Below are positions 1-64,000 of a DNA stretch of 64,000 nucleotides, piece by piece. Source of the stretch: Balneolaceae bacterium (GTDB lineage: Bacteria > Bacteroidota > Rhodothermia > Balneolales > Balneolaceae); assembly GCA_017795005.1 (NCBI GenBank), contig CP051242.1, positions 372,001 through 436,000 on the forward strand. Direction: 5' to 3'. How positions within the stretch are numbered: position 1 is the stretch's first letter; each line of letters begins with the position of its first letter. The translations under genes were made by a program, and so were the position numbers. The notes under the pieces were generated by a model. It saw only the letters and a program-made list of their open reading frames with translations, searched no databases and was not told the DNA's origin.

Positions 1-473
1 AGAACCACGCTTCTTGTTCTTCTTGGCAGGATCTCAATTCCTAACTTTTGGTTTTGAAATAGAAAAGCTTCTATCATTTCATCGGTAACATAATAGCTGA
101 ACGCGATTTTTCTTCGGGTATTATCGCCGAAGTAGAGGTTAGAGCCCAGAAATGGTGATGTAAATTCGTACGATTCAATTTTTATATCCTGAACAAAGGG
201 GTGTGCAGAAATTCGTTTTAATTCAGATTCGCTAATCTGTCTGGTAATTACACCCTGCACCGGCGCTATTTCCATAGATTCAATATCATAGCCAAAGCGA
301 TAGAAATAATACTCAACGAACTCCGGGCTTACATAATCTTCCAGCTCCACCAGCACCCTGTGTTTATCTATTCCATGCAGATAAGGCAGCCGCTGAATGT
401 TTGACTGTTGTTGAAAATCAAACATGGCAAAAAAGAAAAACAGGATTTGAAGCGAAATAAATGAAAGGTTCAT
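1..473 (-). CDS. Hypothetical secreted protein (C-terminal part outside window)
   Basis: The minus strand is open from an ATG at 471-473 to the window edge (about 157 codons), so this is the N-terminal part of a longer protein. It starts with a hydrophobic stretch (MNLSFISLQILFFFFAMF) that looks like a signal peptide or membrane anchor, followed by a soluble region rich in aromatic and charged residues. I recognise no family and assign no function. It is divergent from prfC, with about 127 bp between the two starts. Codon usage resembles the neighbours, which supports a real gene. Confidence 0.6.
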   Translation of the reverse strand, partial: MNLSFISLQILFFFFAMFDFQQQSNIQRLPYLHGIDKHRVLVELEDYVSPEFVEYYFYRFGYDIESMEIAPVQGVITRQISESELKRISAHPFVQDIKIESYEFTSPFLGSNLYFGDNTRRKIAFSYYVTDEMIEAFLFQNQKLGIEILPRRTRSVV

Positions 474-600
474 GGGATACTCAGGTATTGTTTTATAAAG
501 GATTAAACCTACGCCCCAAATAAATCAAAAATGACCAAACACAAAAGAGTAAAAATCATCGTATTTTCAGGTCTTTATAAATCACTGATACAAGTTTACG

Positions 601-2211
601 ATGTCACAAACGGCAACAGCCGATTCAAATATCATTAAAGAGGCTAAGAAGAGACGCACCTTCGCGATTATTTCTCACCCGGATGCAGGTAAAACCACCC
701 TTACCGAAAAGTTATTGCTTTATGGTGGAGCTATTCACGAAGCAGGATCGGTTCGTGCCAGAAAAGCTTCCCATCACGCTGCATCCGACTGGATGGCTAT
801 CGAAAAGGAACGTGGGATTTCTGTGACTTCATCCGTGATGCGCTTTGAAAAAGAAGGCATCAAATACAACCTGCTGGATACTCCGGGTCACAAAGACTTT
901 TCTGAAGATACTTTGAGAACCTTAGTGGCTGCAGATTCAGGCTTAATGGTAATTGACGTTGCTAAAGGGGTGGAGGAACAAACCGAGAAGTTATTTGAAG
1001 TCTGTAAACTTAGAGAAGTTCCGGTAATTACCTTTGTGAATAAATGTGACCGCCCCGGTATGGATCCATTGGAAGTATTAAGTAATGTAGAAAATAAACT
1101 CGGAATTGAAGCATTGCCTGCAAGTTGGCCAATGGGATATGGTCAAAAATTTCAGGGTATTTATGATGTGCTGGGTGGTAAAGTTCATATATATGAAAAA
1201 GCAGATCATGGTGCCAAAAAGGCGGTAACTGAAGTTCTGGATGTGGAAGAGGCGTTGGCGCAAAGTAATTTATCGGATGCAGAAAAAGATGCGTTTCGTG
1301 AAGAATTGATGCTCATCGAGGATATGTATCCAAATATGGATAAAGAGCTGTATAACAAAGGAAAAGTGACGCCAGTGTTCTTTGGGTCTGCACTGAATAA
1401 CTTTGGTCTGGATGTGTTCCTTAATTATTTTCACCAGCTTGCACCATCGCCTCAGGGATATGAACATTCAGAAGGAAATGACCGTGATTTAAATGAGCCG
1501 TTTTCGGGATTCATTTTTAAGATGCAGGCAAATATGAATCCGGGTCACCGCGATTGCGCAGCTTTTATCCGGGTAGCTTCGGGTCAGTTTAAAAGAGGAC
1601 AGGAAGTGGTTCTATCACACACAGGTAAAAAGCTAAAAATGGCAACGCCACATACTTTGATGGGTGATGAGCGTCAATTAATGGAAGAGGCTTTTCCGGG
1701 AGACATTGTATCGATTTTTAACCCGGGGGATTTCAGAATCGGAAGTACCATTTTTGAAAAAAATCCGGTTCGCTTTGATGTAATCCCGCTCTTTACTCCC
1801 GAGCATTTTCAGAAAGTTGCTACCAAAGATCCGTTTAAAAGGAAGCAACTTCGGGAAGGCTTAAAACAACTTTCGGAAGAAGGAGTGGTTCATGTATTTG
1901 AAGTGCCAAATGGTGTGGGTAATGAATTGCTGCTTGGAACGGTTGGAGTTCTGCAGTTTGAAGTTGTTCACCATCGAATGAAAGAAGAATACGGGGTGGA
2001 ACTGGTGATTACTCCGGTGTCCTATTTCACTGCAAGATGGTTGCCCAACGACAAAGAAGAAGTGATCCAAAAACTGGAATCCAGTTACTCGACTCATGTA
2101 ACCAAAGACATGGAAGAAAATCCGATTGTGTTATTTGATTCAATGTATGCGTTGAATCAGGCAGAAGAGAAAGTTGGGGCAGAAAACCTGTTCAAGTTTA
2201 AGCAAGGCTAA
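601..2211 (+). CDS. prfC: Peptide chain release factor 3 (RF3)
   Basis: This is a translational GTPase that recycles RF1/RF2 from the ribosome after termination (family knowledge). At 536 residues it has the usual RF3 length (about 530). The P-loop SHPDAGKTT is at residues 25-33, the G3 motif DTPGH lies near residue 94 and the G4 motif NKCD near residue 146. The region around SVMRFEKEGIKYNLLDTPG and the C-terminal LLGTVGVLQFEVVHHRMKEEYG are characteristic of RF3 rather than EF-G. The ATG at 601 has no clear Shine-Dalgarno sequence, which is normal for this phylum. The gene appears monocistronic, and it converges on a lipoprotein gene downstream. Confidence 0.96.
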   Translation: MSQTATADSNIIKEAKKRRTFAIISHPDAGKTTLTEKLLLYGGAIHEAGSVRARKASHHAASDWMAIEKERGISVTSSVMRFEKEGIKYNLLDTPGHKDFSEDTLRTLVAADSGLMVIDVAKGVEEQTEKLFEVCKLREVPVITFVNKCDRPGMDPLEVLSNVENKLGIEALPASWPMGYGQKFQGIYDVLGGKVHIYEKADHGAKKAVTEVLDVEEALAQSNLSDAEKDAFREELMLIEDMYPNMDKELYNKGKVTPVFFGSALNNFGLDVFLNYFHQLAPSPQGYEHSEGNDRDLNEPFSGFIFKMQANMNPGHRDCAAFIRVASGQFKRGQEVVLSHTGKKLKMATPHTLMGDERQLMEEAFPGDIVSIFNPGDFRIGSTIFEKNPVRFDVIPLFTPEHFQKVATKDPFKRKQLREGLKQLSEEGVVHVFEVPNGVGNELLLGTVGVLQFEVVHHRMKEEYGVELVITPVSYFTARWLPNDKEEVIQKLESSYSTHVTKDMEENPIVLFDSMYALNQAEEKVGAENLFKFKQG

Positions 2212-2220
2212 AGAACATTC

Positions 2221-2264
2221 AATATTCAATTACAATGATCATTGATCAATGAGTGTTGAATATT
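2221..2264. terminator. Inverted repeat between convergent genes, possible shared terminator
   Basis: The 9-bp arms AATATTCAA (2221-2229) and TTGAATATT (2256-2264) are perfect complements and enclose a second self-complementary segment (TGATCATTGATCA). It lies between the end of prfC and the end of the convergent lipoprotein gene at 2273. There is no long U-tract, so a terminator role is only inferred from position. Confidence 0.35.
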
Positions 2265-2272
2265 GCATATTC

Positions 2273-3031
2273 TTACTTTCCCCCATTCGCCTGAAGGTCC
2301 TGAATACATTGACTATCTAATTCAGGAATATTTCCTCCGGTCAGACTTCCCATTAAATCGGTTGTTTGAATAGCCCAATACATAAGACAACTTTCCACGT
2401 TACAATGCGCTTCATTTTCGGTGTCTTCGTGATCCTGAACAGCATCTGAACCAATATTTACTAACCCAAGAATGTGACCAAACTCGTGCATCAGAACGGC
2501 TGCTTCAACGGTTGAAGTTGAAGGTTGACCAAACCCACCGGAATTATCCTGAATAACCTCTTCAAACAAAGCCATCGAAGTATTCAGATAAGCCACACCG
2601 AGTACACTTTCGCGCTCATAAGCTCCATCCAGAATAAGAAAGTAAGCGGCTATAGAATTCCCATCAGTAAAAATATCTCGATATTCCTGTTCAAGGTCAT
2701 AAATCTCCGATGCGGTAAAAGAATTATTGCCAGGAGATGGAATCGCCTCATCAAGTGTGATGGTAATGCCTCCGGGTTTATTTAAACGGTCCTCAAGAAA
2801 CGCCTGTAAATTATTAAACGCAGATTGAGTGGGTTCAAAACCTTCTACATAATCAATTTCGATGGTAAGACTGGTAAAACTTTCAGAAGATAGAAAGTGG
2901 TTTGCGGATGATCCTGTAGACTGGGTATGAGAAAAGTTATGTCCGGGATTCTGAGAATCTGACCCCGAATTTGATGAACAGCCTGTTAGTACAACAAACA
3001 AGGAGAGAATTAAATATGTGAGATTCTTCAT
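2273..3031 (-). CDS. Putative zinc metalloprotease lipoprotein (metzincin-like)
   Basis: The protein has 252 residues. The N-terminus MKNLTYLILSLFVVLTGCSS is a type II signal peptide with lipobox LTGC, so the mature protein should be membrane anchored. A metzincin-type zinc motif, HEFGHILGLVN, lies near residue 182: two His and a catalytic Glu in HExxH, followed by xxGxx and Asn where the third ligand is usually His or Asp. A downstream CLMYW segment could supply the Met-turn. The region between them is Ser/Asn-rich and I recognise no other domain. A secreted peptidase is likely, but the substrate is unknown. The unusual third ligand position slightly weakens the activity prediction. Confidence 0.7.
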   Translation of the reverse strand: MKNLTYLILSLFVVLTGCSSNSGSDSQNPGHNFSHTQSTGSSANHFLSSESFTSLTIEIDYVEGFEPTQSAFNNLQAFLEDRLNKPGGITITLDEAIPSPGNNSFTASEIYDLEQEYRDIFTDGNSIAAYFLILDGAYERESVLGVAYLNTSMALFEEVIQDNSGGFGQPSTSTVEAAVLMHEFGHILGLVNIGSDAVQDHEDTENEAHCNVESCLMYWAIQTTDLMGSLTGGNIPELDSQCIQDLQANGGK

Positions 3032-3151
3032 ATAACCTTTTTTCAGTTAAACAGAAGTCCTGTTACAAGGTTCCAAAACTTAAGATATCGATTTACCTAG
3101 TTTGGGGGATTTCTCGGAATGGTTGGATCAGTTAGTTTCGATTTAAAAAAC

Positions 3152-3655
3152 ATGTATCGAGTACTGACCATTCTTATTTTAATTTCATCATTAGTTCTTT
3201 CATGCCAGAAAGAAGAAAGTTGCGATACGAATGCTACTCTGAACGGCGATTGCTTTAATCTGGATGCTACCTTTGAAATTCAAAACTCAGTAGGTCAGGA
3301 AGGCTATAGCCGGGAAAGATTTCAGTTTATTTTTCAATATCCTCCAAGTGGACCTCAGGAGCGAGTACGGTTTGTAGTAAATGCTGACGACGAGCCAAAT
3401 GGTCCGGGCAGCTCCGGAGAAATGGTAGCGTATGAGGTCGGGACGACTTATTCTGGCGAAAACGGGTCATTTACCTTTAATGGTAACTTATCAGCAGGCG
3501 GCATACCTGCCAGCTATTCTTACACCTTTACCAAACTGGATCGGGAGAACAATTTAATCTCAGGAAGAATTGAATTCAGCTACAGCAATGATTTCGGTTC
3601 GGAATCATTCCAGTCAAACTTTACAAATGTTGCTGTTACAGGGGCAGAATTTTAG
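3152..3655 (+). CDS. Hypothetical lipoprotein
   Basis: I place the start at the ATG at 3152, not at the in-frame ATG at 3119, because MYRVLTILILISSLVLSC is then a complete lipoprotein signal with lipobox VLSC. The longer form would put 11 extra residues before it. The mature part (about 150 residues) is rich in Gly, Ser and aromatic residues and looks like a beta-sandwich or beta-barrel-type extracellular domain. No family is recognised. It is divergent from the metalloprotease lipoprotein. Confidence 0.65.
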   Translation: MYRVLTILILISSLVLSCQKEESCDTNATLNGDCFNLDATFEIQNSVGQEGYSRERFQFIFQYPPSGPQERVRFVVNADDEPNGPGSSGEMVAYEVGTTYSGENGSFTFNGNLSAGGIPASYSYTFTKLDRENNLISGRIEFSYSNDFGSESFQSNFTNVAVTGAEF

Positions 3656-3729
3656 CGTCAATTCAACACTTTTTCTTGAATAGCATAGAATGATTTGGCA
3701 CTTTCCGTTTACTAAACTTAATGGAGTAA

Positions 3730-4194
3730 ATGGAACCTGAAATTATCGAAGCCAATCTAAGCGATAAGTCGCATGCCGAAGCAATTGTTTCCATAACAAA
3801 CGAATACTCGAAAGATATTATGGGTGGAGGCAAAGCTTTGCCAAATCACGTTCAGGAGAATATGATTTCCGGAATGAAGGCCTTTCCAACAACCATGGTT
3901 TTTCTTACACGTTCTGAAGACGGATTTGTAGGAGTGGCGAATTGTTTTATGGGCTATTCCACATTTTATGCAAAGCCATTAATCAATATTCACGATCTGG
4001 CAGTATTACCTGCTGCAAGAGGGCAAGGCATTGGAAAGAAGTTAATTGAAGCAGTTACCGCAAAAGCAAAAGAACTGGGTTGTTGTAAAGTGACGCTTGA
4101 AGTACTTGAAAATAATCCTGCGAGAAGACTTTATGAGCGGGAAGGTTTCGAATATGGAGATCCGCACTATTTTTTTATGAGTAAATATCTTTAA
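3730..4194 (+). CDS. GNAT-family N-acetyltransferase
   Basis: A 154-residue protein transferring an acetyl group from acetyl-CoA to an unknown amine. The acetyl-CoA binding motif A is clear: IHDLAVLPAARGQGIGKKL (R-x-x-G-x-G) around residues 87-105, followed by motif B (CCKVTLEVLENNPARRLYEREGFE). The N-terminal half is less conserved, so the substrate cannot be inferred. It stands alone between a lipoprotein gene and a convergent YwqK-like gene. Confidence 0.88.
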   Translation: MEPEIIEANLSDKSHAEAIVSITNEYSKDIMGGGKALPNHVQENMISGMKAFPTTMVFLTRSEDGFVGVANCFMGYSTFYAKPLINIHDLAVLPAARGQGIGKKLIEAVTAKAKELGCCKVTLEVLENNPARRLYEREGFEYGDPHYFFMSKYL

Positions 4195-4233
4195 AACAGA
4201 ACAAGTTTCTTGTTAAAATTATAAATCTTAGTT

Positions 4234-4986
4234 CTATTTAGTGTTTTCTATAAGTACGTCGTCTTTATAAAGCTTTTGCTCGATGATATTACCAAGTTCA
4301 TCATACGAAGTCATATATCCCTGGATTCCGGATGAGTCGGCGCTGGATTCGAATTTGAGTTGACCGTTTTGATACCACTCTCTGAAATAGTGCCATTCAT
4401 TTCTTTCAACTACTTCAACATAATAATGCCTCAAAAGCTGATAACCCGGACCAAAATCTTTGTATCCATTATCAAGATTTTCGTGCCGGAAAGATAGGCT
4501 ATCGTTGTTATCAAAACCGGTGGTTGAGCCAAAAAGCCCTCCATCTCTGTAAGTAAAAAGGATGTAGTTAGCATTTCTGCTCTCAATGATTGATTCCTCA
4601 AGAAGTACTGATTTTACAGGCAAGCCTTCTTCATAAATCTCTTTCCAGCCTGCCTCACCAGTCTTACTATTAGTTAATGTGCGATTCCCTGTGAATAGAT
4701 TTCCATTGTCTGTATAATATTTAGGAGCTTTTAAATTGTAAAAAGTACTATTTGAGTCTTCAGTACTATCCATGTTTAACGTATACAAAACCAGATCAGC
4801 TTCATATAAAACCCCATTCATCACCACAGAATCAGCAACGGAATACCCATCCTTTTCAACATTCTGTGAACAAAAAGAAAAGGATAAAATTACCAGGGGT
4901 GTAAGTAAAAAGATTAGATGGATATATTTTGAAAATGATGTTCTTTGGTAGTCCATAACCCTAATATTAATTGAAGTTAAGGACAA
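4234..4986 (-). CDS. YwqK/MORN-like repeat lipoprotein-like protein (orphan copy)
   Basis: The C-terminal part carries the EWYxNGQLKFES ... GYMTSYDELGNIIEQKLYKDDVLIE pattern typical of the YwqK/MORN-variant family. It is a diverged paralog of the five tandem genes at 6786-10228. A hydrophobic segment ends in SFSFCSQ, so it may be a lipoprotein or membrane-anchored. An internal ATG at 4956 (MDYQRTSF) would give a shorter N-terminus and is an alternative start. It lies 9 bp downstream of the lytic transglycosylase gene and is probably cotranscribed with it. Unlike the tandem copies, it lacks the KKRLxMM leader segment. Molecular role is unknown. Confidence 0.75.
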   Translation of the reverse strand: MSLTSINIRVMDYQRTSFSKYIHLIFLLTPLVILSFSFCSQNVEKDGYSVADSVVMNGVLYEADLVLYTLNMDSTEDSNSTFYNLKAPKYYTDNGNLFTGNRTLTNSKTGEAGWKEIYEEGLPVKSVLLEESIIESRNANYILFTYRDGGLFGSTTGFDNNDSLSFRHENLDNGYKDFGPGYQLLRHYYVEVVERNEWHYFREWYQNGQLKFESSADSSGIQGYMTSYDELGNIIEQKLYKDDVLIENTK

Positions 4987-4995
4987 TAGTAAATG

Positions 4996-5769
4996 TCAGT
5001 CAGCTTTCAAAATCCCTTCCGCCTCCTTAGCCAATCCAAGAACAGCCTCTCTGTAAAGCGTACTGTTGTTGTATCGGAGAATAGCATCTTCAGTTGATCC
5101 GGTAATATCTTTGAAGTGAGCCAGATATTTACCAACAGAGTAAATATTGCTGGGCATATCGTATAAGTTATCACCGACCCACCAACGGTTCAACGAATAA
5201 GGAATAAACTGTGCATAAGACATCGCGCCTGCATAACTCGATTTAAGCTCTAATACATCCAGATTATTTTTTTTGGTGAACTTGAGGAGCTCTTCCAATT
5301 GAGCAAGCGCAAACTTGGCTCTGTAATTAACCACATACATCGATACATAGGCTTCAAAAGGATTATACCGCCCGGCGTAAGTCCCAAATTCGGATTCCAC
5401 CCCAATGATCCCGACAATCACTTCTTTTGGGATACCATATTCTTGCTCCGCAATTTCCAGTTCATCAGAATAGGTGGTAACGAAGTCATTGAGTTTGGAG
5501 ACTTTTTTGTCGTACCCAAGTACTTTTTTGTAATCCTCAACATCTTCAATCACACGTTCAGCGGCGCGCACGAATTTATCTTTTATATCCGGCATTAATT
5601 CAAAGCGGTCGTCTTCCAGAATAGGGCGGATATCAACTCCCTTTTTGTCAAAGTGGTCAATGAGTTTTTGAAGATTTTCTTCGGTTTCCGGAGAAAAAGT
5701 ATGTGCAATTGAAGTGTTGACGAATATCAACGTGCAAACCAGGATAGATAAAAAAGAAATTCTGTACAT
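4996..5769 (-). CDS. mltB: Lytic murein transglycosylase, MltB/SLT_2 family
   Basis: This enzyme cleaves peptidoglycan between MurNAc and GlcNAc with formation of 1,6-anhydroMurNAc (family knowledge). The 257-residue protein has a Sec signal (MYRISFLSILVCTLIFVNTSIA). The catalytic region is EYGIPKEVIVGIIGVESEFG, in which the Glu of VESEFG is the expected acid/base, followed by the substrate-groove motif GAMSYAQFIPYSLNRW. It is shorter than E. coli MltB and has no lipobox, so it is probably periplasmic and soluble. It precedes a YwqK-like gene by 9 bp. Confidence 0.88.
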   Translation of the reverse strand: MYRISFLSILVCTLIFVNTSIAHTFSPETEENLQKLIDHFDKKGVDIRPILEDDRFELMPDIKDKFVRAAERVIEDVEDYKKVLGYDKKVSKLNDFVTTYSDELEIAEQEYGIPKEVIVGIIGVESEFGTYAGRYNPFEAYVSMYVVNYRAKFALAQLEELLKFTKKNNLDVLELKSSYAGAMSYAQFIPYSLNRWWVGDNLYDMPSNIYSVGKYLAHFKDITGSTEDAILRYNNSTLYREAVLGLAKEAEGILKAD

Positions 5770-5837
5770 AATAACCGCTCTTGAATTTAGATGATGGGAT
5801 AATGTATTAGAAATATGATTTAAGTGGAAAATATTTT

Positions 5838-5925
5838 TGTCATTTCGAGCGGAGCGAGAAATCTAAAGAGTGATTTTAATGCTTTCTTAAGATTTCTCAC
5901 CTCCTCCGGAGGATTCGAAATGACA
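5838..5925. repeat. Palindromic dispersed repeat, family A copy 1
   Basis: The segment begins TGTCATTTCGAGCGGAGCG and ends in the inverse complement-like CGAAATGACA, so the outer ends form an imperfect hairpin. The core GAGCGAGAAATCT recurs in inverted form at 13472-13561. Related copies lie at 11737, 13633 and 14457. It fills the gap between the cyclase gene and mltB. Confidence 0.8.
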
Positions 5926-5934
5926 AACTAACAT

Positions 5935-6726
5935 TTAATTAGCAATATTAGCCACTATTCTAACAGGGGCACCACTGCCATCTTTAATCTTCATGGGTAA
6001 CGCAATGATGTATGCACCCATTGTGGGAAGTTTTTCAAGATTGGCTACGTTTTCGAAGCCAGGGATGTTTTGTTCAAACAGAATCCGATGTGTCATATAC
6101 TCGGTTGATTTTCCATAATCCAGACTGGGGGTATCCAGTCCGACAGCTTTTACAGCGCGGTTATCTACTATCCATTGAGCTGCATCCGGGTGAATTCCTG
6201 GGAAACTGAGATTTGCAACTCCTTCCACTCCTCTTAAGGTGGTTCCGAGATAGGCTTCGGCATCCGGCCAATACGTGCCTATTCCGGTATGAAAAAGGAG
6301 AATACTTCCATTTGGGACGGAGCCATGTTCCACTTCCCATTCTTTAATATCATCAGGAAGAATCTGATAATCCCGGTTTTCATTTACCTTATCCGAAACA
6401 TCAATTACCACTGCAAACCCCGTTAATTGGTCGATGGATAATTGATCTACGGTTTTCTTTCCTTCCGAAAAATGAATAGGTGAATCCAGATGTGTTCCGC
6501 CATGCTCGGCGGTACTGAACTTGAAAGCTTCATAATAATATCCGCCGTCGGTCTCACCAACAAACACCGTATCCATTTGCCAGGTATCTGATGTGGGCCA
6601 ATACAGCGTTTCAGTGCTATAATTGTGAGTCAGGTCAATCCAAACCCCATCTTCAAAAGGGTGTTTTTCGATAGGGGTGCAAAAAGAGATGAGAAGAAGT
6701 ATCGTGAAAAGGAGAAGGACTTTCAT
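5935..6726 (-). CDS. Cyclase-family (kynurenine formamidase-like) hydrolase, lipoprotein
   Basis: A 263-residue member of the metal-dependent cyclase/formamidase family. The signature HGGTHLDSPIHF (H-x-G-T-H-x-D-x-P-x-H) near residues 74-85 supplies the predicted metal ligands. The C-terminal IPGFENVANLEKLP segment is also typical of the family. The N-terminus MKVLLLFTILLLISFCTPIE is a lipoprotein signal with the Cys at about residue 16, so the enzyme is probably exported. The true substrate is not predictable; members act on N-formylkynurenine, isatin and related amides. It lies between the end of the YwqK operon and a dispersed repeat. Confidence 0.82.
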   Translation of the reverse strand: MKVLLLFTILLLISFCTPIEKHPFEDGVWIDLTHNYSTETLYWPTSDTWQMDTVFVGETDGGYYYEAFKFSTAEHGGTHLDSPIHFSEGKKTVDQLSIDQLTGFAVVIDVSDKVNENRDYQILPDDIKEWEVEHGSVPNGSILLFHTGIGTYWPDAEAYLGTTLRGVEGVANLSFPGIHPDAAQWIVDNRAVKAVGLDTPSLDYGKSTEYMTHRILFEQNIPGFENVANLEKLPTMGAYIIALPMKIKDGSGAPVRIVANIAN

Positions 6727-6785
6727 AATCGGAGAGTTAGTTATATCCGAATATAGAAAATGCGCTTCAGTAATCGAACTGCGGG

Positions 6786-7451
6786 CTACTTTATCTTTTC
6801 TATGAGTTCTCCATCTTCGTACCGCTCCTGCTCAACAACATTTCCGCTGTTATTATAGAGCGTCATTAGACCCTGAGTACCCTTTTCATCAGAAGTTGAC
6901 TGAAATTTAAGCTGTCCGTTTGGATGCCACTCTCGATAAAGTTGTTTACCATCATGATCAGGAGATGAGTCAATAAGCTCAGATGTGAGCACTCCAAGAT
7001 CGTATCCCCGAAAGGCAATTCGTTTTTTCTTTTCAAAATCATACTCTATTTCCGTTCGGTACCATTCTTCACCAGTTCTTTTGAAGGTTTGTTCTTTAAC
7101 TCTCAGACCTTCCTTGAAAGTAACAGAAGTAAGAAGCTTGTCATCTGATTTGAAATAATGACTCTGAACCCCGGAAAATAATACCCCATCCATATCATAC
7201 ATTCTTGAATCATAAAAAATGCCGCTATCCTGAACCTGCTCATAAGGAGATGAAATCAATTGAAGGCGAACATTCGAGTAAAGTTCATTAGGATTGTCGG
7301 GTTTACTACAGAAAATAAATGTGATGAACAGAAACATTGGGAGAAGAGGCAGAAGCCGAATAATCCTTCCAGCCAAAGACCGGTTCTTATTCAATAATAC
7401 AAGACGCTTTTTGGTAAGCTTAAAATCAATATGACTGGTGAATCGGTTCAT
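6786..7451 (-). CDS. Tandem YwqK/MORN-like membrane protein, copy 5
   Basis: Last of five tandem paralogs, 221 residues. The N-terminus MNRFTSHIDFKLTKKRL is followed by a basic stretch and one hydrophobic segment ending in FITFIFCSK. Then comes a soluble region ending YREWHPNGQLKFQS ... LMTLYNNSGNVVEQERYEDGELIEKIK. The repeat pattern (E-W-x-x-N-G-Q-L-K-F) is of the YwqK/MORN-variant type. Its ATG overlaps the stop of the preceding copy as ATGA at 7448-7451, indicating translational coupling. The Cys after the hydrophobic segment resembles a lipobox, but about 50 residues precede it, so a transmembrane anchor is as likely. Function unknown. Confidence 0.8.
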   Translation of the reverse strand: MNRFTSHIDFKLTKKRLVLLNKNRSLAGRIIRLLPLLPMFLFITFIFCSKPDNPNELYSNVRLQLISSPYEQVQDSGIFYDSRMYDMDGVLFSGVQSHYFKSDDKLLTSVTFKEGLRVKEQTFKRTGEEWYRTEIEYDFEKKKRIAFRGYDLGVLTSELIDSSPDHDGKQLYREWHPNGQLKFQSTSDEKGTQGLMTLYNNSGNVVEQERYEDGELIEKIK

Positions 7452-8173
7452 TTTATTTTTTCCACCAGCTCCAAACCTTCATAGCGCTCATGGAAAGTAA
7501 CAGTCCCATTTTTATCATATCTAATTACTTCCCCATAGGTGATATTAGGATCCCTTTTATCGAGGATGGAGAGCATTTCCAGATAACCTCTTTCATTCCA
7601 ATGCTTAAATACCATTGCGCCATTATGAGATGGAGAAGAATAGATAGTTTCCAGACTGAGTTTACTATATTGATAATAACGTGTGGAGATAAGCTTCTTT
7701 TTTTGAGGATTATAGAAATAATCTAAAGAAGAAGACTCAGTTCCTTCAGAATCAAAATACTTCGCATGAACTATTAAACCATCTACATAAATACTGGAAT
7801 GTTCTAAAAGGTCTGTGTCTTTTTCATATGTATTTTGAACACCTGTGTAAATTTTCCCATCGAGAAGGGCTAAACGAGGAATATGTTGAAGTATACTAAT
7901 GCTATCCCCAATAAAAGGAATTCGTTGAAACTCAAGATTTACATCAGAATAGCTTAAACTTGCCCAATATTCCTGCCAGTCAATTTCAGTGGGTTCATTG
8001 ACGAGCTCTTTTTGCTCAAAAAACAAAAAGGGACTGAATGCAAAGGCAACCAGAACAGGCAGCGCTTTGAAATATAAACTACTGGCGGAAGTATTCTTGC
8101 CAATCAGGGCTAGTCTCTTCCTGGTTAAAGAGAAGTTTAGTTTGCTGGAAAAGCTACTTGTCCAAATGCTCAT
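7448..8173 (-). CDS. Tandem YwqK/MORN-like membrane protein, copy 4
   Basis: 241 residues. The leader is more diverged (MSIWTSSFSSKLNFSLTRKRL) but keeps the LNFSLTRKRL block, then one hydrophobic segment (LPVLVAFAFSPFLFF) without the Cys found in the other copies. The C-terminus YGEVIRYDKNGTVTFHERYEGLELVEKIK retains the repeat and the shared ELVEKIK ending. It overlaps copy 3 as ATGA at 8170-8173. Loss of the lipobox-like Cys argues that the hydrophobic segment is a transmembrane helix rather than a cleaved lipoprotein signal in this family. Confidence 0.78.
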   Translation of the reverse strand: MSIWTSSFSSKLNFSLTRKRLALIGKNTSASSLYFKALPVLVAFAFSPFLFFEQKELVNEPTEIDWQEYWASLSYSDVNLEFQRIPFIGDSISILQHIPRLALLDGKIYTGVQNTYEKDTDLLEHSSIYVDGLIVHAKYFDSEGTESSSLDYFYNPQKKKLISTRYYQYSKLSLETIYSSPSHNGAMVFKHWNERGYLEMLSILDKRDPNITYGEVIRYDKNGTVTFHERYEGLELVEKIK

Positions 8174-8871
8174 AATATTTCCTTTAAAAGCTCACCGCTA
8201 TCATCATAAAGATGACGCTGGGTTAATTCACCATCTTCATTATACCACGAGATAAGTCCCACAAGAGGGAGTACATTAGAACTATTTTTAATATAACTCC
8301 TGGTTCCTTCATACATTACCTGACCATTTTTATAAAAGAGCTTAAAGGATGCTAGGTGGTCTTCAGAATAGTAATATTCATAATTTTGTTCACCTGTTAC
8401 CTTTTTAAAAAATAGAAAATCTTCTTTGTATTGCATCTCGGCTCTTCTCCTCAAGACCCCCTCCAAGTCATAAGTTTTGCTTAGTATAGGTAAGCCATCT
8501 TGAAAGGTTACCTCCGAATATAACTGATTTGTTACCTCAAAGAACGTTTTTTGAACCCCGGAATACAGTTCTCCATTCTGGTTATAATATGTTCGTTGAT
8601 ACCCAAAAGCGGTAGGCTTCCCAGTAAATTTCAAGGGAACATCATAGTACATATCAGTAAAAGGCGGGGGGAGAGGAGTTAGTTCTGTAATGGTTTCAAA
8701 GTAAATTTCCTCGGGAATAGTCTGAGTACAAAAAATGAAGGAGCAATAAACTAATGCGATACAGCCAATGGTTTTAAAAGAAACAGTTTTGTACAGGTTT
8801 GATAATTTTCCCATCATCTTAAATCTCTTTTTAGTCAAAGAAAAGTTGATATGGCTGGTAAAGCGGTTCAT
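8170..8871 (-). CDS. Tandem YwqK/MORN-like membrane protein, copy 3
   Basis: 233 residues. Leader MNRFTSHINFSLTKKRF, then KMMGK, then a hydrophobic segment (TIGCIALVYCSFIFCT) followed by the extracytoplasmic part. The internal pattern ELYSGVQKTFFE ... FKLFYKNGQVMYEGTR ... ISWYNEDGELTQRHLYDDSGELLKEIL has three YwqK-like repeats. The start overlaps the stop of copy 2 as ATGA at 8868-8871. It is the only copy whose C-terminus is LLKEIL rather than VEKIK. No enzymatic motif is seen. Confidence 0.78.
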   Translation of the reverse strand: MNRFTSHINFSLTKKRFKMMGKLSNLYKTVSFKTIGCIALVYCSFIFCTQTIPEEIYFETITELTPLPPPFTDMYYDVPLKFTGKPTAFGYQRTYYNQNGELYSGVQKTFFEVTNQLYSEVTFQDGLPILSKTYDLEGVLRRRAEMQYKEDFLFFKKVTGEQNYEYYYSEDHLASFKLFYKNGQVMYEGTRSYIKNSSNVLPLVGLISWYNEDGELTQRHLYDDSGELLKEIL

Positions 8872-9542
8872 TTAATCTTCTCCACTAACTCGCCGTCTTT
8901 GTATCGTTCCTGAGTAGAAATATTTCCTTCAGGGTCGTAGAGAGTATATAAGCCCTGATAATTACTCAACTCATCGTAAGCTAGCTCGTATTTAGGGTTT
9001 CCGTTTTTATACCATTCTTTTACATGAGTTAGTTCTTCAGCAGCATTAAAAGTTTTGTGTTGAGTACGCAAAAGTTGGTCATTCTCACCAAACCAGCGAA
9101 AACCGGAATGTTTACCATTGCTATACAAGTATTCAACCTTAGAAAACTGATTTTTGTCATCGTCGTACTCGACTTCCTCGGTTACCAAACCATCCTTAAA
9201 AGTGTGAACCCGACGGAGTTTTTGAGTTTCTTTATTGAACCAGGAAACTTCACCTGTAAGCAATTCGTCATTGACCGTATAAAGCAGTAACCCGGAGCTA
9301 TCTTTTTCTGATGGAAGCAGATACCCGATTTCAATTTCAGCATAAAGCTCTTCATCTCCATTACTAATGAATGTCAACCCGACTTCTTCACTTTCAACAC
9401 AAAACAAAAAAGAAAAGGCTGTAATCAAAGGAATTACAGTAAAAGAACGAATGCTGTTATTAAGCCAGGATTGACTTTTTCGCATCATCAAAAACCTTTT
9501 TTGAGCCAAAGAAAAGTTGATATGGCTGGTAAAGCGATTCAT
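8868..9542 (-). CDS. Tandem YwqK/MORN-like membrane protein, copy 2
   Basis: 224 residues, the closest relative of copy 1 (shared SNGDEELYAEIEIGY / TDDNPELYADIELGF, ELLTGEVSWF / QLFTGSISWF and YKDGELVEK blocks). Leader MNRFTSHINFSLAQKRF, LMMRK, one hydrophobic segment ending SFLFCVES. It overlaps copy 1 as ATGA at 9539-9542. The high similarity between copies 1 and 2 suggests a recent duplication within the array. The role is unknown; in other genomes annotated relatives are called 'toxin-antitoxin system YwqK family antitoxin', a label I would not take literally here. Confidence 0.78.
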   Translation of the reverse strand: MNRFTSHINFSLAQKRFLMMRKSQSWLNNSIRSFTVIPLITAFSFLFCVESEEVGLTFISNGDEELYAEIEIGYLLPSEKDSSGLLLYTVNDELLTGEVSWFNKETQKLRRVHTFKDGLVTEEVEYDDDKNQFSKVEYLYSNGKHSGFRWFGENDQLLRTQHKTFNAAEELTHVKEWYKNGNPKYELAYDELSNYQGLYTLYDPEGNISTQERYKDGELVEKIK

Positions 9543-10228
9543 TTTAGTTTCTCCACTAACTCGCCGTCTTTGTATCGCTCTTGTTCAAGAATCTTACCTT
9601 GTTTATCGTACAGGGTCATTAATCCCTGATACAATAAAGGCTTCTCATCTTTTCCTTCCGACATAAATCCCTCAAACTTGAGCTGACCATTTGGGTGCCA
9701 TTCTCTTATCATTGAGAGACTATCTCCAGGAACTGGAGTGCCAAGCCAATCTCTCAAAATTTGATCGTTCGCATCATAATGCCTGAATCCTGCACGAATG
9801 CCATCCTCAAAAACATGTTCAATTCTGAAGATTTGATTCCCATTTTTATCGTATTCAATTCCTTCAACCTGGAGACCGTTTTCGAAAATCGCTTTTCTGA
9901 CTAATCGATCATTGTCTTCTCTAAACCATGAGATGGAGCCAGTAAAGAGCTGATTATCTGTTGTGTAGTATAATAGTTCAGAGGTCTTTTCATCAGAGGG
10001 AAATTTAAATCCTAATTCAATATCTGCATATAATTCCGGGTTATCATCCGTAATTAAAATCAAGTCACCGGAATCATGTCTTACGCAAGACAGAAATACA
10101 AACAGTGCAATAGCTGGTAGAAAAGAAAGTAATCGAAGGATTTTATTAAACCGGGATTGATATTTTCCCATCATAAAAAGTCGCTTTCTTGTGAGAGAGA
10201 AATTAATATGGCTGGTAAACCGATTCAC
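9539..10228 (-). CDS. Tandem YwqK/MORN-like membrane protein, copy 1
   Basis: 229 residues. It starts with GTG at 10226-10228, overlapping the TGA of the M56 gene (GTGA). Leader MNRFTSHINFSLTRKRL, FMMGK, a basic loop, then the hydrophobic segment LLSFLPAIALFVFLSC. The soluble part ends IREWHPNGQLKFEGF ... QGLMTLYDKQGKILEQERYKDGELVEKLK. From family knowledge, the block 'F.YSLTKKRLxMM' plus a transmembrane helix directly follows the peptidase domain in many fused Bacteroidota M56 proteins, so this gene looks like the detached tail of the upstream protein. Confidence 0.8.
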   Translation of the reverse strand: MNRFTSHINFSLTRKRLFMMGKYQSRFNKILRLLSFLPAIALFVFLSCVRHDSGDLILITDDNPELYADIELGFKFPSDEKTSELLYYTTDNQLFTGSISWFREDNDRLVRKAIFENGLQVEGIEYDKNGNQIFRIEHVFEDGIRAGFRHYDANDQILRDWLGTPVPGDSLSMIREWHPNGQLKFEGFMSEGKDEKPLLYQGLMTLYDKQGKILEQERYKDGELVEKLK

Positions 10229-11040
10229 TTGATCTTCTCCGTTTGTTTATCAGTGGAAACAAATTCCAATAAAACAGACTGGTAATCGGATACGCTTTCA
10301 GAAACAGTAACAGCACCCTCATCCGCTAAAAACTCATGATTCAACTGAATAGAATGCTTGTAGAAATACAATACAGGGTTAAACCAGAAGATGGTTTTTA
10401 CAAACTCAACCAAAAGAACATCCAGTGAGTGTTTTTGGCGTATATGAGTGAGTTCATGCTCCAGTATTTCCGGGGCGATTTTACCGGACTCAAAATCCTT
10501 TTTATTCAGAAAAATCCACTTGAAAAAAGACTGTGGGGTAACAGGCTCATCAAGTAAAACCAATGTGGATGTTTTAAATGAACTTTTGGTGCCCTTTCTG
10601 ACTTTCGAAAACAGCTCAAAAAGTCCGGAACCAAATCGAATCAAAAAGAAAAGTGTAATAAACAGGTAGATACCTGCAATTATTTCTTTTCTGGAGAACC
10701 TGGGCTCCTCGGGTACAATGGGAGAATTAGATTCGCTAACGGCTTCATCAACTTCAGCTGCGGGTGTAGAGGGCGGACTGGTTATAACCGGCTCAATAGT
10801 TCTTGCAACAAACTCAGAGGGAGCATTTATGGTCGACTCCACTTTATGTAACTCTACCCCGGCAATTTTTGTGTCCGGACTGATATCAATCTGAATGAGA
10901 GGGGCTGTTAATCCCAACCCGAGAGCGATCAGCAAAAAGACCCGGTTAAAGGAGTGCATCTTTTCATTTTCGAGAAAAAGCTTGTACAATCCTAAAAGGA
11001 TCGCCAACAGAATAGTAGACTTTACGAGATAGATGATCAT
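10225..11040 (-). CDS. BlaR1/MecR1-type M56 membrane peptidase (short, no sensor tail)
   Basis: 271 residues. N-terminal transmembrane helices (MIIYLVKSTILLAILLGLYKLFL; VFLLIALGLGLTAPLIQI), a Pro/Glu-rich loop, a third helix near residue 125, then the zinc peptidase core with HELTHIRQKHS (HExxH) and a second conserved block HEFLADEGAV carrying the third ligand Glu. In the BlaR1 family this cytoplasm-facing peptidase is activated by an external signal and removes the cognate repressor. This protein stops at TEKIK about 30 residues after HEFLADEGAV and lacks the usual extracellular sensor. It overlaps the BlaI gene as ATGA and the first YwqK paralog as GTGA. Confidence 0.88.
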   Translation of the reverse strand: MIIYLVKSTILLAILLGLYKLFLENEKMHSFNRVFLLIALGLGLTAPLIQIDISPDTKIAGVELHKVESTINAPSEFVARTIEPVITSPPSTPAAEVDEAVSESNSPIVPEEPRFSRKEIIAGIYLFITLFFLIRFGSGLFELFSKVRKGTKSSFKTSTLVLLDEPVTPQSFFKWIFLNKKDFESGKIAPEILEHELTHIRQKHSLDVLLVEFVKTIFWFNPVLYFYKHSIQLNHEFLADEGAVTVSESVSDYQSVLLEFVSTDKQTEKIK

Positions 11041-11408
11041 GATTTCTTCCTCTCAAGTTCTTTTTCTACAATGGACTTCAGCTCTTCAAGTTCAGATGCG
11101 GAAAGGTTGGTTTCTGATGTGAAGAACGAAGCAAACTGAGCGGAAGAATTATTGAAGAACTTCTTTATCAACCCATTTACGTGCTTCGAGAAGTAATCGG
11201 TTTTCTTAACCAGGGGAAAATACTCTCTTGACCGACCATGTTGGTTATAATCCACAAAACCTTTTTCCTGCATACGTTTCAATAGCGTTGCGATTGTGGT
11301 TGGAGCCGGTTTCGGCTCAGGATATTCTTCCAACAAATCTCCCATATACGCTTTTTCAAGCTTCCAGAGATGCTGCATTAATTCTTCTTCTGTTTGAGAC
11401 AATGACAT
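11037..11408 (-). CDS. BlaI/MecI/CopY-family transcriptional repressor
   Basis: 123-residue winged-helix repressor. The N-terminal domain has MSLSQTEEELMQHLWKLEKAYMGDLLEEYPEPKPAPTTIATLLKRMQEKGFV with the BlaI-type recognition helix (TTIATLLKRMQEKGF), and the C-terminal helices (SASELEELKSIVEKELERK) would form the dimer. The family is inactivated by proteolysis by the partner M56 peptidase, which is encoded directly downstream with a 4-nt overlap. Two TTCTAn(6)TAGAA palindromes lie immediately upstream of the start codon, so autorepression of the whole operon is likely. Confidence 0.92.
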   Translation of the reverse strand: MSLSQTEEELMQHLWKLEKAYMGDLLEEYPEPKPAPTTIATLLKRMQEKGFVDYNQHGRSREYFPLVKKTDYFSKHVNGLIKKFFNNSSAQFASFFTSETNLSASELEELKSIVEKELERKKS

Positions 11409-11409
11409 A

Positions 11410-11445
11410 TTCTACGTGTTTAGAATTGTTTCTACAATTGTAGAA
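11410..11445 (-). promoter_or_regulatory. Predicted tandem BlaI-type operators
   Basis: TTCTACAATTGTAGAA (11430-11445) is a perfect 16-bp palindrome containing TACAnnTGTA, the core of known BlaI/MecI operators. An imperfect second site, TTCTACGTGTTTAGAA, is at 11410-11425. Centres are 20 bp apart (about two helical turns) and the second site is 1 bp from the blaI-like start codon, so binding would block transcription or translation start. Confidence 0.7.
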
Positions 11446-11478
11446 GAAAAAATTCTAACATGCAACACTCTTTTAAAA

Positions 11479-11621
11479 GTCATCCCTGCCTGTCCGCCGT
11501 ACTTGTACTTTGGAAGGCGGGCGAAGGCAGGGATCTGGAGTTTCTTAAAGACTCTATTTCCATATTCATTGCTCTGGATTCCCGCCCTGTCTGCCGAACA
11601 GGCAGGCTTCGCGGGAATGAC
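11479..11621. repeat. Long imperfect inverted repeat in intergenic region
   Basis: The outer ends are GTCATCCCTGCCTGTCCGCC and its inverted counterpart ending in GCGGGAATGAC, with internal GGCAGG/CCTGCC blocks (for example CTGCCGAACAGGCAG) able to form stacked hairpins. The 11409-12045 gap also holds the repeats at 11656 and 11737. I see no gene in this 637-bp stretch; the short open frame there lies wholly in repeats. Confidence 0.7.
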
Positions 11622-11655
11622 CAGGAGTGAGTAAATGCATGAAAACCTCGATCCA

Positions 11656-11695
11656 ATGCTCTGCGTTGGATCGAACTAGTAACGACGCAGAGCAT
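11656..11695. repeat. Perfect 11-bp inverted repeat hairpin
   Basis: ATGCTCTGCGT (11656-11666) and ACGCAGAGCAT (11685-11695) are perfect inverted complements separated by 18 nt. It sits between two members of the dispersed palindromic repeats; no U-tract follows, so it is listed as a repeat, not a terminator. Confidence 0.7.
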
Positions 11696-11736
11696 CGTTA
11701 CCAGGAGAGATATTCAGATGCAACCCCATATTCTTT

Positions 11737-11855
11737 TGTCATCCTGATCCCGAGAATTCGGAACAAAGGATCTGCAAAAATACGAACTGGTATTCAATGA
11801 TAATTGTGCAGATTCCCTGCCTACCGCAGGCAGGTTCGCTATAGCTCAGAATGAC
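11737..11855. repeat. Palindromic dispersed repeat, family A-like copy
   Basis: It begins TGTCATCCTGA and ends CTCAGAATGAC, with internal AGGATCTGCA and its inverse TGCAGATTCC. The same GTCATyCTGA...AGGATCTGCA architecture recurs at 14457-14535. It lies 190 bp upstream of lpdA. Confidence 0.7.
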
Positions 11856-12045
11856 TTTTAATATAAAGCCAGAGTTAAGCTTCAGGTAAAACCATGGGAC
11901 AAAACTCGAACTTCATTTCTAAAACCCTTACCTTATCAGGCCTTGGCAAAATTGCTCCAAACCTGTTGGGAGCCTGAACTTTTAAAAGTGGTATTAAGTT
12001 TAGTAAACGTCAGGAAAACACCGAAACTATTATCAAAAGGAAATC

Positions 12046-13464
12046 ATGGCAAAAGAATTTGATGTATGCGTAATCGGGTCTGGTCCCGGAGGATATGTAG
12101 CTGCAATCCGCGCATCGCAACTGGGATTTAAAACCGCAATTGTAGAGAAAAGACATTTAGGCGGAGTGTGTTTAAATATTGGATGTATCCCAACTAAAGC
12201 ATTGCTTCGTTCAGCAGAAGTACTGGAATCTATCCAACATGCCGATGACTATGGAATCTCTGTTAAAGATGTAAGCGCGGATTTTGACGGTATCGTGAAA
12301 AGAAGCCGTGGCGTTGCGAATAAAATGAGTAAAGGTGTGCAGTTTCTGATGAAAGCCAATAAGATTGAGGTATTCATGGGAACCGGAGTATTCAAATCAA
12401 AAACCGAATTAGCGGTGAATGATGAGAATGGAAAGGAATCAGAAAGCATAAAAGCGAAGAATTTTATCATTGCGACTGGTGCAAGGCCACGTCAGCTTCC
12501 CGGGTTAGAAATTGATGGTGAAATGATCATCGATTCGGAAAAGGCAATGACTATGGAAAAGCAGCCAAAGAAAATGGTAATTGTTGGAGCTGGCGCGATT
12601 GGAGTTGAGTTTGCTTACTTCTACAACACCATCGGTACGGAAGTGACTATCGTTGAGCTTCAGAAAACATTGGTTCCTGTTGAAGATAATGATGTTGGAC
12701 GTGAGCTTGGCAAAATCTACAAGAAAAAAGGAATTAATATTCTAACCGAAAGTACGGTTGAAAAGGTTGAGAAGAAGGGCAAAGGTGTTTCTGTAACCGT
12801 GAAAACCAAAAAAGGCGAAGAGAAAATCGAAGCGGACGTTGTGCTTTCTGCAGTTGGTGTAACCGGTAATGTAGAAGGACTTGGACTGGAAGAAATTGGC
12901 GTTAAAGTAGAACGCGGAGCAATTCAGGTAGATCGCTCAACCTACTCAACGGGCGTAGATGGTATTTATGCAATCGGCGATATTATTGGTGCGCCATGGT
13001 TAGCGCATAAAGCTTCTCATGAAGCGGTTGTTCTTGCTGAGCAATTAGCAGGAATGAGTCCCAAGCCAATTAACTACAGCAATATCCCGGGATGTACCTA
13101 CTGTGAACCTCAGGTTGCTTCGGTTGGTTTAACAGAAGCTGCCGCTAAAGAAGAAGGCTATGATGTGAAAGTTGGAAAATTTCCTCTTTCAGCAAGTGGT
13201 AAAGCAACCGCTCTTGGTCACGAAGAAGGTTTTGTAAAAGTAGTATTTGATGCTAAATACGGCGAGTGGTTAGGCTGCCATATGATTGGATTCGGAGTAA
13301 CCGAAATGATCGCAGAAGCAGTAGTGGCTCGCGATCTTGAAACTACCGGTCACGAAATCATTAGTGCTGTTCATCCACACCCAACGCTTTCCGAAGCAGT
13401 AATGGAAGCCGTAGCTGAAGCATATAACGAAGGTGTTCATTTAGGAACTCCCGTTAAGAAATAA
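12046..13464 (+). CDS. lpdA: Dihydrolipoyl dehydrogenase (E3)
   Basis: This FAD enzyme reoxidises dihydrolipoyl groups of 2-oxoacid dehydrogenase complexes and the glycine cleavage system, reducing NAD+ (family knowledge). It has 472 residues, the standard length. Visible: FAD-binding GSGPGGYVAA near residue 12, redox disulfide GGVCLNIGCIPTKALL (CxxxxC), NAD-binding GAGAIGVEFA near residue 182, FAD motif YAIGDI, and the C-terminal catalytic His-Glu pair in HPHPTLSEAVMEA. A strong terminator follows. The lipoate genes lipB and lipA are next downstream, a functional grouping since E3 acts on lipoylated E2/GcvH. Confidence 0.97.
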   Translation: MAKEFDVCVIGSGPGGYVAAIRASQLGFKTAIVEKRHLGGVCLNIGCIPTKALLRSAEVLESIQHADDYGISVKDVSADFDGIVKRSRGVANKMSKGVQFLMKANKIEVFMGTGVFKSKTELAVNDENGKESESIKAKNFIIATGARPRQLPGLEIDGEMIIDSEKAMTMEKQPKKMVIVGAGAIGVEFAYFYNTIGTEVTIVELQKTLVPVEDNDVGRELGKIYKKKGINILTESTVEKVEKKGKGVSVTVKTKKGEEKIEADVVLSAVGVTGNVEGLGLEEIGVKVERGAIQVDRSTYSTGVDGIYAIGDIIGAPWLAHKASHEAVVLAEQLAGMSPKPINYSNIPGCTYCEPQVASVGLTEAAAKEEGYDVKVGKFPLSASGKATALGHEEGFVKVVFDAKYGEWLGCHMIGFGVTEMIAEAVVARDLETTGHEIISAVHPHPTLSEAVMEAVAEAYNEGVHLGTPVKK

Positions 13465-13471
13465 TTTAGAT

Positions 13472-13561
13472 TGTCATTTCGAATCCTGATTTATCAGGTG
13501 AGAAATCTAAGCTAAGTCTTAAAAGCAATTTTTTAGATTTCTCGCTCCGCTCGAAATGACA
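13472..13561. repeat. Palindromic dispersed repeat, family A copy 2
   Basis: It starts TGTCATTTCGAATCCTGA and ends CGCTCCGCTCGAAATGACA. The right arm is the inverse complement of the left arm of the copy at 5838 (GTCATTTCGAGCGGAGCG), so the two elements are near-copies in opposite orientation. It immediately follows lpdA. Confidence 0.85.
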
Positions 13562-13572
13562 AAGAAAAGTTT

Positions 13573-13601
13573 ATGGCTCCCAGATAAGGGAGCCATTTTT
13601 G
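13573..13601 (+). terminator. lpdA: Rho-independent terminator of lpdA
   Basis: ATGGCTCCC (13573-13581) and GGGAGCCAT (13588-13596) form a perfect 9-bp stem with a 6-nt loop, followed by TTTTTG. Classic intrinsic terminator structure downstream of lpdA and the family A repeat. Confidence 0.88.
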
Positions 13602-13632
13602 TCTTATTGAAAAAGTGAAAATAAAGTAATAG

Positions 13633-13704
13633 GTCATCCTGAGAATACCTCCGAAGGATCTAGTCGGATATCCGCTTAGATCTTTCGCTTTCGCTCAAGA
13701 TGAC
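13633..13704. repeat. Palindromic dispersed repeat, family A-like copy
   Basis: Ends GTCATCCTGAG and CTCAAGATGAC are imperfect inverted complements; internal GAAGGATCTAG and TAGATCTTTCG are also paired. It lies just upstream of lipB, so it would be within or next to its leader. Confidence 0.7.
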
Positions 13705-13718
13705 TGACTATGTGATAA

Positions 13719-14447
13719 GTGGAAAATCAAAAAACCATAGAACTCTACGATCTCGGTAAGGCATCCTACCAACCAACGTGGGAGCTTCAGCATAAGGTGC
13801 AGCAAAGCATCATTGAAGAAAAGCGCGCTGAACAGATAGGAGAACTTGAAGGTGTTCGAAAAACCGATGCGCTCTTATTTGTCGAACATCCTCATGTGTA
13901 TACACTCGGAAAAAGCGGAGCAGAAGAGAATATGCTTCGCTCTATGGCTGAACTGCTCAAACTGGATGCGGAGTTTGTGAGAATTGATAGGGGCGGTGAC
14001 ATCACTTACCACGGGCCGGGACAAATTGTTGGATATCCGATTTTGGATCTCGACCGCCATTTCACCGATATCCATAAATACCTTCGTTACCTGGAAGAGG
14101 TGTTAATTAAAGTATGTGCCGACTATGGTTTTGAAGCCGGAAGAATTGAAGGGCTAACGGGTGTATGGATTGGCGAAGAAAAGATAGCCGCGATGGGAAT
14201 CAGATGCTCCAGGTGGGTTACCATGCATGGATTCGCGTTTAATGTAAACACTGATCTTTCCTATTTTCAGCACATTGTACCTTGCGGAATTCAGGATAAA
14301 GCCGTTACCAGTTTGGAAAAGCTAACCGGAAATAAAATGGATTTAGCTGAAGTGAAAGAAAGGATCGTTTTTCACTTTGAGAATGTTTTTGGAATTCGCC
14401 TTCAAAGCAAGGGCGGACAAGCAGAACTAGAGAAGAATTTTTTGTAA
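13719..14447 (+). CDS. lipB: Octanoyl-[acyl-carrier-protein]:protein octanoyltransferase
   Basis: Transfers octanoate from ACP to lipoyl domains, the first step of endogenous lipoate synthesis; LipA then inserts sulfur. The 242-residue protein contains the LipB signature RGGDITYHGPGQIVGYPILDL near residue 89. The catalytic Cys is visible in HIVPCGIQDKAVTSL and the conserved Lys in GVWIGEEKIAAMGI. The start is GTG (13719-13721), giving MENQKTIELYDLG, a typical LipB N-terminus. lipA lies 109 bp downstream, separated only by a palindromic repeat, so cotranscription is plausible. Confidence 0.95.
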   Translation: MENQKTIELYDLGKASYQPTWELQHKVQQSIIEEKRAEQIGELEGVRKTDALLFVEHPHVYTLGKSGAEENMLRSMAELLKLDAEFVRIDRGGDITYHGPGQIVGYPILDLDRHFTDIHKYLRYLEEVLIKVCADYGFEAGRIEGLTGVWIGEEKIAAMGIRCSRWVTMHGFAFNVNTDLSYFQHIVPCGIQDKAVTSLEKLTGNKMDLAEVKERIVFHFENVFGIRLQSKGGQAELEKNFL

Positions 14448-14456
14448 CTTTTGCTT

Positions 14457-14535
14457 TGTCATTCTGAGTGGAGCGAAGAATCTACACAGCTATTAAAAAG
14501 CTTTGCAGATCCTTCGGAAGTATCCTCAGGATGAC
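14457..14535. repeat. Palindromic dispersed repeat between lipB and lipA
   Basis: It begins TGTCATTCTGAGTGGAGCG and ends CCTCAGGATGACT, forming an imperfect long hairpin; the core AGCTTTGCAGATCCTTCGG resembles that at 11737. The element lies 10 bp after the lipB stop, so it would be folded in the lipB-lipA mRNA. Confidence 0.75.
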
Positions 14536-14556
14536 TAATAAAAAAGATATTATTTC

Positions 14557-15432
14557 ATGATCAAAGAACTACAAATCGTAGAAAAGAAGTCAACGAAGCG
14601 TCGTCCGGAATGGCTTCGTGTAAAGCTTCCGTCAGGAGAGAAGTTCAAAGAGGTATTGAATACCATCAACGAACATAAATTGAACACTGTTTGTGCCGAA
14701 GCCCGTTGCCCGAATATGGGTGAGTGCTGGGGGGCAGGAACAGCGACTTTTATGTTATTGGGAGATGTTTGTACACGTTCCTGTGCCTTTTGTGCAGTAA
14801 AAACAGGTCGGCCACCAGCTGATCTTGACTGGGAAGAACCGGCAAGGGTTGCTGATGCTGCAAGCAAAATGAAATTAAAACATGTGGTTCTTACTTCCAT
14901 TAACAGAGATGACCGTAAAGATGGCGGCGCTCCAATTTTTGCAGCAACACATGTTGAGCTTCGCAAAGCGATTGAAGGAGTAACGATTGAGTCTTTAATT
15001 CCTGATTTCCGGGGCGATTGGGATACCTTACAAATTGTGTTAGATACCCCTCCTGATGTACTAAGTCACAATTTGGAAACAGTTCCCAGATTGTATAGAA
15101 GAGTAAGACCACAGGCAAAATATGAGCGATCTTTAGAACTACTTCAACGAACTAAAGATGCTGGGGTAAAGTCAAAAACCGGAATTATGGTTGGTTTAGG
15201 GGAAACCAGAGAAGAAGTTATTGAACTGATGCAGGATTGTGTTGATCATAGTGTGGATGTTTTAACTATTGGTCAATACATGCAACCCACAAAAATGCAT
15301 CACCCTGTGATGGATTGGGTACATCCGGATCAGTTTGCAGAATATAAAGAAGTTGGCGAGAAGCTTGGAATAGGACATGTTGAAAGTGGTCCGCTTGTGC
15401 GATCATCGTATCACGCAGAAAGACACGTTTAA
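14557..15432 (+). CDS. lipA: Lipoyl synthase (radical SAM)
   Basis: Inserts two sulfurs into protein-bound octanoyl groups, consuming an auxiliary 4Fe-4S cluster. 291 residues, normal length. The auxiliary cluster motif is CAEARCPNMGECW (C-x4-C-x5-C, about residues 46-57), the radical SAM motif is CTRSCAFC (CxxxCxxC, about residues 72-79), and the C-terminal RSSYHAE carries the conserved RSSY serine ligand. All expected Fe-S ligands are present. It follows lipB and precedes plsY. Confidence 0.97.
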   Translation: MIKELQIVEKKSTKRRPEWLRVKLPSGEKFKEVLNTINEHKLNTVCAEARCPNMGECWGAGTATFMLLGDVCTRSCAFCAVKTGRPPADLDWEEPARVADAASKMKLKHVVLTSINRDDRKDGGAPIFAATHVELRKAIEGVTIESLIPDFRGDWDTLQIVLDTPPDVLSHNLETVPRLYRRVRPQAKYERSLELLQRTKDAGVKSKTGIMVGLGETREEVIELMQDCVDHSVDVLTIGQYMQPTKMHHPVMDWVHPDQFAEYKEVGEKLGIGHVESGPLVRSSYHAERHV

Positions 15433-15479
15433 TTTGTTTCCTGACTGCCGGGCAGTATCTTAGATTAAATAATTAGGAA

Positions 15480-16175
15480 ATGCTCTCTACACTTACGGTA
15501 ATTTTTATAAGCTACCTTCTGGGTTCTATTCCCTCCGCTATATGGGTTGGGAAAATATTTAAAGGAGTAGACGTCAGAGAGCATGGAAGTGGAAACGCCG
15601 GCACCACCAATACCTTTCGAGTGTTAGGTGTTCCTTTTGGAATTACCGTTTTTGTGATGGATTTCATGAAGGGTTTTGTTCCTTCATTCTGGCTAAGCGT
15701 TCTTGCATTTGATTTATTTTCAGGCCCACTTGCCCCACCGCTTTGGGATGTGGAAGCATTTTTAAAAATTTCATGCGGACTTTTCGCTGTTATTGGACAC
15801 ATGTTTCCGATATTTGCCAATTTTAAAGGAGGAAAAGGAGCGGCCACGGCATGTGGGATGCTTTTTGGAGTTGAACCAATATCAATTTCAATATCCGCGA
15901 CCATTTTCGTTCTCACTATTCTGATTACCAGATATGTTTCTTTGGCATCAATCTTGGCATCTTTTTTCTACCCAATCACCTTGCTAATTATGAGATATGC
16001 TTTGGATATCGATATTGATGGAAGTATCATCATTTTCAGTGTGCTGGTGGCTACAGGAATTATAGTACGTCATAAATCCAATATTCAACGCCTGAAAGAT
16101 GGGACCGAAAGTAAAGTGGGTAAGAAAAAGCCTGCTGAACAGGAACAAACAGAAACTGCCGGAGCAGAAGCATGA
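15480..16175 (+). CDS. plsY: Acyl-phosphate:glycerol-3-phosphate acyltransferase
   Basis: Integral membrane enzyme acylating sn-glycerol-3-phosphate at position 1 with acyl-phosphate. 231 residues with about five to six membrane segments. Visible PlsY motifs: SYLLGSIPSAIWVGK near the N-terminus, DVREHGSGNAGTTNTFRVLG (GSGNxGxTN) and FPIFANFKGGKGAATACG (KGGKGxAT). The C-terminal tail (about 30 residues, Lys/Glu/Gln-rich) is an extension beyond the usual end. It overlaps gpsA by 4 nt, coupling synthesis of the substrate and its acylation. Confidence 0.95.
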   Translation: MLSTLTVIFISYLLGSIPSAIWVGKIFKGVDVREHGSGNAGTTNTFRVLGVPFGITVFVMDFMKGFVPSFWLSVLAFDLFSGPLAPPLWDVEAFLKISCGLFAVIGHMFPIFANFKGGKGAATACGMLFGVEPISISISATIFVLTILITRYVSLASILASFFYPITLLIMRYALDIDIDGSIIIFSVLVATGIIVRHKSNIQRLKDGTESKVGKKKPAEQEQTETAGAEA

Positions 16176-17182
16176 GAAACGTAACTATCATTGGTGCAGG
16201 TAGTTTTGGAACAGCGTTGGCAACCGTTCTTGATACCGCTGGAAATAATGTTCAGATCTGGGCAAGGGAAGAAGAAGTTGTTAACTCAATTAATTCAACA
16301 CATATAAATCCGGCCTATTTATCAGATTTAAAACTCCCGGAAACCATTAAGGCATACAGCGATTTAGAGCAGTGTCTCAGGTCACAGGACATGGTGCTTT
16401 TCGCAACACCATCACATACGCTCAGAGAAATAGCAGCAAAAATTAAACCCTGTTTGGATGGTCATGAAATACTGGTTACGGTGTCCAAAGGAATTGAGAA
16501 TGACACCTTCAAAACAATGTCTCAGATTTTAATAGAGGTGATGGAAGGCGTTACGTATGAGGATAATATTGGTGTTCTGTATGGACCAAGTCACGCGGAG
16601 GAAGTTGCTACCTTAAAACCGACTACCGTAGTTGCGGCTGCGTATTCTACCCGAACAGCCAGAATGATTCAGGAAGCATTCTTAACTCCCATGTTCAGAG
16701 TGTACATTAATAATGATGTTATTGGTGTGGAAATTGGTGGTTCCGTTAAAAACATTATGGCAATTGCGGCAGGTGTTATTGACGGAGCTGAACTGGGCGA
16801 TAATGCTAAAGCAGCATTAATTACCCGCGGACTACACGAAATGAAACGAATGGGTGCAGTAATGGGTGCTCACCCGGATACCTTTTCCGGATTAACCGGA
16901 ATGGGTGATTTGATAGTTACCTGTACTTCCAAGCACAGCCGGAACCGGCATGTAGGACAGCAAATTGGTCAGGGCAAAAGTCTGGACGAAATTATTAAAA
17001 GTATGAACATGGTAGCTGAGGGCGTAAAGACCACTAAGTCGGTATATGACTGGGCGGTGAAAAGCGGAATTGACATGCCGATCACTAAAGCAGTATACCG
17101 TGTTTTATTTGAGAATGAAGACCCTAAAGATGCTCTGAATACGTTGATGACCAGAGACCCTAAAGACGAGATTATCATCTAA
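16172..17182 (+). CDS. gpsA: NAD(P)-dependent glycerol-3-phosphate dehydrogenase
   Basis: Reduces dihydroxyacetone phosphate to sn-glycerol-3-phosphate, the substrate of PlsY encoded just upstream. 336 residues, standard length. The Rossmann motif GAGSFGTALA is at residues 7-16. VSKGIENDTF and YGPSHAEEVA follow, then the catalytic Lys in GGSVKNIMAIAAGV and the GLTGMGDLIVTCTSKHSRNRHVG block. The start overlaps the plsY stop by 4 nt (ATGA). Confidence 0.97.
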   Translation: MRNVTIIGAGSFGTALATVLDTAGNNVQIWAREEEVVNSINSTHINPAYLSDLKLPETIKAYSDLEQCLRSQDMVLFATPSHTLREIAAKIKPCLDGHEILVTVSKGIENDTFKTMSQILIEVMEGVTYEDNIGVLYGPSHAEEVATLKPTTVVAAAYSTRTARMIQEAFLTPMFRVYINNDVIGVEIGGSVKNIMAIAAGVIDGAELGDNAKAALITRGLHEMKRMGAVMGAHPDTFSGLTGMGDLIVTCTSKHSRNRHVGQQIGQGKSLDEIIKSMNMVAEGVKTTKSVYDWAVKSGIDMPITKAVYRVLFENEDPKDALNTLMTRDPKDEIII

Positions 17183-17239
17183 CAAGACAAATAATTGATC
17201 TTCAGGATCAGGTTTGTCAAAAGCACATACGGCAAGACT

Positions 17240-17938
17240 ATGAAAGATGAGATGGAATTCTATCTGCAGCATACCGGAACGGTGGTGATTTCAGATATGA
17301 CTAAGCAGGATTTGAAAAATCTGATTTCAACCGGAGAAAGTTCTTTTCTCGAGTTTAAGCACAAGGTCGCCTCTCCGGAAAAGCTCGCCAAAGAAATTGC
17401 TGCTTTTGCCAACAATAAAGGGGGAAAGCTGCTCATCGGAGTTGCTGACAATGGCGAGATGGTTGGAGTTGAAAGTTATTTGGAAGAAGAGTTCTGGATT
17501 ACTCAGGCCGCAGAGGATTGTTGTATTCCAGCTCCTGAAATTTCGATTCAATTGATCAGCGCCGGTGGGAAAGATGTGCTTTTAGTAGATGTTCCTGAAG
17601 CGGAGGAAAAACCGGTGTATGTAAAAGGAAAAAAGAAAAGGACCGTATACATTCGAAGAGAAGACGAAAGTGTGGTTGCTTCCGATGAAATGATTGAAGT
17701 GCTTAAATACGGGAGTTCAGAGGAAGGGGTCACTTTTGAATATGGAGAAAAGGAACGGTTGTTATTCAGGTTCCTCAACGAATACAGTGAGATAACCGTA
17801 GAACGTTTTTCTATTCTGATTAATACAACAACTTACACTGCGGCAAAAATACTGGTGAATTTAGTAAGCGCGGGTGTTCTGGACTTGTTTGAGAAAGACG
17901 GCGCTGCTCATTATACATTTTCCAAGAAAAGTGCGTAA
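17240..17938 (+). CDS. AlbA_2/Schlafen-like putative DNA-binding protein
   Basis: I chose the ATG at 17240 over the TTG at 17195. The AlbA_2 domain begins near MTKQDLKNLIS, with the family signature ESSFLEFKHKVASPEKLAKEIAAFANNKGGKLLIGVADNGEMVGV (ExxxxEFK; AxxNxxGGxLxxGVxDxG) and RRTVYIRREDESVVA. The C-terminal 80 residues look like a winged helix (TVERFSILINTTTYTAAKILVNLVSAGVL). Members are regulators or nucleic acid-binding proteins of uncertain role. The gene follows gpsA by about 57 bp. Confidence 0.82.
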   Translation: MKDEMEFYLQHTGTVVISDMTKQDLKNLISTGESSFLEFKHKVASPEKLAKEIAAFANNKGGKLLIGVADNGEMVGVESYLEEEFWITQAAEDCCIPAPEISIQLISAGGKDVLLVDVPEAEEKPVYVKGKKKRTVYIRREDESVVASDEMIEVLKYGSSEEGVTFEYGEKERLLFRFLNEYSEITVERFSILINTTTYTAAKILVNLVSAGVLDLFEKDGAAHYTFSKKSA

Positions 17939-18021
17939 TTTTAAAGTCGAATTTCTTAACTGCCGTCATCCTGAACTTGTTTCAGGATCTGTTGTGAGCA
18001 GGAGTTTAATCAAAGAGTAAA

Positions 18022-18450
18022 ATGAGTATACAAGAAGAGAATTTAGATGATGTGATCGCCTCACTACTTGATTTTGAGGAGGACGAAGGTGCATCAAAAA
18101 ATGAAGAAAGAGAGCTGACGGGAGAACCCGTTAGGTTAACAGAGCGCGCTGCCCGCCAAGTTCAGAAAATTAAGTCCGATGAGTCGCTAGAAGAGGGGCT
18201 ATACCTTCGGGTCGCGGTAGAGGGCGGGGGATGTTCCGGTCTGAGTTACAAACTTGGTTTGGATCACAGAACTGAACAGGATGTTGTTTTTGAAAATCAT
18301 GGGGTAGAAGTAATCGTCAATTCAGATCATCTGTTATATCTGGAAGGAATTGAAATCGACTATCCGGACGGACTGGATGCCAGAGGCTTCACTTTTGATA
18401 ATCCCAACTCCGTTGAAGACTGCGGGTGCGGGACCAGCTTTTCTATTTAA
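18022..18450 (+). CDS. IscA/ErpA/HesB-type iron-sulfur cluster assembly protein
   Basis: A-type carrier that delivers Fe-S clusters to apoproteins. The C-terminal 105 residues match the family: VRLTERAARQVQKI, then LRVAVEGGGCSGLSYKLG with the first ligand Cys, and the paired Cys in NSVEDCGCGTSFSI at the C-terminus. The N-terminal extension of about 37 residues is acidic (DDVIASLLDFEEDEGASKNEERE) and not part of the usual 107-residue family; an internal start is not obvious. LipA, encoded 3 kb upstream, is a natural Fe-S client but the link is inference. Confidence 0.9.
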   Translation: MSIQEENLDDVIASLLDFEEDEGASKNEERELTGEPVRLTERAARQVQKIKSDESLEEGLYLRVAVEGGGCSGLSYKLGLDHRTEQDVVFENHGVEVIVNSDHLLYLEGIEIDYPDGLDARGFTFDNPNSVEDCGCGTSFSI

Positions 18451-18455
18451 TACTT

Positions 18456-18563
18456 GTAGAAAGTGACTGAGTGGCTGAAGGTGGGCGGCGGCTTATAAGC
18501 ACCGCTCCCACATTAATAAGCTAATTATTTGGTGTGGCGCAGGTTCGAATCCTGTCTTTCTAC
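18456..18563 (+). tRNA. tRNA-like gene, class II (Ser-type D arm), anticodon not assignable
   Basis: The 108-nt segment folds with an 8-bp acceptor stem GTAGAAAG/CTTTCTAC. It has a serine-tRNA-like D arm (ACTGAGTGGCTGAAGGT), a T arm GCAGG-TTCGAAT-CCTGT, and a strong long variable arm (CCACATTAATAA/TTATTTGGTGTGG, loop GCTAA). The anticodon stem GGCGG/CCGCT encloses about 13 nt (CGGCTTATAAGCA) instead of 7, so no standard anticodon can be read; CTTATAA would place UAU but with mismatches below. The 8-bp acceptor, with the equivalent of G-1:C73, is also unusual. It could be an aberrant functional tRNA or a pseudogene. No CCA is encoded. Confidence 0.6.
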
Positions 18564-18955
18564 TAATTATTTATCAAAGTCGTAGTCCTTAATTCATTTC
18601 AGGATCTTAAGAATCGGTCTCAAAAGTCTTTCTTGTCATTAATTCTTTTCTCCTACTTTTGTGCCGACAAAAGTAGCAAAAGCTCCCGACTGCAACTGAC
18701 TCCCGGGTTCATCAAAGATTAAACTGAATAAATCCGAAGGTCCTTGTTCTGGAAAGCCATATTTACTTTTCATCCGGTGCGGATTTATTCCCCGTTCTGG
18801 GACGTTGAATCTTTGTATTCACTTCTCCGGTCACCAGTTTAATGCCGGATTATTTTGGGGCTTGTAAAAGTCCCCTCTTGAGAGGGGATTTAGGGGTGTG
18901 TTACAGAAAGCAAGTTATATTTATAAAAGGAAGGAATAAGATCGAAATGTAAAAA
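18564..18955. repeat. Intergenic region with dispersed repeat family B
   Basis: No gene is seen in these 392 bp. The block 18672-18735 contains CGGGTTCATCAAAGATTAA and recurs inverted at 47930-47993 with few changes. An AATGCCGGATTATTTT motif at about 18842 is followed by CCCCTCTTGAGAGGGGA, a short palindrome. Similar TGCCGGAT...ATTTT ends occur near 22200, 22570, 45665 and 47700. Confidence 0.65.
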
Positions 18956-20206
18956 CTATTCCGAACCTTCCTTCTTGGCAATCAACCTTACCCCACGCTT
19001 AAAAGTAACATAGTGCCACACCCATTCGGCGAATACTCTGAACCGGTTTCGGAATCCGATTAAGAAGAAAATATGGATGAAGCCCCACATTAACCAGGCC
19101 AGAAAACCACTGAGTTTAAAACCACGGATATCAGCAACGGCTTTAGCCCTACCGATTGTAGCCATGGTTCCTTTATCTACATAATGGAAGTCTTTACGGG
19201 GTTTGCCTTTGAGTTCATCTCTCAGAAGTTTCCCAATGAACTTGCCTTGTTGCATCGCAACGGGTGCAAGACCGGGTAGGGGCATACCATTTTTATCCGG
19301 AAAATGAGCGGCATCTCCTAATACAAAAATATGATCATCGGAAGGAGTAGAAAGATCTTTACTGACTTTAACCCTGCCAATTCTATCCGTTTCTTCATTA
19401 AGCTCAGCAAGAATAGGAGCGGCAGAAACGCCGGCAGCCCAAATCACATTAGGGGTTTCGATAAAATGATTTTTAAGCTGAACTCCCTTATCTGTGATTT
19501 CTTCTACTGGTGAGTTAAGAATAACCTGAACACCCATTTTATTGAGAGTTTGTAGCGCACTATCGGAAAGCTTTTCATTAAAACCATTTAGTACATTTCC
19601 AGCTGCTTCCACCAAATAAATAGTTGTCTCGTTGCGGTGGAAGTTTCGGTAGTCCCGCATCATATTCCGTTTGGCAATTTCGGCAATGGATCCCGCCATT
19701 TCAACGCCGGTTGGTCCGGCGCCAATCACCACATATGCGAGGTAAGGTTTACGCTTTTCCAGATCTATGATTTTTTCAGCTTGTTCCAGAGAAAGTAATA
19801 TTCGCTCTCTGATCTGAAGGGCATTATCCAGCGTTTTTAAACCGGGAGCATGTTTCGACCACCCATCATTTCCGAAATAGTTATACTTAGCGCCCGGCGC
19901 GAGAACAAGATAATCATAGGTGATTTCATCTCCTTCCTGAAGAAAAACCCTTTTTGCAGATTTATCGATGCGAATGACTCTTCCAAGAACCACATTTACG
20001 TTTCTTTGCTTCGTAAAAACAGCCCGAATCGGAACGGCAATATCACCCGGAGAAAGAGCTGCAGTAGCCACCTGATAGAGAAGCGGTTGAAAAAGGTGGT
20101 GATTAGATTTGTCTATTAAAGTGACTTTGAAGTCAGATGACTTGAGGTATTTGGCAACGTTGAGACCGGCAAAGCCTCCGCCAACGATTACTACATGAGT
20201 AGCCAT
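18956..20206 (-). CDS. ndh: Type II NADH dehydrogenase (NDH-2)-like FAD oxidoreductase
   Basis: Single-subunit NADH:quinone oxidoreductase family, non-proton-pumping, membrane associated. 416 residues. FAD motif IVGGGFAGLNVAKYL at residues 6-20, YDYLVLAPGA, second dinucleotide motif VVIGAGPTGVEMAGSIAE near residue 162, and VFVLGDAAHF. The C-terminus has a hydrophobic stretch (FLAWLMWGFIHIFFLIGF) near residue 377, followed by a basic tail, suited to membrane anchoring. It is the last gene of an operon hslO - hypothetical - ndh (15-bp gap). Confidence 0.88.
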   Translation of the reverse strand: MATHVVIVGGGFAGLNVAKYLKSSDFKVTLIDKSNHHLFQPLLYQVATAALSPGDIAVPIRAVFTKQRNVNVVLGRVIRIDKSAKRVFLQEGDEITYDYLVLAPGAKYNYFGNDGWSKHAPGLKTLDNALQIRERILLSLEQAEKIIDLEKRKPYLAYVVIGAGPTGVEMAGSIAEIAKRNMMRDYRNFHRNETTIYLVEAAGNVLNGFNEKLSDSALQTLNKMGVQVILNSPVEEITDKGVQLKNHFIETPNVIWAAGVSAAPILAELNEETDRIGRVKVSKDLSTPSDDHIFVLGDAAHFPDKNGMPLPGLAPVAMQQGKFIGKLLRDELKGKPRKDFHYVDKGTMATIGRAKAVADIRGFKLSGFLAWLMWGFIHIFFLIGFRNRFRVFAEWVWHYVTFKRGVRLIAKKEGSE

Positions 20207-20221
20207 GATACGAGTGAGTTT

Positions 20222-21046
20222 TTAGGATTTAGCCTTTTCACCTAAAGTTAATTCATCTTCAACTTCAATATCTTCTAAATCCGGAATTATTATTCGTTCT
20301 TTTGATTTGGTTTCCGATTTACCAGCCTGAAAGTGTCGCTCTACGATCTGTTGCAAGGTTCCTAAAAGCTCTACCAGTTTATTTTTCCGCTTTAGCTTTC
20401 TTTTTTTGATAAAGCGGTGAAAGAAAAAACTTCCTAAAACAAAAAGACCCGAAAAAATTAGCATAGGAGCAATGCCATCCTGATCCGCCTGCCCAAAAAT
20501 AATCGCGGCGGTCATCATAAAAGCTGCAAAAGTGGCGATAGTTGGGAAAATATAAAGTTTATTTAGAGTGCTAAGATTCTGACGGACAGAAAACTTCACC
20601 CGGTTGTTCTTCTGGGATATTTCCAGCTCGGGGGAATTGGTAACGGAGAAAAGTCGGGATGGACCCGAAGGACTGGCTTTCCAAAAAATCTTTTTACTTC
20701 GGCGGTTTATGTTACCAACCGTATTAAAATGATATTCTAAATTAGCCCGGATTTCATTGAGAACTCCTCCATCTATGGCACCATAAGCCTGGGCAGTAAC
20801 ATGAACATCGGTTTGATTTCCTGTATCCACTTTAATGGGATCATCCGTTTCAATTCCTTCATGCTCGATCAGGGCTTCTTTTATATAAGAACGATCAATG
20901 TTCAGATTATCACCTATTTCAAATAATGTCTGATAATCATCTTCATTAAAAAGAGAGCGTTTATGGGGAGACTGTTCGTTAAATTTCTGAAATAAGGATG
21001 CCCTTTTTATTAGTAATCTGATTTCATCGTCGGTAAGCCTGCCCAT
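20222..21046 (-). CDS. Hypothetical membrane protein with two transmembrane helices
   Basis: 274 residues. An N-terminal region of about 70 residues is mixed helical and charged (DDEIRLLIKRASLFQKF ... NIDRSYIKEALIEHEG). It is followed by a beta-rich stretch, then two membrane helices (IFPTIATFAAFMMTAAIIFG; APMLIFSGLFVLGSFFFHRFI) and a basic, coiled-coil-like C-terminus. No family is recognised. Similar two-helix proteins exist in related marine bacteria, but I cannot name one. It lies between hslO (7-bp gap) and ndh (15-bp gap), so the three are probably cotranscribed. Confidence 0.7.
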   Translation of the reverse strand: MGRLTDDEIRLLIKRASLFQKFNEQSPHKRSLFNEDDYQTLFEIGDNLNIDRSYIKEALIEHEGIETDDPIKVDTGNQTDVHVTAQAYGAIDGGVLNEIRANLEYHFNTVGNINRRSKKIFWKASPSGPSRLFSVTNSPELEISQKNNRVKFSVRQNLSTLNKLYIFPTIATFAAFMMTAAIIFGQADQDGIAPMLIFSGLFVLGSFFFHRFIKKRKLKRKNKLVELLGTLQQIVERHFQAGKSETKSKERIIIPDLEDIEVEDELTLGEKAKS

Positions 21047-21053
21047 AATGGTG

Positions 21054-21956
21054 TTAGTTTAATTTTGCCTGTGCCTCATTGATCAATTTCGAGACTTCCT
21101 CTTTCGAGATATGCTCGGTATTGTTACAATAATGACAGGAAACTTCCTGACCTTCGCCGGCCATGTCTTTCAGATCGTCGATAGTAAGCATGGACAATGC
21201 ATCCAGGAATCGCTCTTTGGTACAGCGACAAAAGAAGTCCACCAACTGCCGACTCAATTCTTTTATTTTGATGGGTGATAAGGCACTTTTCATGATTTCA
21301 TCAATGTATTGCCCGTCTTCCAGAAGTTTGTCTATTGGAGGGAAAGAACCCAGTCTCTCCTGAAGCATATCGATCTGACCTTCCGGTGCTCCCGGTAAAC
21401 GCTGAAGGAGAATGCCTCCTGCTTCTGTTACTTCCCCTTGTTCGTTAATTCCCACATCCAGTATAACAGCAGACGGAATCTGTTCAGATTGAGCTAAATA
21501 TTGAGCCACATCCGAGTTGATATCGCCGTTTACGATTTCGATGCTGCTTGTTCTTGGTTCTGCTTCGTTATATAAAACTTTAGTGAAAGTAAGAATGCCT
21601 AGACCAATTCCCTGGCCAATGTGCACATCCGGTTGCGTATAGTCCAGTTCTGCCTGTGGATTTGTAACATAGCCGCGGATTTCACCCAGGCTGTTTGCTT
21701 CTGCGGTAATAGCGCCGACAGGGCCGTTTCCATCTAACCGTAACTGAATACGCTCTTCTTTTTTAAGTTCTGATGCCAATAACATAGCAGCGGTAAGCGA
21801 CTTACCTAGCAGCACTGTATTCAGTAGCGACAAGTTGTGCCGCTTTTTTGCTTCTTTTACCACATCGGTGGTTTTAACTACGGATATTTTGAAGTTGCCA
21901 TCTTCGGTGATGCCTTTAATCAGCCGGTCTTTAAACTCGTAATCCTCTCTGTTCAT
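21054..21956 (-). CDS. hslO: Redox-regulated chaperone Hsp33
   Basis: Holdase activated by oxidative unfolding and zinc release. 300 residues, standard length. The C-terminal zinc centre is intact: FFCRCTKERF (CxC) and, about 30 residues later, VSCHYCNN (CxxC). N-terminal features include LLLASELKKEERIQLRLDGNGPVG and GGILLQRLPGA, typical of the Hsp33 fold. It heads the operon with a two-helix membrane protein and NDH-2, a sensible partner set if the operon responds to oxidative or respiratory stress (inference). Confidence 0.95.
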   Translation of the reverse strand: MNREDYEFKDRLIKGITEDGNFKISVVKTTDVVKEAKKRHNLSLLNTVLLGKSLTAAMLLASELKKEERIQLRLDGNGPVGAITAEANSLGEIRGYVTNPQAELDYTQPDVHIGQGIGLGILTFTKVLYNEAEPRTSSIEIVNGDINSDVAQYLAQSEQIPSAVILDVGINEQGEVTEAGGILLQRLPGAPEGQIDMLQERLGSFPPIDKLLEDGQYIDEIMKSALSPIKIKELSRQLVDFFCRCTKERFLDALSMLTIDDLKDMAGEGQEVSCHYCNNTEHISKEEVSKLINEAQAKLN

Positions 21957-22735
21957 AATCTGTTTTAGTGGGATTTTTAAAAGCCCAAAGATACGGAGAA
22001 TTTACAGGGATTAATCACAGTTTTTGGTTATAGGTTTGATAGGTTTTAATGCAAGAGGCATTGGGTTCTTTTGCTGTACTCCTGACCTCCCCTGATTTTG
22101 AATCAAACTAAAAGTTTCCTGGTAGTTCCTCCCCTCCTTAGATAAGGAGGGGAAAGAGGGGAGGTCTGAAATTGCATGCCATCCCTCCACCCATCCAATG
22201 CCGGATTTATTTTTTTACGCTGTCACCCTGAGCTCCCAGAAAAGAGAATAAATGAAAAGAAGCATAGCGAAGGGTATCAAACGTGGGCGGGTTCGGGGTA
22301 GATTGTTCATTTGATATCCTTCGTGAAGGATGTATAGCCTTTACAAAAACAAAGCCGTCATCCCGGACTTGATCCGAGATCTTACGTTTCAGGCCCGAAA
22401 GTCTTTCTTTCCACTTTTAACTGGGTAAAAGTGGAGCAAAACCCACCGGCGAGGATTTATTCCGGGCAGCTATTCTCCGCTTCAGGCAAATAATCAAATG
22501 TTCTGAGTATAGAACTGATTTTTTGCATCTCTGAAGCTGTGATGAATATCTGCTAGTCCTGCATAACTCCTATGCCGGGATATTTTGTAGTCTTTAAAGA
22601 AATAATGCTTAGGAAGAGAGATAAAAATCCTCCCTTTAGGGAGGTGTCACGATGTGACGGAGGGTGTTGTTCAATTTATGAGTCTTCTTTAAAACACCCC
22701 TCCCGTCGTAGACGTACTCCCCTCAAGGGGAGACC
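21957..22735. repeat. Gene-free region full of dispersed repeats
   Basis: No gene is supported in these 779 bp. Recognisable parts: CCCTCCTTAGATAAGGAGGGG (about 22131-22152), a palindrome followed by AAAGAGGGGAGGTCTGAAATTG and ending near TGCCGGATTTATTTTTT (22200), nearly repeated at 47620-47720 and in decayed form at 45575-45690. GTCATCCCGGACTTGATCC (about 22368) is a family A-like half. At 22630-22735, GGAGGTGTCACGATGTGACGG and an inverted counterpart CCCTCCCGTCGTAGACGTACTCC form a long imperfect hairpin next to the end of the dehydrogenase gene. Confidence 0.65.
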
Positions 22736-23911
22736 TTACCTTCTATCCGTCATATACATCTCACCCAAGCGCCCGGAGAAATGACTCTTAGATGAGTACT
22801 TCGACTTCAAACGTGCTACAGATGCGATTCGTTCTTCTGCAAGAATGTTCGACGCTTTATGAGAGGGGATCTCATGATCTTCAGAATACTTCAGGATGTT
22901 AAGGGTAGTATCGTAAATCTTTTGTGTTCGATTCATGGCTTGTTCCCGATTATAGCCCTCTAATTCGCTGGAAATATTGATAATTCCTCCCGCATTGATC
23001 ACATAATCCGGAGCGTAGATAATGCCTTTATCCAATAACATCTGTCCGTGGCGATCTTCGATATCCAGCACATTATTTGCCCCACCGGCAATAATATCAC
23101 ATTTGAACTGATCCATTGTGTCATCATTGATAACACCACCTAAGGCACATGGAGTAAAGATGTCTACATCCAGACCGTAAATTTCATCCGGAGATACAAC
23201 TTCAGCACCGATTTCATTAGCAAGCGAATTCGCTTTTTCGGAATAGATATCGGTGATGAATAACTTCGCGCCTTCTTTGGCCGCATGTTTAGCAAAATAC
23301 GAAGCCACATGTCCGGCACCCTGAAGTGCAATTCGTTTTCCGGCTAAAGAATCGTTACCGTAGGCTTTTTTAGCACAGGCCTTTACTCCCATATAAACGC
23401 CATAAGCGGTTACCGGCGATGGATTTCCACTTCCGCCCAGAGTTTCCGGGATTCCCGTGACATACTTGGTTTCGGAATAAATCCATTCCATATCCTGCAC
23501 TTCCATTCCCACATCTTCGGCAGTGATATAACGACCCCCAAGTCCGTCTACAAACCGACCGAATGCACGAAATAGGGCTTCATTTTTATCAGTATGCGGA
23601 TCTCCTATAATAACCGCTTTACCTCCACCCAGATTTAATCCAGAGATGGCAGCCTTATATGTCATCCCGCGGGATAATCGAAGGACATCTTTAAGAGCTG
23701 CTTCTTCGGTTTGATACATCCACATTCTGGTTCCGCCAAGAGCAGGACCTAAAGTAGTGTTATGAATAGCAATAATGGCGCGTAATCCGGTTTCAGGATC
23801 GGAGCAGATAACTACCTGCTCGTGATTACGACTTTCCATCGCGTTAAAAACCGGGAAATTAGGATCTTGTTTGGTGCTGACGTTTTTCTCTTTCAATGGG
23901 GATTCAATCAT
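22736..23911 (-). CDS. Glu/Leu/Phe/Val dehydrogenase (leucine dehydrogenase-like)
   Basis: NAD-dependent oxidative deamination of a branched-chain or aromatic amino acid. 391 residues. The dimerisation domain has [13 protein letters not shown] and the catalytic region [14 protein letters not shown], in which the Lys is the expected catalytic base. The Rossmann part shows [24 protein letters not shown] (GxGxxx), then [28 protein letters not shown]-type motifs and IAGGANNVL. Leucine dehydrogenase is the best guess from the [11 protein letters not shown] block, but substrate choice between Leu and Phe/Val is not certain. The last codons abut an intergenic repeat hairpin. Confidence 0.9.
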   Translation of the reverse strand: [391 protein letters not shown]

Positions 23912-24214
23912 GGATACTTGTTTTGTGGAAACGCTTCCAAAGTTCTCGCTTTATTCAACCAAAATCCAAAAATAAAAAACGAAAACAATGAAATATTGGT
24001 TAAAAAAGCAGGTTATTAGTTGGTTACTCATCAATTCAGTTAAAGCTAACAATCAAAAGGAAGAGAAAGTTTTAAAACACATAAAGACGAGAAGCTGGTG
24101 ATGAAAGTAACCAGCAAAATTGTATTTTAAGAACAATTAAGTGCAAAGCACTTTGGTGTTTCGGTTTGGTCGCCGGATAGCCTTTTATGTATAAAAATAA
24201 AAATAAGGTAAATC
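23912..24214. other. Intergenic region, nothing recognised
   Basis: This 303-bp gap between the divergent dehydrogenase and recJ genes is AT-rich and must hold both promoters, but I find no convincing TTG-N20-TAnnTTTG pair, repeat, RNA or small gene. Confidence 0.5.
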
Positions 24215-25918
24215 ATGTCATTCCGCTGGGTGTACGCACAGCCGGAGCAGAAGGAACGTGTGCCCATGCTAGAGCAGGCGCTCGGAGTTCCGGAGAAAAT
24301 AGCCCGTTTACTGGCTATCCGTGGCATAGAAAATTATGATAATGCAAAAACTTTTTTCAGACCTACTATAGATCTCTTACACGATCCCTTCATTATGAAG
24401 GATATGGAGCAAGGTGCAGAACGCCTGGCCCTGGCTATACGTAAAAGCGAAAAAGTGCTTGTTTACGGTGATTACGACGTAGATGGTACCACAGCTACCT
24501 CGTGCCTGTATACCTTCCTGAAAGAATTTGGGGTGGACGCGGATTACTATATCCCGCACCGATTCAAAGAAGGCTATGGAATCAATCCGGAAGGAATTCA
24601 CTATGCCGAAAAGATCGGGGCAAATCTGATTGTATCTGTGGATTGTGGTATCACCGCCATTAACGAAGCCAAAGAAATCAAAGAAAAAGGGATGGAGCTG
24701 ATCATCTGTGATCACCATACGGTGGGAGATGAAATTCCGGAAGCCGTTGCCGTACTTGATCCAAAGCGTCCCGATTGCGACTATCCTTTTGACGGACTTT
24801 CGGGAGCGGGCGTTGGATTTAAACTGATACAGGGAACTCTGAAGCGATTGGGACTTCCCGATTCCATCGCCTATAAATTTCTGGACCTGGTAGCCATTTC
24901 TATTGCTTCCGATATCGTGCCGATTATTGATGAAAACCGAATTCTGATGAAAGCCGGACTACAAATGATTCAAAGTTCGCCACGCGTGGGAGTAAAAGCA
25001 CTGATGGAACTCATTAAAATGCCGGCAGAAGATATTACCACTTCGAAAATTGTGTTTTCGATTGGACCAAGAATAAATGCCGCCGGACGAATGGGTGATG
25101 CCACCACGGCTGTTAAACTCATGATTGCTGAAAACTATTCGGAAGCGAAAGCACTGGCATACGAGTTGGAGTCCATCAACCTGAAGCGACGCGATAAAGA
25201 TTCGTTGACGATGGAAGAGGCGTTGGCACAAATAGACGACGATCTGGACATCGATGAAATTTCCACGCTGGTATTATATAAAGAAGACTGGCACCTTGGA
25301 GTGATTGGGATTGTGGCCTCGCGATTGGTGGATATGTTCCACCGACCGGCAGTGATGCTGAGTAATGTGGATGGAAAAATTAAAGGTTCGGCACGAAGTA
25401 TTAAAGGCTTCAATATTTACGATGCCATGAAGCAGTGTGAGGATTTACTGGAGCAATTCGGGGGGCATGAATTTGCCGCAGGATTGACACTCCAAGAAAA
25501 AAACCTGCCCGAGTTTCGGCGTCGCCTGAACCAAATTGCTTATCGCGGACTTTCGGGCTCAAAATTTGATCCCGAGCTCTCCATCGATTGTAAGCTGGAT
25601 TTAGAGGAAATTGATATGAAATTCTGGAAGTTGCTGGCGCAGTTCAAGCCCTTTGGTCCGGCCAACCTTCGTCCTACTTTTGTATCTGAAGGTGTGGAAG
25701 CGGTTGGGATTCCAACCGTAGTAGGTAACGGTCATTTAAAGATGAAAGTAAAGCAAAACGGATCGGGGGTATTTGATACGATCGGTTTTAACATGCACGA
25801 GTTTCTGCCCGGTGTGCGTGATGGAGAGAAGTTTGATATTGCCTATGTACTGGAAGAAAACTTCTGGAATGGAAGGCGCACGCTCCAGATGCGCTTAAAA
25901 GATATTCATCTTTCTTAA
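24215..25918 (+). CDS. recJ: Single-stranded-DNA-specific exonuclease RecJ
   Basis: 5'-3' ssDNA exonuclease of recombination and mismatch repair. 567 residues. The DHH-family metal motifs are intact: VYGDYDVDGTTATSCL (DxD) near residue 83, SVDCGI, and CDHHTVGD (DHH) near residue 167. SIGPRINAAGRMG is the linker motif, and the DHHA1 domain contains GSARSIKGFNIYDAM and EQFGGHEFAAGLTL (GGH). The C-terminal OB-like region is present. The ATG at 24215 gives MSFRWVYAQPEQ, a reasonable N-terminus. tRNA-Phe follows 62 bp downstream. Confidence 0.96.
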   Translation: MSFRWVYAQPEQKERVPMLEQALGVPEKIARLLAIRGIENYDNAKTFFRPTIDLLHDPFIMKDMEQGAERLALAIRKSEKVLVYGDYDVDGTTATSCLYTFLKEFGVDADYYIPHRFKEGYGINPEGIHYAEKIGANLIVSVDCGITAINEAKEIKEKGMELIICDHHTVGDEIPEAVAVLDPKRPDCDYPFDGLSGAGVGFKLIQGTLKRLGLPDSIAYKFLDLVAISIASDIVPIIDENRILMKAGLQMIQSSPRVGVKALMELIKMPAEDITTSKIVFSIGPRINAAGRMGDATTAVKLMIAENYSEAKALAYELESINLKRRDKDSLTMEEALAQIDDDLDIDEISTLVLYKEDWHLGVIGIVASRLVDMFHRPAVMLSNVDGKIKGSARSIKGFNIYDAMKQCEDLLEQFGGHEFAAGLTLQEKNLPEFRRRLNQIAYRGLSGSKFDPELSIDCKLDLEEIDMKFWKLLAQFKPFGPANLRPTFVSEGVEAVGIPTVVGNGHLKMKVKQNGSGVFDTIGFNMHEFLPGVRDGEKFDIAYVLEENFWNGRRTLQMRLKDIHLS

Positions 25919-25936
25919 GAATCTTGGGCAAACCTA

Positions 25937-25967
25937 TTGTATGTAGGTATTAAAGGCGCTATCTTTG
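25937..25967 (+). promoter_or_regulatory. Predicted promoter of tRNA-Phe (Bacteroidota type)
   Basis: TTG at 25937-25939 and TATCTTTG at 25960-25967, separated by 20 nt, match the Bacteroidota sigma consensus TTTG/TTG-N(19-23)-TAnnTTTG. The predicted start lies 5-8 nt downstream, just before the mature tRNA at 25981. Confidence 0.75.
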
Positions 25968-25980
25968 CCTCCCTTTCTAC

Positions 25981-26060
<80 letters not shown>

Positions 26061-26063
26061 CTA

Positions 26064-26107
26064 AAGCCTTGTACTGCAATTATTTAAAGCTGTACGAGGC
26101 TTTTTTA
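26064..26107 (+). terminator. Terminator after tRNA-Phe
   Basis: AAGCCTTGTAC (26064-26074) pairs with GTACGAGGCTT (26092-26102), with one T-G pair, followed by a T-rich tract. A differently sequenced hairpin occupies the same position next to attR (45508), so both island ends keep a terminator. Confidence 0.8.
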
Positions 26108-26135
26108 TTTTATGCTTTTCTAAGGGTTGATTTAA

Positions 26136-26159
26136 GCTCGGGGACAGGCGGGGGACAGT
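26136..26159. repeat. GC-rich GGGGACAG repeat near attL
   Basis: GCTCGGGGACAG is followed by GC and GGGGGACAGT. The segment GGGGACAGGCGGGGGACAGT is identical at 31802-31821, and a variant lies at 45298-45321 near attR in the same orientation. It stands out in AT-rich surroundings; it may be an integrase arm site or a module boundary. Confidence 0.8.
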
Positions 26160-26256
26160 GAAATCTTATTCTCATCTTATTGCGAAAATACTTATTTAGG
26201 TCTTTGTTCCATAGTTGTAAATAAATAACATTATATAAAAGTAAGCGGGTGCAAAT

Positions 26257-29200
26257 ATGCGGGGAAAGTTTATAATTGGCTTAATGCTATTAGTAATAGC
26301 ATCTTGTGAAGTCAATGCTTTACAGATACAATTCCAAGAAGAAAAAATAATTCTTGATTCAGGGAGGGATATCTATAACCCAGTTAGCTTCGATATTGAC
26401 TTAGATGGAGATGGTGATATAATATTTTCATTAGTCTCATCATTGGCTAATACAAAAGATCAATTAGGCTGGATTGAAAATTTAGGGGAGTCAAATTTCT
26501 CAGAGTTTAAATTTTTACATGATGCTAATAGTATCTTTGGGGCATTTTTAGCACAAGATATTGATAATGATAATGACCAAGATATTATTGTAGCCCAATA
26601 CTCTCCAATAGGAACATATTGGTACGAAAACAACGGCGACAATTCATTTTTGGAAAAAAAACAAATAGCGACTAAAGGAACTTTGCCAAGATCAATTGTT
26701 TCAGCTGATTTTGATAATGATTTAGATATTGATATTGCAATAGGGTATCAACTTGAGGAAAACATTTATATGTATTTAAATAATGGAGATAAAACATTTG
26801 ATGAAGGCTTTATAATTGGAGAAAACATCGATGATCCGATGGATATGCATGTTAATGATTTCAATAATGATGGGTATTTAGATATAGCCGTAGTATCTAG
26901 AAATGATAATAAGCTAAGAGTTTTCTATAACGATAATCTTAATTTTAATGAGATTTTATTATCTGATGGCATCAATTATCCAATAGCGGTTCATTCAGAT
27001 GATATAAATAATGATGGTTTTATAGACATTATTACTGGACCGAATAATGGGAAAGACATCTACATTTTTAAAAATATTGATGGGACAAATTTTGTAGTAG
27101 ACACTTTAAGTACAAATATTTTTTATGGTGTCCGGGATATAGAAACTGGTGATTTAGATAAGGATGGAGATATAGATATAGTTACTACTAAAGCAGGAGG
27201 TAGTTATTTTGAAAACCTTAATAACTCTAGTTTTAGCGATTTAACACAAATTGGCGGTGTTGGTAATACAGGGATTATTCTTTCTGATTTAAATAGTGAT
27301 GAGTATTTAGACATAATTTCAACATCCGAAACTAATGATCCAGGTACAGGTGGTAGTGTTAAATTTTTCACAAATATTACAGGTACTAAAATTGAAGAGG
27401 AACTTTTAGCACATTATCCATTGAATGGTCATTTCAATGATGAAAGTGGAAATGAATTTCATGGTGTAGTTACAGGAGATATTACTCCTATGGAAGATCG
27501 ATGGGGTAACCAGAACGTAGCTATGAATTTTTCTGGATCGGGAAATTATGTAGATATAGACTTTAATGGATTTCCATTTTCCAATGAGCTAACTATTTCA
27601 TTTTGGGCAAAAGTATCAGATTCAGAGGTTGAATACGCGCGCTTTCTTGCAGTTAATAAAGATACTGGTGAGCCGGACGAAATGGCTCTTAGAATTAACT
27701 ATGTTAGTTCAATTGATGAATATAGATTTAAGATTGGAGATGGTAGTGCGGATGATTCACAAATTCAAAGCTATTCTAACCCAGAACATTGGGAACTCAT
27801 TACTGCGGTATATGATAATAATGAACTCAAGCTTTATATAAATGATGACCTCCGAAAATCTACAATCACTCAAATCTCATTGGATGACTTTATTTCACTA
27901 AGGATCGGAGATGCATTTGGTTCGTCAAGAAACTATAACGGAGCGATGGACGATCTCAGAATATATAATTATGCATTATCTGAAGAAGAAATTAATGCTT
28001 TATTTACTAATTGGGGTTGGGAAGGATATGAAAATGATGCTGAACCGATTGCTCACTATTCATTTGATGGTTCAGTTGAAAACTCAATCACACAAGAATT
28101 AGGAGAGATAAATGGCAACATCCAATATGGTCTAGGAATACGGGATCAATCTATACACTTTGAAGGTGATGGAAATGTTAACCTAGGAGAACTTTACACT
28201 ATAGATGATCAAGATTTTAGCACAAGTATGTGGATTAAATTTGATGATCATGATAGTGATAATCAATTCTTGAGAAATAGTTTATTATCAGACCCAAACC
28301 CAAATTTGTTTGCTTTAACATATGCAAATAACAATAGTAAGAAGATTAGATTGGTCACTATAGATCAAAACCAAAATCCAAATAATCTTTACACTATTAA
28401 TGATTATGAAATTGATACTTGGTATTACCTTACTTTTGTCAGATCTGGAGGTACTGGGTTCATTTATGTAAATGGGGAACTAGAAAATTCTGGAAAAATA
28501 AATGGTGGAGATATTGGTGATTTCAAAGATTGGGTTTTAGGTCAAGGGCATCAAGAAGGGTTTTTCAGGGGTAGCATTGATGAACTACAAGTTTTTGATA
28601 TAGCCCTTACAAGTGAACAAGTTAAAACTTTATATAACGAAAGTGGAGGGGATAAATTAGTTGCATACTACCCATTTAATGGAAATGCTAATGACGAAAG
28701 TGGAAATGGATTTGATGCAGTTGAAATTGAAGCAACTTTAACTACTGATCGATTCGGAATCTCAAATAACGCATATCAATTTGATGGTGTTGATGATTTT
28801 ATTCAATTATCTGGTTCATTTTCAAACAACCAATCTAAAGGGAGTGTCTCGATTTGGGTTCAATTTGAAGATGAGCTCGATGATTATAACATAATTGCAA
28901 AGGGGCCTAATGATTTTAGAATCCAATATTCACAATCCAATGATGATATTTACTTTTCTTTAAATAGCGAGAATGGTGTTGACCGCGATTATACTGATTC
29001 AAATCTGGATTGGACACAGTGGAACCATATCGTAATTACTTGGGATGAAAATAGTAAATCAGTATTTCTAAATGGGCAACTTAACTATAATGTTTCAAAC
29101 AGTTTCTCGATAGAAAGTAATATTGGTGATATATACTTGGGGAGAAATGGAGGCTTAGAGACAAATGATTATGAGTTTTTGAAGGGGAAAATAGATGACT

Positions 29201-31707
29201 TAATATGGTTTAACGCTAAGCTTAGTGAATCTGATATACAGATATTATACTCTGAAAATGGTTGGCAAGGTAGTTCAAAAAATTATACTGCTCAGATTCA
29301 AAATTTTGAAATTCTCTCAGAACACCCAGAGCTTAAGGATGAAAGTATCAGCCCCGGAGAACAACTACTGATCTCTTTTGATATTGAAAATACTTCTAAT
29401 GAGGATATTTTTTTTTCAGGAATAAATACTGACTCAAATCTTGATTTTGAAACAAGTCTAGATACATACGCAGCAATTACTGGTACCTCATTTAATTATA
29501 AAATTTCTCCTGGTGAAATTTTTGAAGGTATCATATTAGAGATCCGGCTTTTAGAATGGACAGAAATTAACGAAATAGTTATCCCCCTTGTAACCGAGAA
29601 CTTAAGTTTAGGAGGAGATTATGGTGACACAAAAAATATAGGGGAGATTCAATTAAGTATTAATTCACATTCCGATACTCCTACGATACCATTACCTGAA
29701 GTTCAAAATCAACTAGCTAATGGAAATCTACTGCCAGATGATATGCTGATTACTGAATATGTTCCATTTTTAAGGATAGAAAGAAATGAACACTGGAAGT
29801 ATTTAGAAGCCGCAGTTTCATTAGCATTAATTACAAAAAACGTTGTTAAAGAACACATGCTTAGTCCAATTACAGAGATTGGAAGTGACATAGTCTTTAG
29901 TTTAGGTTTCGAATTATGGAATAATGAGCTAAAAAAGGATTCAAATAAATATGGATATATACAGACAGTTGCTGGAACTTTTGACTATTCAGTCCTAGTG
30001 CCTGAATCTAACTTTATGTATTCAAATGAGCCAAACGAAGTTGATAGATCACCAAAGCTAACGTTACCAGTTAAAGCTTTAGTAAAAATAAGAGATGCCA
30101 AAGAATATATAGAGATTTCTGACAGCCTACCTTCTTTATCCTTAATTGAACCAATTTCATTTATTTATGATACTAATTCTGTGAATAACTACCAGTATTT
30201 AGATCTAACAAATTATGAAACAGATGAAAATAATAGACTTATATATAGTGATTATTACAATAAGAAGGTTTTTTTTACTGGTGTTATTCATCAAATTTTA
30301 ATGGATGATGATGGGAATAAATTTTTATCGATTGCTTTCGTTGATGATGATCCAGTAGATACATTTATTTTTGATGCAGTATTAAGTTCGATTTTTGAAC
30401 GGAGAACTTATAAGGTTTTAATCAAATTAAATGAAATTGATGTAATACCGAATATTGGGTCAGTAATAAGTGCTTATGGAATTTTAAAATCAGATATAAT
30501 TTCTTTTTTAAACAACCCAAATTGGGGTGGACAAGATCAAGTAAATGGGTTTATTGAAGCAAATGACATCATTATCCTTAGTGGAAGCGTAAGTTCTGAA
30601 ATTGATGAATCAAAAGAATTATTTTCAACCAAAAATTCCTATGGAGCAGTTACTTTTACTGTTACATCGACAGAAACTAAAAATAAAAGTACTGTAAATT
30701 TATTACCTGACTTTCACCTATATGACTCATATGGAAATCATGCAGGGCCTGTTTATGATTCAACTGGTGCAATAGCATATTTTGAAAACACAATACCAAG
30801 ATCTATATACTCAAACTTAGGTGATACATTAAAGATAATACGCATTGATTCATTAATTGATCAAAAGTTTGTAATTGAGTTTAATGCTCGAGAAAACTCC
30901 AATTTTTCGTTTAATACTGTCACTCATTCTTTAAATGGGGTTGGAAGTGAAAACATTGATGCGCTAACTTTCAAAGATAAATATCTAAATAAGGATGATT
31001 TTGATCAGATTTACTTTAGTCCTAAAAAAAATTTAGAAGACACTTTTTTTTATACAGATTCATTAACTGCCTCAAGTAAAATTGAATTATTAGAAATACC
31101 CAGTAATTGGTTTATAGAGAAAGAAAATGAAGTACTTAGCATAAAAGTTTTTGACCTCCCAGAATCATTTAATATTGACGATGCTATTCTCGAATCTTTT
31201 ACAATTAACGGTAGTATGGTATCTAATATACCAACTGCGACATTTGTGGATAATGAAAGTAATATTGAAATGGAAATTTCAATTGGAGAACTAAGTAATT
31301 TTATAGGTACATACGATCCCGGAACATATTTTTTAGAGATCACTTTTGATTCCAATATTGGTGAAATAAAATCAGGGTTGGCTTTTAATATTACCCCATT
31401 CAATACTTTAACTTCTTTTTCTACTGAAATTAATAGAATACCAGATGAGTTTAATTTGCTACAAAATTATCCAAACCCATTTAACCCAATTACTAAAATT
31501 GATTATTCATTGCCAGTAGATGCTAATGTAAGGATTGATATAATAAATACCCTTGGACAACATATAGCTACATTAATTGATGATAGACTAAACGCAGGTA
31601 AACATAGTATAAATTTTGACGCATCTAATTTATCAAGTGGTGTTTATTTCTATACAATAAATGCAGGTAATTATATTAAGACTAAAAAGATGCTATTAAT
31701 AAAATAA
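26257..31707 (+). CDS. Giant T9SS-secreted protein with FG-GAP propeller and LamG domains
   Basis: 1816 residues. N-terminal signal MRGKFIIGLMLLVIASCEVNA (Sec or lipoprotein type). Residues about 40-375 hold seven FG-GAP/VCBS-like repeats with Ca-binding loops (DLDGDGD, DIDNDNDQD, DFNNDGYLD, DINNDGFID, DLDKDGDID), a likely seven-bladed propeller. Three LamG/concanavalin-like domains follow at about 385-590, 590-800 and 800-1005 (HYPLNGHFNDESGN; DDLRIYNYALSEEEI; DELQVFDIALTSEQV). A long unassigned middle follows, and residues about 1730-1816 are a type IX sorting domain (LLQNYPNPFNP ... GVYFYT...KKMLLIK). An adhesin or polysaccharide-binding surface protein is likely. It is AT-rich and probably acquired. 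Confidence 0.88.
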   Translation: MRGKFIIGLMLLVIASCEVNALQIQFQEEKIILDSGRDIYNPVSFDIDLDGDGDIIFSLVSSLANTKDQLGWIENLGESNFSEFKFLHDANSIFGAFLAQDIDNDNDQDIIVAQYSPIGTYWYENNGDNSFLEKKQIATKGTLPRSIVSADFDNDLDIDIAIGYQLEENIYMYLNNGDKTFDEGFIIGENIDDPMDMHVNDFNNDGYLDIAVVSRNDNKLRVFYNDNLNFNEILLSDGINYPIAVHSDDINNDGFIDIITGPNNGKDIYIFKNIDGTNFVVDTLSTNIFYGVRDIETGDLDKDGDIDIVTTKAGGSYFENLNNSSFSDLTQIGGVGNTGIILSDLNSDEYLDIISTSETNDPGTGGSVKFFTNITGTKIEEELLAHYPLNGHFNDESGNEFHGVVTGDITPMEDRWGNQNVAMNFSGSGNYVDIDFNGFPFSNELTISFWAKVSDSEVEYARFLAVNKDTGEPDEMALRINYVSSIDEYRFKIGDGSADDSQIQSYSNPEHWELITAVYDNNELKLYINDDLRKSTITQISLDDFISLRIGDAFGSSRNYNGAMDDLRIYNYALSEEEINALFTNWGWEGYENDAEPIAHYSFDGSVENSITQELGEINGNIQYGLGIRDQSIHFEGDGNVNLGELYTIDDQDFSTSMWIKFDDHDSDNQFLRNSLLSDPNPNLFALTYANNNSKKIRLVTIDQNQNPNNLYTINDYEIDTWYYLTFVRSGGTGFIYVNGELENSGKINGGDIGDFKDWVLGQGHQEGFFRGSIDELQVFDIALTSEQVKTLYNESGGDKLVAYYPFNGNANDESGNGFDAVEIEATLTTDRFGISNNAYQFDGVDDFIQLSGSFSNNQSKGSVSIWVQFEDELDDYNIIAKGPNDFRIQYSQSNDDIYFSLNSENGVDRDYTDSNLDWTQWNHIVITWDENSKSVFLNGQLNYNVSNSFSIESNIGDIYLGRNGGLETNDYEFLKGKIDDLIWFNAKLSESDIQILYSENGWQGSSKNYTAQIQNFEILSEHPELKDESISPGEQLLISFDIENTSNEDIFFSGINTDSNLDFETSLDTYAAITGTSFNYKISPGEIFEGIILEIRLLEWTEINEIVIPLVTENLSLGGDYGDTKNIGEIQLSINSHSDTPTIPLPEVQNQLANGNLLPDDMLITEYVPFLRIERNEHWKYLEAAVSLALITKNVVKEHMLSPITEIGSDIVFSLGFELWNNELKKDSNKYGYIQTVAGTFDYSVLVPESNFMYSNEPNEVDRSPKLTLPVKALVKIRDAKEYIEISDSLPSLSLIEPISFIYDTNSVNNYQYLDLTNYETDENNRLIYSDYYNKKVFFTGVIHQILMDDDGNKFLSIAFVDDDPVDTFIFDAVLSSIFERRTYKVLIKLNEIDVIPNIGSVISAYGILKSDIISFLNNPNWGGQDQVNGFIEANDIIILSGSVSSEIDESKELFSTKNSYGAVTFTVTSTETKNKSTVNLLPDFHLYDSYGNHAGPVYDSTGAIAYFENTIPRSIYSNLGDTLKIIRIDSLIDQKFVIEFNARENSNFSFNTVTHSLNGVGSENIDALTFKDKYLNKDDFDQIYFSPKKNLEDTFFYTDSLTASSKIELLEIPSNWFIEKENEVLSIKVFDLPESFNIDDAILESFTINGSMVSNIPTATFVDNESNIEMEISIGELSNFIGTYDPGTYFLEITFDSNIGEIKSGLAFNITPFNTLTSFSTEINRIPDEFNLLQNYPNPFNPITKIDYSLPVDANVRIDIINTLGQHIATLIDDRLNAGKHSINFDASNLSSGVYFYTINAGNYIKTKKMLLIK

Positions 31708-32145
31708 CGGAGTTAAAGTCCGTGGGTATTGGCTAAAATATTTCCTGTAAGTTATATTATTAATTGGAGTTGTGATTAATCCATTCAAAGATATTTTATA
31801 AGGGGACAGGCGGGGGACAGTAATTAGTAACAATTAAGTAACTATTATATTAGGTGTAATAAAGTCTAAAACATATGAGATATAAGAACATTACGATTTG
31901 AGCAAATTTTTAAAATCTCGTTCTTAACCTATTTAGGTTGTAATTGAATTACTTGAGTGATATTGTTGAGCCAAAAGTGAAGTAAATAATAATACATAAA
32001 CCATTGAGTCCGCTTTTTTATATATAAGTCCGTCGCAGAAGGAAATAACCTTGCCGTTAAGGCTATAGTTTTGGATAATGTAGAACTAAAGAAAGCTTAT
32101 CAACCAGAGTTTGGAATACTTTCTCCATAAAACAGTTACTAATCA
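31708..32145. other. Intergenic region with repeat and possible gene remnant
   Basis: The 438-bp gap between the giant gene and hsdM holds the GGGGACAG repeat (31802-31821). Just before hsdM there is a 34-codon open stretch (32026-32127, read AEGNNLAVKAIVLDNVELKK and ending EFGILSP) with no start codon after the in-frame TGA at 32005. It could be the tail of a deleted gene or chance. The hsdM promoter must lie here but I cannot place it. Confidence 0.4.
31802..31821. repeat. GC-rich GGGGACAG repeat, middle copy
   Basis: GGGGACAGGCGGGGGACAGT, identical to 26140-26159 and in the same orientation. The two copies bracket the giant T9SS gene (about 5.7 kb), suggesting that this gene and the left copy arrived or moved as one unit. 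Confidence 0.8.
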
Positions 32146-33741
32146 ATGCTATCTAAAGAATTAAAATCAAAAATTGACAGCCTATGGGATAAATTCTGGT
32201 CCCGGGGTATGGCAAATCCATTAACAGCCATTGAACAAATCTCCTATCTCTTATTTATGAGAAGACTTGATCAAATGGATGCAGATGAAACTAAAAGAGC
32301 TTCTGGTGATGAATACCAATCAATTTTTGAGGGTACCTGGGATACTGGAGAGAAAGATACTGAGGGCAAAAAAAATGTATTGATCCATAAAGAGGAGCTG
32401 AGATGGACTGTATTCAAAGAATATGAAACCGAACAAAAGCTAAAGCATGTAACTCAATATGTATTTCCATTTCTCAAGGAGTTAAACGATGAGAACTCTC
32501 CATATGCACGTCATATGAAGTCTGCAAATTTCTTCATGCCCAGCGCTTTGTTGTTAGAAGATGCGATGCTGGCTATTGATGATATCTTTGATTACATCGA
32601 ACAAGAAAAAAAAGACGGACAGGTATTTCAGGACACACAAGGAGACGTATATGAATATCTACTGAGTGAATTAAAGAACGCAGGCAAGAATGGTCAGTTT
32701 AGAACTCCAAGGCATTTAATTCGCTTTTTGGTTGAAATATTAGACCCTGATTTAGGGGATAAAATTTGTGATCCAGCTGCGGGTACTGGTGGTTTTTTAG
32801 TAGCTGCTTACCAACATATTTTAGCCAAACATTCTTCTGATGAGAAAAGACTAAAAGATGATAATGGATTCTTTAATGGTTTAGGGGATCAAATAAAAGA
32901 CGAAAAATTTTGGGATCAGCTGAAGAAGGAAACCTTTTATGGGTACGACATTGATTCAGGGATGGTTCGAATTGGCTTGATGAATCTGATGCTTCATGGT
33001 ATAACTTATCCACACATTGAGAATCTTGATACCCTTTCAAAGAGGTATGATGAGAGCCATCAAGAGGGAGAGTTTTCGGTGGTATTAGCGAATCCTCCTT
33101 TTACCGGTAAGATTTCGAAGAATGATAAAAGCGATGAGTTTAGAATTTCTTCAAATTCAACGGAGTTACTTTTCTTGGAAAGAATTATGAAAATGCTTCG
33201 ACCAGGTGGAAAGGGTGGAGTAATTATTCCAGAGGGGGTATTGTTTGGTTCATCCAAAGCGAATAAACAACTTCGGGAAATATTGGTTAAGGATTGCCAA
33301 TTGGAAGCTGTGATATCTCTCCCAAGCGGGGTTTTTAAACCCTATACCGGAGTTAAAACGGCTATGTTGGTATTTACTAAAGAGCAACAGGATTCTAATG
33401 AGTTTCATACCGAAAGGGTGTGGTTTTATGAATTAGAAAGCGATGGATATTCATTAGATGACAACAGAAGAAGATTGAAGGAAAGCCCATTACCGGAAGC
33501 TGTTTTGGATTGGGAGGAAAGGGGAGAAAAGAGTTCAGAGGTTGATCGAAAAGGTAAGCATTTCTTTGTACCGTTAGAAGAAATTCAAGAAAACGAGTAC
33601 GACTTAAGTATTAATCGATACAAGGAATTTGTGTATGAAGAACAAGAATATGACCCGCCGAAAAAGATTTTAGAAGCTCTAGTGAGTCTCGAAAACGAAA
33701 TTTTGAGTGATATGGAGGAGTTAAAAGGCTTGTTTGGATGA
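32146..33741 (+). CDS. hsdM: Type I restriction-modification methyltransferase subunit (HsdM)
   Basis: N6-adenine methyltransferase subunit working with HsdS. 531 residues. The N-terminal helical domain (KIDSLWDKFWSRGMANPLTAIEQISYLLFMRRLDQMD) is followed by the N6_Mtase domain with the SAM motif DPAAGTGGF near residue 209, NGLGDQ and YGYDIDSGMVRIG, and the catalytic motif NPPF near residue 316. Both motifs are intact. The stop overlaps the hsdS start as ATGA (33738-33741). It is the first gene of a four-gene operon that has no hsdR. It is clearly distinct from the HsdM at 48330. Confidence 0.95.
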   Translation: MLSKELKSKIDSLWDKFWSRGMANPLTAIEQISYLLFMRRLDQMDADETKRASGDEYQSIFEGTWDTGEKDTEGKKNVLIHKEELRWTVFKEYETEQKLKHVTQYVFPFLKELNDENSPYARHMKSANFFMPSALLLEDAMLAIDDIFDYIEQEKKDGQVFQDTQGDVYEYLLSELKNAGKNGQFRTPRHLIRFLVEILDPDLGDKICDPAAGTGGFLVAAYQHILAKHSSDEKRLKDDNGFFNGLGDQIKDEKFWDQLKKETFYGYDIDSGMVRIGLMNLMLHGITYPHIENLDTLSKRYDESHQEGEFSVVLANPPFTGKISKNDKSDEFRISSNSTELLFLERIMKMLRPGGKGGVIIPEGVLFGSSKANKQLREILVKDCQLEAVISLPSGVFKPYTGVKTAMLVFTKEQQDSNEFHTERVWFYELESDGYSLDDNRRRLKESPLPEAVLDWEERGEKSSEVDRKGKHFFVPLEEIQENEYDLSINRYKEFVYEEQEYDPPKKILEALVSLENEILSDMEELKGLFG

Positions 33742-35219
33742 GAATTAGTAATGTTATATCAAGAAAAATTTCAGGTGAATGGGGTAAGGAGGCAACATCA
33801 GACGATGCTGTTTTTGTAATTCGTACTGCGAATTTTAGAAATGACGGAAAAATTCAATTCGATAATTTGGTTAAAAGGGACGTTGATCAAAAAAAGGTTT
33901 CCAAAAAACGACTTATTGATGGAGATATAATTATAGAAAAGTCAGGAGGGAGCCCTAAACAACCAGTCGGTAGAGTTGTATATTTTGAACAACCTTTTAA
34001 AGGAACATTTCTTTGTAATAATTTTACTAGTGTTCTTAGACCAGGACCTTCTATAGTTCCTAAGTATTTGTTCTACCACTTATCCTATAACTATTTAATT
34101 GGTAAAACTAGGTCTTATCAAAATAAGACAACTGGTATCATCAATTTAAAGTTAGATCGGTACTTAAAAGAAGAGCTTTATGTACCCGATCTCCAAACAC
34201 AACAACAGATCGTAGAAGCTTTAGATAGAGCTCAATCTCTTATTGAAAAGAGAGAAAAAAGCATTGAATTACTTGATGAATCACTCAGGGCAACTTTTTT
34301 GGATTTGTTTGGGGATCCATATATAAATGAGAAAAATTGGGAAGAACTTATAGTTGGTGATGTTGTTGAGAGAATAGAGGCTGGCTGGAGTGTTGCTGGG
34401 GAAAAGAGGCCAAAAGTAGCCGATGAGTTTGGCGTTTTAAAAGTTAGCGCAGTTACAAGTGGTCGGTTTAAGGCAGAAGAACATAAAGCGGTAGATAGAA
34501 CTAAAATTAAAAAGAAGCTGGTAGTACCTGAAAAAGGGGATGTTCTTTTCTCCAGAGCGAACACAATGGAGTTAGTTGCTGCTACTTGTATTGTCGATGA
34601 AACTGATGAGAAATTATTTTTACCGGATAAGCTATGGAAGATTCATCTAAAAGAAGAGAATATTACTCCTGAATACTTTGTTAGGGTTCTTAAATCCCCT
34701 TCATACCGAAGAAATTTGGCTTTAAAAGCTACTGGCTCGAGTGGTTCAATGTTAAATATTTCCCAAAAGAAACTTCTTTCTTATCAATTCCCAAAACCTC
34801 CAATAAAACTTCAAAAAGAATACTCTAATATCTATAGAGCTTTAGAAAATCACAGAAAAAAGCTAATCCAATTTTTAAAACAAACCGAGTTATTGTTTCA
34901 ATCTCTTTTACAAAGAGCCTTTCATGGAGATTTAACATTTCAATCAGAGTTGCAGTTAGATGCGTTAATTGAAAATTACGATGTTGAAGCCATTACTAAA
35001 GATGGCTCACTCATTCAGGAGTTAGTGGATCGGTTTAATCAACACAATCAAAAAGAAGAGTTTATAGAATCTGATAATGGAACTGGAGACTTTTTTTCAT
35101 TACATAGTTTTGAAGAATATGAGAGCGCCAAAGAGCTTATATTTAAGCTTATGAAATCGGATAAGGTTGAGCAGAGATATGATCAAGAGAAGAAGCAAAC
35201 AATTCTACAGATGAAATGA
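33738..35219 (+). CDS. hsdS: Type I specificity subunit (HsdS) with C-terminal extension
   Basis: 493 residues with two target-recognition domains. TRD1 covers about residues 1-150, followed by the helical spacer LQTQQQIVEALDRAQSLIEKREKSIELLDESLRATFLDLFGDP. TRD2 covers about 200-360, followed by a second helix ending FQSLLQRAFHGDLTF near residue 400. A further roughly 90 residues (QLDALIENYD ... KVEQRYDQEKKQTILQMK) extend beyond a canonical HsdS and could dock the downstream ATPase or nuclease (inference). It overlaps hsdM and the ATPase gene by 4 nt each (ATGA). Confidence 0.92.
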   Translation: MRISNVISRKISGEWGKEATSDDAVFVIRTANFRNDGKIQFDNLVKRDVDQKKVSKKRLIDGDIIIEKSGGSPKQPVGRVVYFEQPFKGTFLCNNFTSVLRPGPSIVPKYLFYHLSYNYLIGKTRSYQNKTTGIINLKLDRYLKEELYVPDLQTQQQIVEALDRAQSLIEKREKSIELLDESLRATFLDLFGDPYINEKNWEELIVGDVVERIEAGWSVAGEKRPKVADEFGVLKVSAVTSGRFKAEEHKAVDRTKIKKKLVVPEKGDVLFSRANTMELVAATCIVDETDEKLFLPDKLWKIHLKEENITPEYFVRVLKSPSYRRNLALKATGSSGSMLNISQKKLLSYQFPKPPIKLQKEYSNIYRALENHRKKLIQFLKQTELLFQSLLQRAFHGDLTFQSELQLDALIENYDVEAITKDGSLIQELVDRFNQHNQKEEFIESDNGTGDFFSLHSFEEYESAKELIFKLMKSDKVEQRYDQEKKQTILQMK

Positions 35220-36979
35220 AATTACTTCGTCTCAAAATTAACGCTGATTTCAGAAGCCTTAAAGCTGGCTTTGAGTTAAAATTTCGGCCAACACATACGA
35301 AGGAAGTGTTCTTAGATGAAATTAGAATTTTTAATAGATTTGAACCATTTTGCTTTGCTGGTTTGAATGGAAGTGGAAAGTCTAATGTACTAGAAGCCCT
35401 GGCGAATATTTTTTACCATCTGGAGTTATGTGCTAATCGATTTAAACCGGATGCTTTTAAAAGTTTTTTTTCTCCAGGAACTAATATCAATGGGCCGGAT
35501 GCATTTGAGCTAGAATATCTCATTTTCAAAGAAAGCCTGAAAGACGCTTTAGATGGATTAAATATTATTAGGGTTGTTAAGAGTGAGGGTGAGGAGCCTA
35601 AAATGTATCTGAAGTGGGATTTGTCTGAGTCTGATATTGACAATGAAGATCAAGAAATTCAGATTGTAGCTACAAGCTTTGATAAAGCCGCTCCTGGAAA
35701 AATCTACCTTCCAGATGCTGTTGTTGGATATTCATCAGGAGAGAATGAAACTCTAAGTATTCCTTTCATTAAATCGAGGTTGATTCATTATGATGAGTAT
35801 GCTCAGTCTACCGTAAGAAACGAACGATTTGAAGAACCGGAAAGTAGCTTGGTGTATATCGATAATGAAATGAGTCAAGCTGTACTTCTATCATGCCTTA
35901 TTCACGAAAGTGAGGATGCTTTAAAAAGTTTGAAAAACGAACTTCGAATAGTTCGACTCAGAAGTTTTCGAGTGACCCTTCAAAATCATGTACTGTCGGT
36001 TTTAGATAAAAACCGGACAAAACAGTTTCCGGTTTTCCATCAATTAAACGATAAAATTGAAGCTTTAAGGGATATCTCAACGGCCTATTTCTACCATGAA
36101 TTTGAAGAAGAAAAAGAACTAGAAAAATCAAGAACGTATAACAAACTCACATTAGATTTCTTTCTTGATGATCAGATGAAGCTGGCTTTTAAAGATATAT
36201 TTAAGTCTTCGTTAGATATGTTTCAGTTCTTCCAATTGCTTTACGAGCTGAATAATAACTTCATCGAGGTTGCAAATATAAGTGGAGGAATTAAAGAAGA
36301 AGTTTACAAGTCAGCAGGCTATTACACCGATGGTAAGCTGCCCATTCCTGGACCAGATAATAAGGCCTTCTTCTTTGAAGATTTCTATATCGAAAAAAAG
36401 AAAGTGAACTCTGAAGAGACCTTCGAGCTCCTTTTGAAACAATTTTCCGATGGAGAACATCAATTTCTTCACACAATGGGTATTTGTTTAATTCTTAAAA
36501 ATAAGCGGGCTTTACTTTTGTTAGATGAACCCGAAACCCATTTCAATCCAGACTGGAGAAGTAGATTCATTGACATGCTTGAATCTAGTATTGAGGAAAG
36601 TGGAGCAGATCATTTGTTGAAGGATATTCTGCTTACATCCCATTCACCTTTTATCATTTCTGACTGTTTACCTAACAACGTCATATTTTTCGACAAGAAG
36701 GATGATTCAAAATTTAGTACCGCTAGGTCTGCTCGTGAATTGGGATTAAAAACTTTTGGATCAAGTATCAATTACATATTGAAAAACTTTTTTAACACTG
36801 ATCTCATACCAAAGAAATCAAAAGATGAGTTAATTGAGCTTATTGAAAATGGATCTTTAGAAGACCTTAGAGAAGCGGTTGAATATTTTGGTGAGTCTAG
36901 CGAGAAGCAGTTTTTATTTAGAAGAATCTATGAATTGAATGAGGAGGCGGAAGATGATAGTTCAGCTTCGGAAAACTAA
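35216..36979 (+). CDS. Restriction-associated AAA15/21-type ABC ATPase
   Basis: 587 residues, OLD/RecF/PtuA-like ATPase. Walker A GLNGSGKSNVLEAL near residues 49-62; signature-like FSDGEHQFLHTMG near 410; Walker B LLLLDEPETHFNP near 434; switch His in LLTSHSPFIISD near 474. All catalytic elements are present. A long helical insertion lies between Walker A and the signature. I recall RefSeq using the name 'restriction system-associated AAA family ATPase' for such proteins, unverified here. The start overlaps hsdS as ATGA. In Septu systems an ATPase of this class (PtuA) controls an HNH nuclease (PtuB); here it is followed by an HNH gene. Confidence 0.9.
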   Translation: MKLLRLKINADFRSLKAGFELKFRPTHTKEVFLDEIRIFNRFEPFCFAGLNGSGKSNVLEALANIFYHLELCANRFKPDAFKSFFSPGTNINGPDAFELEYLIFKESLKDALDGLNIIRVVKSEGEEPKMYLKWDLSESDIDNEDQEIQIVATSFDKAAPGKIYLPDAVVGYSSGENETLSIPFIKSRLIHYDEYAQSTVRNERFEEPESSLVYIDNEMSQAVLLSCLIHESEDALKSLKNELRIVRLRSFRVTLQNHVLSVLDKNRTKQFPVFHQLNDKIEALRDISTAYFYHEFEEEKELEKSRTYNKLTLDFFLDDQMKLAFKDIFKSSLDMFQFFQLLYELNNNFIEVANISGGIKEEVYKSAGYYTDGKLPIPGPDNKAFFFEDFYIEKKKVNSEETFELLLKQFSDGEHQFLHTMGICLILKNKRALLLLDEPETHFNPDWRSRFIDMLESSIEESGADHLLKDILLTSHSPFIISDCLPNNVIFFDKKDDSKFSTARSARELGLKTFGSSINYILKNFFNTDLIPKKSKDELIELIENGSLEDLREAVEYFGESSEKQFLFRRIYELNEEAEDDSSASEN

Positions 36980-38048
36980 AACCCGACTCTCTATAATAAA
37001 CCAGATACCTAAAGTATTTTTTTTCAGAATTGAAAACTCGACACAATTTGGGAATCATTTATTTCCAAATTGGGCAAATCATATTTTTGCAGCTACAGAT
37101 TTAAAAGATAAGTTTAAAGATGTTTACGATGAGTACAAAAAATATAAGTCTTCTACTACAAGAAAGTTAATCCGAGAAACATTCTTTTATAATAATCAGA
37201 TTAAGGAATTGTGCGAAAATGACCCAACTACGAAGATTATTTCTATAGATAACTTGCCGAAAAGAATTCAAGACCCAATTAAAAAACTCTTTCTATACTT
37301 ATATAAGAATGCAATCAATAATAACCAATTTGTTGGATTAGTAAACGACAACGTATTTGACTTAATAAACCGATTTAAAAATGAAAACGGTATCGAAGTG
37401 TGTCCTTTATGTGGTATTGAAACAATAAACAATCTAAGAGGTCAAGCACGTCTTCCTTTAGATCATTGGCTTTGTAAAAAGGATTTTCCTATGGCGGCTG
37501 TAAACTTCAAAAATCTTATCCCCATTTGCCCATCTTGTAACAATAGTCCAGCAAAGGGAGAGAAGAATATATTAATAGATAGTTCACAAACAAGAGTTAA
37601 GGCTTTCTATCCTTTTCAAATGCATTCAGGAGTAGAGGTTTCTTTTTCTTATATAAATGAGCCAAGCTTAAAGGAGCCAACAAAAGAAGAAGATTGGAAT
37701 TTTAGTATTATCCCAAAAGATCCTGTTCAACAGGATATAGTGGACAACTGGCTTTCAATATTAAATCTTAATGTGAGATATAAAGATTATCTAAAGCAGT
37801 TGATATTGAATAATCTATGGGAGGATAGTTATAAGAGATACGTAGATAATGATAGGCTTCGCAATCATGCAAATTCAATTGCAGATTTTAAACTAAATCT
37901 GGAAGACTGGAGAAATACTATGTTTCAATTGAAGAAAACTTCAGGAGCAGTAGTGTATATAGCCTTCATTAATTACTTGATACATGATGCTTCAGATGCT
38001 TATTTAGCTTCTTTATTTCAAAATTTTTTAAGGCAAAGCCATAATTAA
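36954..38048 (+). CDS. HNH-type nuclease with zinc-finger core, partner of ATPase
   Basis: I prefer the ATG at 36954 (364 residues), preceded at good spacing by GGAGG, over the ATG at 36939. The central region is an HNH/zinc motif: EVCPLCGIETINN (CxxC, near residue 149), LPLDHWLCKKDFP (the DH of HNH), then NFKNLIPICPSCNNSPAKG (N plus CxxC, near 190). The flanks are helical, with no recognised domain. The gene overlaps the ATPase gene by 26 bp, showing tight coupling. By analogy to PtuB it is the probable DNA-cutting effector, replacing the missing HsdR. Sequence similarity to PtuB itself is not established. Confidence 0.85.
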   Translation: MIVQLRKTKTRLSIINQIPKVFFFRIENSTQFGNHLFPNWANHIFAATDLKDKFKDVYDEYKKYKSSTTRKLIRETFFYNNQIKELCENDPTTKIISIDNLPKRIQDPIKKLFLYLYKNAINNNQFVGLVNDNVFDLINRFKNENGIEVCPLCGIETINNLRGQARLPLDHWLCKKDFPMAAVNFKNLIPICPSCNNSPAKGEKNILIDSSQTRVKAFYPFQMHSGVEVSFSYINEPSLKEPTKEEDWNFSIIPKDPVQQDIVDNWLSILNLNVRYKDYLKQLILNNLWEDSYKRYVDNDRLRNHANSIADFKLNLEDWRNTMFQLKKTSGAVVYIAFINYLIHDASDAYLASLFQNFLRQSHN

Positions 38049-38052
38049 GATC

Positions 38053-39591
38053 TTATTGTTTGCAATGTGTAAGCCAGATCATAAAAAGCTTATTTCTAAT
38101 TTGATCTAATTCTTTTCTTTTATTCTTACCAAGTCTAATTGATATTTTATCGATGTGTTTTATCAGTTTATATGCCGTTGTAAATTCTCCGGTATCCTTA
38201 AGCGCATTGAATTGATTTTCATCAGTAAACCAAAGGGTAGTAGGCATAGACTTGGCTGTAGAAACCTTTTTTATCATCAAATTTGTAATTTGAAACCCAT
38301 CAATTATTGCAGTGTCATTAATACTATAAATTAGGTTATCAACAGTTCTTCTAGCAAGTCCAGGAGCTTTGTAGGTGCTATTGTATACTAAACCCCGAAT
38401 ACGTTTCATAAAGATGGTATTTGTAAGTGAAACTAAGGATTGAGCTCTTATATAAATAGAATCAATTATACTGAAAACCTTTAGTAATGAAAGCTTCTCT
38501 AAATCTACCGGTCGACCAAATTGCTCTGTTAATTTCCTATTAATATGTTGTTTAATGATTTTTTGGGTTTGTTTTAAACCTGAGAAAAGCCCGATAGAGA
38601 TTAATAAAAAAGATCCAATAATGAGATCAAGTGGGAGGAACAAACTTAAAATCGTTGAAGCACCTATTACAATTAGAAAATAGATTAGTATCAGAAGCCT
38701 CAATATAAATGAGAGAGTTTTTTTAAGAGTCCATTTAGGAAGTTTAATAGAGTTATTTGAAGGTGCATATAACGGATACTCCTTATCCCTGTCAGTATCT
38801 GATATAATAATCATGTCGTACCAGTTTCCCCGATCAATTGAAAGTTTTATGGCTTCAAGTCCTTGGTTGTCATAGATACCGCCGTCCATAAGATATAATG
38901 ATTCAATCTGCCATTGATTTTTATAATCTCTATCTAAGGGTTTTGAAATCGCAAAATCGTTCAATAGGTCAATAGGTTCAAAACCTGCTGGGAAACAAGA
39001 GGATGCAGCTAATATATCGCCGAGTCTAAGTTTTTGAGCATCTGAAGAATAAATTCTGAGATGTTTATTACCGATGATTGCACCTTTGCTTTGACTCTTG
39101 GTAAACCGAAAACTATTACCACTATAAAATTCAGTAGCATTGATAGCTAATTCTTTTATATGGCAGTTTTTAAAATTGCTATTCCAAAAAATGTTGAACT
39201 TTTTTGATTCTTTACTAAATAAATATCGATGGTATAGCTCACTAAAGGCAGTGATTAGCGTATGCTTTTGGAGTATTCGTTTAGAAGTAGGAGCTCCTAA
39301 TAATCCAATCGAATCATTTGCTAAATTACGTTCAGTTAAAAACTCTTCTAATTCCTTTGAAAAGATTTCGAAATCCAAACCTTCTGCCAAGGTACTTGCA
39401 TATTTTAATGTAGTAATGCTTCCTCCAGATACAGATGATATGATTGAGACTTTATCTAATAAACCAACTTTGTGAAGGCAGGACAAAACACCAAAATGAT
39501 AGGTAGCTGCTCTGTAGCCGCCACCTGAAAGGGCTAATGCGATATTTTTGAAAAAAGACAAACTAGATATTATATAATTTTCCTTTACCAC
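38053..39591 (-). CDS. Patatin-like phospholipase with transmembrane segments
   Basis: 512 residues. Patatin features: oxyanion-hole glycines ALSGGGYRAA (residues 20-29), nucleophile serine in ISSVSGGS (Ser55) and the catalytic Asp in MDGGIYDNQGLEAI near residue 234. Residues about 290-340 contain two hydrophobic helices (LSFILRLLILIYFLIVIGA; FLPLDLIIGSFLLISIGLF), unusual for cytosolic patatins, and suggest membrane association. The C-terminal 170 residues are unassigned. Patatins act as membrane-degrading effectors in several defence systems (for example CBASS CapV), but no CD-NTase is nearby. It overlaps the upstream gene by 29 bp. Confidence 0.85.
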   Translation of the reverse strand: MVKENYIISSLSFFKNIALALSGGGYRAATYHFGVLSCLHKVGLLDKVSIISSVSGGSITTLKYASTLAEGLDFEIFSKELEEFLTERNLANDSIGLLGAPTSKRILQKHTLITAFSELYHRYLFSKESKKFNIFWNSNFKNCHIKELAINATEFYSGNSFRFTKSQSKGAIIGNKHLRIYSSDAQKLRLGDILAASSCFPAGFEPIDLLNDFAISKPLDRDYKNQWQIESLYLMDGGIYDNQGLEAIKLSIDRGNWYDMIIISDTDRDKEYPLYAPSNNSIKLPKWTLKKTLSFILRLLILIYFLIVIGASTILSLFLPLDLIIGSFLLISIGLFSGLKQTQKIIKQHINRKLTEQFGRPVDLEKLSLLKVFSIIDSIYIRAQSLVSLTNTIFMKRIRGLVYNSTYKAPGLARRTVDNLIYSINDTAIIDGFQITNLMIKKVSTAKSMPTTLWFTDENQFNALKDTGEFTTAYKLIKHIDKISIRLGKNKRKELDQIRNKLFMIWLTHCKQ

Positions 39592-40507
39592 CTTTCAATT
39601 CAAAACGGAGCGTATGATTGCCAGAAGTAAATTGTATGCGGGTTCCTTTCAACTTCAGGTGTTTTGGCCAATCATAAGTCCAACCTGGAGAATAGGCGAC
39701 AAAATGCTCATTCCTCTTTTTTAGGTAGCCACAGATGGGGCCCTTGAAATACCCAATCCATTCTATGTCATCAGAATGAACAACTTCAGTTGGAGAACTA
39801 CCATAAGTTGGCCGTCCGGAATAAAAATAAAGTTCAACCTCGCCGCTTGTAATGGAGCCGTTTAATCTATGCCAATTCAATATAGCATTGTCTGGATTAT
39901 CGAAATCTACACGTTTACTTCTAAGCATTTCTTTAGACTTGGCAAATTCTTCAAGTCTTTTTGAGAGCTTTAAATCAATGTTCTTTGGTCGTAACTCAGG
40001 TTCAGGAGAATATGCTCGTGTTAAATCAGACCAATCATGGCGCTCAATAATTTGGTATGTAACTAATGACTTGGAATCGAGAGCGAATAAAGTTTTGGTT
40101 CCTGCACCGGACCCAAAAGAGTTCTCAATAAAAAGAATAAAGTGAACACCATTTTTAAGCAAATCTTTTACTTCAAAATCAGAAGTATAAATAATCAGTT
40201 CAGTTTCCCATTCACGGATAAAAGAATCACCAACTCTTTTTATTAGAACTAATTTCTCGAAGTAGTCTTCTTTTACCTCTTTTACTTTTACAAGGATATA
40301 GACTCTGCCATCCACAAAATTTCTGAATGACCAGACCTCATTAATCTGACCCGAAACTATACCATAAGCATACTCTAAAGCTTCTTTCTTTGAATAAGGT
40401 ATAGAAAGGTTAAAAATAGAATTCCAGATATATCGAATACTAACCCATATACTGCTAATCCATGATCCTATTTTGCCAGAAAATATGGAGACTATAAAAT
40501 CAAGCAT
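39563..40507 (-). CDS. Hypothetical protein paired with patatin
   Basis: 314 residues, unrecognised. The N-terminus (MLDFIVSIFSGKIGSWISSIWVSIRYIW) is amphipathic and hydrophobic and could attach to the membrane. The central part is mixed alpha/beta (VYILVKVKEVKEDYFEKLVLIKR ... HFILFIENSFGSGAGTK), and the C-terminal 110 residues are beta-rich with many aromatics (GEVELYFYSGRPTYGSS ... FKGPICGYLKKRNEHFVAYSPGW). The patatin gene starts inside its 3' end (29-bp overlap in another frame), so the two form an operon. A sensor or inhibitor role for the lipase is conceivable but not supported by sequence. Confidence 0.65.
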   Translation of the reverse strand: MLDFIVSIFSGKIGSWISSIWVSIRYIWNSIFNLSIPYSKKEALEYAYGIVSGQINEVWSFRNFVDGRVYILVKVKEVKEDYFEKLVLIKRVGDSFIREWETELIIYTSDFEVKDLLKNGVHFILFIENSFGSGAGTKTLFALDSKSLVTYQIIERHDWSDLTRAYSPEPELRPKNIDLKLSKRLEEFAKSKEMLRSKRVDFDNPDNAILNWHRLNGSITSGEVELYFYSGRPTYGSSPTEVVHSDDIEWIGYFKGPICGYLKKRNEHFVAYSPGWTYDWPKHLKLKGTRIQFTSGNHTLRFELKGGKGKLYNI

Positions 40508-40583
40508 AACGGAAGTTAAAATGTTGAATGCTAAACCGAAAAGAAATAATTACATTGACCAGCAATTGATCAATCCTTAGAAT

Positions 40584-41489
40584 ATGTCAGACATAAAGCT
40601 TTTTAGAACCGAAGGTGAACAGGTAACAGAACTACCTGGTGGTGCGGCCAATATAGAGAAGAGCCTTCAGGCCCAAATAGAAAAAAATCTGGAAACCTAT
40701 CTTGGGGTACGGTTCCTGGAAACAGAATATTCCACCGGCGCTAATCATGGAGGTAGGATTGATACACTGGGGATAGATGAAAATGGTAGCCCCGTAATTA
40801 TAGAATATAAGCGGCACAGAGACGAAAACGTAATCAACCAGGGATTGTTTTACCTCGACTGGTTAATGGATCATAAAGCTGAGTTTGAGCTCTTAGTACT
40901 TAAAAAGTATGGAAAGGAGAACTCCGATATCATCGAATGGAATAACCCCCGGCTATTATGCATAGCAGGAGCGTTTACAAAATTCGATGAACATGCTGTG
41001 AAGCAAATGAATCGGAATATTGAACTTATTCGCTATATCAAGTTTGAAGAAGATCTCTTGTTGCTGGAATTAGTAAATGTAGCAGAAGCAAAAGGGATGA
41101 CAGAAAGTAAGCCAGGTACTTCAAAAGTAAATTATAAAGGCTTCAAGGATTACTTTGCTTCAGCAGGGAAAGAGTTAGTACAACTTTATGAGTCGATACG
41201 TGACTTTATGCTTTCACTTGGGGATGATGTTCAGGAGAAGCACCTCAAATATTATGTAGCCTTTAAGAGGATTAAGAACTTTGCATGTGTAGAAATTTAT
41301 GCCCAGAGTAATAAGCTTCAGATTTATGTAAAAGTTAATCCAGATTCCATAGAGCTTGAAGAAGGATTTACTCGGGATGTGAGAGAGATTGGGCACTTTG
41401 GAACTGGAGATCTTGAAATAACAATTCGAACAGAAGAGGACATACGAAAAGCGGAGGAGCTTATATTGAAGAGCTATAATGGAAGTTAA
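40584..41489 (+). CDS. PD-(D/E)xK nuclease-like protein with DUF5655-type C-terminus
   Basis: 301 residues. The N-terminal half has a PD-(D/E)xK core: GGRIDTLGID (Asp60) and VIIEYKRHRD (Glu74-x-Lys76), followed by INQGLFYLDWLMDHKAEF, as in NucS-like endonucleases. The C-terminal 120 residues (YESIRDFMLSLGDDVQEKHLKYYVAFKRIKNFACVEIY ... FGTGDLEITIR) match the DUF5655 type often encoded near restriction genes. It is transcribed divergently from the patatin pair. A nuclease or DNA-binding role is likely; whether it acts alone is unknown. Confidence 0.82.
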   Translation: MSDIKLFRTEGEQVTELPGGAANIEKSLQAQIEKNLETYLGVRFLETEYSTGANHGGRIDTLGIDENGSPVIIEYKRHRDENVINQGLFYLDWLMDHKAEFELLVLKKYGKENSDIIEWNNPRLLCIAGAFTKFDEHAVKQMNRNIELIRYIKFEEDLLLLELVNVAEAKGMTESKPGTSKVNYKGFKDYFASAGKELVQLYESIRDFMLSLGDDVQEKHLKYYVAFKRIKNFACVEIYAQSNKLQIYVKVNPDSIELEEGFTRDVREIGHFGTGDLEITIRTEEDIRKAEELILKSYNGS

Positions 41490-41609
41490 TCTTAGTAAAA
41501 GCTGAAAACTCAAAAACTCGTTAATCTTCGACTAAAAACTAGGTATAGCTAATCCCACCCGTTCAATACCCATTTATTGCCTGTTCTTGCCCATAATTAC
41601 ATCGACTCA

Positions 41610-42101
41610 TTAGTTGAAGTTACCTGAACCAGATTTGAGGGTATCTAATAACGCCCTACTTTTATCCCATTTTTGCCTGTCAATTTGAGACGAGACATCT
41701 TCCTTATATTCTTTTTTCTTTAGACCGATAGTTTCTAAATACATCTCAATTGCTTTAAGATTATGAGGTTCACACCACCTTTCGCCACAAGATATTTGAA
41801 CAAGTTCCTCGATAATTTTTTTTCCATTATCAAGAGCAAAATTGTGGAGCTCTATAAGTCGACCTTCTGCAAGGATTAGTTTTTGATGGTCCAGATACTC
41901 ATCATAGATAAGGCTTCTTCTAACCCACTCATACCTCTTACTCCATTTTTCCAGCTGGCTGGTGTAGTGTTTCTTTTTACCTAAAGCTTTTGCTGTTTTA
42001 GCTAAGGATCTGACACAGCCCATATCTCGATAAATTGTGAATGCGCCAAATGCAATATCACTTTCCTGATGAAGTCGGTGCCAAGGTTTATTTGTATTCA
42101 T
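41610..42101 (-). CDS. Phage terminase small subunit-like HTH protein
   Basis: 163 residues. The N-terminal pattern KPWHRLHQESDIAFGAFTIYRDMG...RSLAKTAKALGKKK...LEKWSKRYEWVRRSLIYDEYLD is a form common in phage proteins encoded at terminase loci. It provides a small helix-turn-helix that would bind DNA. The rest is helical with a single Cys pair. In phage satellites a terminase small subunit redirects packaging, which would fit the island layout, but this identity rests on pattern recognition only. It follows the replication-like gene by 23 bp. Confidence 0.6.
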   Translation of the reverse strand: MNTNKPWHRLHQESDIAFGAFTIYRDMGCVRSLAKTAKALGKKKHYTSQLEKWSKRYEWVRRSLIYDEYLDHQKLILAEGRLIELHNFALDNGKKIIEELVQISCGERWCEPHNLKAIEMYLETIGLKKKEYKEDVSSQIDRQKWDKSRALLDTLKSGSGNFN

Positions 42102-42124
42102 AGTTTTTGTTTTCCAAGTTAAGA

Positions 42125-43051
42125 TTATGCTGCAATTTTAGTTTTCAAATTGTTGATTTCAGTTTCAATAGCATACTTCAGCTCAGTGTAAAGTGATTGA
42201 TCAGACCAACTAGTAGTAAACTGATTCGCAAGTCTTCTGTACTTAGATTTTAATCGGTTTACATTCTTAGAGTTATTCAATCCGCCTTGATGATACACTT
42301 CCTCAATCTTGTTAATGATTGATCTAAGCCCTCTTTCTTCCAAAAAGTGTGCAATGATGAGATTGTCAAAATCAGTTGGTGTTTTAAGATCGGCGGGATT
42401 ATAAGAGAGTGAAGGTATTACTCGAATTGATCGGAATTCACTTTCAATCTGTTCAATCATAGAATGTTGAATATCAGGCTTGAATAAATCTGATAGTTTT
42501 AGATCTCTTTTAAATATTCTGTCTAGATATCGCTTTAGATACTTTATTTCAAAACGTATACGATGAGTATTTTGAACCCCTTTCAGGGACTTATCATATA
42601 GTATTTTCTTCCGGTTGGTGTTACAAAACGTCTTACTGTTAGGGTAATTAATAATACCACTGTAATAAGGAGAGCTCTCAAGACACCTGAGATATATTTT
42701 TGGGATATGAGCTACTTGAATATCCACACCAAAATCTAGGCGGTAAATAATCGAACTTTCTATGGAGATTCCCAGAGTATTTCGAAGTGATTCTTCAAAA
42801 AGCTTAACATCGTCTATTGTAGCAAAATGAGAATTTGAACTAAAAAGATACCTTGGAATACTCCCTGTTATTTTAAGTCCGCTATTAAAATGCTTTAGAT
42901 GTAGTCCGTTGTCTTTGAACTGTTCTGTTGTTATTACTCCGTCTTTGTCACAGATAATCTTAGAGTTTTCATATCTGGATAAAGCTTTCTGCAAAGTACT
43001 TTGGTTTGAGATACAACTTGATGGGAGAAATATGGAGATAGTATCAATCAC
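42125..43051 (-). CDS. Phage/plasmid replication protein, gene II/X-like
   Basis: 308 residues starting MIDTISIFLP, a typical N-terminus of the filamentous-phage gene II/X-type replication initiators. The blocks SSIIYRLDFGVDIQVAHIP and RIRFEIKYLKRYLDRIF also fit. A clear HUH motif is not certain (HLKHF near residue 51 is a candidate). If correct, it would nick an origin for rolling-circle replication of the excised island. Two palindromes just upstream (43073-43101) are possible binding sites. It lies downstream of the AlpA gene in the same orientation. Confidence 0.6.
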   Translation of the reverse strand: MIDTISIFLPSSCISNQSTLQKALSRYENSKIICDKDGVITTEQFKDNGLHLKHFNSGLKITGSIPRYLFSSNSHFATIDDVKLFEESLRNTLGISIESSIIYRLDFGVDIQVAHIPKIYLRCLESSPYYSGIINYPNSKTFCNTNRKKILYDKSLKGVQNTHRIRFEIKYLKRYLDRIFKRDLKLSDLFKPDIQHSMIEQIESEFRSIRVIPSLSYNPADLKTPTDFDNLIIAHFLEERGLRSIINKIEEVYHQGGLNNSKNVNRLKSKYRRLANQFTTSWSDQSLYTELKYAIETEINNLKTKIAA

Positions 43052-43072
43052 ACAGACAAATTCTGTCCCTAA

Positions 43073-43101
43073 TACATGGTTACCATGTAGAGGTACTGTA
43101 C
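43073..43101. promoter_or_regulatory. Palindromes between alpA and rep-like genes
   Basis: TACATGGT-T-ACCATGTA (43073-43089) is a perfect 8-bp-arm palindrome, followed at 43093-43101 by GTAC-T-GTAC. They lie 22 bp upstream of the replication-protein-like start and at the end of the AlpA gene. They are candidate operator or origin sites; function is inferred only from symmetry and place. Confidence 0.45.
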
Positions 43102-43298
43102 TATGATCTACTTTCTTTTTGTTGACTCAGATAAGACTTTATATCCGACTCTAACCAACCAACTGCTCTACCTCCAGGTGAAATCTTAAAACTGGGAGGG
43201 AAATCACCTCTCTTGATCATATCATAAACTGTTTGACGAGATACGCCACCAAGGATTTGGCATACCTCAGGAAAACGAATAATTCGATTTGTCATCAT
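43101..43298 (-). CDS. AlpA-family excisionase/regulator
   Basis: 65 residues, a MerR-like winged HTH of the AlpA type: RIIRFPEVCQILGGVSRQTVYDMIKRGDFPPSFKISPGGRAVGWLESDIKSYL. The family acts as excision or activation factor for P4-like integrases and phage satellites (family knowledge). It lies in the integration module between the integrase-linked unknown gene and the replication gene, all on the minus strand. Confidence 0.9.
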   Translation of the reverse strand: MMTNRIIRFPEVCQILGGVSRQTVYDMIKRGDFPPSFKISPGGRAVGWLESDIKSYLSQQKESRS

Positions 43299-43392
43299 AT
43301 TTACCTTTGTATTGTTAAGTAATTGATGACAAATTGAGGATGTTTTATAAATAACTTCTAGAAGTTAGATTCAAAAAAAACAGAAGTGAGCA

Positions 43393-44085
43393 TCAGTTCC
43401 TCTCTTTGGAACGTTTTTGCCAATTATAGAATGTCCTATCAAAATTCTCAGGTGTATCAGTATTTATATACTCACTAATGTCCAACTCAAAAAATGTAAT
43501 TTTCTCACAAAGCATTTCAAATGCTTCGGGTACTGAGGGCTTCGGATTTGTGAGCTTAATATTCTGATACCATTCAAAAATCACATCTTTATGAGGTTTA
43601 AATTTATATAAACCATCTGATTCAAATAATTGTGTAGGATTACTGATACTATCGATAATTACCTCAAGTAGTTCAGCAATTGAATTTAATTCACTTTTTT
43701 TGATAGATAATTTTCTTGCTTCTTGATTGAGAATTTGAAGTAACACAACCAATTCCTCAAAAAGGTTTTCGTTTTCTATATCATCATTAATTAGGTGTTT
43801 ATTTATTAAATCAATTAGTGAATCAAATCTATCTGGTCTTCTATTAATTGGAAATCCCATATTAAACTCAATATCATATATACGTTTATATACAGTTACA
43901 GCATCAATTGGGAGAGATAATTTGATCTCCTCAAGATTTGAAATAATCATTTTATTTAATGAAGCCATCCTACTTTCAATCAATCCTATAATGTTCTGAA
44001 TGGAGTACGATAGCTGATTGATTTCATTTATTGATTTAAAACCATCTTTGTAGAATAAATTAAAACAATAGGATCTGATATTCAT
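43393..44085 (-). CDS. Hypothetical helical protein linked to integrase
   Basis: 230 residues, predicted largely alpha-helical, with many Ile, Leu, Glu and Asn and no recognised motif. Its start overlaps the integrase stop by 4 nt (44082-44085), so it is translated with the integrase. The AT-rich codon usage matches the island. Its tie to the integrase suggests a role in integration, excision or island maintenance, but the sequence gives no direct clue. Confidence 0.65.
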   Translation of the reverse strand: MNIRSYCFNLFYKDGFKSINEINQLSYSIQNIIGLIESRMASLNKMIISNLEEIKLSLPIDAVTVYKRIYDIEFNMGFPINRRPDRFDSLIDLINKHLINDDIENENLFEELVVLLQILNQEARKLSIKKSELNSIAELLEVIIDSISNPTQLFESDGLYKFKPHKDVIFEWYQNIKLTNPKPSVPEAFEMLCEKITFFELDISEYINTDTPENFDRTFYNWQKRSKERN

Positions 44086-45272
44086 TTTTTAAAAATTATC
44101 TGTTTAAGATTCTCATTCCATCTATTTAATGCTTCTCTCTTCTCCTCTAAATAATCGTGTCGGTCATATACTGCTGTAACTTGGTTATCACCTGCAAGTC
44201 CTTTGTGGTTTAATACTTTTCCTAGAGTAGTTCGGTCTACCTGTAACTCTGCCATATAAGTAGCTACTGTTCTTCGAAGGTCATGAAGCCGGAAGTCAGA
44301 AATTTTGGATTTAGTTCTGACTTCACCAGCAACTTTTTGCAGCCAGCTAATTGGATCTTCAGGATGTACGGTACTAGCAAAAACATAGTCACTACGTTGA
44401 AGGGTCTCTTTCCTTTCATCTAATACTTGTAATGCTAGCTCAGGTAAAGGTATAACTTGAGTTCTTTTGGCTTTTGTATTTTCGGCAGGGATGGTCCATA
44501 TATCATCATGAATCTGATCCCACCTCATTATTCTGGTTTCACCCGCCCTTTGTCCACAAATCAATAACATCTTAAAGAGAGAGCAGAAAGGTTCGTGAAT
44601 AGAGTCAAATGTAGACCAAAGGGTTTTTATTTCTGACCGGGTATATACTCTCTTTCTTCTGTTTTCTTTTCCAAGAGGCTTGATAAATTGTACCGGGTTC
44701 GTATCAGCAATACCCCGGTTAATCCCGAAACTATACATACTGGACAATATCGCCCTTACCCTGTTAGATTGAATGGGGGCGGGGTTATCTCCTTCGGCAA
44801 TATCCTCAAGTAATTCTATTACATGGTATCGTTCTACTTCATTAACATCGAATTTCCCAAGTCTGGGTAGAATAAAATTGTTGATCCGGCGCTTATAATC
44901 CTTGCTTGTTGATTCTTTTAAACCGGGTAGATGGCGTTCGAAAAATACAGTAGCTAAGTCAGATAATGTTTTTGCTTTTGGGACTCTTCGTTTCTTTACT
45001 TTTTCTGCCTGGGGATCTTCACCATGACGGACTTTGTATTTAAGGTCTCTGGCAAAATTTCTGGCATCAGCTAAGGAGAAATCATCGGCCTTTCCAATTG
45101 TGAATCTCTTTCCATTCTCCCCATATCTGAGACAATAAGATTTATGCCCGGTAGAAGTAACCCTCAATGCTAATCCTTCTACCACAGTATCATAATATTC
45201 AGTTCGTCCACCTTGCGTTTTTGGTAGATCTACATTTGCTATAAAAGAGTGCGTGAGTTTTGTCTTTGGCAT
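44082..45272 (-). CDS. int: P4-type tyrosine integrase
   Basis: 396 residues. The N-terminal DUF4102/arm-binding domain (GLALRVTSTGHKSYCLRYGENGKRFTIGKADDFSLADARNFARDLKYKVRHGEDPQ) is followed by a SAM-like core-binding domain (FFERHLPGLKESTSKDYKRRINNFIL). The catalytic domain has Arg in CGQRAGETRIMRW, HDLRRT (HxxR), the second His in LNHKG and the nucleophile in VTAVYDRHDY. All residues of the R-H-R-H-Y set are visible. It lies 178 bp from the right attachment repeat in tRNA-Phe and is the expected integrase of the island. Confidence 0.95.
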   Translation of the reverse strand: MPKTKLTHSFIANVDLPKTQGGRTEYYDTVVEGLALRVTSTGHKSYCLRYGENGKRFTIGKADDFSLADARNFARDLKYKVRHGEDPQAEKVKKRRVPKAKTLSDLATVFFERHLPGLKESTSKDYKRRINNFILPRLGKFDVNEVERYHVIELLEDIAEGDNPAPIQSNRVRAILSSMYSFGINRGIADTNPVQFIKPLGKENRRKRVYTRSEIKTLWSTFDSIHEPFCSLFKMLLICGQRAGETRIMRWDQIHDDIWTIPAENTKAKRTQVIPLPELALQVLDERKETLQRSDYVFASTVHPEDPISWLQKVAGEVRTKSKISDFRLHDLRRTVATYMAELQVDRTTLGKVLNHKGLAGDNQVTAVYDRHDYLEEKREALNRWNENLKQIIFKK

Positions 45273-45285
45273 GGTTCAAAAATTA

Positions 45286-45321
45286 CTGTCCCCGAGCGCT
45301 CGGGGACAGCCCGGGGACAGT
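45286..45321. repeat. GC-rich palindrome and GGGGACAG repeat near attR
   Basis: GTCCCCGAGCGCTCGGGGAC (45288-45307) is a perfect 20-bp palindrome, extended by CT/AG on each side. Its right half plus CCCGGGGACAGT (45298-45321) is a variant of the repeat at 26136-26159. It lies between the integrase start and attR, so it may be an integrase arm site or part of the integrase promoter region. Confidence 0.75.
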
Positions 45322-45450
45322 AGAATATCGTTTACTTCACTTGACATAGTAGTACAAAGTAAGATATATTACAATAGTTAAATCAATAAAAAACAGTATC
45401 AATAATTTTATTTTATCGTATATAAATTTATCTAGCTAAACACTACTTTT

Positions 45451-45504
45451 ACGGACTGAAAATCCGTGTGTCGGCGGTTCAATTCCGCCCGGTCCCACAG
45501 AAAC
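45451..45504. repeat. attR: right attachment direct repeat (truncated tRNA-Phe copy)
   Basis: Identical over 54 bp to 26007-26060. It contains the 3' half of tRNA-Phe (anticodon stem to 3' end) without the 5' half, so it is not a functional tRNA. Confidence 0.95.
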
Positions 45505-45507
45505 TTA

Positions 45508-45544
45508 AAGCCTCGCTGGTAATTATATCTGCGGGGCTTTTTTG
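45508..45544 (+). terminator. Hairpin after attR
   Basis: AAGCCTCGC (45508-45516) pairs with GCGGGGCTT (45531-45539), with one T-G pair, followed by TTTTTG. This is probably the original terminator of tRNA-Phe before island insertion. Confidence 0.75.
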
Positions 45545-45569
45545 TTTCTACACTAACGTATTTTATTCA

Positions 45570-45690
45570 GACTTCCCCTGATTTCAAGCCAGGCTCAAGA
45601 TTTATTGATAGTTCCTCGCTTCCTTAGCTAAGCAGGGAAAGAGGGGGGTGTGAAATCGTACTCTAATGCCGGATATTTTATTCTTTATTA
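45570..45690. repeat. Dispersed repeat family B, decayed copy
   Basis: CTTCCCCTGATTTCAAGCC ... GTTCCTCGCTTCCTTAGCTAAG ... AAAGAGGGGGGTGTGAAATCG ... AATGCCGGATATTTTATT follows the same order as 22083-22210 and 47615-47720, with changes. No gene is seen between 45505 and 45751. Confidence 0.65.
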
Positions 45691-45751
45691 TCATGCTGTA
45701 CTTATATTAGTCAAACGAGTGGGTTGTTTATTTGTACAGTCTTCAGAAAAC

Positions 45752-47491
45752 CTAATACCCCGCTGCCTGACCATCCACTCTGGATTCTGAGGCACCGTAA
45801 TACACACCGGTTTCAGGGTCCCGCATAATCGCCTGGAACCGACCGAAGAAACTATCGCCAACCTGTACTCTATGCCCCATAGCCTCAAGGTCACGAATCA
45901 CTTGGTAATTAATCGAGGATTCAATACTCACTAAACCGACATTGCGGAGCTGGTCATTGAGACCGTCTGTTGGCTGAGTAGAGCCGGAATGTTCCCATCG
46001 GAGGGCGTCACCTGCCTCCTGCATATTCATACCGAAGTCGATTACGTTTGTAATCAGGCTTACATGTCCCATAGGCTGGTAGGCCCCACCCATATTTCCA
46101 ATCGTCATAAAAGGCTCGCCATCTTTCATCACGAAACCGGGGATGATGGTATGGAAAGGGCGTTTACCGGGCTCATATACATTCGGGTGATTAGGATCCA
46201 TAGAAAACAACTCCCCTCGATTCTGAAAGCTAAATCCCGTTCCCGGAACAACAAAACCGGTTCCCATCCCCCGGAAGTTACTCTGGATCAGAGAAACCAT
46301 ATTCCCGTACTGATCTGCAGTAGTAAGGTAAATAGTGTCGCCGTCTTCAAGTACATCCACTCCGGTGGTGAGGTCCCTTCGTGCCCGCTCACCGATCAAC
46401 TTTCTGCGTTCAGCGGCATATTCTTTGGATAGTAAAGTCTCGTAAGGCACATCGTAAAAATCAGAATCGGCATAATGCTTGGCACGATCTTCGAAGGCCA
46501 GTTTTTTTGCTTCGATAAACAGATGATAAGTCTCAGCAGTGGCAAAGCCGGTTTTGGAGAGGTCAAACCCTTCAAGGATATTCAGCATCTGGAGCACCGC
46601 GGTTCCCTGTACGTTTCCACCAACCTGATACACATCATAGCCACGATAATTTACTGTCTGAGGTTCCTCCCAGGTAGAGGTGTGTTTATCAAAATCTTCA
46701 TATCGTAGATAGCCATCATTTTCTTTCATCCAGGCATCAATCTTTTCGGCAATTTCTCCACGGTAAAAAGCATCCCGGCCTTTGCTGGCAAGTAAACGGA
46801 AGGTATTCCCGAGGTCCGGATTTTTGAATACTTCTCCTTTATTTGGGCCACGACCATCAAAGGTAAAGGTTTCTTTAAATGCACCTGGCTGTCTACTTAG
46901 CCGGGGAGCGCTTCGTCTCCAGCTGGCAGAAATAGCTTCACTTACCGGAAAACCATTTTCGGCATACCATGTCGGTTCGGCAAGTATTTCCTCCATTGAA
47001 ACAGAGCCAAAACGTTCATGCATAGTAAACCACCCATCCACTGCTCCGGGAACCGAAACCGATAACAAATCATAAGGAGAAATATCATCTTCACCTTTTT
47101 CTTCAAGGATCTCCATCAACCGATTATAAGATAACCCGCGGGGAGAGCGCCCACTTGCGTTCAGAGCATAGAGTTGCTGACTTTCCTCATGCCAGATGAT
47201 CGCGAAAAGATCACCACCGATCCCATTTCCAGTAGGTTCCATCAGTCCCATTGCTGCATTGGCACCGATAGCTGCGTCGATGGCATTCCCGCCATTTTTC
47301 AGGATTTGAAGCCCAACCTGAGTGGCCAATGGCTGACTTGTAGCCACCATTCCCCGTTGTGCGATTACCTCAGAGCGGGTGGAGATCATATTACCGGCTT
47401 CCCGGTCAATTTGAGCCATAGTTGTGTTTGGTGAAATTAACAGTGAAATAAAAAGAAAAATTGGGGTAATGGAGACAAAGAGTTTTTTCAT
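45752..47491 (-). CDS. ggt: Gamma-glutamyltransferase
   Basis: Ntn-hydrolase that cleaves glutathione and other gamma-glutamyl compounds in the periplasm and self-processes into two chains. 579 residues. Sec signal MKKLFVSITPIFLFISLLISPNTTMAQ. The processing and nucleophile threonine is in DTIYLTTADQYGNMVSLIQS. Other family features are GGNAIDAAIGANAAMGLMEPTGNGIGGDLFAI and NMGGAYQPMGHVSLITNVIDFG. Length and motifs are complete. It is flanked by repeats on both sides; the C-terminus DGQAAGY is normal. Confidence 0.95.
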   Translation of the reverse strand: MKKLFVSITPIFLFISLLISPNTTMAQIDREAGNMISTRSEVIAQRGMVATSQPLATQVGLQILKNGGNAIDAAIGANAAMGLMEPTGNGIGGDLFAIIWHEESQQLYALNASGRSPRGLSYNRLMEILEEKGEDDISPYDLLSVSVPGAVDGWFTMHERFGSVSMEEILAEPTWYAENGFPVSEAISASWRRSAPRLSRQPGAFKETFTFDGRGPNKGEVFKNPDLGNTFRLLASKGRDAFYRGEIAEKIDAWMKENDGYLRYEDFDKHTSTWEEPQTVNYRGYDVYQVGGNVQGTAVLQMLNILEGFDLSKTGFATAETYHLFIEAKKLAFEDRAKHYADSDFYDVPYETLLSKEYAAERRKLIGERARRDLTTGVDVLEDGDTIYLTTADQYGNMVSLIQSNFRGMGTGFVVPGTGFSFQNRGELFSMDPNHPNVYEPGKRPFHTIIPGFVMKDGEPFMTIGNMGGAYQPMGHVSLITNVIDFGMNMQEAGDALRWEHSGSTQPTDGLNDQLRNVGLVSIESSINYQVIRDLEAMGHRVQVGDSFFGRFQAIMRDPETGVYYGASESRVDGQAAGY

Positions 47492-48217
47492 GGCATAGAA
47501 GAAGTGTTGTTTGTTGGAATATTATACTGCCTGTAACCACGATTTTCAAAGAAGAATTTATTTTCCGTCATTCCGGGTCCCGACCCGGAATCTTAAGAAT
47601 TGCTCCGGTCTTTTTTTTGACCTCCCCTCTGTCCCCTCCTTATATAAGGAGGGGACAGAGGGGAGGTCTGAAATTGAATGTCATTCCCTTACCCACCCAA
47701 TGCCGGATTATTTTTTACCCCGGATTAAATAAACTGCTTCAAAAATTAGACCAGAAAAAATGGGCAAGTCCAGAAGTAAGAGGGAGAAAGGATCATGATC
47801 GTTCTATTTAACAACGCTTCGTGAAAACGAAATCTGCATTATTTCTGGCGACTTTTGCGCACCTGACGCCTGTCCCGTTGAAGAACGGGAGTCGCTCAAA
47901 AGGTGCATAAGATTAAAAAGGGATTCGTTGGATTTATTCAGATTAATCTTTGATGAACCCGTGAAGCAGTTGCAGACGGTGGTTTCTGCTACTGGCGCCT
48001 GTGCTGATGTAGATCAGTAGAAACCCAAAAGTAGGTAGACTAAATTTATAGGCTATTCATCGCTCAAAAGTCCCATAAAGAACAACACTCAAAAAAAGTA
48101 CCCCGAAAAGCCATTATTCTCCCTTAACCACCGAGTAAGACCGTCAACAAAGGCACTCCTTACAAAAAAGAATGACTGAAGAGTATCCACCAACAAATTG
48201 AAGGTTATATTTTATTC
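47492..48217. repeat. Gene-free region with dispersed repeats
   Basis: No gene is supported. Contents: GTCATTCCGGGTCCCGACCC (about 47567), a family A-like half; CCCTCCTTATATAAGGAGGGG (about 47632-47653), then GACAGAGGGGAGGTCTGAAATTG and TGCCGGATTATTTTTTA (about 47700), nearly the block at 22083-22210; and 47930-47993, the inverse of 18672-18735. Further short blocks (TGTCCCGTTGAAGAACGGGA, about 47872) form small hairpins. Small open frames here are built from repeats. Confidence 0.65.
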
Positions 48218-48261
48218 AACCGATAGTTATGTTTTTGTGAACCGATAGGTAAGTGTTTTTG
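48218..48261. promoter_or_regulatory. Tandem 22-bp repeat upstream of hsdM
   Basis: Two direct copies starting AACCGATAG at 48218 and 48240, each ending in a TTTTTG run. The 22-bp period equals two helical turns. It lies 69 bp before the hsdM start, so it may be an operator or part of the promoter region of the type I locus; the regulator is unknown. Confidence 0.45.
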
Positions 48262-48329
48262 AATTGTACTTAATGCTTGGTTTTCTTAGTGTTGATCCAA
48301 ATAAGTATAAAAGCAGTAAACCAATACGG

Positions 48330-49898
48330 ATGGCTAAAAAGAAAGCAGCGAAGAAAGAAAAGAGTATGGAAGAAACCCTCTGGGATTCAGCAAATAAACT
48401 GAGGGGTACGGTTGAGTCATCGGAGTACAAGCATGTGGTACTGAGCCTTATCTTTCTGAAGTTTGCCAGTGATAAGTTTGAAAAGCGAAGAAAAGAACTC
48501 ATTAACGAGGGCAAGGAAAAATACCTGGAGATGAAAGAGTTCTACAACATGAAGAACGTGTTCTTTCTGCCCGAAAAAGCCCGGTGGAGCTTCATCAAGC
48601 AAAATGCCAAGCAGGATGATATCGCCATTAAGATTGATACAGCACTGCATACAGTGGAGAAAAACAATCCGGCTCTGAAAGGGGCCCTCCCGGATAACTA
48701 CTTCTCTCGTTTGAACATGGATGTGAGTAAACTGGCTGCCTTACTGGATACCATTAACAACATCGATACCCTGAAGGATAAAGAGCAGGACATCGTAGGA
48801 CGGGTGTATGAATATTTTCTGAGCAAATTTGCGCTGGCCGAGGGTAAAGGAAAGGGCGAGTTCTATACTCCTAAAAGTATTGTAAACCTGATTGCTGAAT
48901 TGATTGAACCCTACAAGGGAAAGATATATGACCCATGCTGTGGTTCCGGAGGTATGTTTGTACAGTCCATGAAATTTATTGAGAGCCACCATGGAGACAA
49001 GAAAGATGTATCCATTTATGGACAGGAATACACGGCTACCACCTATAAGCTGGCAAAGATGAATCTGGCCATCCGTGGAATCTCAGCTAATTTGGGAGAT
49101 GTACCTGCAGATACGTTTGGGAAGGATCAGCACAAGGACCTGAAGGCAGATTTCATCATGGCGAATCCTCCCTTTAACCAGAAAGACTGGCGGGCAGATA
49201 ACGAACTGACCGATGATCCCCGCTGGGAAGGCTATGTAGTGCCACCGACCAGTAACGCCAACTATGCCTGGATTCTGAATATGGTATCCAAACTCTCTCA
49301 GGACGGAGTTGCCGGTTTCATTCTGGCGAACGGCGCCCTCTCCGGTAGTGGAGACGAATACGAGATCAGGAAGAAACTTATCGTGAATCACATTGTGGAA
49401 GCAATAGTTGTTCTGCCTCAAAACATGTTTTACACAACTAACATCAGTGTGACTCTCTGGATTCTAAATAAGAATAAGAAAGCCCGAACAGTAAGTCGTA
49501 ATGACGAACAGGTGAACTACAGAAATCGTGAAGAAGAAATTTTATTCTTAGACCTTCGGGAAATGGGGTCGCCTTTTGAGAAGAAATATATTCAGTTTCT
49601 TCAGAAGGATATTGATAAGGTTTCAAGTACCTATCATAACTGGCAAGCGCAAGACGGGGAGTACGAAGATGAACCCGAATTCAGTTATTCAGCAAGTGCA
49701 GAGGAAGTAAAAGCGAAAGATTATTCCCTGGTGCCCAGCAAGTACATTGAATTTGTGAACCGGGATGAGAACATCGATTACGATGAGAAAATGCAATCAC
49801 TTCAAGCTGAGTTTCAAGAACTACTGGCCGAAGAAGACACTTCCAGAAAAAAGCTTCTGAATATTTTTAACGAACTGGGGTATGAGATCAAACTATAA
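48330..49898 (+). CDS. hsdM: Type I restriction-modification methyltransferase subunit (HsdM), second locus
   Basis: I place the start at the ATG at 48330 (MAKKKAAKKEKSMEETLWDSANKLRG, 522 residues); the upstream ATG at 48264 adds 22 residues outside the family. The N-terminal domain (KHVVLSLIFLKFASDKFEKRRKEL) and the N6_Mtase domain with SAM motif DPCCGSGGMFVQS and catalytic NPPF in DFIMANPPFNQKDW are intact. Conserved GEFYTPKSIV is present. It is a different HsdM type from the island copy, and its operon includes hsdS, hipBA and hsdR. It overlaps hsdS by 17 bp. Confidence 0.95.
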   Translation: MAKKKAAKKEKSMEETLWDSANKLRGTVESSEYKHVVLSLIFLKFASDKFEKRRKELINEGKEKYLEMKEFYNMKNVFFLPEKARWSFIKQNAKQDDIAIKIDTALHTVEKNNPALKGALPDNYFSRLNMDVSKLAALLDTINNIDTLKDKEQDIVGRVYEYFLSKFALAEGKGKGEFYTPKSIVNLIAELIEPYKGKIYDPCCGSGGMFVQSMKFIESHHGDKKDVSIYGQEYTATTYKLAKMNLAIRGISANLGDVPADTFGKDQHKDLKADFIMANPPFNQKDWRADNELTDDPRWEGYVVPPTSNANYAWILNMVSKLSQDGVAGFILANGALSGSGDEYEIRKKLIVNHIVEAIVVLPQNMFYTTNISVTLWILNKNKKARTVSRNDEQVNYRNREEEILFLDLREMGSPFEKKYIQFLQKDIDKVSSTYHNWQAQDGEYEDEPEFSYSASAEEVKAKDYSLVPSKYIEFVNRDENIDYDEKMQSLQAEFQELLAEEDTSRKKLLNIFNELGYEIKL

Positions 49899-51105
49899 AA
49901 GAATTGGAGATTTCATTGAGCTGGTTGATGAGAGGAACAACAACTTAGAGATCGACACTCTTCTTGGATTAAGCATTGATAAGGTATTTATTCCCTCAGT
50001 AGCTAATACGGTGGGAACGAATATGAAACGGTATAAGATCATCCGAAAAAACCAGTTTGCTTGTAGTATCATGCAGGTTCGCAGGGATAAGAAAATGCCG
50101 GTAGCGTTATTGAAAGAACTCGATGAAGCCATTATTTCACAGGCTTATCCGGTATTCCAGGTCAAAGATGAAAATGAGTTACTTCCCGATTACCTGATGA
50201 TGTGGATGAGCCGGTCGGAGTTTGACCGCCATGCATGTTTTCTTGCGGTTGGCGGTGTAAGAGGGAGTTTAGAATGGGAAGATTTTCTGGATATGGAACT
50301 TCCGGTTCCCTCCATCGAAAAGCAGCGGGAGATCGTGGCTGAATACAATGCCGTGGTGAATCGGATTCAATTGAATGAGCGGTTAAACCAAAAGCTGGAG
50401 GAAACCGCTCAGACAATTTACCGGCAATGGTTTGAAGAGTTTGAGTTTCCTATCCCCAAAGAACTCGCCGCAGAAATGGGAAATCCTAAACTGGAAGGTA
50501 AGCCTTATAAATCCTCCGGTGGCGAGATGGTATTTAACGAAGAGCTGGATAAGGAGATTCCGAAGGGGTGGGTAGTTAAAAAGATAAACGAGGTGGCTAA
50601 TTTGAAATATGGTAAAATGTTAAGCTCATCACTATTCACTGAAACCGGCTACCCAGTTTATTCGGGTTATGGGGTTAGAGGCTATTATACAGACTATATG
50701 TATGAAGAGCCTCAAATATTAGTGTTATGTAGAGGCGTGAGTGGAACTGGTGAAGTTCGACTATCCCCTAAATACTCGTATATAACTAATTTGAGTATCG
50801 TTGTTGAGATTAATGAATCTCAGGTGGCCAAAGGGTTTTATTATTATTACCTCAAGAATGATAATCTTAGAAAATTAGACAGTGGATCTGCACAGTCCCA
50901 GATAACGATAGGAGATTTAAGTAATTATTACACTTTAATTCCAGCAAAAAGTATTCAAGATAGGTTCAATATTCATGCTAAAAGTATTTATAACTTTAAA
51001 ATTACTTTTAGTAATTCTACTAAAACCTTTCAAAGTTTTGAGAAGATCTTACTTTCAAAAATTTCTAAAATAAAAATTAATACGGAAGCCAAAGAAATTT
51101 TATAA
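49882..51105 (+). CDS. hsdS: Type I specificity subunit (HsdS), second locus
   Basis: 407 residues with two target-recognition domains. TRD1 (about 1-150) starts YKRIGDFIELVDERNNNLEI and ends in the helix IEKQREIVAEYNAVVNRIQLNERLNQKLEETAQTIYRQWF. TRD2 (about 220-370) starts KGWVVKKINEVANLKYGKML. The spacer between them includes FEFPIPKELAAEMGNP. The second half from about 50590 is visibly more AT-rich than the first, consistent with TRD exchange, a common event in hsdS. Start codon 49882 overlaps the hsdM end by 17 bp. Confidence 0.92.
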   Translation: MRSNYKRIGDFIELVDERNNNLEIDTLLGLSIDKVFIPSVANTVGTNMKRYKIIRKNQFACSIMQVRRDKKMPVALLKELDEAIISQAYPVFQVKDENELLPDYLMMWMSRSEFDRHACFLAVGGVRGSLEWEDFLDMELPVPSIEKQREIVAEYNAVVNRIQLNERLNQKLEETAQTIYRQWFEEFEFPIPKELAAEMGNPKLEGKPYKSSGGEMVFNEELDKEIPKGWVVKKINEVANLKYGKMLSSSLFTETGYPVYSGYGVRGYYTDYMYEEPQILVLCRGVSGTGEVRLSPKYSYITNLSIVVEINESQVAKGFYYYYLKNDNLRKLDSGSAQSQITIGDLSNYYTLIPAKSIQDRFNIHAKSIYNFKITFSNSTKTFQSFEKILLSKISKIKINTEAKEIL

Positions 51106-51332
51106 AAGAAAGAAATTAACTCAAGAATAATGCCCGAACCTGCCACTACCATGTATTTGTTGTATAGAAATTGAAAATAGTCAGGATACACTATGTTTTA
51201 TTTAAGTAGAGTATTTTACGCTTTAATAATTGGATCGCCTCACAACAAAATAGTATCCGGTGTATAATCTCCGATATAACGGCATAAAAAGATTCACTCT
51301 GGGTAATTAGTTTTGAAGACGTAATTAATAAT
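51106..51332. other. hsdS-hipB intergenic region
   Basis: AT-rich gap after hsdS. A TAGTTTTG at 51308-51315 matches a Bacteroidota -7 box (TAnnTTTG) upstream of the two operators, but no TTG at the right distance is seen, so the promoter assignment is weak. No gene is visible. Confidence 0.35.
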
Positions 51333-51380
51333 GTTTCATTAATAAGACAATAAGTACTATATTAGTTTCATTAATAAAAC
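51333..51380 (+). promoter_or_regulatory. Predicted HipB operators
   Basis: Two direct copies of GTTTCATTAATAA at 51333-51345 and 51365-51377, 32 bp apart (about three helical turns). Each extends to a near-palindrome (second copy GTTTCATTAATAAAAC, one mismatch). They lie 4-51 bp before the hipB start and are probably the autoregulatory sites of the HipBA complex. Confidence 0.65.
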
Positions 51381-51383
51381 ATT

Positions 51384-51695
51384 ATGGCAAATAATAGCGC
51401 AACCATATTACCAAAAATAGAACGCATACTGGCAACAATGGGCGAACAGATAAAGCTTGCGAGGCTTCGGCGAAAATTAAGCAGTGTGCAAGTGGCAGAA
51501 CGTGCGGGTATTAGTCGTTCCACCTTAGTGAGGTTGGAGAAAGGCGATGCCGGCATAAGTTTAGGGCATCTGATTAATGTATTAAGAGTGCTGGGCTTAG
51601 AGAAAGATATGCTATTGCTGGCTAAAGATGATGAGCTGGGAAGAAAGCTGCAAGATGCGGACATAAGTACAAAACAAAGAGCGCCAAAGAAATAA
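51384..51695 (+). CDS. hipB: HipB-like antitoxin/transcriptional regulator (XRE HTH)
   Basis: 103 residues. The HTH (GEQIKLARLRRKLSSVQVAERAGISRSTLVRLEKGDAGISLGHLINVLRVLGLE) lies at about residues 20-75, followed by a short tail that may contact HipA. It is placed 1 bp before the hipA start. HipB proteins neutralise HipA and repress their own promoter (family knowledge); the two repeats upstream fit that. Confidence 0.88.
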   Translation: MANNSATILPKIERILATMGEQIKLARLRRKLSSVQVAERAGISRSTLVRLEKGDAGISLGHLINVLRVLGLEKDMLLLAKDDELGRKLQDADISTKQRAPKK

Positions 51696-51696
51696 T

Positions 51697-52977
51697 ATGG
51701 CAAAACCCACCGACTATAGAACCCTTTTTGTATATGCCGACTGGGAAGGTATTGGAGGTCCGCATCAGGTAGGAACACTTAACTCGGAAAGAGTGAGAGG
51801 TAGTGAAGTGTTTTCATTTTCTTATAACGATGAGTGGCTGGCAAGTCCTTATGTACATGTAATAGATCCTGATCTTCAATTGTACGCAGGCAGACAATAC
51901 TTAGGCGATAAAGACAAACCGAATTTTGGAGTTTTCACTGATTCCTCTCCCGATCGTTGGGGACGAGTACTTATGCTAAGACGCGAAGCTGCCCAGGCAA
52001 GAAAAGAAGAACGTCCTCCCAATACGTTATTCGAAACCGATTATTTGTTGGGAGTATTTGATGAACATCGCATGGGTGGGCTTCGGTTTAAATTGAAAGA
52101 AGACGGCCCGTTTTTAAATGATAACAGAGCATTGGCAGCTCCGCCATGGACATCCATCAGAGAATTAGAACAAATTAGTTTACGCCTCGAAGAAGATAAT
52201 GTTGTTGATGACCCTGAGTATCTAAAATGGCTGAATATGTTAATTGCACCAGGATCTTCATTAGGTGGTGCTCGTCCCAAAGCAAGTATTGTTGATGAAA
52301 ACGGGCATCTGTGGATTGCTAAATTCCCCAGTAAGAATGATGCTGGTGATATTGGTGCTTGGGAATGGGTAACGTATCAAATGGCAATAGATGCCGGTAT
52401 CCACATGGCAGAATCACAAGCCCAACGATTCTCTTCACCCAATCATACTTTTCTAACCAAACGGTTCGACCGAACCGTGGATAATTTCAGACTGCACTTT
52501 GCCTCTGCAATGACTTTACTGGGTTATACCGACGGCATCGACTTTCATGATGGAGCTAGTTATCTGGAATTAGTGGAGTTTTTGAGTACAAATGGTTCAA
52601 ATGTTACCGAAAATCTTCAACAATTATGGCGAAGAATAGTGTTCAACATGTGTGTGAGCAACACTGATGATCATTTGAGGAATCATGGATTCATGTTAAC
52701 ACCATCGGGTTGGGAGTTGTCTCCTGCATATGATATAAACCCGATTGAGAATAGTTATGGGCTCAAACTCAACGTCTCTGAAGATGATAATGCATTAGAT
52801 CTGGATTTAGCGAGATCGGTAGCCTCATACTTCAGGCTAAAAGAAGAAGAGGCAGAGCAAATTATCAAAGATGTAATAGCAGCGGTTAAACCCTGGCAAT
52901 CAATGGCGGAAAAAGCGGGGATTTCCAAAGCAGAAATCGAATTGAAAGCGAATGCATTTAAATTAGCGGACAACTAA
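51697..52977 (+). CDS. hipA: HipA-family serine/threonine kinase toxin
   Basis: 426 residues. The N-terminal HipA_N part (VGTLNSERVRGSEVFSFSYNDEWLASP) is followed by the kinase core: the ATP-binding Lys in LWIAKFPSKND, FLTKRFDRT, and the catalytic loop MCVSNTDDHLRNHGFM (Asp within NxDDHxxNH, near residue 320), with SPAYDINP carrying the metal-binding Asp. Family members phosphorylate an aminoacyl-tRNA synthetase to stop growth; the target here is unknown. All catalytic residues are present. It sits within a type I RM locus, between hsdS and hsdR (32-bp gap). Confidence 0.92.
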   Translation: MAKPTDYRTLFVYADWEGIGGPHQVGTLNSERVRGSEVFSFSYNDEWLASPYVHVIDPDLQLYAGRQYLGDKDKPNFGVFTDSSPDRWGRVLMLRREAAQARKEERPPNTLFETDYLLGVFDEHRMGGLRFKLKEDGPFLNDNRALAAPPWTSIRELEQISLRLEEDNVVDDPEYLKWLNMLIAPGSSLGGARPKASIVDENGHLWIAKFPSKNDAGDIGAWEWVTYQMAIDAGIHMAESQAQRFSSPNHTFLTKRFDRTVDNFRLHFASAMTLLGYTDGIDFHDGASYLELVEFLSTNGSNVTENLQQLWRRIVFNMCVSNTDDHLRNHGFMLTPSGWELSPAYDINPIENSYGLKLNVSEDDNALDLDLARSVASYFRLKEEEAEQIIKDVIAAVKPWQSMAEKAGISKAEIELKANAFKLADN

Positions 52978-53009
52978 TACTATGGTAGTGACGTGAGGAA
53001 TAAACCGGG

Positions 53010-56000
53010 ATGAAATTTACAGAAGCCAGATTAGAAGAAGCGATCGTTACCCTCCTGGAGGAGCAGGGATATACGCACTATACCGGGGAACAGATCAAAC
53101 GGTCCCCGGAGGAAGTTTTAATCACCGCCGACCTGAAGAGCTATTTATTTAAGCGCTACAAGCGGGATGAGATCACAGAAGGAGAAGTAGAACAGATCAT
53201 TCGTGATCTTGAACGGCTCCCCTCCTCAGATCTCTACGAGAGCAATAAGAAATTTATGAAGAAGCTCTCAGATGGCTTCTATCTAAAGAGGGAGGATCGG
53301 AGTAAGAAAGATTTATATATCCAGCTGATTGATTTTAGTGAAATGGCTAATAATCATTTCAGGATTGTTAATCAGCTCGAGATTATTGGCTACGAGAAAC
53401 GTATTCCAGACGCTATCATCTACATCAATGGCTTGCCGGTGGTAGTATTTGAGTTTAAGAGTGCGGTACGGGAAAATGCAACTATTCATGATGCATACAT
53501 TCAGTTAACAGTTCGTTATAAACGGGATATTCCGGATCTGTTCAAATACAATGCGATTGTGGTCATCAGTGACGGAGCCAATAATAAAGCGGGTTCGTTC
53601 TTTGCTCCGTACGAGTTTTTATATGCCTGGCGAAGAGTGGAAGGTCAGATCAAAGAGGTAGATGGAATAGAGTCGCTTTATACTATGTTACAGGGAATGT
53701 TTGATCAGTACCGGCTAAGTGACATTATTCACAATTTTATTTTTCTGCCTGATAGTTCAAAGAAAGAGACGAAGATTGTGTGCCGATATCCTCAATATTA
53801 TGCGGCAAGAGCATTGTTCCGGAATATCAAAGACCATAGAAAACCGGATGGAGATGGCAAAGGTGGGACGTATTTTGGTGCGACTGGAAGTGGCAAAAGT
53901 TATACCATGTTGTTCCTGACGAGACTTTTGATGAAGAGTCTTCATTTTTCAAGTCCAACCATTGTTTTGATTACTGACCGTACCGATCTTGATGATCAGC
54001 TTTCTGAACAGTTCACGGAGGCAAAAGGCTTTGTTGGAGATGAGAATATCGTAAGTGCGGAGAGCAGGTCTGACCTTAGAGAGAAATTACAAGGCCGGAA
54101 CAGTGGTGGAGTATTTTTAACGACCATACATAAATTTACTGAGGATACTCAGTTACTTACGGAACGAACGAACGTGATTTGTATTTCGGACGAAGCACAT
54201 CGTAGTCAGGTCAATCTGGATCAGAAAGTTCGTGTAACCAAAGACGGGGTTAAGCGAAGCTATGGTTTTGCTAAGTATTTACATGACTCTCTTCCTAACG
54301 CCACCTATGTAGGTTTCACGGGCACACCGATTGATGCTACTATGGATGTATTCGGTGAAGTCGTGGACGCCTATACTATGAATGAGTCGGTACAGGATGA
54401 AATAACGGTTGGTATTGTATATGAAGGACGTGCCGCCAAATTATTACTCGATAATTCAAAGCTTACTGAGATAGAGGAATATTACGATAAATGTGTAATG
54501 GAGGGGTCGAATGAATATCAGGTAGAGGAAAGCAAGAAAGCGACGACCAATATGAACGTGCTTCTCGGTGATCCCGGGCGCCTGGATGCACTGGCTGAGG
54601 ATTTTGTAAAGCATTATGAGGCTCGTATTGAAGAAGGTGCCAGTGTAAAAGGTAAGGCAATGTTTGTGTGTAGTAGTCGGGAAATCGCATATGAGTTTTA
54701 TCAGCGAGTCGTTGCACTAAGACCACAGTGGAAGGAGATAAAAATTGCGGAAGAAGGAGCGGAATTATCAGATCAGGAGAAAAAGCAAATCAAGCCAAGT
54801 GAACGAATCAAAATGATCATGACACGACACCGGGATGATCCGAAAGAACTTTATGACTTGTTGGGGACAAAGGAATACAGAAAAGAATTAGACAGGCAGT
54901 TTAAAAATGAGAAATCAAATTTTAAAATTGCCATTGTAGTAGATATGTGGCTGACAGGTTTTGATGTACCGTTTCTTGATACCATGTACATTGATAAGCC
55001 AATCCGAAAGCATACGCTGATACAGACGATTTCAAGGGTAAATCGTAAATATGAAGGTAAAGAGAAGGGGTTAGTAGTTGATTATATCGGCATCAAGAAA
55101 CAGATGAATCTTGCGCTGGCGCACTACAATAAGAAGGACCGCAAACACATCGAAGATATTAAGCAATCTCTTATTGTGGCCAAAGATCATTTAGAGTTGA
55201 TTGATAAAATCTTCCACAAATTTGATTCAAGTGAATACTTTGATGGCTCTCCCATTCAGCAGCTTCACACACTGAATAAGGCGGTAGAATTTGTTCAGAA
55301 AACCGAAGATCTGGAGAGAAGATTCATGTTCCTGGTCAAGAGGCTAAAAGCTGCTTATGATATCTGCGCTGGTAGTGAGTCTTTTTCACAGTTTGAAAGA
55401 GACAGAATCCATTTTTATCTGGCGGTACGATCTATTTTATACAAATTAACCAAAGGTAATGCTCCCGATACCGCTCAAATGAATGCAAAAGTTCGTGAGA
55501 TGATTCAGGAGGCCATTGAGAGTGAAGGAGTGGAAGAGATCTTTAAACTGGGAGATGAGAGTGAGACAGAGGTAGACTTATTCGATGAGGAATATCTTGC
55601 CAAGCTGGATAAGATCAAGATGCCTAATACCAAAATTAAACTACTTCAAAAACTGCTCGCTAAGGCAATAGAAGACTTCAAGAAGATCAATAAGATCAAG
55701 GGTATTGATTTCACAAAGAGATTAGAGTCATTGGTGAAGCGATATAACGAACGCAAAGAAGAAGATGTCTTAAGAAGTGAGGTGCTCGATGATTTTACTG
55801 AGGAAATTATTGGCTTATACCATGAAATGATCAAAGAACGGGAATCCTTTCAGGAGATGGGAATTGATTTTGAAGAGAAAGCCTTCTACGACATTTTGAA
55901 AGAACTGGCCAGAAAATACGACTTTGAGTACCCGGACGAGAAACTTATTCCATTGTCTAAAGAAGTTAAAGACGTGGTAGATGATAAAGCTAAGTACACC

Positions 56001-56147
56001 GACTGGAGTAAGCGGGCAGATATCAAAGCAGAGCTTAAAGCCGATCTTATCATTTTGTTAGCTGAAAATGACTATCCACCAGTAGATAGGGACGAGGTAT
56101 ATAAAGAGATATTTGAACAAGCTGAAAACTTTAAAAGGAATACATAA
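53010..56147 (+). CDS. hsdR: Type I restriction endonuclease subunit R
   Basis: 1045 residues. N-terminal nuclease domain with PD-(D/E)xK residues in PDAIIYINGLPVVVFEFKSA, then the SF2 translocase: Walker A FGATGSGKSYTML near residue 290, DEAHRSQ near 396, FTGTPID, and the second RecA domain with IVVDMWLTGFDVPFLDTMYIDKP and QTISRVNRKYEGK. The C-terminal helical domain (about residues 700-1045) is for HsdM/S contact. Length and motifs are complete, so this locus is probably an active type I system. It lies directly downstream of hipA. Confidence 0.96.
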   Translation: MKFTEARLEEAIVTLLEEQGYTHYTGEQIKRSPEEVLITADLKSYLFKRYKRDEITEGEVEQIIRDLERLPSSDLYESNKKFMKKLSDGFYLKREDRSKKDLYIQLIDFSEMANNHFRIVNQLEIIGYEKRIPDAIIYINGLPVVVFEFKSAVRENATIHDAYIQLTVRYKRDIPDLFKYNAIVVISDGANNKAGSFFAPYEFLYAWRRVEGQIKEVDGIESLYTMLQGMFDQYRLSDIIHNFIFLPDSSKKETKIVCRYPQYYAARALFRNIKDHRKPDGDGKGGTYFGATGSGKSYTMLFLTRLLMKSLHFSSPTIVLITDRTDLDDQLSEQFTEAKGFVGDENIVSAESRSDLREKLQGRNSGGVFLTTIHKFTEDTQLLTERTNVICISDEAHRSQVNLDQKVRVTKDGVKRSYGFAKYLHDSLPNATYVGFTGTPIDATMDVFGEVVDAYTMNESVQDEITVGIVYEGRAAKLLLDNSKLTEIEEYYDKCVMEGSNEYQVEESKKATTNMNVLLGDPGRLDALAEDFVKHYEARIEEGASVKGKAMFVCSSREIAYEFYQRVVALRPQWKEIKIAEEGAELSDQEKKQIKPSERIKMIMTRHRDDPKELYDLLGTKEYRKELDRQFKNEKSNFKIAIVVDMWLTGFDVPFLDTMYIDKPIRKHTLIQTISRVNRKYEGKEKGLVVDYIGIKKQMNLALAHYNKKDRKHIEDIKQSLIVAKDHLELIDKIFHKFDSSEYFDGSPIQQLHTLNKAVEFVQKTEDLERRFMFLVKRLKAAYDICAGSESFSQFERDRIHFYLAVRSILYKLTKGNAPDTAQMNAKVREMIQEAIESEGVEEIFKLGDESETEVDLFDEEYLAKLDKIKMPNTKIKLLQKLLAKAIEDFKKINKIKGIDFTKRLESLVKRYNERKEEDVLRSEVLDDFTEEIIGLYHEMIKERESFQEMGIDFEEKAFYDILKELARKYDFEYPDEKLIPLSKEVKDVVDDKAKYTDWSKRADIKAELKADLIILLAENDYPPVDRDEVYKEIFEQAENFKRNT

Positions 56148-56154
56148 GCCCCCA

Positions 56155-56185
56155 TTGCATTTATTAAAAAATTCTAATATTTTTG
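56155..56185 (+). promoter_or_regulatory. Predicted promoter of response regulator
   Basis: TTG at 56155-56157 and TATTTTTG at 56178-56185, separated by 20 nt, the same geometry as at tRNA-Phe. It lies in the 8-68 bp after the hsdR stop, indicating that the response regulator has its own promoter. Confidence 0.7.
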
Positions 56186-56215
56186 CGTTAGATTTTTTTA
56201 ACTAAGGAAGTGGCA

Positions 56216-56620
56216 ATGAACTCAACCCCAAAAAAAGTACTGATTGTAGAGGACGATATCCTGCTGTTGTTAGTGCAGGAGCGGTTGGTTAAGAAGTTTG
56301 GCTATGATGTAGTTGGTACCGCCTGTGAAGGAGAAGCAGCCTATCGTATGATCAACATGCATAAACCGGATGTGATTCTGATGGATATCAATCTGGACGA
56401 CGATATTAAAGGAACGGAAGTAGCAGAAATGATCAGGAATGAAGGGAATGATACGCCGATCATTTTTATGTCTGGTGAAAAGAGACCGAATCAGGTAGCA
56501 AAAGCCAAACAACTGGGTTGCTCTGATTTTCTGCTCAAGCCGGTTACACCCGGGAAATTGAAGAAAACCCTCGAAGAAGCATTGAACTTTAATAAGATGA
56601 CCAACCCATTTGCAGCATAA
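56216..56620 (+). CDS. Stand-alone response regulator receiver protein
   Basis: A CheY-like receiver domain without output domain (134 residues from the ATG at 56216; a GTG at 56210 would add two residues). Visible: acidic pair VEDD, phosphoacceptor Asp in VILMDINLDDD, conserved Ser in IIFMSGEKRP, Lys in FLLKPVTPGK. It probably relays from an unlinked histidine kinase. AAGGAAG before the ATG may serve as a weak ribosome-binding site. A strong terminator follows. Confidence 0.9.
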   Translation: MNSTPKKVLIVEDDILLLLVQERLVKKFGYDVVGTACEGEAAYRMINMHKPDVILMDINLDDDIKGTEVAEMIRNEGNDTPIIFMSGEKRPNQVAKAKQLGCSDFLLKPVTPGKLKKTLEEALNFNKMTNPFAA

Positions 56621-56640
56621 AATTAATTGATACCATACCT

Positions 56641-56674
56641 AAGTGAGTCTAGTGGAAGCTAACTCACTTTTTTA
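56641..56674 (+). terminator. Terminator of response regulator gene
   Basis: AAGTGAGT (56641-56648) pairs with ACTCACTT (56662-56669), followed by TTTT. Directly downstream of the response regulator. Confidence 0.8.
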
Positions 56675-56679
56675 CTAAG

Positions 56680-56708
56680 GCGCACATACATTATGTGTCG
56701 CTTTTTTT
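56680..56708. terminator. Second hairpin between convergent genes
   Basis: GCG-CACATA pairs with TATGTG-T-CGC (one bulged T), followed by a seven-T run up to the MFS stop. With the preceding hairpin it forms a double terminator between convergent genes. Confidence 0.7.
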
Positions 56709-57876
56709 ATGAGGAGGATTTGGATGAAGGCGTTAGTAACCGGGCCCGGTAAGCAAGAACGGAAACCGCCAATGCACAGAAGGTGATAAAGAGGAATCCA
56801 CCAACCAGGTCGAATTCTTCCACAATCAAACCAACGAGTGGTTGAGAAACCATTCCACCTATATATCCGAAAGTGGCAACGGAGGTTAAGGCAATGGCGC
56901 CTTCTCTGCCCGCAGCACTGAAAACCATGGGGAAGTTTAAGGCAACTCCGGCGCCGGCAACGGCAATCCCAATGGTAGCCACCACAATATTGGGAGAAAA
57001 GAGGGAGAGGAGTAAACCGAAAGTGGCCGAAAATCCGCCTACTAATAATAAATTACGCGCTCCAAACCTGTTTTTAAGTCGATCCCCGATGATACGCATT
57101 CCCAACAAGGTTCCGGCGAATACAGAATAGCCTACCGCTTCGTATCCATCGGCAATATTCAGGTGATCTTTAAAGAAGATGCCGATCCAGTTATTAATGG
57201 AGCTTTCTATAGAAGCCGATAAAAAGCAGATAATTCCAAGTGCGATCAGTCCCCCATGCGGCCATTGGAATTTTGATCGGACCGCATCCGGATTGGGAGC
57301 ATCATTCGGTAAATAGGGATAAATAATTCCGAGTAACAGAAACATAAAAAGTGTCATACCTGAATAGTGGATCAATACCGACACATCAAAGCGAACCATA
57401 ATCAGTCCGATTAAAGCTCCGACCAGGTTTCCGATTCCAAACCAGGAATGAATTTTAGACATCTGAGAAGAACCGGTATCTGTTTCTACTTTAGCACCGA
57501 GTGCATTTACCGAAATATTAAGTCCACTGGAACAGGCGCCAATTAGAATTAACAGGAAACCAAGGCTAATCCAGTCGGGCATGAGGGAAATAGGAACAAG
57601 AGTGGAGGCTACCAATAGTCCACACGTAATGGCGGTTCGTTTAGCTCCGAAATAGTTTATACAAGTAGCGACAATCGGCATCATTATCAGCGTGCCTGAT
57701 CCGCGCATCAACAATACATAACCTAATGTAGCCGCAGTAAGTAAGGAAGCATCCCTGATATCAGGAACCCGCGCTGCCCAGCTTGAAAATGATAAACCCA
57801 ATATCGAAAGGGCGATACAAACAGCGTATAATTCTTTCTGATGATTCCGTGAGTTATCGGGCTGGCTGGAAGCCAT
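56707..57876 (-). CDS. MFS transporter
   Basis: 389 residues with about 12 transmembrane helices. The protein begins MASSQPDNSRNHQKELYAVCIALSILGLSFSSWAARVPDIRD. Gly-rich helices such as AATLGYVLLMRGSGTLIMMPIVA and VATIGIAVAGAGVALNFPMVFSAAG are in the style of the FucP/YbjJ-like MFS group. The substrate is unknown. The gene is divergent from the HAD phosphatase (about 120 bp). Confidence 0.85.
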   Translation of the reverse strand: MASSQPDNSRNHQKELYAVCIALSILGLSFSSWAARVPDIRDASLLTAATLGYVLLMRGSGTLIMMPIVATCINYFGAKRTAITCGLLVASTLVPISLMPDWISLGFLLILIGACSSGLNISVNALGAKVETDTGSSQMSKIHSWFGIGNLVGALIGLIMVRFDVSVLIHYSGMTLFMFLLLGIIYPYLPNDAPNPDAVRSKFQWPHGGLIALGIICFLSASIESSINNWIGIFFKDHLNIADGYEAVGYSVFAGTLLGMRIIGDRLKNRFGARNLLLVGGFSATFGLLLSLFSPNIVVATIGIAVAGAGVALNFPMVFSAAGREGAIALTSVATFGYIGGMVSQPLVGLIVEEFDLVGGFLFITFCALAVSVLAYRARLLTPSSKSSS

Positions 57877-57999
57877 ATAGGTTTAGTGAGGTTTCTGAAA
57901 ATGAGTCGCAGAAAATACGGGTTAATTGAGTGAATCCAAGATTCTTTTGTTTCATAAGTTTTACCTTTGAAGAAAATCAGAACTAACCGGCGCGCTATT

Positions 58000-58656
58000 T
58001 TGACCAAAATATTCATTTTTGATTTAGACGGAGTATTACTGGATTCCGAATCGTTATACAAAAAGGTAAACTTCGAACTCTTTGAAGACCTGGGAGTGGA
58101 AATTACTGATGAAGAATACAATTCTTTTATTGGAATATCGGGAGAGAAGATGTGGGGGTATATCAAAGAAAAAGGAGACCTTCCCCAGCCGGTTGAGGAA
58201 TTACGTGTGATGGAGCGGGAGCGAAAGTATATCGGCCTATCGGAAAATGAGTTAATCCCAAACCCGGGTTTAATGGAACTTCTTAATACGTTGGAGTCTT
58301 ATTCTATTCCAAGAGTAATTGCTTCTTCCGGACTTATGAAAAATATCGAGCTGATTCTGTCGAAGATGAATCTGAAAAACTACTTCTCGCATATTGTAAG
58401 TGGGGAAATGCCGAAGAAGGGAAAGCCAGCTCCGGATATTTTTTTATTAGCTGCCTCCCATTTTGATATTGACCCAAAGGAGTGCATTGTGCTGGAAGAT
58501 TCCCGAAACGGAACACTTGCAGCCAAAGCGGCGGGCATGACGTGTGTTGGGTATATAAATCCGGGTTCCGGTAACCAGGATTTATCAAAGGCAGATTTAA
58601 TTATTTCTGATTTAAAGGATGAACGCTTCTATTCTCTAATTACTTCGCTCAGCTAA
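58000..58656 (+). CDS. HAD-superfamily phosphatase (beta-phosphoglucomutase-like)
   Basis: HAD subfamily IA. Motif I IFIFDLDGVLLDSE (DxD), motif II ASSG, motif III Lys in KKGKPAPDIFL, motif IV VLEDSRNGTLAAKAAGM. I prefer the TTG at 58000 (218 residues; the DxD would lie eight residues in). The TTG at 57967 would add 11 residues, and a -7-like TACCTTTG at 57962-57969 suggests the transcript begins after it. The start remains uncertain. Phosphatase on a small phosphorylated metabolite; the substrate is unknown. Tail overlaps the convergent GIY-YIG gene by 21 bp. Confidence 0.82.
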   Translation: MTKIFIFDLDGVLLDSESLYKKVNFELFEDLGVEITDEEYNSFIGISGEKMWGYIKEKGDLPQPVEELRVMERERKYIGLSENELIPNPGLMELLNTLESYSIPRVIASSGLMKNIELILSKMNLKNYFSHIVSGEMPKKGKPAPDIFLLAASHFDIDPKECIVLEDSRNGTLAAKAAGMTCVGYINPGSGNQDLSKADLIISDLKDERFYSLITSLS

Positions 58657-59484
58657 CAGTACCTGTAAATCATCCAATTGATCCTGAGGGATAAGTGCAG
58701 AATCAAGATTCAGTTCTTTTTTGATGAGATTATTGCGTTCAGGTCCCAGGGCAAAGAACATCTTTAAATGTTCCAGCTCGTTGGTAAAGAATGTTCGGGT
58801 AAACTTGTCTTTAAAGGGTGCTGTTAAAGTCATTTCTTCCAGTTCTTCAATAAGAAGGGAAGAACTTCCTTTTAAAAGCTGATCTACTTGTACCCCAATT
58901 TGATCTCCCAGCCGAATATTAAACCGCATGGGTGTAATTCGTTTCAGCAACTGACTTGGTAAAAAGTGGGCATGACGAATTTCGGAGTGTTTTACATATA
59001 GCAGCTTCAGCAATGCTCCCAATCCTTTACGAACCCGTAAATGTCCTTTAAAACATCCATAGCATTTGGGATAGTCCTGCAGTTGTCTCATAGATAGCCG
59101 AAACTCTCTTTTATTACCCCGTCTGGCTGTGGAGATATAATAGTAGGTTTCCGGCTTTTTGTTAGCAACGTTAAACGGTGGACGAAGAGATCGGATTAGT
59201 AAGTTTTCCAAAAGGATTGCATCCGTTTCACTTTTACAAAGCTCAAAACCTATCCGGTTTACATGGGCAATCATTCGCTGCGTTTTCCGGGATTTTGAAT
59301 AGCGATAGGAAGTCACCCGCTTTTGCAGGTCTTTTGCTTTTCCAACATAGAGCACTTCATCTTTTGAATCGTACATAGTATACACTCCGGGCTCGTGTGG
59401 AGGCATATCCCTGATAGCGGCATTTATTCGCTCTTTCTGGGTTTCAGCTATGGGTTGAAAAAGGTCGAGAGTCACAGTATTCAA
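58636..59484 (-). CDS. Stand-alone GIY-YIG nuclease (UvrC N-domain/Cho-like)
   Basis: 282 residues. The GIY-YIG core is in PHEPGVYTMYDSKDEVLYVGKAKDLQKRVTSYR, with the second Tyr block VYTMYD and YVGKA and the conserved Arg following. It resembles the N-terminal incision domain of UvrC, and its length is near that of the E. coli Cho nuclease (295 residues). The rest (residues about 100-280) lacks the UvrC C-terminal RNase H-like domain. It probably acts in nucleotide excision repair with an unlinked UvrAB. It is convergent with the HAD gene. Confidence 0.85.
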   Translation of the reverse strand: MNTVTLDLFQPIAETQKERINAAIRDMPPHEPGVYTMYDSKDEVLYVGKAKDLQKRVTSYRYSKSRKTQRMIAHVNRIGFELCKSETDAILLENLLIRSLRPPFNVANKKPETYYYISTARRGNKREFRLSMRQLQDYPKCYGCFKGHLRVRKGLGALLKLLYVKHSEIRHAHFLPSQLLKRITPMRFNIRLGDQIGVQVDQLLKGSSSLLIEELEEMTLTAPFKDKFTRTFFTNELEHLKMFFALGPERNNLIKKELNLDSALIPQDQLDDLQVLLAERSN

Positions 59485-59582
59485 AATTAGAAAAGGAAAA
59501 TATCGGATACTGTCAGAAATTGGTAGCTAAAAATTTATGAATTTAGTTTATTTGGGGAACACCAAAATCAAGAGGTATCAGT

Positions 59583-59954
59583 ATGTTAGCATCAAACTCA
59601 CTGGAAACTTTTTTCAATGAAAATATTCACAATCAAGCGAGTTTCTTTCTCTTATATAAAGACAAACAACTTCTAAAGGAAAAGAAGTACGAAGAGTTTG
59701 CCAGAGAGCAACTAAAGAAAACAAGAAATGTTTTTCTGACGTTGAGTTTTTTGCTCTTATATGGTTTGTATTATGGTGCGACATCCCTGATCGAATACGG
59801 GGCATCAGGAGATACTTTAGCACTTGTTTTAGGACTATTGGTACTTTGCTTTATGGTGGCAATGATTTTCGCATCAACGAAAGAATATTATTCTGTAAAA
59901 AGCTCAATGGATTTATTCCTGAAGTTACTTGACGAGAATGAGACTGCCCGATAA
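59583..59954 (+). CDS. Small two-helix membrane protein
   Basis: 123 residues: an N-terminal charged region (about 1-45), two membrane helices (VFLTLSFLLLYGLYYGATSLI; ALVLGLLVLCFMVAMIF) and a short C-terminal tail. No family recognised. It converges on the next gene with no gap. AAGAGGTATCAGTATG gives a possible weak ribosome-binding site. Confidence 0.65.
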   Translation: MLASNSLETFFNENIHNQASFFLLYKDKQLLKEKKYEEFAREQLKKTRNVFLTLSFLLLYGLYYGATSLIEYGASGDTLALVLGLLVLCFMVAMIFASTKEYYSVKSSMDLFLKLLDENETAR

Positions 59955-60140
59955 TTATTTTCTTCCGATCAGCAGGTAAAGAATGGCTCCAAGAATTGGA
60001 AAGAAAATCACAATGAGCAGCCACATTATTTTTGAGCTGTTTCCTGAGAGTGAACCTTTCACGATATCAGCTATGGCGTAAATCCATAATGCGATGGCTA
60101 CAAAAGTTAAAAAAATAAGTCCAATTCCAAATCCTTCCAT
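59955..60140 (-). CDS. PLDc_N-domain small membrane protein
   Basis: 61 residues: two hydrophobic helices and the closing motif FFPILGAILYLLIGRK, diagnostic of the PLDc_N (phospholipase D N-terminal-like) domain. Such proteins are small, widespread in Bacteroidota and of unknown role. The gene is convergent with the preceding small membrane protein. Confidence 0.85.
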   Translation of the reverse strand: MEGFGIGLIFLTFVAIALWIYAIADIVKGSLSGNSSKIMWLLIVIFFPILGAILYLLIGRK

Positions 60141-60218
60141 AATTCATAGATAGTTAGTTAATAGTTACAATATTAACTATTTAGGAGTGATCTGGTTCCG
60201 GTTTATAATAGTTCGGTG

Positions 60219-61382
60219 TTACTCAATGGTAAATGAAACGGAAAAAACAGTTTGTCCCCAGATTAAATTAAGGCTTCCTCCATCTTCCGTTTCTTCAACG
60301 GTAATGGTAAATGCTTCAGTGACGTCATCTTTGGAAGAAAGAGTCATAGGAATTCTTCCCAGATCACGGGCTTCATCATAACTGCGACCATTTTGTCCGG
60401 TTTGTTTGTTGATGATCAACGTACCCCCGTCAGGTTCTGGAATTGTAAACAGAGTGTACTCACCGGCAGGAACTTCGAGTCCGTCAATTACAAGATCTTC
60501 GGATGTATAAAAGTGAGTTGCTCTGTTAGCTCCGGTTCTCCATCGTTGTCCCCATGGAACAATAGCTCCGAATAAATCCCGACCCCTCTTCTTGGGTGAA
60601 CCATAGGTTACATTGAACTCCGCATCATCAATATAAAAAGTGGCTTCCTCGGCGCTGGATAATTCCCCGAAAGGGTTCCCCTCCAAATCTTTCTGGGCGT
60701 ATAGTTTACCAAGAGCATTCATATCTACCGAAGAAGCAGGTTCACGGTACACTTTTAGTTTTCGAGTGGTTAGCCCGGCATCCAGAAATTCCAGATTTCC
60801 TGTTTCAGAAACCAGGGATCCCATCACGCCTCTGGAAGGATGGCGAAGGGTCATTGAATCAGGACGAATCGTTGCGATAATAAAATCAGAAATCCGGCTG
60901 CCGGAAATCAATGGTTGATAAATAGTATCTGTGTTAAACGATTTGGCATTGTTAAAAGCGACTTCAAAAGGCCAGTGTACCATATCTATAAAGGGAAGAA
61001 CACCGGGCTCATTAGCTATAGTTGAAGAACGCATTTCTCCTCTCCATAAACGATCAATTACCAGACTATCTCCAACCGAATTAATCAGCAAGCTTTGTAC
61101 GCCCTCACTTTCAAAGCCTTCTTCCAGACTATGAGTGTAAGCAGCCAGACTTTCAATTCCATCACCACCGTCCAGAGTCATGTAGTAAGAAGTAAGAGAA
61201 GTCTCCGGGCTCCGTAGAATGACTTTAGCATTGATTCCGTTTTCTGTTTTTTCAAAAACTTCAACTGCAAGGGTGTCATTGCCCAGCTTCGTGATAAAAG
61301 CAGCTTTATTTGGATCATCGTATGGACCACAGCTCACAGCTAAAAAAAGAAGTACAAAAGTGAAGAGCGATAGGTTTTTCAT
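60219..61382 (-). CDS. DUF2911-domain lipoprotein
   Basis: 387 residues. The N-terminus MKNLSLFTFVLLFLAVSCGPYDD is a lipoprotein signal (lipobox AVSC). Residues about 240-387 are a DUF2911 domain: TFYIDDAEFNVTYGSPKKRGRDLFGAIVPWGQRWRTGANRATHFYTS ... VPAGEYTLFTIPEPD ... GTLIINKQTGQNG. The middle region is not recognised. Biochemical role unknown; many Bacteroidota proteins carry this domain. It follows the response regulator gene by 15 bp and is likely cotranscribed with the two-component pair. Confidence 0.85.
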   Translation of the reverse strand: MKNLSLFTFVLLFLAVSCGPYDDPNKAAFITKLGNDTLAVEVFEKTENGINAKVILRSPETSLTSYYMTLDGGDGIESLAAYTHSLEEGFESEGVQSLLINSVGDSLVIDRLWRGEMRSSTIANEPGVLPFIDMVHWPFEVAFNNAKSFNTDTIYQPLISGSRISDFIIATIRPDSMTLRHPSRGVMGSLVSETGNLEFLDAGLTTRKLKVYREPASSVDMNALGKLYAQKDLEGNPFGELSSAEEATFYIDDAEFNVTYGSPKKRGRDLFGAIVPWGQRWRTGANRATHFYTSEDLVIDGLEVPAGEYTLFTIPEPDGGTLIINKQTGQNGRSYDEARDLGRIPMTLSSKDDVTEAFTITVEETEDGGSLNLIWGQTVFSVSFTIE

Positions 61383-61397
61383 GATAGTAAAAGTTAG

Positions 61398-61796
61398 TTA
61401 TCCCAAAATTTCTTTGAGTCGCTCTGCATCAACCGGCTTTGGTATAAATTTTGCGACTTTGTTATCCCATTCCACCTGATAAATGTTTTCCTTTCCACTT
61501 TCGATCCGTGAGCTGATCACAAAAATTTCAATATGTTTGGTCACGGTATTCCGAACGCTTTCAAATTCTTTAAGAAAATCCCAGCCATTCATTTCCGGCA
61601 TATCAATATCCAGTAAAATGAAATCAGGAAGGTCCTCATTATCAGCCTGAAGCTGCTTCAATTGCTCCAGAGCTTCTTTACCATTCTGATAAGTTGTTAC
61701 CTTATCTTCAGGTAACAGGTTTTTGATTATTTTTTTGATGCCAAAGGCATAAACCTTGTCATCATCAATTATGCAAATACTTCTTTTGTCGCTCAT
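61398..61796 (-). CDS. Response regulator receiver domain protein
   Basis: 132 residues, CheY-like. Acidic pair CIIDDDK, phosphoacceptor Asp in FILLDIDMPEMNGWDF, Ser in FVISSRIESG, Lys in FIPKPVDAERL. Its start overlaps the stop of the histidine kinase as ATGA (61793-61796), so the two form a pair. No output domain is present. The DUF2911 lipoprotein gene follows. Confidence 0.93.
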   Translation of the reverse strand: MSDKRSICIIDDDKVYAFGIKKIIKNLLPEDKVTTYQNGKEALEQLKQLQADNEDLPDFILLDIDMPEMNGWDFLKEFESVRNTVTKHIEIFVISSRIESGKENIYQVEWDNKVAKFIPKPVDAERLKEILG

Positions 61797-64000
61797 TTTA
61801 ATTTAATTTTAAATGTTGTACCTCGGCCGGGCTCACTTTCTACCCGGATTGATCCTCCCATTGACTCAATTTGATTTTTCGTAATAAAAAGTCCGATTCC
61901 CTTTGCATTGTCGTTACCATGAAAGGTTTTATACATTCCAAACAGCTTTTTGCCATGTCGCTCCATATCTATGCCTAATCCATTATCGGAAACATCCAGG
62001 TAATAATGTCCACCATCTTCAAAAGCTTTGATGGTAATAATGGGTGAAACTTCAGGTTTTCGATATTTGATGGCATTGGAAATGAGGTTCAGAAGGATAC
62101 TTTCCAGATAGGCCGGATTGTACCCGAATACCAGATCTTCAGGGATATCTTCGTCAAACTTTACATTATTGGAAAGAACATCACTTACCAGGATTTCTTT
62201 AATCTTGGTTAGATGGTCTTTCAGGTTTACATCCTTAAACTGATCAATAGTCATTTGCTGCTGATCTACAATCTCATTCAAATCAGCAATCGATTCGTTC
62301 AAATTTTCGGCAGCAGTATTAAGGTAACCCAGAATTTCCTGCTGTTCTTCCTCAGATTCTTCAGGATCATAGAGGTTTAATAACATCGAAATGTTTCCGG
62401 CATGATTTCTCAGGTTGTGAGAAACGATGTGTGCAAAATTGGTTAAGCGTTGGTTTTGCTGTCCGATAATCTCAAGACTGTTATCAAGTTCTGTTTCCCG
62501 TTGCCGACGCTCGGTGATATCAGTCACAATCGTTAAGACTGCATATTCATCACTATCAATTTGTTTATAGGGAAGCTTGATCGTTTGGTGCCAGTATTCA
62601 TCCCCGTTAGGCTTTACTGTTTTGATTTCAGGGATGAAGAACGACTCTCCGGTTTCAATTACTTTAAAATCAGCGCTTCTGAATAATTTTACTTTATCTA
62701 AAGGAACTCCAAGTTGCTGATCGGTTTTGCCCAGAAATTCTTCTCTCGGTATTTCAAAAAAGGTACAGGCGGCATCATTTACAACAAGATATTTTCCGGA
62801 ACGATCTTTTATGAATACCAGGTTTGGGATTGCATTCAGAATACTTTGGAACTGAAGGCGTAACTTTTCACTTCGCTCTGATGCCTCTTTCATTTCTGTA
62901 GTATCGGTGAGGTAACCGGGCGATAACACCGAGCCGTCTTTCTGAAGAACAGGCCGCGCGAGACCACGAACCCAGCGAAGTCCTTTTTCCGGGTGATAAA
63001 TTCGATATTCACAATTCCATTCTTCCGCAAAAGTAACCGATTCCATGATAGAGCTCAGAACACGTCGTACATCTTCTTTGTGTACTCGTTTAAGTAATGG
63101 CTTAATACTGTCTTTGATATCTGCAGGATCTAAGCCAAATAGCTCTTTAATTCCCTGACTGGCAAAAGGAAAACGGATGGTGTTATCCTTATCCACTTTG
63201 TGTAGAAAAAGAAAACCGGGCGCCAGTTCCGAAAGTTTATCAAACTTCTCCTGACTGTACTTTAGCTCGAGTTCCAGAACTTTTTGATCTGTTATATCCC
63301 TGGTAATTCCAAAGGTGCCAATTAGCTCACGATCATCATCATATAATGGCATTTTTGTAGTGGATGCCCAAAGTACTTTATCAGAATCCTGAAAATCTTC
63401 CCGCTCTACTTTTTGAATGATGGGCTCTTCGGTAGCAAGTATTTTTTGTTCATCTTCGAAAGCCGCTCTGGCATGTTCTTCCCCAAAGAAATCGGCATCT
63501 GTTTTACCAATGGCATCTTTTGGATCATCGACTCCGAATTTAGTAGCACATTCACTATTAATCCGGATGAATTTACTATCCAGATCTTTGAAAAAAATAC
63601 TTTCATTCAAATGCTCCATTAACCGGTTGAACAGCAGACTGTCAAATTCTGAGAGTTCTTTTTGAGGAGCCATTTTTATTTTCTTTTTGGCCAGCCCACT
63701 CATCTTGGTTGGCTTTCCATCATCCGACCATTGGACTACCTCGCCAAACCACAACACATTGAATGGTTTACCGGTGCCGGAATCCTTATGGGAAGTTTCG
63801 CAATGAAAGGGCTCTTCTCCTTTTGTTTTAAGATGACCGTAAATACTTTCGCGAATGGTAATCTGGTCTTCTCTGGAAAGCGTATCCCGAATAATTGCCC
63901 AATTAATAGGTTCATTAGTGTGTTTGAGTCCGAATAAATGATATAGAAAAGCACCTCCCTCAACTGTGCCGGAGTCGATATCCCAAACCCAATATGCTTT
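61793..64000 (-). CDS. Multi-PAS sensor histidine kinase (N-terminus outside window)
   Basis: The frame stays open past the GTG at 63757 to the window edge: residues read AYWVWDIDSG ... GLKHTNEPINW ... HCETSHKDSGTGKPFNVLWFG, clearly a PAS/PAC segment, so the gene is partial with at least 735 residues. Domains in order: a PAS (partial), PAS (LMEHLNESIFFKDLD), PAS (FLFLHKVDKDNTIRF), PAS (LNAIPNLVFIKDRSGKYL), HisKA (FAHIVSHNLRNHAGNISM; the phosphorylated His is in VSHNLRNH) and HATPase (NLISNAIKYRKPE; DNGLGID; GIGLFITK). No transmembrane helix is visible. It signals to the response regulator encoded next, with a 4-nt overlap. Confidence 0.93.
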   Translation of the reverse strand, partial: KAYWVWDIDSGTVEGGAFLYHLFGLKHTNEPINWAIIRDTLSREDQITIRESIYGHLKTKGEEPFHCETSHKDSGTGKPFNVLWFGEVVQWSDDGKPTKMSGLAKKKIKMAPQKELSEFDSLLFNRLMEHLNESIFFKDLDSKFIRINSECATKFGVDDPKDAIGKTDADFFGEEHARAAFEDEQKILATEEPIIQKVEREDFQDSDKVLWASTTKMPLYDDDRELIGTFGITRDITDQKVLELELKYSQEKFDKLSELAPGFLFLHKVDKDNTIRFPFASQGIKELFGLDPADIKDSIKPLLKRVHKEDVRRVLSSIMESVTFAEEWNCEYRIYHPEKGLRWVRGLARPVLQKDGSVLSPGYLTDTTEMKEASERSEKLRLQFQSILNAIPNLVFIKDRSGKYLVVNDAACTFFEIPREEFLGKTDQQLGVPLDKVKLFRSADFKVIETGESFFIPEIKTVKPNGDEYWHQTIKLPYKQIDSDEYAVLTIVTDITERRQRETELDNSLEIIGQQNQRLTNFAHIVSHNLRNHAGNISMLLNLYDPEESEEEQQEILGYLNTAAENLNESIADLNEIVDQQQMTIDQFKDVNLKDHLTKIKEILVSDVLSNNVKFDEDIPEDLVFGYNPAYLESILLNLISNAIKYRKPEVSPIITIKAFEDGGHYYLDVSDNGLGIDMERHGKKLFGMYKTFHGNDNAKGIGLFITKNQIESMGGSIRVESEPGRGTTFKIKLK

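Follow-up and report, generated by a model that had tools for sequence, protein, structure and literature searches.

What is to be made of an M56-family protease gene that stops short of the outer half of its relatives, and behind which that half appears to be encoded five times over in separate genes? The question is posed by a locus in a 64,000-nucleotide stretch of DNA (here called the window) from a Balneolaceae bacterium whose genome is a single 3.75-Mb contig. A preliminary description of this stretch, made from its letters alone, took the locus for a split BlaR1-type protein with five tandem copies of its detached tail and attributed the arrangement to gene fission followed by amplification. 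The homology that it proposed has been borne out; the order of events has not.

The blaI-M56-tail operon

The genes blaI, M56 and T1 to T5 form a single operon on the minus strand, with a 4-nt ATGA/GTGA overlap at every junction. The first gene, blaI (11037..11408), encodes a repressor of the Penicillinase_R family (123 aa; PF03965, E 6e-28), and the M56 protease gene (10225..11040) encodes a protein of 271 aa (PF05569, E 2e-13, above the cut-off) that falls in a clade of Balneolaceae M56 proteins. Its zinc-site motifs are intact (HELTH at 195 and NHEFLAD at 234). The chain ends 31 residues past NHEFLAD with NHEFLADEGAVTVSESVSDYQSVLLEFVSTDKQTEKIK and lacks what comes next in its relatives, namely helix alpha9, the membrane segment TM4 and the outer sensor domain. 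Behind it lie the tail genes T1 (9539..10228, with a GTG start), T2 (8868..9542), T3 (8170..8871), T4 (7448..8173) and T5 (6786..7451). The overlap places T1 in the -1 frame, as would suit programmed frameshifting that makes M56-T1 one protein. This explanation is scarcely credible, given that the junctions in relatives vary between -4 and +11 nt and fall in mixed frames, that GGAG/AGGA-like sites precede most starts at the window junctions by about 8-9 nt, and that there is no slippery heptamer at M56-T1.

T1 to T5 are real homologues, as judged by identity and by profile. They share the order of a KRL/KRF segment, a membrane helix and a MORN-like domain; T1, T2, T3 and T5 begin with MNRFTSHI, of which T4 has a variant (the start MNRFTSHINFSLTRKRL...MM quoted in the preliminary description is the N-terminus of T1). 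T1 and T2 share 46% identity, and the five are all recovered, at 1e-60 to 1e-82, by a profile of tails whose seed includes T1-T5 themselves. The MORN_2 domain (PF07661) scores 29.1 bits in T1, just below the curated cut-off of 29.6, and less in T2, T3 and T5; the Pfam search gave no MORN_2 match in T4, and among the window proteins it found no penicillin-binding domain in M56 or the tails. In the AF2 model of T1 (mean pLDDT 86.9), a helix at 10-22, corresponding to alpha9, and a TM helix at 26-48 are followed by a beta meander, the MORN-like sheet at 97-227. This MORN/OspA-like sheet matches OspA, SdgB and MORN proteins at Z 6-9, a range in which chance matches are common. Among operon-borne detached and fused tails, average pairwise identity is 63-64% over residues 4-20, 29-32% in the TM helix and 28% in the MORN part. 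Cys48, at the outer end of TM4 and mostly preceded by Phe, is seen in 83% of detached tails; this is not a normal lipobox.

A sixth tail, T6x (4234..4986, minus strand), lies outside the operon, behind a cyclase gene and a gene for an SLT_2 lytic transglycosylase (4996..5769, minus strand; PF13406, E 8.5e-33). It has diverged and lost the N-terminal KKR segment: the likely ATG start is at 4956, and the tail profile matches from position 11 on (E 3e-36). The SLT_2 gene is a recurring neighbour, found on varying sides of the locus in several genera (window, L033, L035, L037, L038, L040, L044, L142, L145 and L157-L159). This hints at a link to the cell wall, by association only. Elsewhere in the window (32146-56147) are type I restriction genes, HsdM at 32146 and HsdR at 53010, about 20 kb apart, with an AAA ATPase gene at 35216.

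Correspondence with S. aureus BlaR1

In S. aureus BlaR1, a loop formed by residues 271-289 occupies the active site, autocleavage takes place between Ser283 and Phe284, and Arg294 enters the site from the partner chain, on its swapped helix alpha9' (PMC9834060). A search of the PDB with the single M56 sequence (phmmer) found no match; a profile of 18 M56 sequences matches BlaR1 (8exp) weakly, at E 0.005. The profile alignment sets ..klassln..fsltKkRl against ..ILSHSFNgkKSLLKRRL295, and in this register I8 of the tail, just before a conserved Asn, corresponds to Phe284 (P1') and R16 to Arg294 (the KKR segment against KRR294). In an AF2 model of a fused relative (mean pLDDT 86.6), the M56 half matches BlaR1 (8exs/8exq) over residues 1-274 with Z 15; this structural alignment ends before the Arg, so that the register is taken from sequence.

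By this register, the end of the window M56 and the start of the tails would fall near BlaR1 residue 277, that is, within the autocleavage loop. The equivalents of the loop and of Arg294 in alpha9 sit on the separate tails and not on the M56 chain. Each tail has the P4-P1' stretch, an alpha9 that bears the counterpart of Arg294, and TM4; on the outside, a MORN-like sheet stands where BlaR1 has its penicillin sensor. The best explanation would be a BlaR1-type receptor split at its autocleavage loop, in which the M56 chain keeps TM1-3 and the zinc site. The view of the preliminary description, that the tail represents the C-terminal portion which the M56 protein lacks, is thus supported both by this alignment and by fused forms in many relatives.

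R16 is present in all 29 operon-borne detached tails and in all 22 fused ones. P4 is F or L in 29/29 detached tails versus 8/21 fused tails; a tree-aware test of this difference yields about 4:0 (p 0.125), with too few pairs. The five tails found outside a blaI-M56 operon (those of G034, G025, G064 and G107, together with T6x of the window) have predicted products that lack the KKR/Arg segment. Those with no M56 alongside (L149-L152, in G107, G034, G025 and G064) still have open reading frames, their KKR segment having decayed or come to lie outside the predicted product, and two of the four are preceded by blaI remnants, as judged by eye. In L150, L152 and partly L151, the KKR codons persist upstream of the first start codon, and an unusual start would include them. 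Compared with related tails, the tails without M56 give a dN/dS of 0.15-0.31, a value that includes the time before M56 was lost.

Fused and detached tails in the Balneolaceae

Matching M56 proteins occur in named relatives within the Balneolaceae (Gracilimonas, Fodinibius, Rhodohalobacter and Balneola), where they are usually fused to a homologous tail with its KKR-helix segment (open frames of 462-511 aa among the closest). Such fusions answer the objection that the preliminary description had named against its own reading, a lack of fused M56 proteins with a homologous segment. Detached tails within the operon are found in 13 of the examined genomes: five in the window genome (G000), seven in G002, four in G014, three in G011, two each in G005 and G080 (one of the latter truncated), and one each in G012, G023, G032, G076, G077, G078 and G081. 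The layout named in the preliminary description, BlaI and M56 followed by tails, thus recurs in relatives as far as the detached tails are concerned, but the M56 there is mostly fused, and only that of G011 is tail-less like that of the window. Two M56 proteins carry non-MORN tails, that of G080 and that of the same-genus relative G002, where the seven detached tails accompany an M56 whose fused tail is unrelated; these two non-MORN tails have only a short stretch in common. In the clade of G000, G002, G011 and G080, the tail-less M56 may have arisen once or twice. Among 392 genomes of the phylum, no detached tail was found beyond the Balneolaceae at E 1e-9. One candidate outside the family (G298, L194) looks rather like a frameshifted fused M56. 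A frameshift, due to error or decay, is also present in the fused M56-tail gene of a Gracilimonas metagenome bin (L145 4861-6357).

A tree of 56 tails bears on the order of events. (It has no outgroup, which leaves the direction of single changes between fused and detached states unfixed.) T1 and T2 are sisters (support 100/98), while each of T3, T4, T5 and T6x pairs with some G002 tail (90/90 to 100/99). In particular, T5 groups with the G002 tail at L037:6428 (90/90); T4 with the G002 tails at L037:9135 and 9833 and with one G011 tail (100/99 and 99/96); and T3 with L037:8455-9138 of G002 and with the fused G014 tail (96/95), a placement made somewhat doubtful by a long branch. The five window tails do not form a single clade, monophyly being rejected with a delta lnL of 110 (p-AU 1.6e-6). 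Fused and detached tails are intermixed, with at least seven state changes; in G012, for example, the fused tail is placed among detached tails and the detached tail among fused ones. By this phylogeny, T1-T5 are old paralogues, the majority of which have an orthologue in a sister species, and in the course of evolution tails seem to shift between the fused and the detached state.

Fission followed by amplification is consequently not supported as the order of events, since relatives with a fused M56 already bear one to seven detached tails and a common origin of T1-T5 within the genome is rejected; a recent tandem array is likewise rejected on account of the T1/T2 divergence, the tree and the p-AU value. 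Because fused M56-tail genes with detached tails behind them exist in other genera, because G002 combines detached tails with an M56 that bears a non-MORN tail, and because T1-T5 are old and without a single origin, the tails probably became detached and multiplied before the window M56 lost its own.

The array could also be a neutral or decaying by-product of recombination, in which unequal crossing-over multiplies tails and the truncated M56 is non-functional. The strong differences among copies and the frameshifted or truncated relatives (L145, L142 and L153) would fit such a history. It is nonetheless improbable, in view of the intact zinc motifs of M56, an Arg that is invariant in 51 tails, a dN/dS of 0.15 between two closely related detached tails (G032/G077), the retention of orthologues in sister species and the intact operators.

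BlaI operators, proposed mechanism and known systems

Upstream of blaI lies a pair of TACAnnTGTA-type dyads (TACAATTGTA). Operator 1 (11430..11445) is a perfect palindrome, TTCTACAATTGTAGAA, and the sole perfect copy in the genome; operator 2 (11410..11425), TTCTACGTGTTTAGAA, is 20 bp from it. Such a pair, at the same 20-bp spacing, occurs at almost every blaI promoter in the family and consists of TTCTACAwwTGTAGAA and a second, less symmetric dyad. A search of the window genome for a wider BlaI regulon found no other perfect operator and five sites with two mismatches, all inside ORFs. A genome-wide scan detected the operator pair in 43 of 89 genomes, almost always once. As the pair is found only at blaI, the operon seems to be its own main target. 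Two further observations concern these promoters: in G021, a second tandem operator pair (L043 13915-13950) lies upstream of a DUF4837 gene, a possible regulon member, and parts of an intergenic repeat upstream of blaI in the window (11470-11640) are found again at 15 further sites in the genome.

In 22/70 loci of Flavobacterium (e.g. L075:8097-8519), blaI comes directly after a gene for a MORN_2 lipoprotein, and TACATTTGTA stands before the lipoprotein gene in nine of ten such loci scanned, with a second dyad 20-27 bp on. A link between MORN proteins and BlaI-M56 thus exists in two distant groups. This recurrence weighs against the idea of a YwqK-like immunity array in which the tails would be antitoxins to several toxins; likeness to MORN_2/YwqK and the multiple diverged copies speak for it, but no toxin family occurs among the scanned neighbours of the array and the tails bear an M56-specific segment and a TM helix, so that we rate it highly improbable.

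If BlaI controls only its own operon, as it apparently does, the tails could be outputs rather than sensors. They would then be regulated products or substrates: M56 would free the operon from BlaI, and MORN tails would build up in the membrane and shield the envelope, perhaps with their N-termini trimmed by M56. An operator pair restricted to blaI in most genomes leads one to expect the output within the operon; the Flavobacterium lipoprotein that heads blaI-M56, and the open frames kept by M56-less tails, point the same way. This account is nevertheless unlikely, for it leaves unexplained the invariant Arg and substrate-like segment of operon tails, the absence of that segment outside the operon, and the exchange with the fused sensor position.

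Taken together, the data are best explained, and with somewhat better than even confidence, by tails that act as exchangeable sensor subunits, completing and plugging the M56 active site in trans. Any tail would pair with M56 in the membrane; its alpha9 would complete the active site while its N-terminus (P4 F/L ... P1' I/L) fills that site and keeps the protease off. An outside cue, perhaps envelope damage, would shift the tail so that the plug leaves, and the freed M56 would cleave BlaI, derepressing the operon and yielding more M56 and tails. Five diverged tails would then provide several inputs to one protease. We infer binding, plugging, sensing, BlaI cleavage and the identity of the cue from sequence. 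The fuller picture is more tentative, possible rather than probable: one shared M56 core with five competing sensor subunits, each bringing the missing Arg and a removable plug, would pass several outside signals to one repressor, the tails having been swapped between fused and detached forms in evolution. The preliminary suggestion of one protease with several possible membrane partners is the best fit to homology and conservation.

If this is true, a receptor made as a single protein would here have become a common core served by many exchangeable sensors, a change that is rarely seen. In staphylococci, beta-lactam resistance is under the control of BlaR1 receptors, and it is still debated how their external domain governs the internal protease. 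A naturally split receptor, with its break in the autocleavage loop and the swapped helix provided in trans, would open this question to direct test, as the halves could be separately expressed, mutated and mixed.

Among known systems, the BlaR protein of Mycobacterium tuberculosis (Rv1845c) resembles the window M56 in being an M56 protein that is not known to carry a C-terminal sensor domain; it differs in that no detached tail genes are known for it. No description of detached BlaR1 tails or of MORN-BlaI-M56 operons was found in the open-access literature. The Flavobacterium operons (L075) resemble that of the window in joining a MORN_2 protein to BlaI-M56 and in having a similar operator pair; there, however, the first gene encodes the MORN protein, a short lipoprotein that lacks alpha9 and Arg, and M56 keeps its own tail. 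The fused M56-MORN proteins of the Balneolaceae (Fodinibius halophilus, L058; Gracilimonas amylolytica, L059) have a related M56, the same tail family and the operator pair, and several are also accompanied by detached tails, but their M56 keeps a covalent tail and the detached copies number 0-4 rather than 5. Finally, S. aureus BlaR1/BlaI (PDB 8EXP-8EXT; PMC9834060) shares the M56 zinc site, TM topology, autocleavage loop, alpha9 Arg, BlaI-family repressor and dyad operator, whereas in the window the chain is broken within the autocleavage loop, the sensor half is separate and present in multiple copies, and a MORN-like sheet takes the place of the penicillin-binding sensor.

Follow-up and report, generated by a model that had tools for sequence, protein, structure and literature searches.

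The window analysed here is a 64-kb stretch (C1:372001-436000) of the 3.75-Mb single-contig genome of a Balneolaceae bacterium (G000). At 18022..18450 of its plus strand lies hesB, a gene coding for a HesB/IscA-type Fe-S protein (Pfam Fe-S_biosyn), and just upstream, on the same strand at 17195..17938, is a gene coding for a SLFN_AlbA_2-domain protein (Pfam E 4.2e-25). Directly behind hesB, plus strand 18456-18563 can be drawn, by direct reading of the sequence, as a class II tRNA of 108 nt, whose neighbours are the Fe-S_biosyn gene and an NDH-2 gene. A copy of this element is found in a sister species (G001; L002:1501-1614, minus strand). In both species 5 nt lie between the hesB stop and the element, a gap that is kept even though different stop codons are used (TAA vs TGA). 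A scan of 17900-19000 with a consensus of sigma-70 type only revealed no promoter-like site. Further along, on the minus strand between the NDH-2 and Hsp33 genes, a 274-aa ORF (20225-21046) had no Pfam match at E <= 0.001.

The preliminary description of this stretch as a class II tRNA-like gene with an 8-bp acceptor and a 13-nt anticodon loop was borne out by direct reading of its parts, all on the plus strand. The 5' acceptor strand GTAGAAAG (18456-18463), identical in the sister species, forms eight Watson-Crick pairs with CTTTCTAC (18556-18563); the 3' strand is followed by a U at the discriminator position, base 73 (18556..18564 in all), and CCA is not encoded. T and G at 18464-18465 separate the acceptor from the D arm (18466..18482), which consists of a 3-bp stem (ACT/GGT) and the Ser-like loop GAGTGGCTGAA, with equivalents of A14, G15, G18, G19 and A21. 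The anticodon arm (18483..18507) has a 6-bp stem, made of five pairs (GGCGG/CCGCT) and a sixth G-C pair of the 26-44 type stacked below them, and a loop of 13 nt, CGGCTTATAAGCA (18489-18501). This loop is probably not open: since GCT and AGC (18491-18493 with 18498-18500) can pair and close CGGCTTATAAGCA further, 'extended anticodon arm' is a better description than 'large open loop'. The long variable arm (18508..18537) has 12 bp with one bulge, and the T arm (18539..18555) has 5 bp, including a G-U closing pair, with the loop TTCGAAT. Acceptor and T stem together form a branch of 8+5 pairs, that is 13 bp. All the bases of the tRNA elbow (U8, A14, G15, G18, G19, C48 and T54 T55 C56 R57 A58) are present in both species, as in ordinary bacterial tRNAs, from which the element departs in its acceptor (8 bp, not 7), its anticodon loop (not 7 nt) and its score, which lies below the cut-off.

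The 108-nt fold is better than expected by chance, with a z of -3.05 (1 of 200 shuffles was equally good), though the minimum free energy (MFE) structure is not a cloverleaf. In the window the cloverleaf lies at -35.7 kcal/mol against -40.1 for the MFE fold, a gap of 4.4; the latter retains the acceptor, the variable arm and the T arm, and pairs the D loop with the 3' strand of the anticodon stem. The gap is 2.2 kcal/mol in the sister copy, and the cloverleaf is the minimum in neither species. A gap of this size is on the high side, yet not disqualifying, because some ordinary host tRNAs show comparable ones: among 36 distinct tRNAs of the host used as a control, the cloverleaf lay 0 to 7.4 kcal/mol above its own minimum, with a gap of at least 4.4 in 3 and of at least 2.2 in 13. 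A low tRNA score, combined with a lack of expression, had been foreseen as a sign of a pseudogene, and the score is indeed low: the Rfam tRNA model RF00005 gave 15.3 bits against a cut-off of 29 bits, with a genome-wide E of 4.95, aligning to the inner part of the element. At 18456-18563 ARAGORN reported no tRNA, and Rfam at its curated gathering cut-off reported no family.

Local alignment with the 36 host tRNAs placed tRNA-Ser(GCT) first (z 7.5), followed by a Met tRNA (z 6.1) and Pro(TGG) (z 5.3). The covariance model of the two copies scored Ser(GCT) at 46.3, Ser(GGA) at 41.2, Ser(TGA) at 35.7, Tyr at 33.2 and Leu(CAA) at 29.3 bits. GTG.CTGAGTGGCTGA and GGTTCGAATCC are common to the element and the host tRNA-Ser(GCT), and in the D-arm run GTGACTGAGTGGCTGA the two agree at every position except one; they differ in that the tRNA has a 7-bp acceptor and a 7-nt anticodon loop, compared with 8 bp and 13 nt. 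Judging from these likenesses, the element is best seen as a tRNA-Ser derivative, with tRNA-Ser(GCT) as its nearest relative in the genome. The host has 39 tRNA matches above the cut-off. Ordinary Ser tRNAs (GCT, TGA, GGA) and Leu tRNAs (TAA, CAA, TAG, GAG) are encoded, so decoding does not need the element. The sister species also carries a second, distinct tRNA-Ser(GCT) gene with an encoded CCA (L134, G001:C1:466900-467150), which the tRNA list for the genome of the window does not include.

Four kinds of tRNA-like RNA were compared with the element. The first, the allo-tRNAs, reportedly go back to Mukai et al. 2017. They have an 8-bp acceptor, a long variable arm and serine-type features (PMC7609411), and the element shares the acceptor length, the long variable arm and the Ser character. 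It differs from them in the branch, which has 12 bp in allo-tRNAs and 13 bp (8/5) here, and in having no readable anticodon where they have anticodons. In place of an 8/4 or 9/3 branch, the window copy shows 8/5 and the sister copy 8/5 with one mismatch; 8/4 would require the G-U (A-U) closing pair to stay unformed. Irregular allo-tRNA-like sequences that are unusable for translation in E. coli are also on record, and the allo-tRNA hosts named in the passages of the review drawn on here are Clostridia, Proteobacteria and Acidobacteria, not Balneolota (PMC7609411). With bacterial tRNA-Sec the element has in common the 8/5 acceptor/T branch and the long variable arm, whereas it has a 3-bp D stem instead of a long one. 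This identity was rejected on three grounds: there is no UCA anticodon, the element has no match to Rfam tRNA-Sec, and none of the three genomes (3/3) has a SelB above the curated cut-off.

Bacterial Y RNAs adjoin Ro60/Rtc genes. Like the element, they (YrlA, for example) are tRNA-mimicking non-coding RNAs, but their layout is a circular permutation of that of tRNA (PMC11472068); the element, with its 5' half before its 3' half and Fe-S_biosyn and NDH-2 genes as neighbours, is not permuted and lies elsewhere, and it was rejected as a Y RNA for its lack of permutation. The tRNA-Other of Bacillus cereus is described as non-translating, part of a larger transcript and lineage-limited, keeping a Trp anticodon and flanking a genomic island (PMC3399842). 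The element resembles it as a lineage-limited tRNA-like RNA, and would do so further in a non-decoding role and in belonging to a larger transcript; it differs in having no anticodon frame and in lying behind a housekeeping gene. On these comparisons, the element would behave rather like a pseudo-tRNA that has become a structural RNA, outside the allo-tRNA and tRNA-Sec families.

Of the two sister species, one (G001) carries the element at the corresponding site, and in the other (G002, the third species of the genus) it is absent from the site behind hesB; 58 genomes of relatives, the host included, gave two matches at E <= 0.001, in the host itself and in G001. The sister copy differs at 8 of 110 aligned bases (7.3%) and has four additional A's in the anticodon loop, which thus measures 17 nt instead of 13; this 4-nt difference in length would break any frame, and a coding sequence was rejected for this reason. 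No change falls in the 5' acceptor strand, the D stem or either strand of the anticodon stem. Although six of the eight substitutions fall in helices, only 1 of 37 pairs is broken, a T-stem pair in the sister copy. An ortholog with compensatory change, proposed beforehand as a check, was therefore found in one sister species of two: the pair-keeping changes comprise one compensatory double change from A-U to C-G, in the variable arm, and three one-sided changes, among them U-G to U-A in the same arm. When eight substitutions are placed at random, no more than one pair is broken in 2.3, 4.9 or 9.8% of trials with transition weights of 1, 2 or 4, respectively. A column-shuffle control on the two sequences was uninformative, 259 of 500 shuffles reaching the observed value.

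At four-fold sites of ten neighbouring genes, 679 of 1111 positions (61%) differ between the two species, against 7.3% in the element (Fisher p 5e-30), which would make simple decay unlikely. For ordinary tRNAs, 24 comparisons gave 21 differences in 1862 bases (1.1%), a 25th, of a mis-paired Met tRNA whose counterpart was not in the compared loci, having been left out. The element has thus changed faster than ordinary tRNAs; its divergence lies between theirs and that of four-fold sites, nearer the tRNAs. The similarity between the species extends no further than the element's 3' end; the sequence that follows immediately no longer aligns. On the other side, the 3' end of hesB is itself unusually alike: in the last 26 codons (18373-18450) 7 of 25 synonymous codons differ, compared with 16 of 32 in the preceding 34 codons, a ratio (0.56) below that of every other pair among the 122 hesB pairs. 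This likeness reflects either a recent exchange of a short segment or a constraint on the end of hesB linked to the element. When the element is set against local synonymous codons of hesB, p is 0.008 with 26 codons, 0.006 with 30, 0.0006 with 40 and 0.08 with 20, so that its apparent excess conservation is modest. Selection on the element is likely, not proven, the comparison being one of two sequences.

The range of the element is narrow. Searches with the two-copy model found it in 2 of 92 genomes of the family and in the same 2 of 128 genomes of the order (G000 and G001); ten genomes were matched in each set, the other eight through weaker matches to Pro, Met and His tRNAs of the ordinary kind. 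The same 2 of the 92 family genomes were picked out by a D-arm pattern in which up to 3 mismatches were allowed. Model and pattern revealed no copy in the other 90, with a reach that may miss distant copies and is limited in that tRNA-Ser(GCT) was not listed although the model gives it 46 bits. At 30 loci where the DNA behind hesB was read by eye, no tRNA-like element was seen except in G000 and G001 (the stretch read for one locus, L069, does not include that site). A pattern scan of genome contigs returned 15 stretches, only one of which matches as the element, on a Balneolaceae MAG contig (L088) with the same score as G001. Phages (22 records) and plasmids (4 records) showed no copy by blastn, their matches being partial; among the matches listed, these cover 16-30% of the query and are confined to the 3' part around the T arm. 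Two exact patterns searched in viral contigs returned 2 stretches and 0, the 2 being an 18-mer in unrelated sequence. An origin from a phage or plasmid was rejected on these partial matches, and an island integration site at the element was rejected since its neighbours are housekeeping genes. No published description of this element was found in the literature searched by title and abstract opening, nor any on Balneola with tRNA-like RNA.

The reading that we favour, with middling confidence, is that of a lineage-specific, tRNA-Ser-derived, non-decoding structured RNA in the 3' UTR of hesB, which would serve 3'-end formation or stability of the hesB message. A tRNA-Ser-like gene would have arrived directly behind hesB in the ancestor of the two sister species and would have been retained as structured RNA with its decoding function presumably lost. 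Because of the 5-nt gap and the lack of a sigma-70-type promoter match, the element most likely rides on the hesB transcript, transcription of the hesB operon presumably reading through it. The tRNA elbow (U8-A14, G15-C48 and G18/G19 with the T loop) would allow folding of tRNA type and, being intact, would presumably let RNase P cleave at the element's 5' end, perhaps with 3' trimming and CCA addition. Reported substrates of RNase P include mRNAs and tRNA-like structures (PMC11143913). Such a cut would fix the 3' end of hesB mRNA 5 nt past the stop codon and would free a stable, non-decoding tRNA-like RNA. The benefit would probably lie in a defined, structured 3' end or in the stability of the hesB message rather than in the freed RNA, which may nonetheless have a role of its own, by analogy with tRNA-Other in B. 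cereus. If this reading is correct, the locus would offer a tRNA gene converted to a non-decoding RNA at a housekeeping operon, in a phylum absent from the host list of the allo-tRNA review. The element would also be young enough, being found in two species, to trace the change, and from its 8/5 branch and variable anticodon arm one could better judge which enzymes (RNase P, the CCA-adding enzyme, SerRS, EF-Tu) still read it.

A doubtful alternative is a pseudogene, that is, a decaying tRNA-Ser copy which looks alike in the two species only through a recent exchange of the hesB 3' end together with the element. The score of 15.3 bits, the anticodon loop of unequal length (13 vs 17 nt), the broken T-stem pair of the sister copy and the failure to find the element in G002 or the other genomes searched are all consistent with decay, and the lowered synonymous divergence of the last 26 hesB codons, with the lowest ratio of 122 pairs, fits an exchange. 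The exchanged segment would however need to stop exactly at the 3' end of the element, which is moreover more conserved than the adjoining synonymous codons (8/110 vs 7/25, p 0.008) and whose changes mostly preserve pairs. The preliminary description had let a lack of conservation decide for a pseudogene; a sister copy with mostly structure-keeping changes disfavours that outcome.

We consider it unlikely that the element is a free-standing regulatory or decoy RNA acting in trans, such as one that keeps SerRS, a tRNA-binding enzyme or a tRNA nuclease occupied. Its elbow bases are complete, and SerRS reads the long variable arm without needing the anticodon. This mode of recognition is also stated for allo-tRNAs (PMC7609411), and tRNA-Other of B. 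cereus shows that a non-translating tRNA-like RNA can have a measured phenotype (PMC3399842). Against such a role, 17900-19000 has no promoter-like match to the sigma-70 consensus and no target is known. In addition, the element has U73 and U2-A71, which we take to be a departure from the usual Ser acceptor.

A further idea, to be regarded as a long shot, is that the element serves as a decoy or regulator, encoded in cis, of the Schlafen-type protein whose gene precedes hesB. In mammals, SLFN13 cleaves tRNA-Ser in its acceptor stem and fails when that stem has 9 bp, and rat SLFN13 is more active on tRNAs with longer variable loops (PMC5862951). By analogy, a tRNA-Ser mimic with a long variable arm, an over-long acceptor and no anticodon could be an uncut ligand that restrains the SLFN_AlbA_2 protein, outside translation. 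At least one relative (L055, read by eye) lacks the element but has the same protein gene ahead of hesB, and the product may well be a DNA-binding protein.

The element had initially been proposed to be either a non-standard tRNA, comparable to allo-tRNAs, or a regulatory mimic. The second half fits better, in the form of a mimic put to another use, and the first is weak. A working tRNA of allo-tRNA type, carrying serine and serving on ribosomes by means of an unusual anticodon arm, would share with allo-tRNAs the 8-bp acceptor, the long variable arm and the Ser-like D arm, but it is very improbable with a 13-bp (8/5) branch in place of 8/4 or 9/3 and an anticodon loop of 13 or 17 nt in place of 7; a working tRNA was rejected, there being no anticodon frame and ordinary Ser and Leu tRNAs being present. 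Least credible is a chance resemblance, with a cluster of 3' UTR hairpins not derived from a tRNA: the MFE folds are not cloverleaves, but the D-loop and T-loop sequence runs, the z of 7.5 for tRNA-Ser similarity and the presence of every elbow base speak against it.

Other tRNA-related elements were seen in the same genomes. An array of several circularly permuted tRNA-like units (L147 and L150, G000:C1:459150-459700, minus strand) is flanked in G000 by a TROVE/Ro60 gene on one side and an RtcB gene on the other (Pfam), and such units are present in all three species of the genus examined (L151, G001:C1:860000-876000; L152, G002:C4:170000-185000). Each unit runs from the T arm and 3' acceptor strand through a short linker (e.g. 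CTTCGG) to the 5' acceptor strand and D arm. The array is almost surely one of bacterial Y RNAs; since no Rfam family reaches the cut-off there, these may lie outside current models.

An integrative element in tRNA-Phe occupies 26007-45498 of the window, the last 48 bases of the tRNA gene (26007-26054) being repeated at 45451-45498. Adjoining the repeat is an integrase-like ORF (44082-45272, minus strand), named by eye and with no PADLOC match. Type I methylase and specificity genes (32146-35219) form part of the cargo, and among the ORFs of at least 120 aa no type I restriction subunit was recognised by eye. The cargo further includes a PtuA-like ATPase (35216-36979) with its partner (36939-38048; PADLOC PDC-M62B/M01B match) and a PDC-S18 protein (40584-41489). 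Finally, isolated 3' halves of a tRNA-Arg gene, followed by a terminator-like hairpin, occur in both the host (L149, G000:C1:843500-843700) and the sister species (L135, G001:C1:489600-489930) and are probably attachment-site leftovers.
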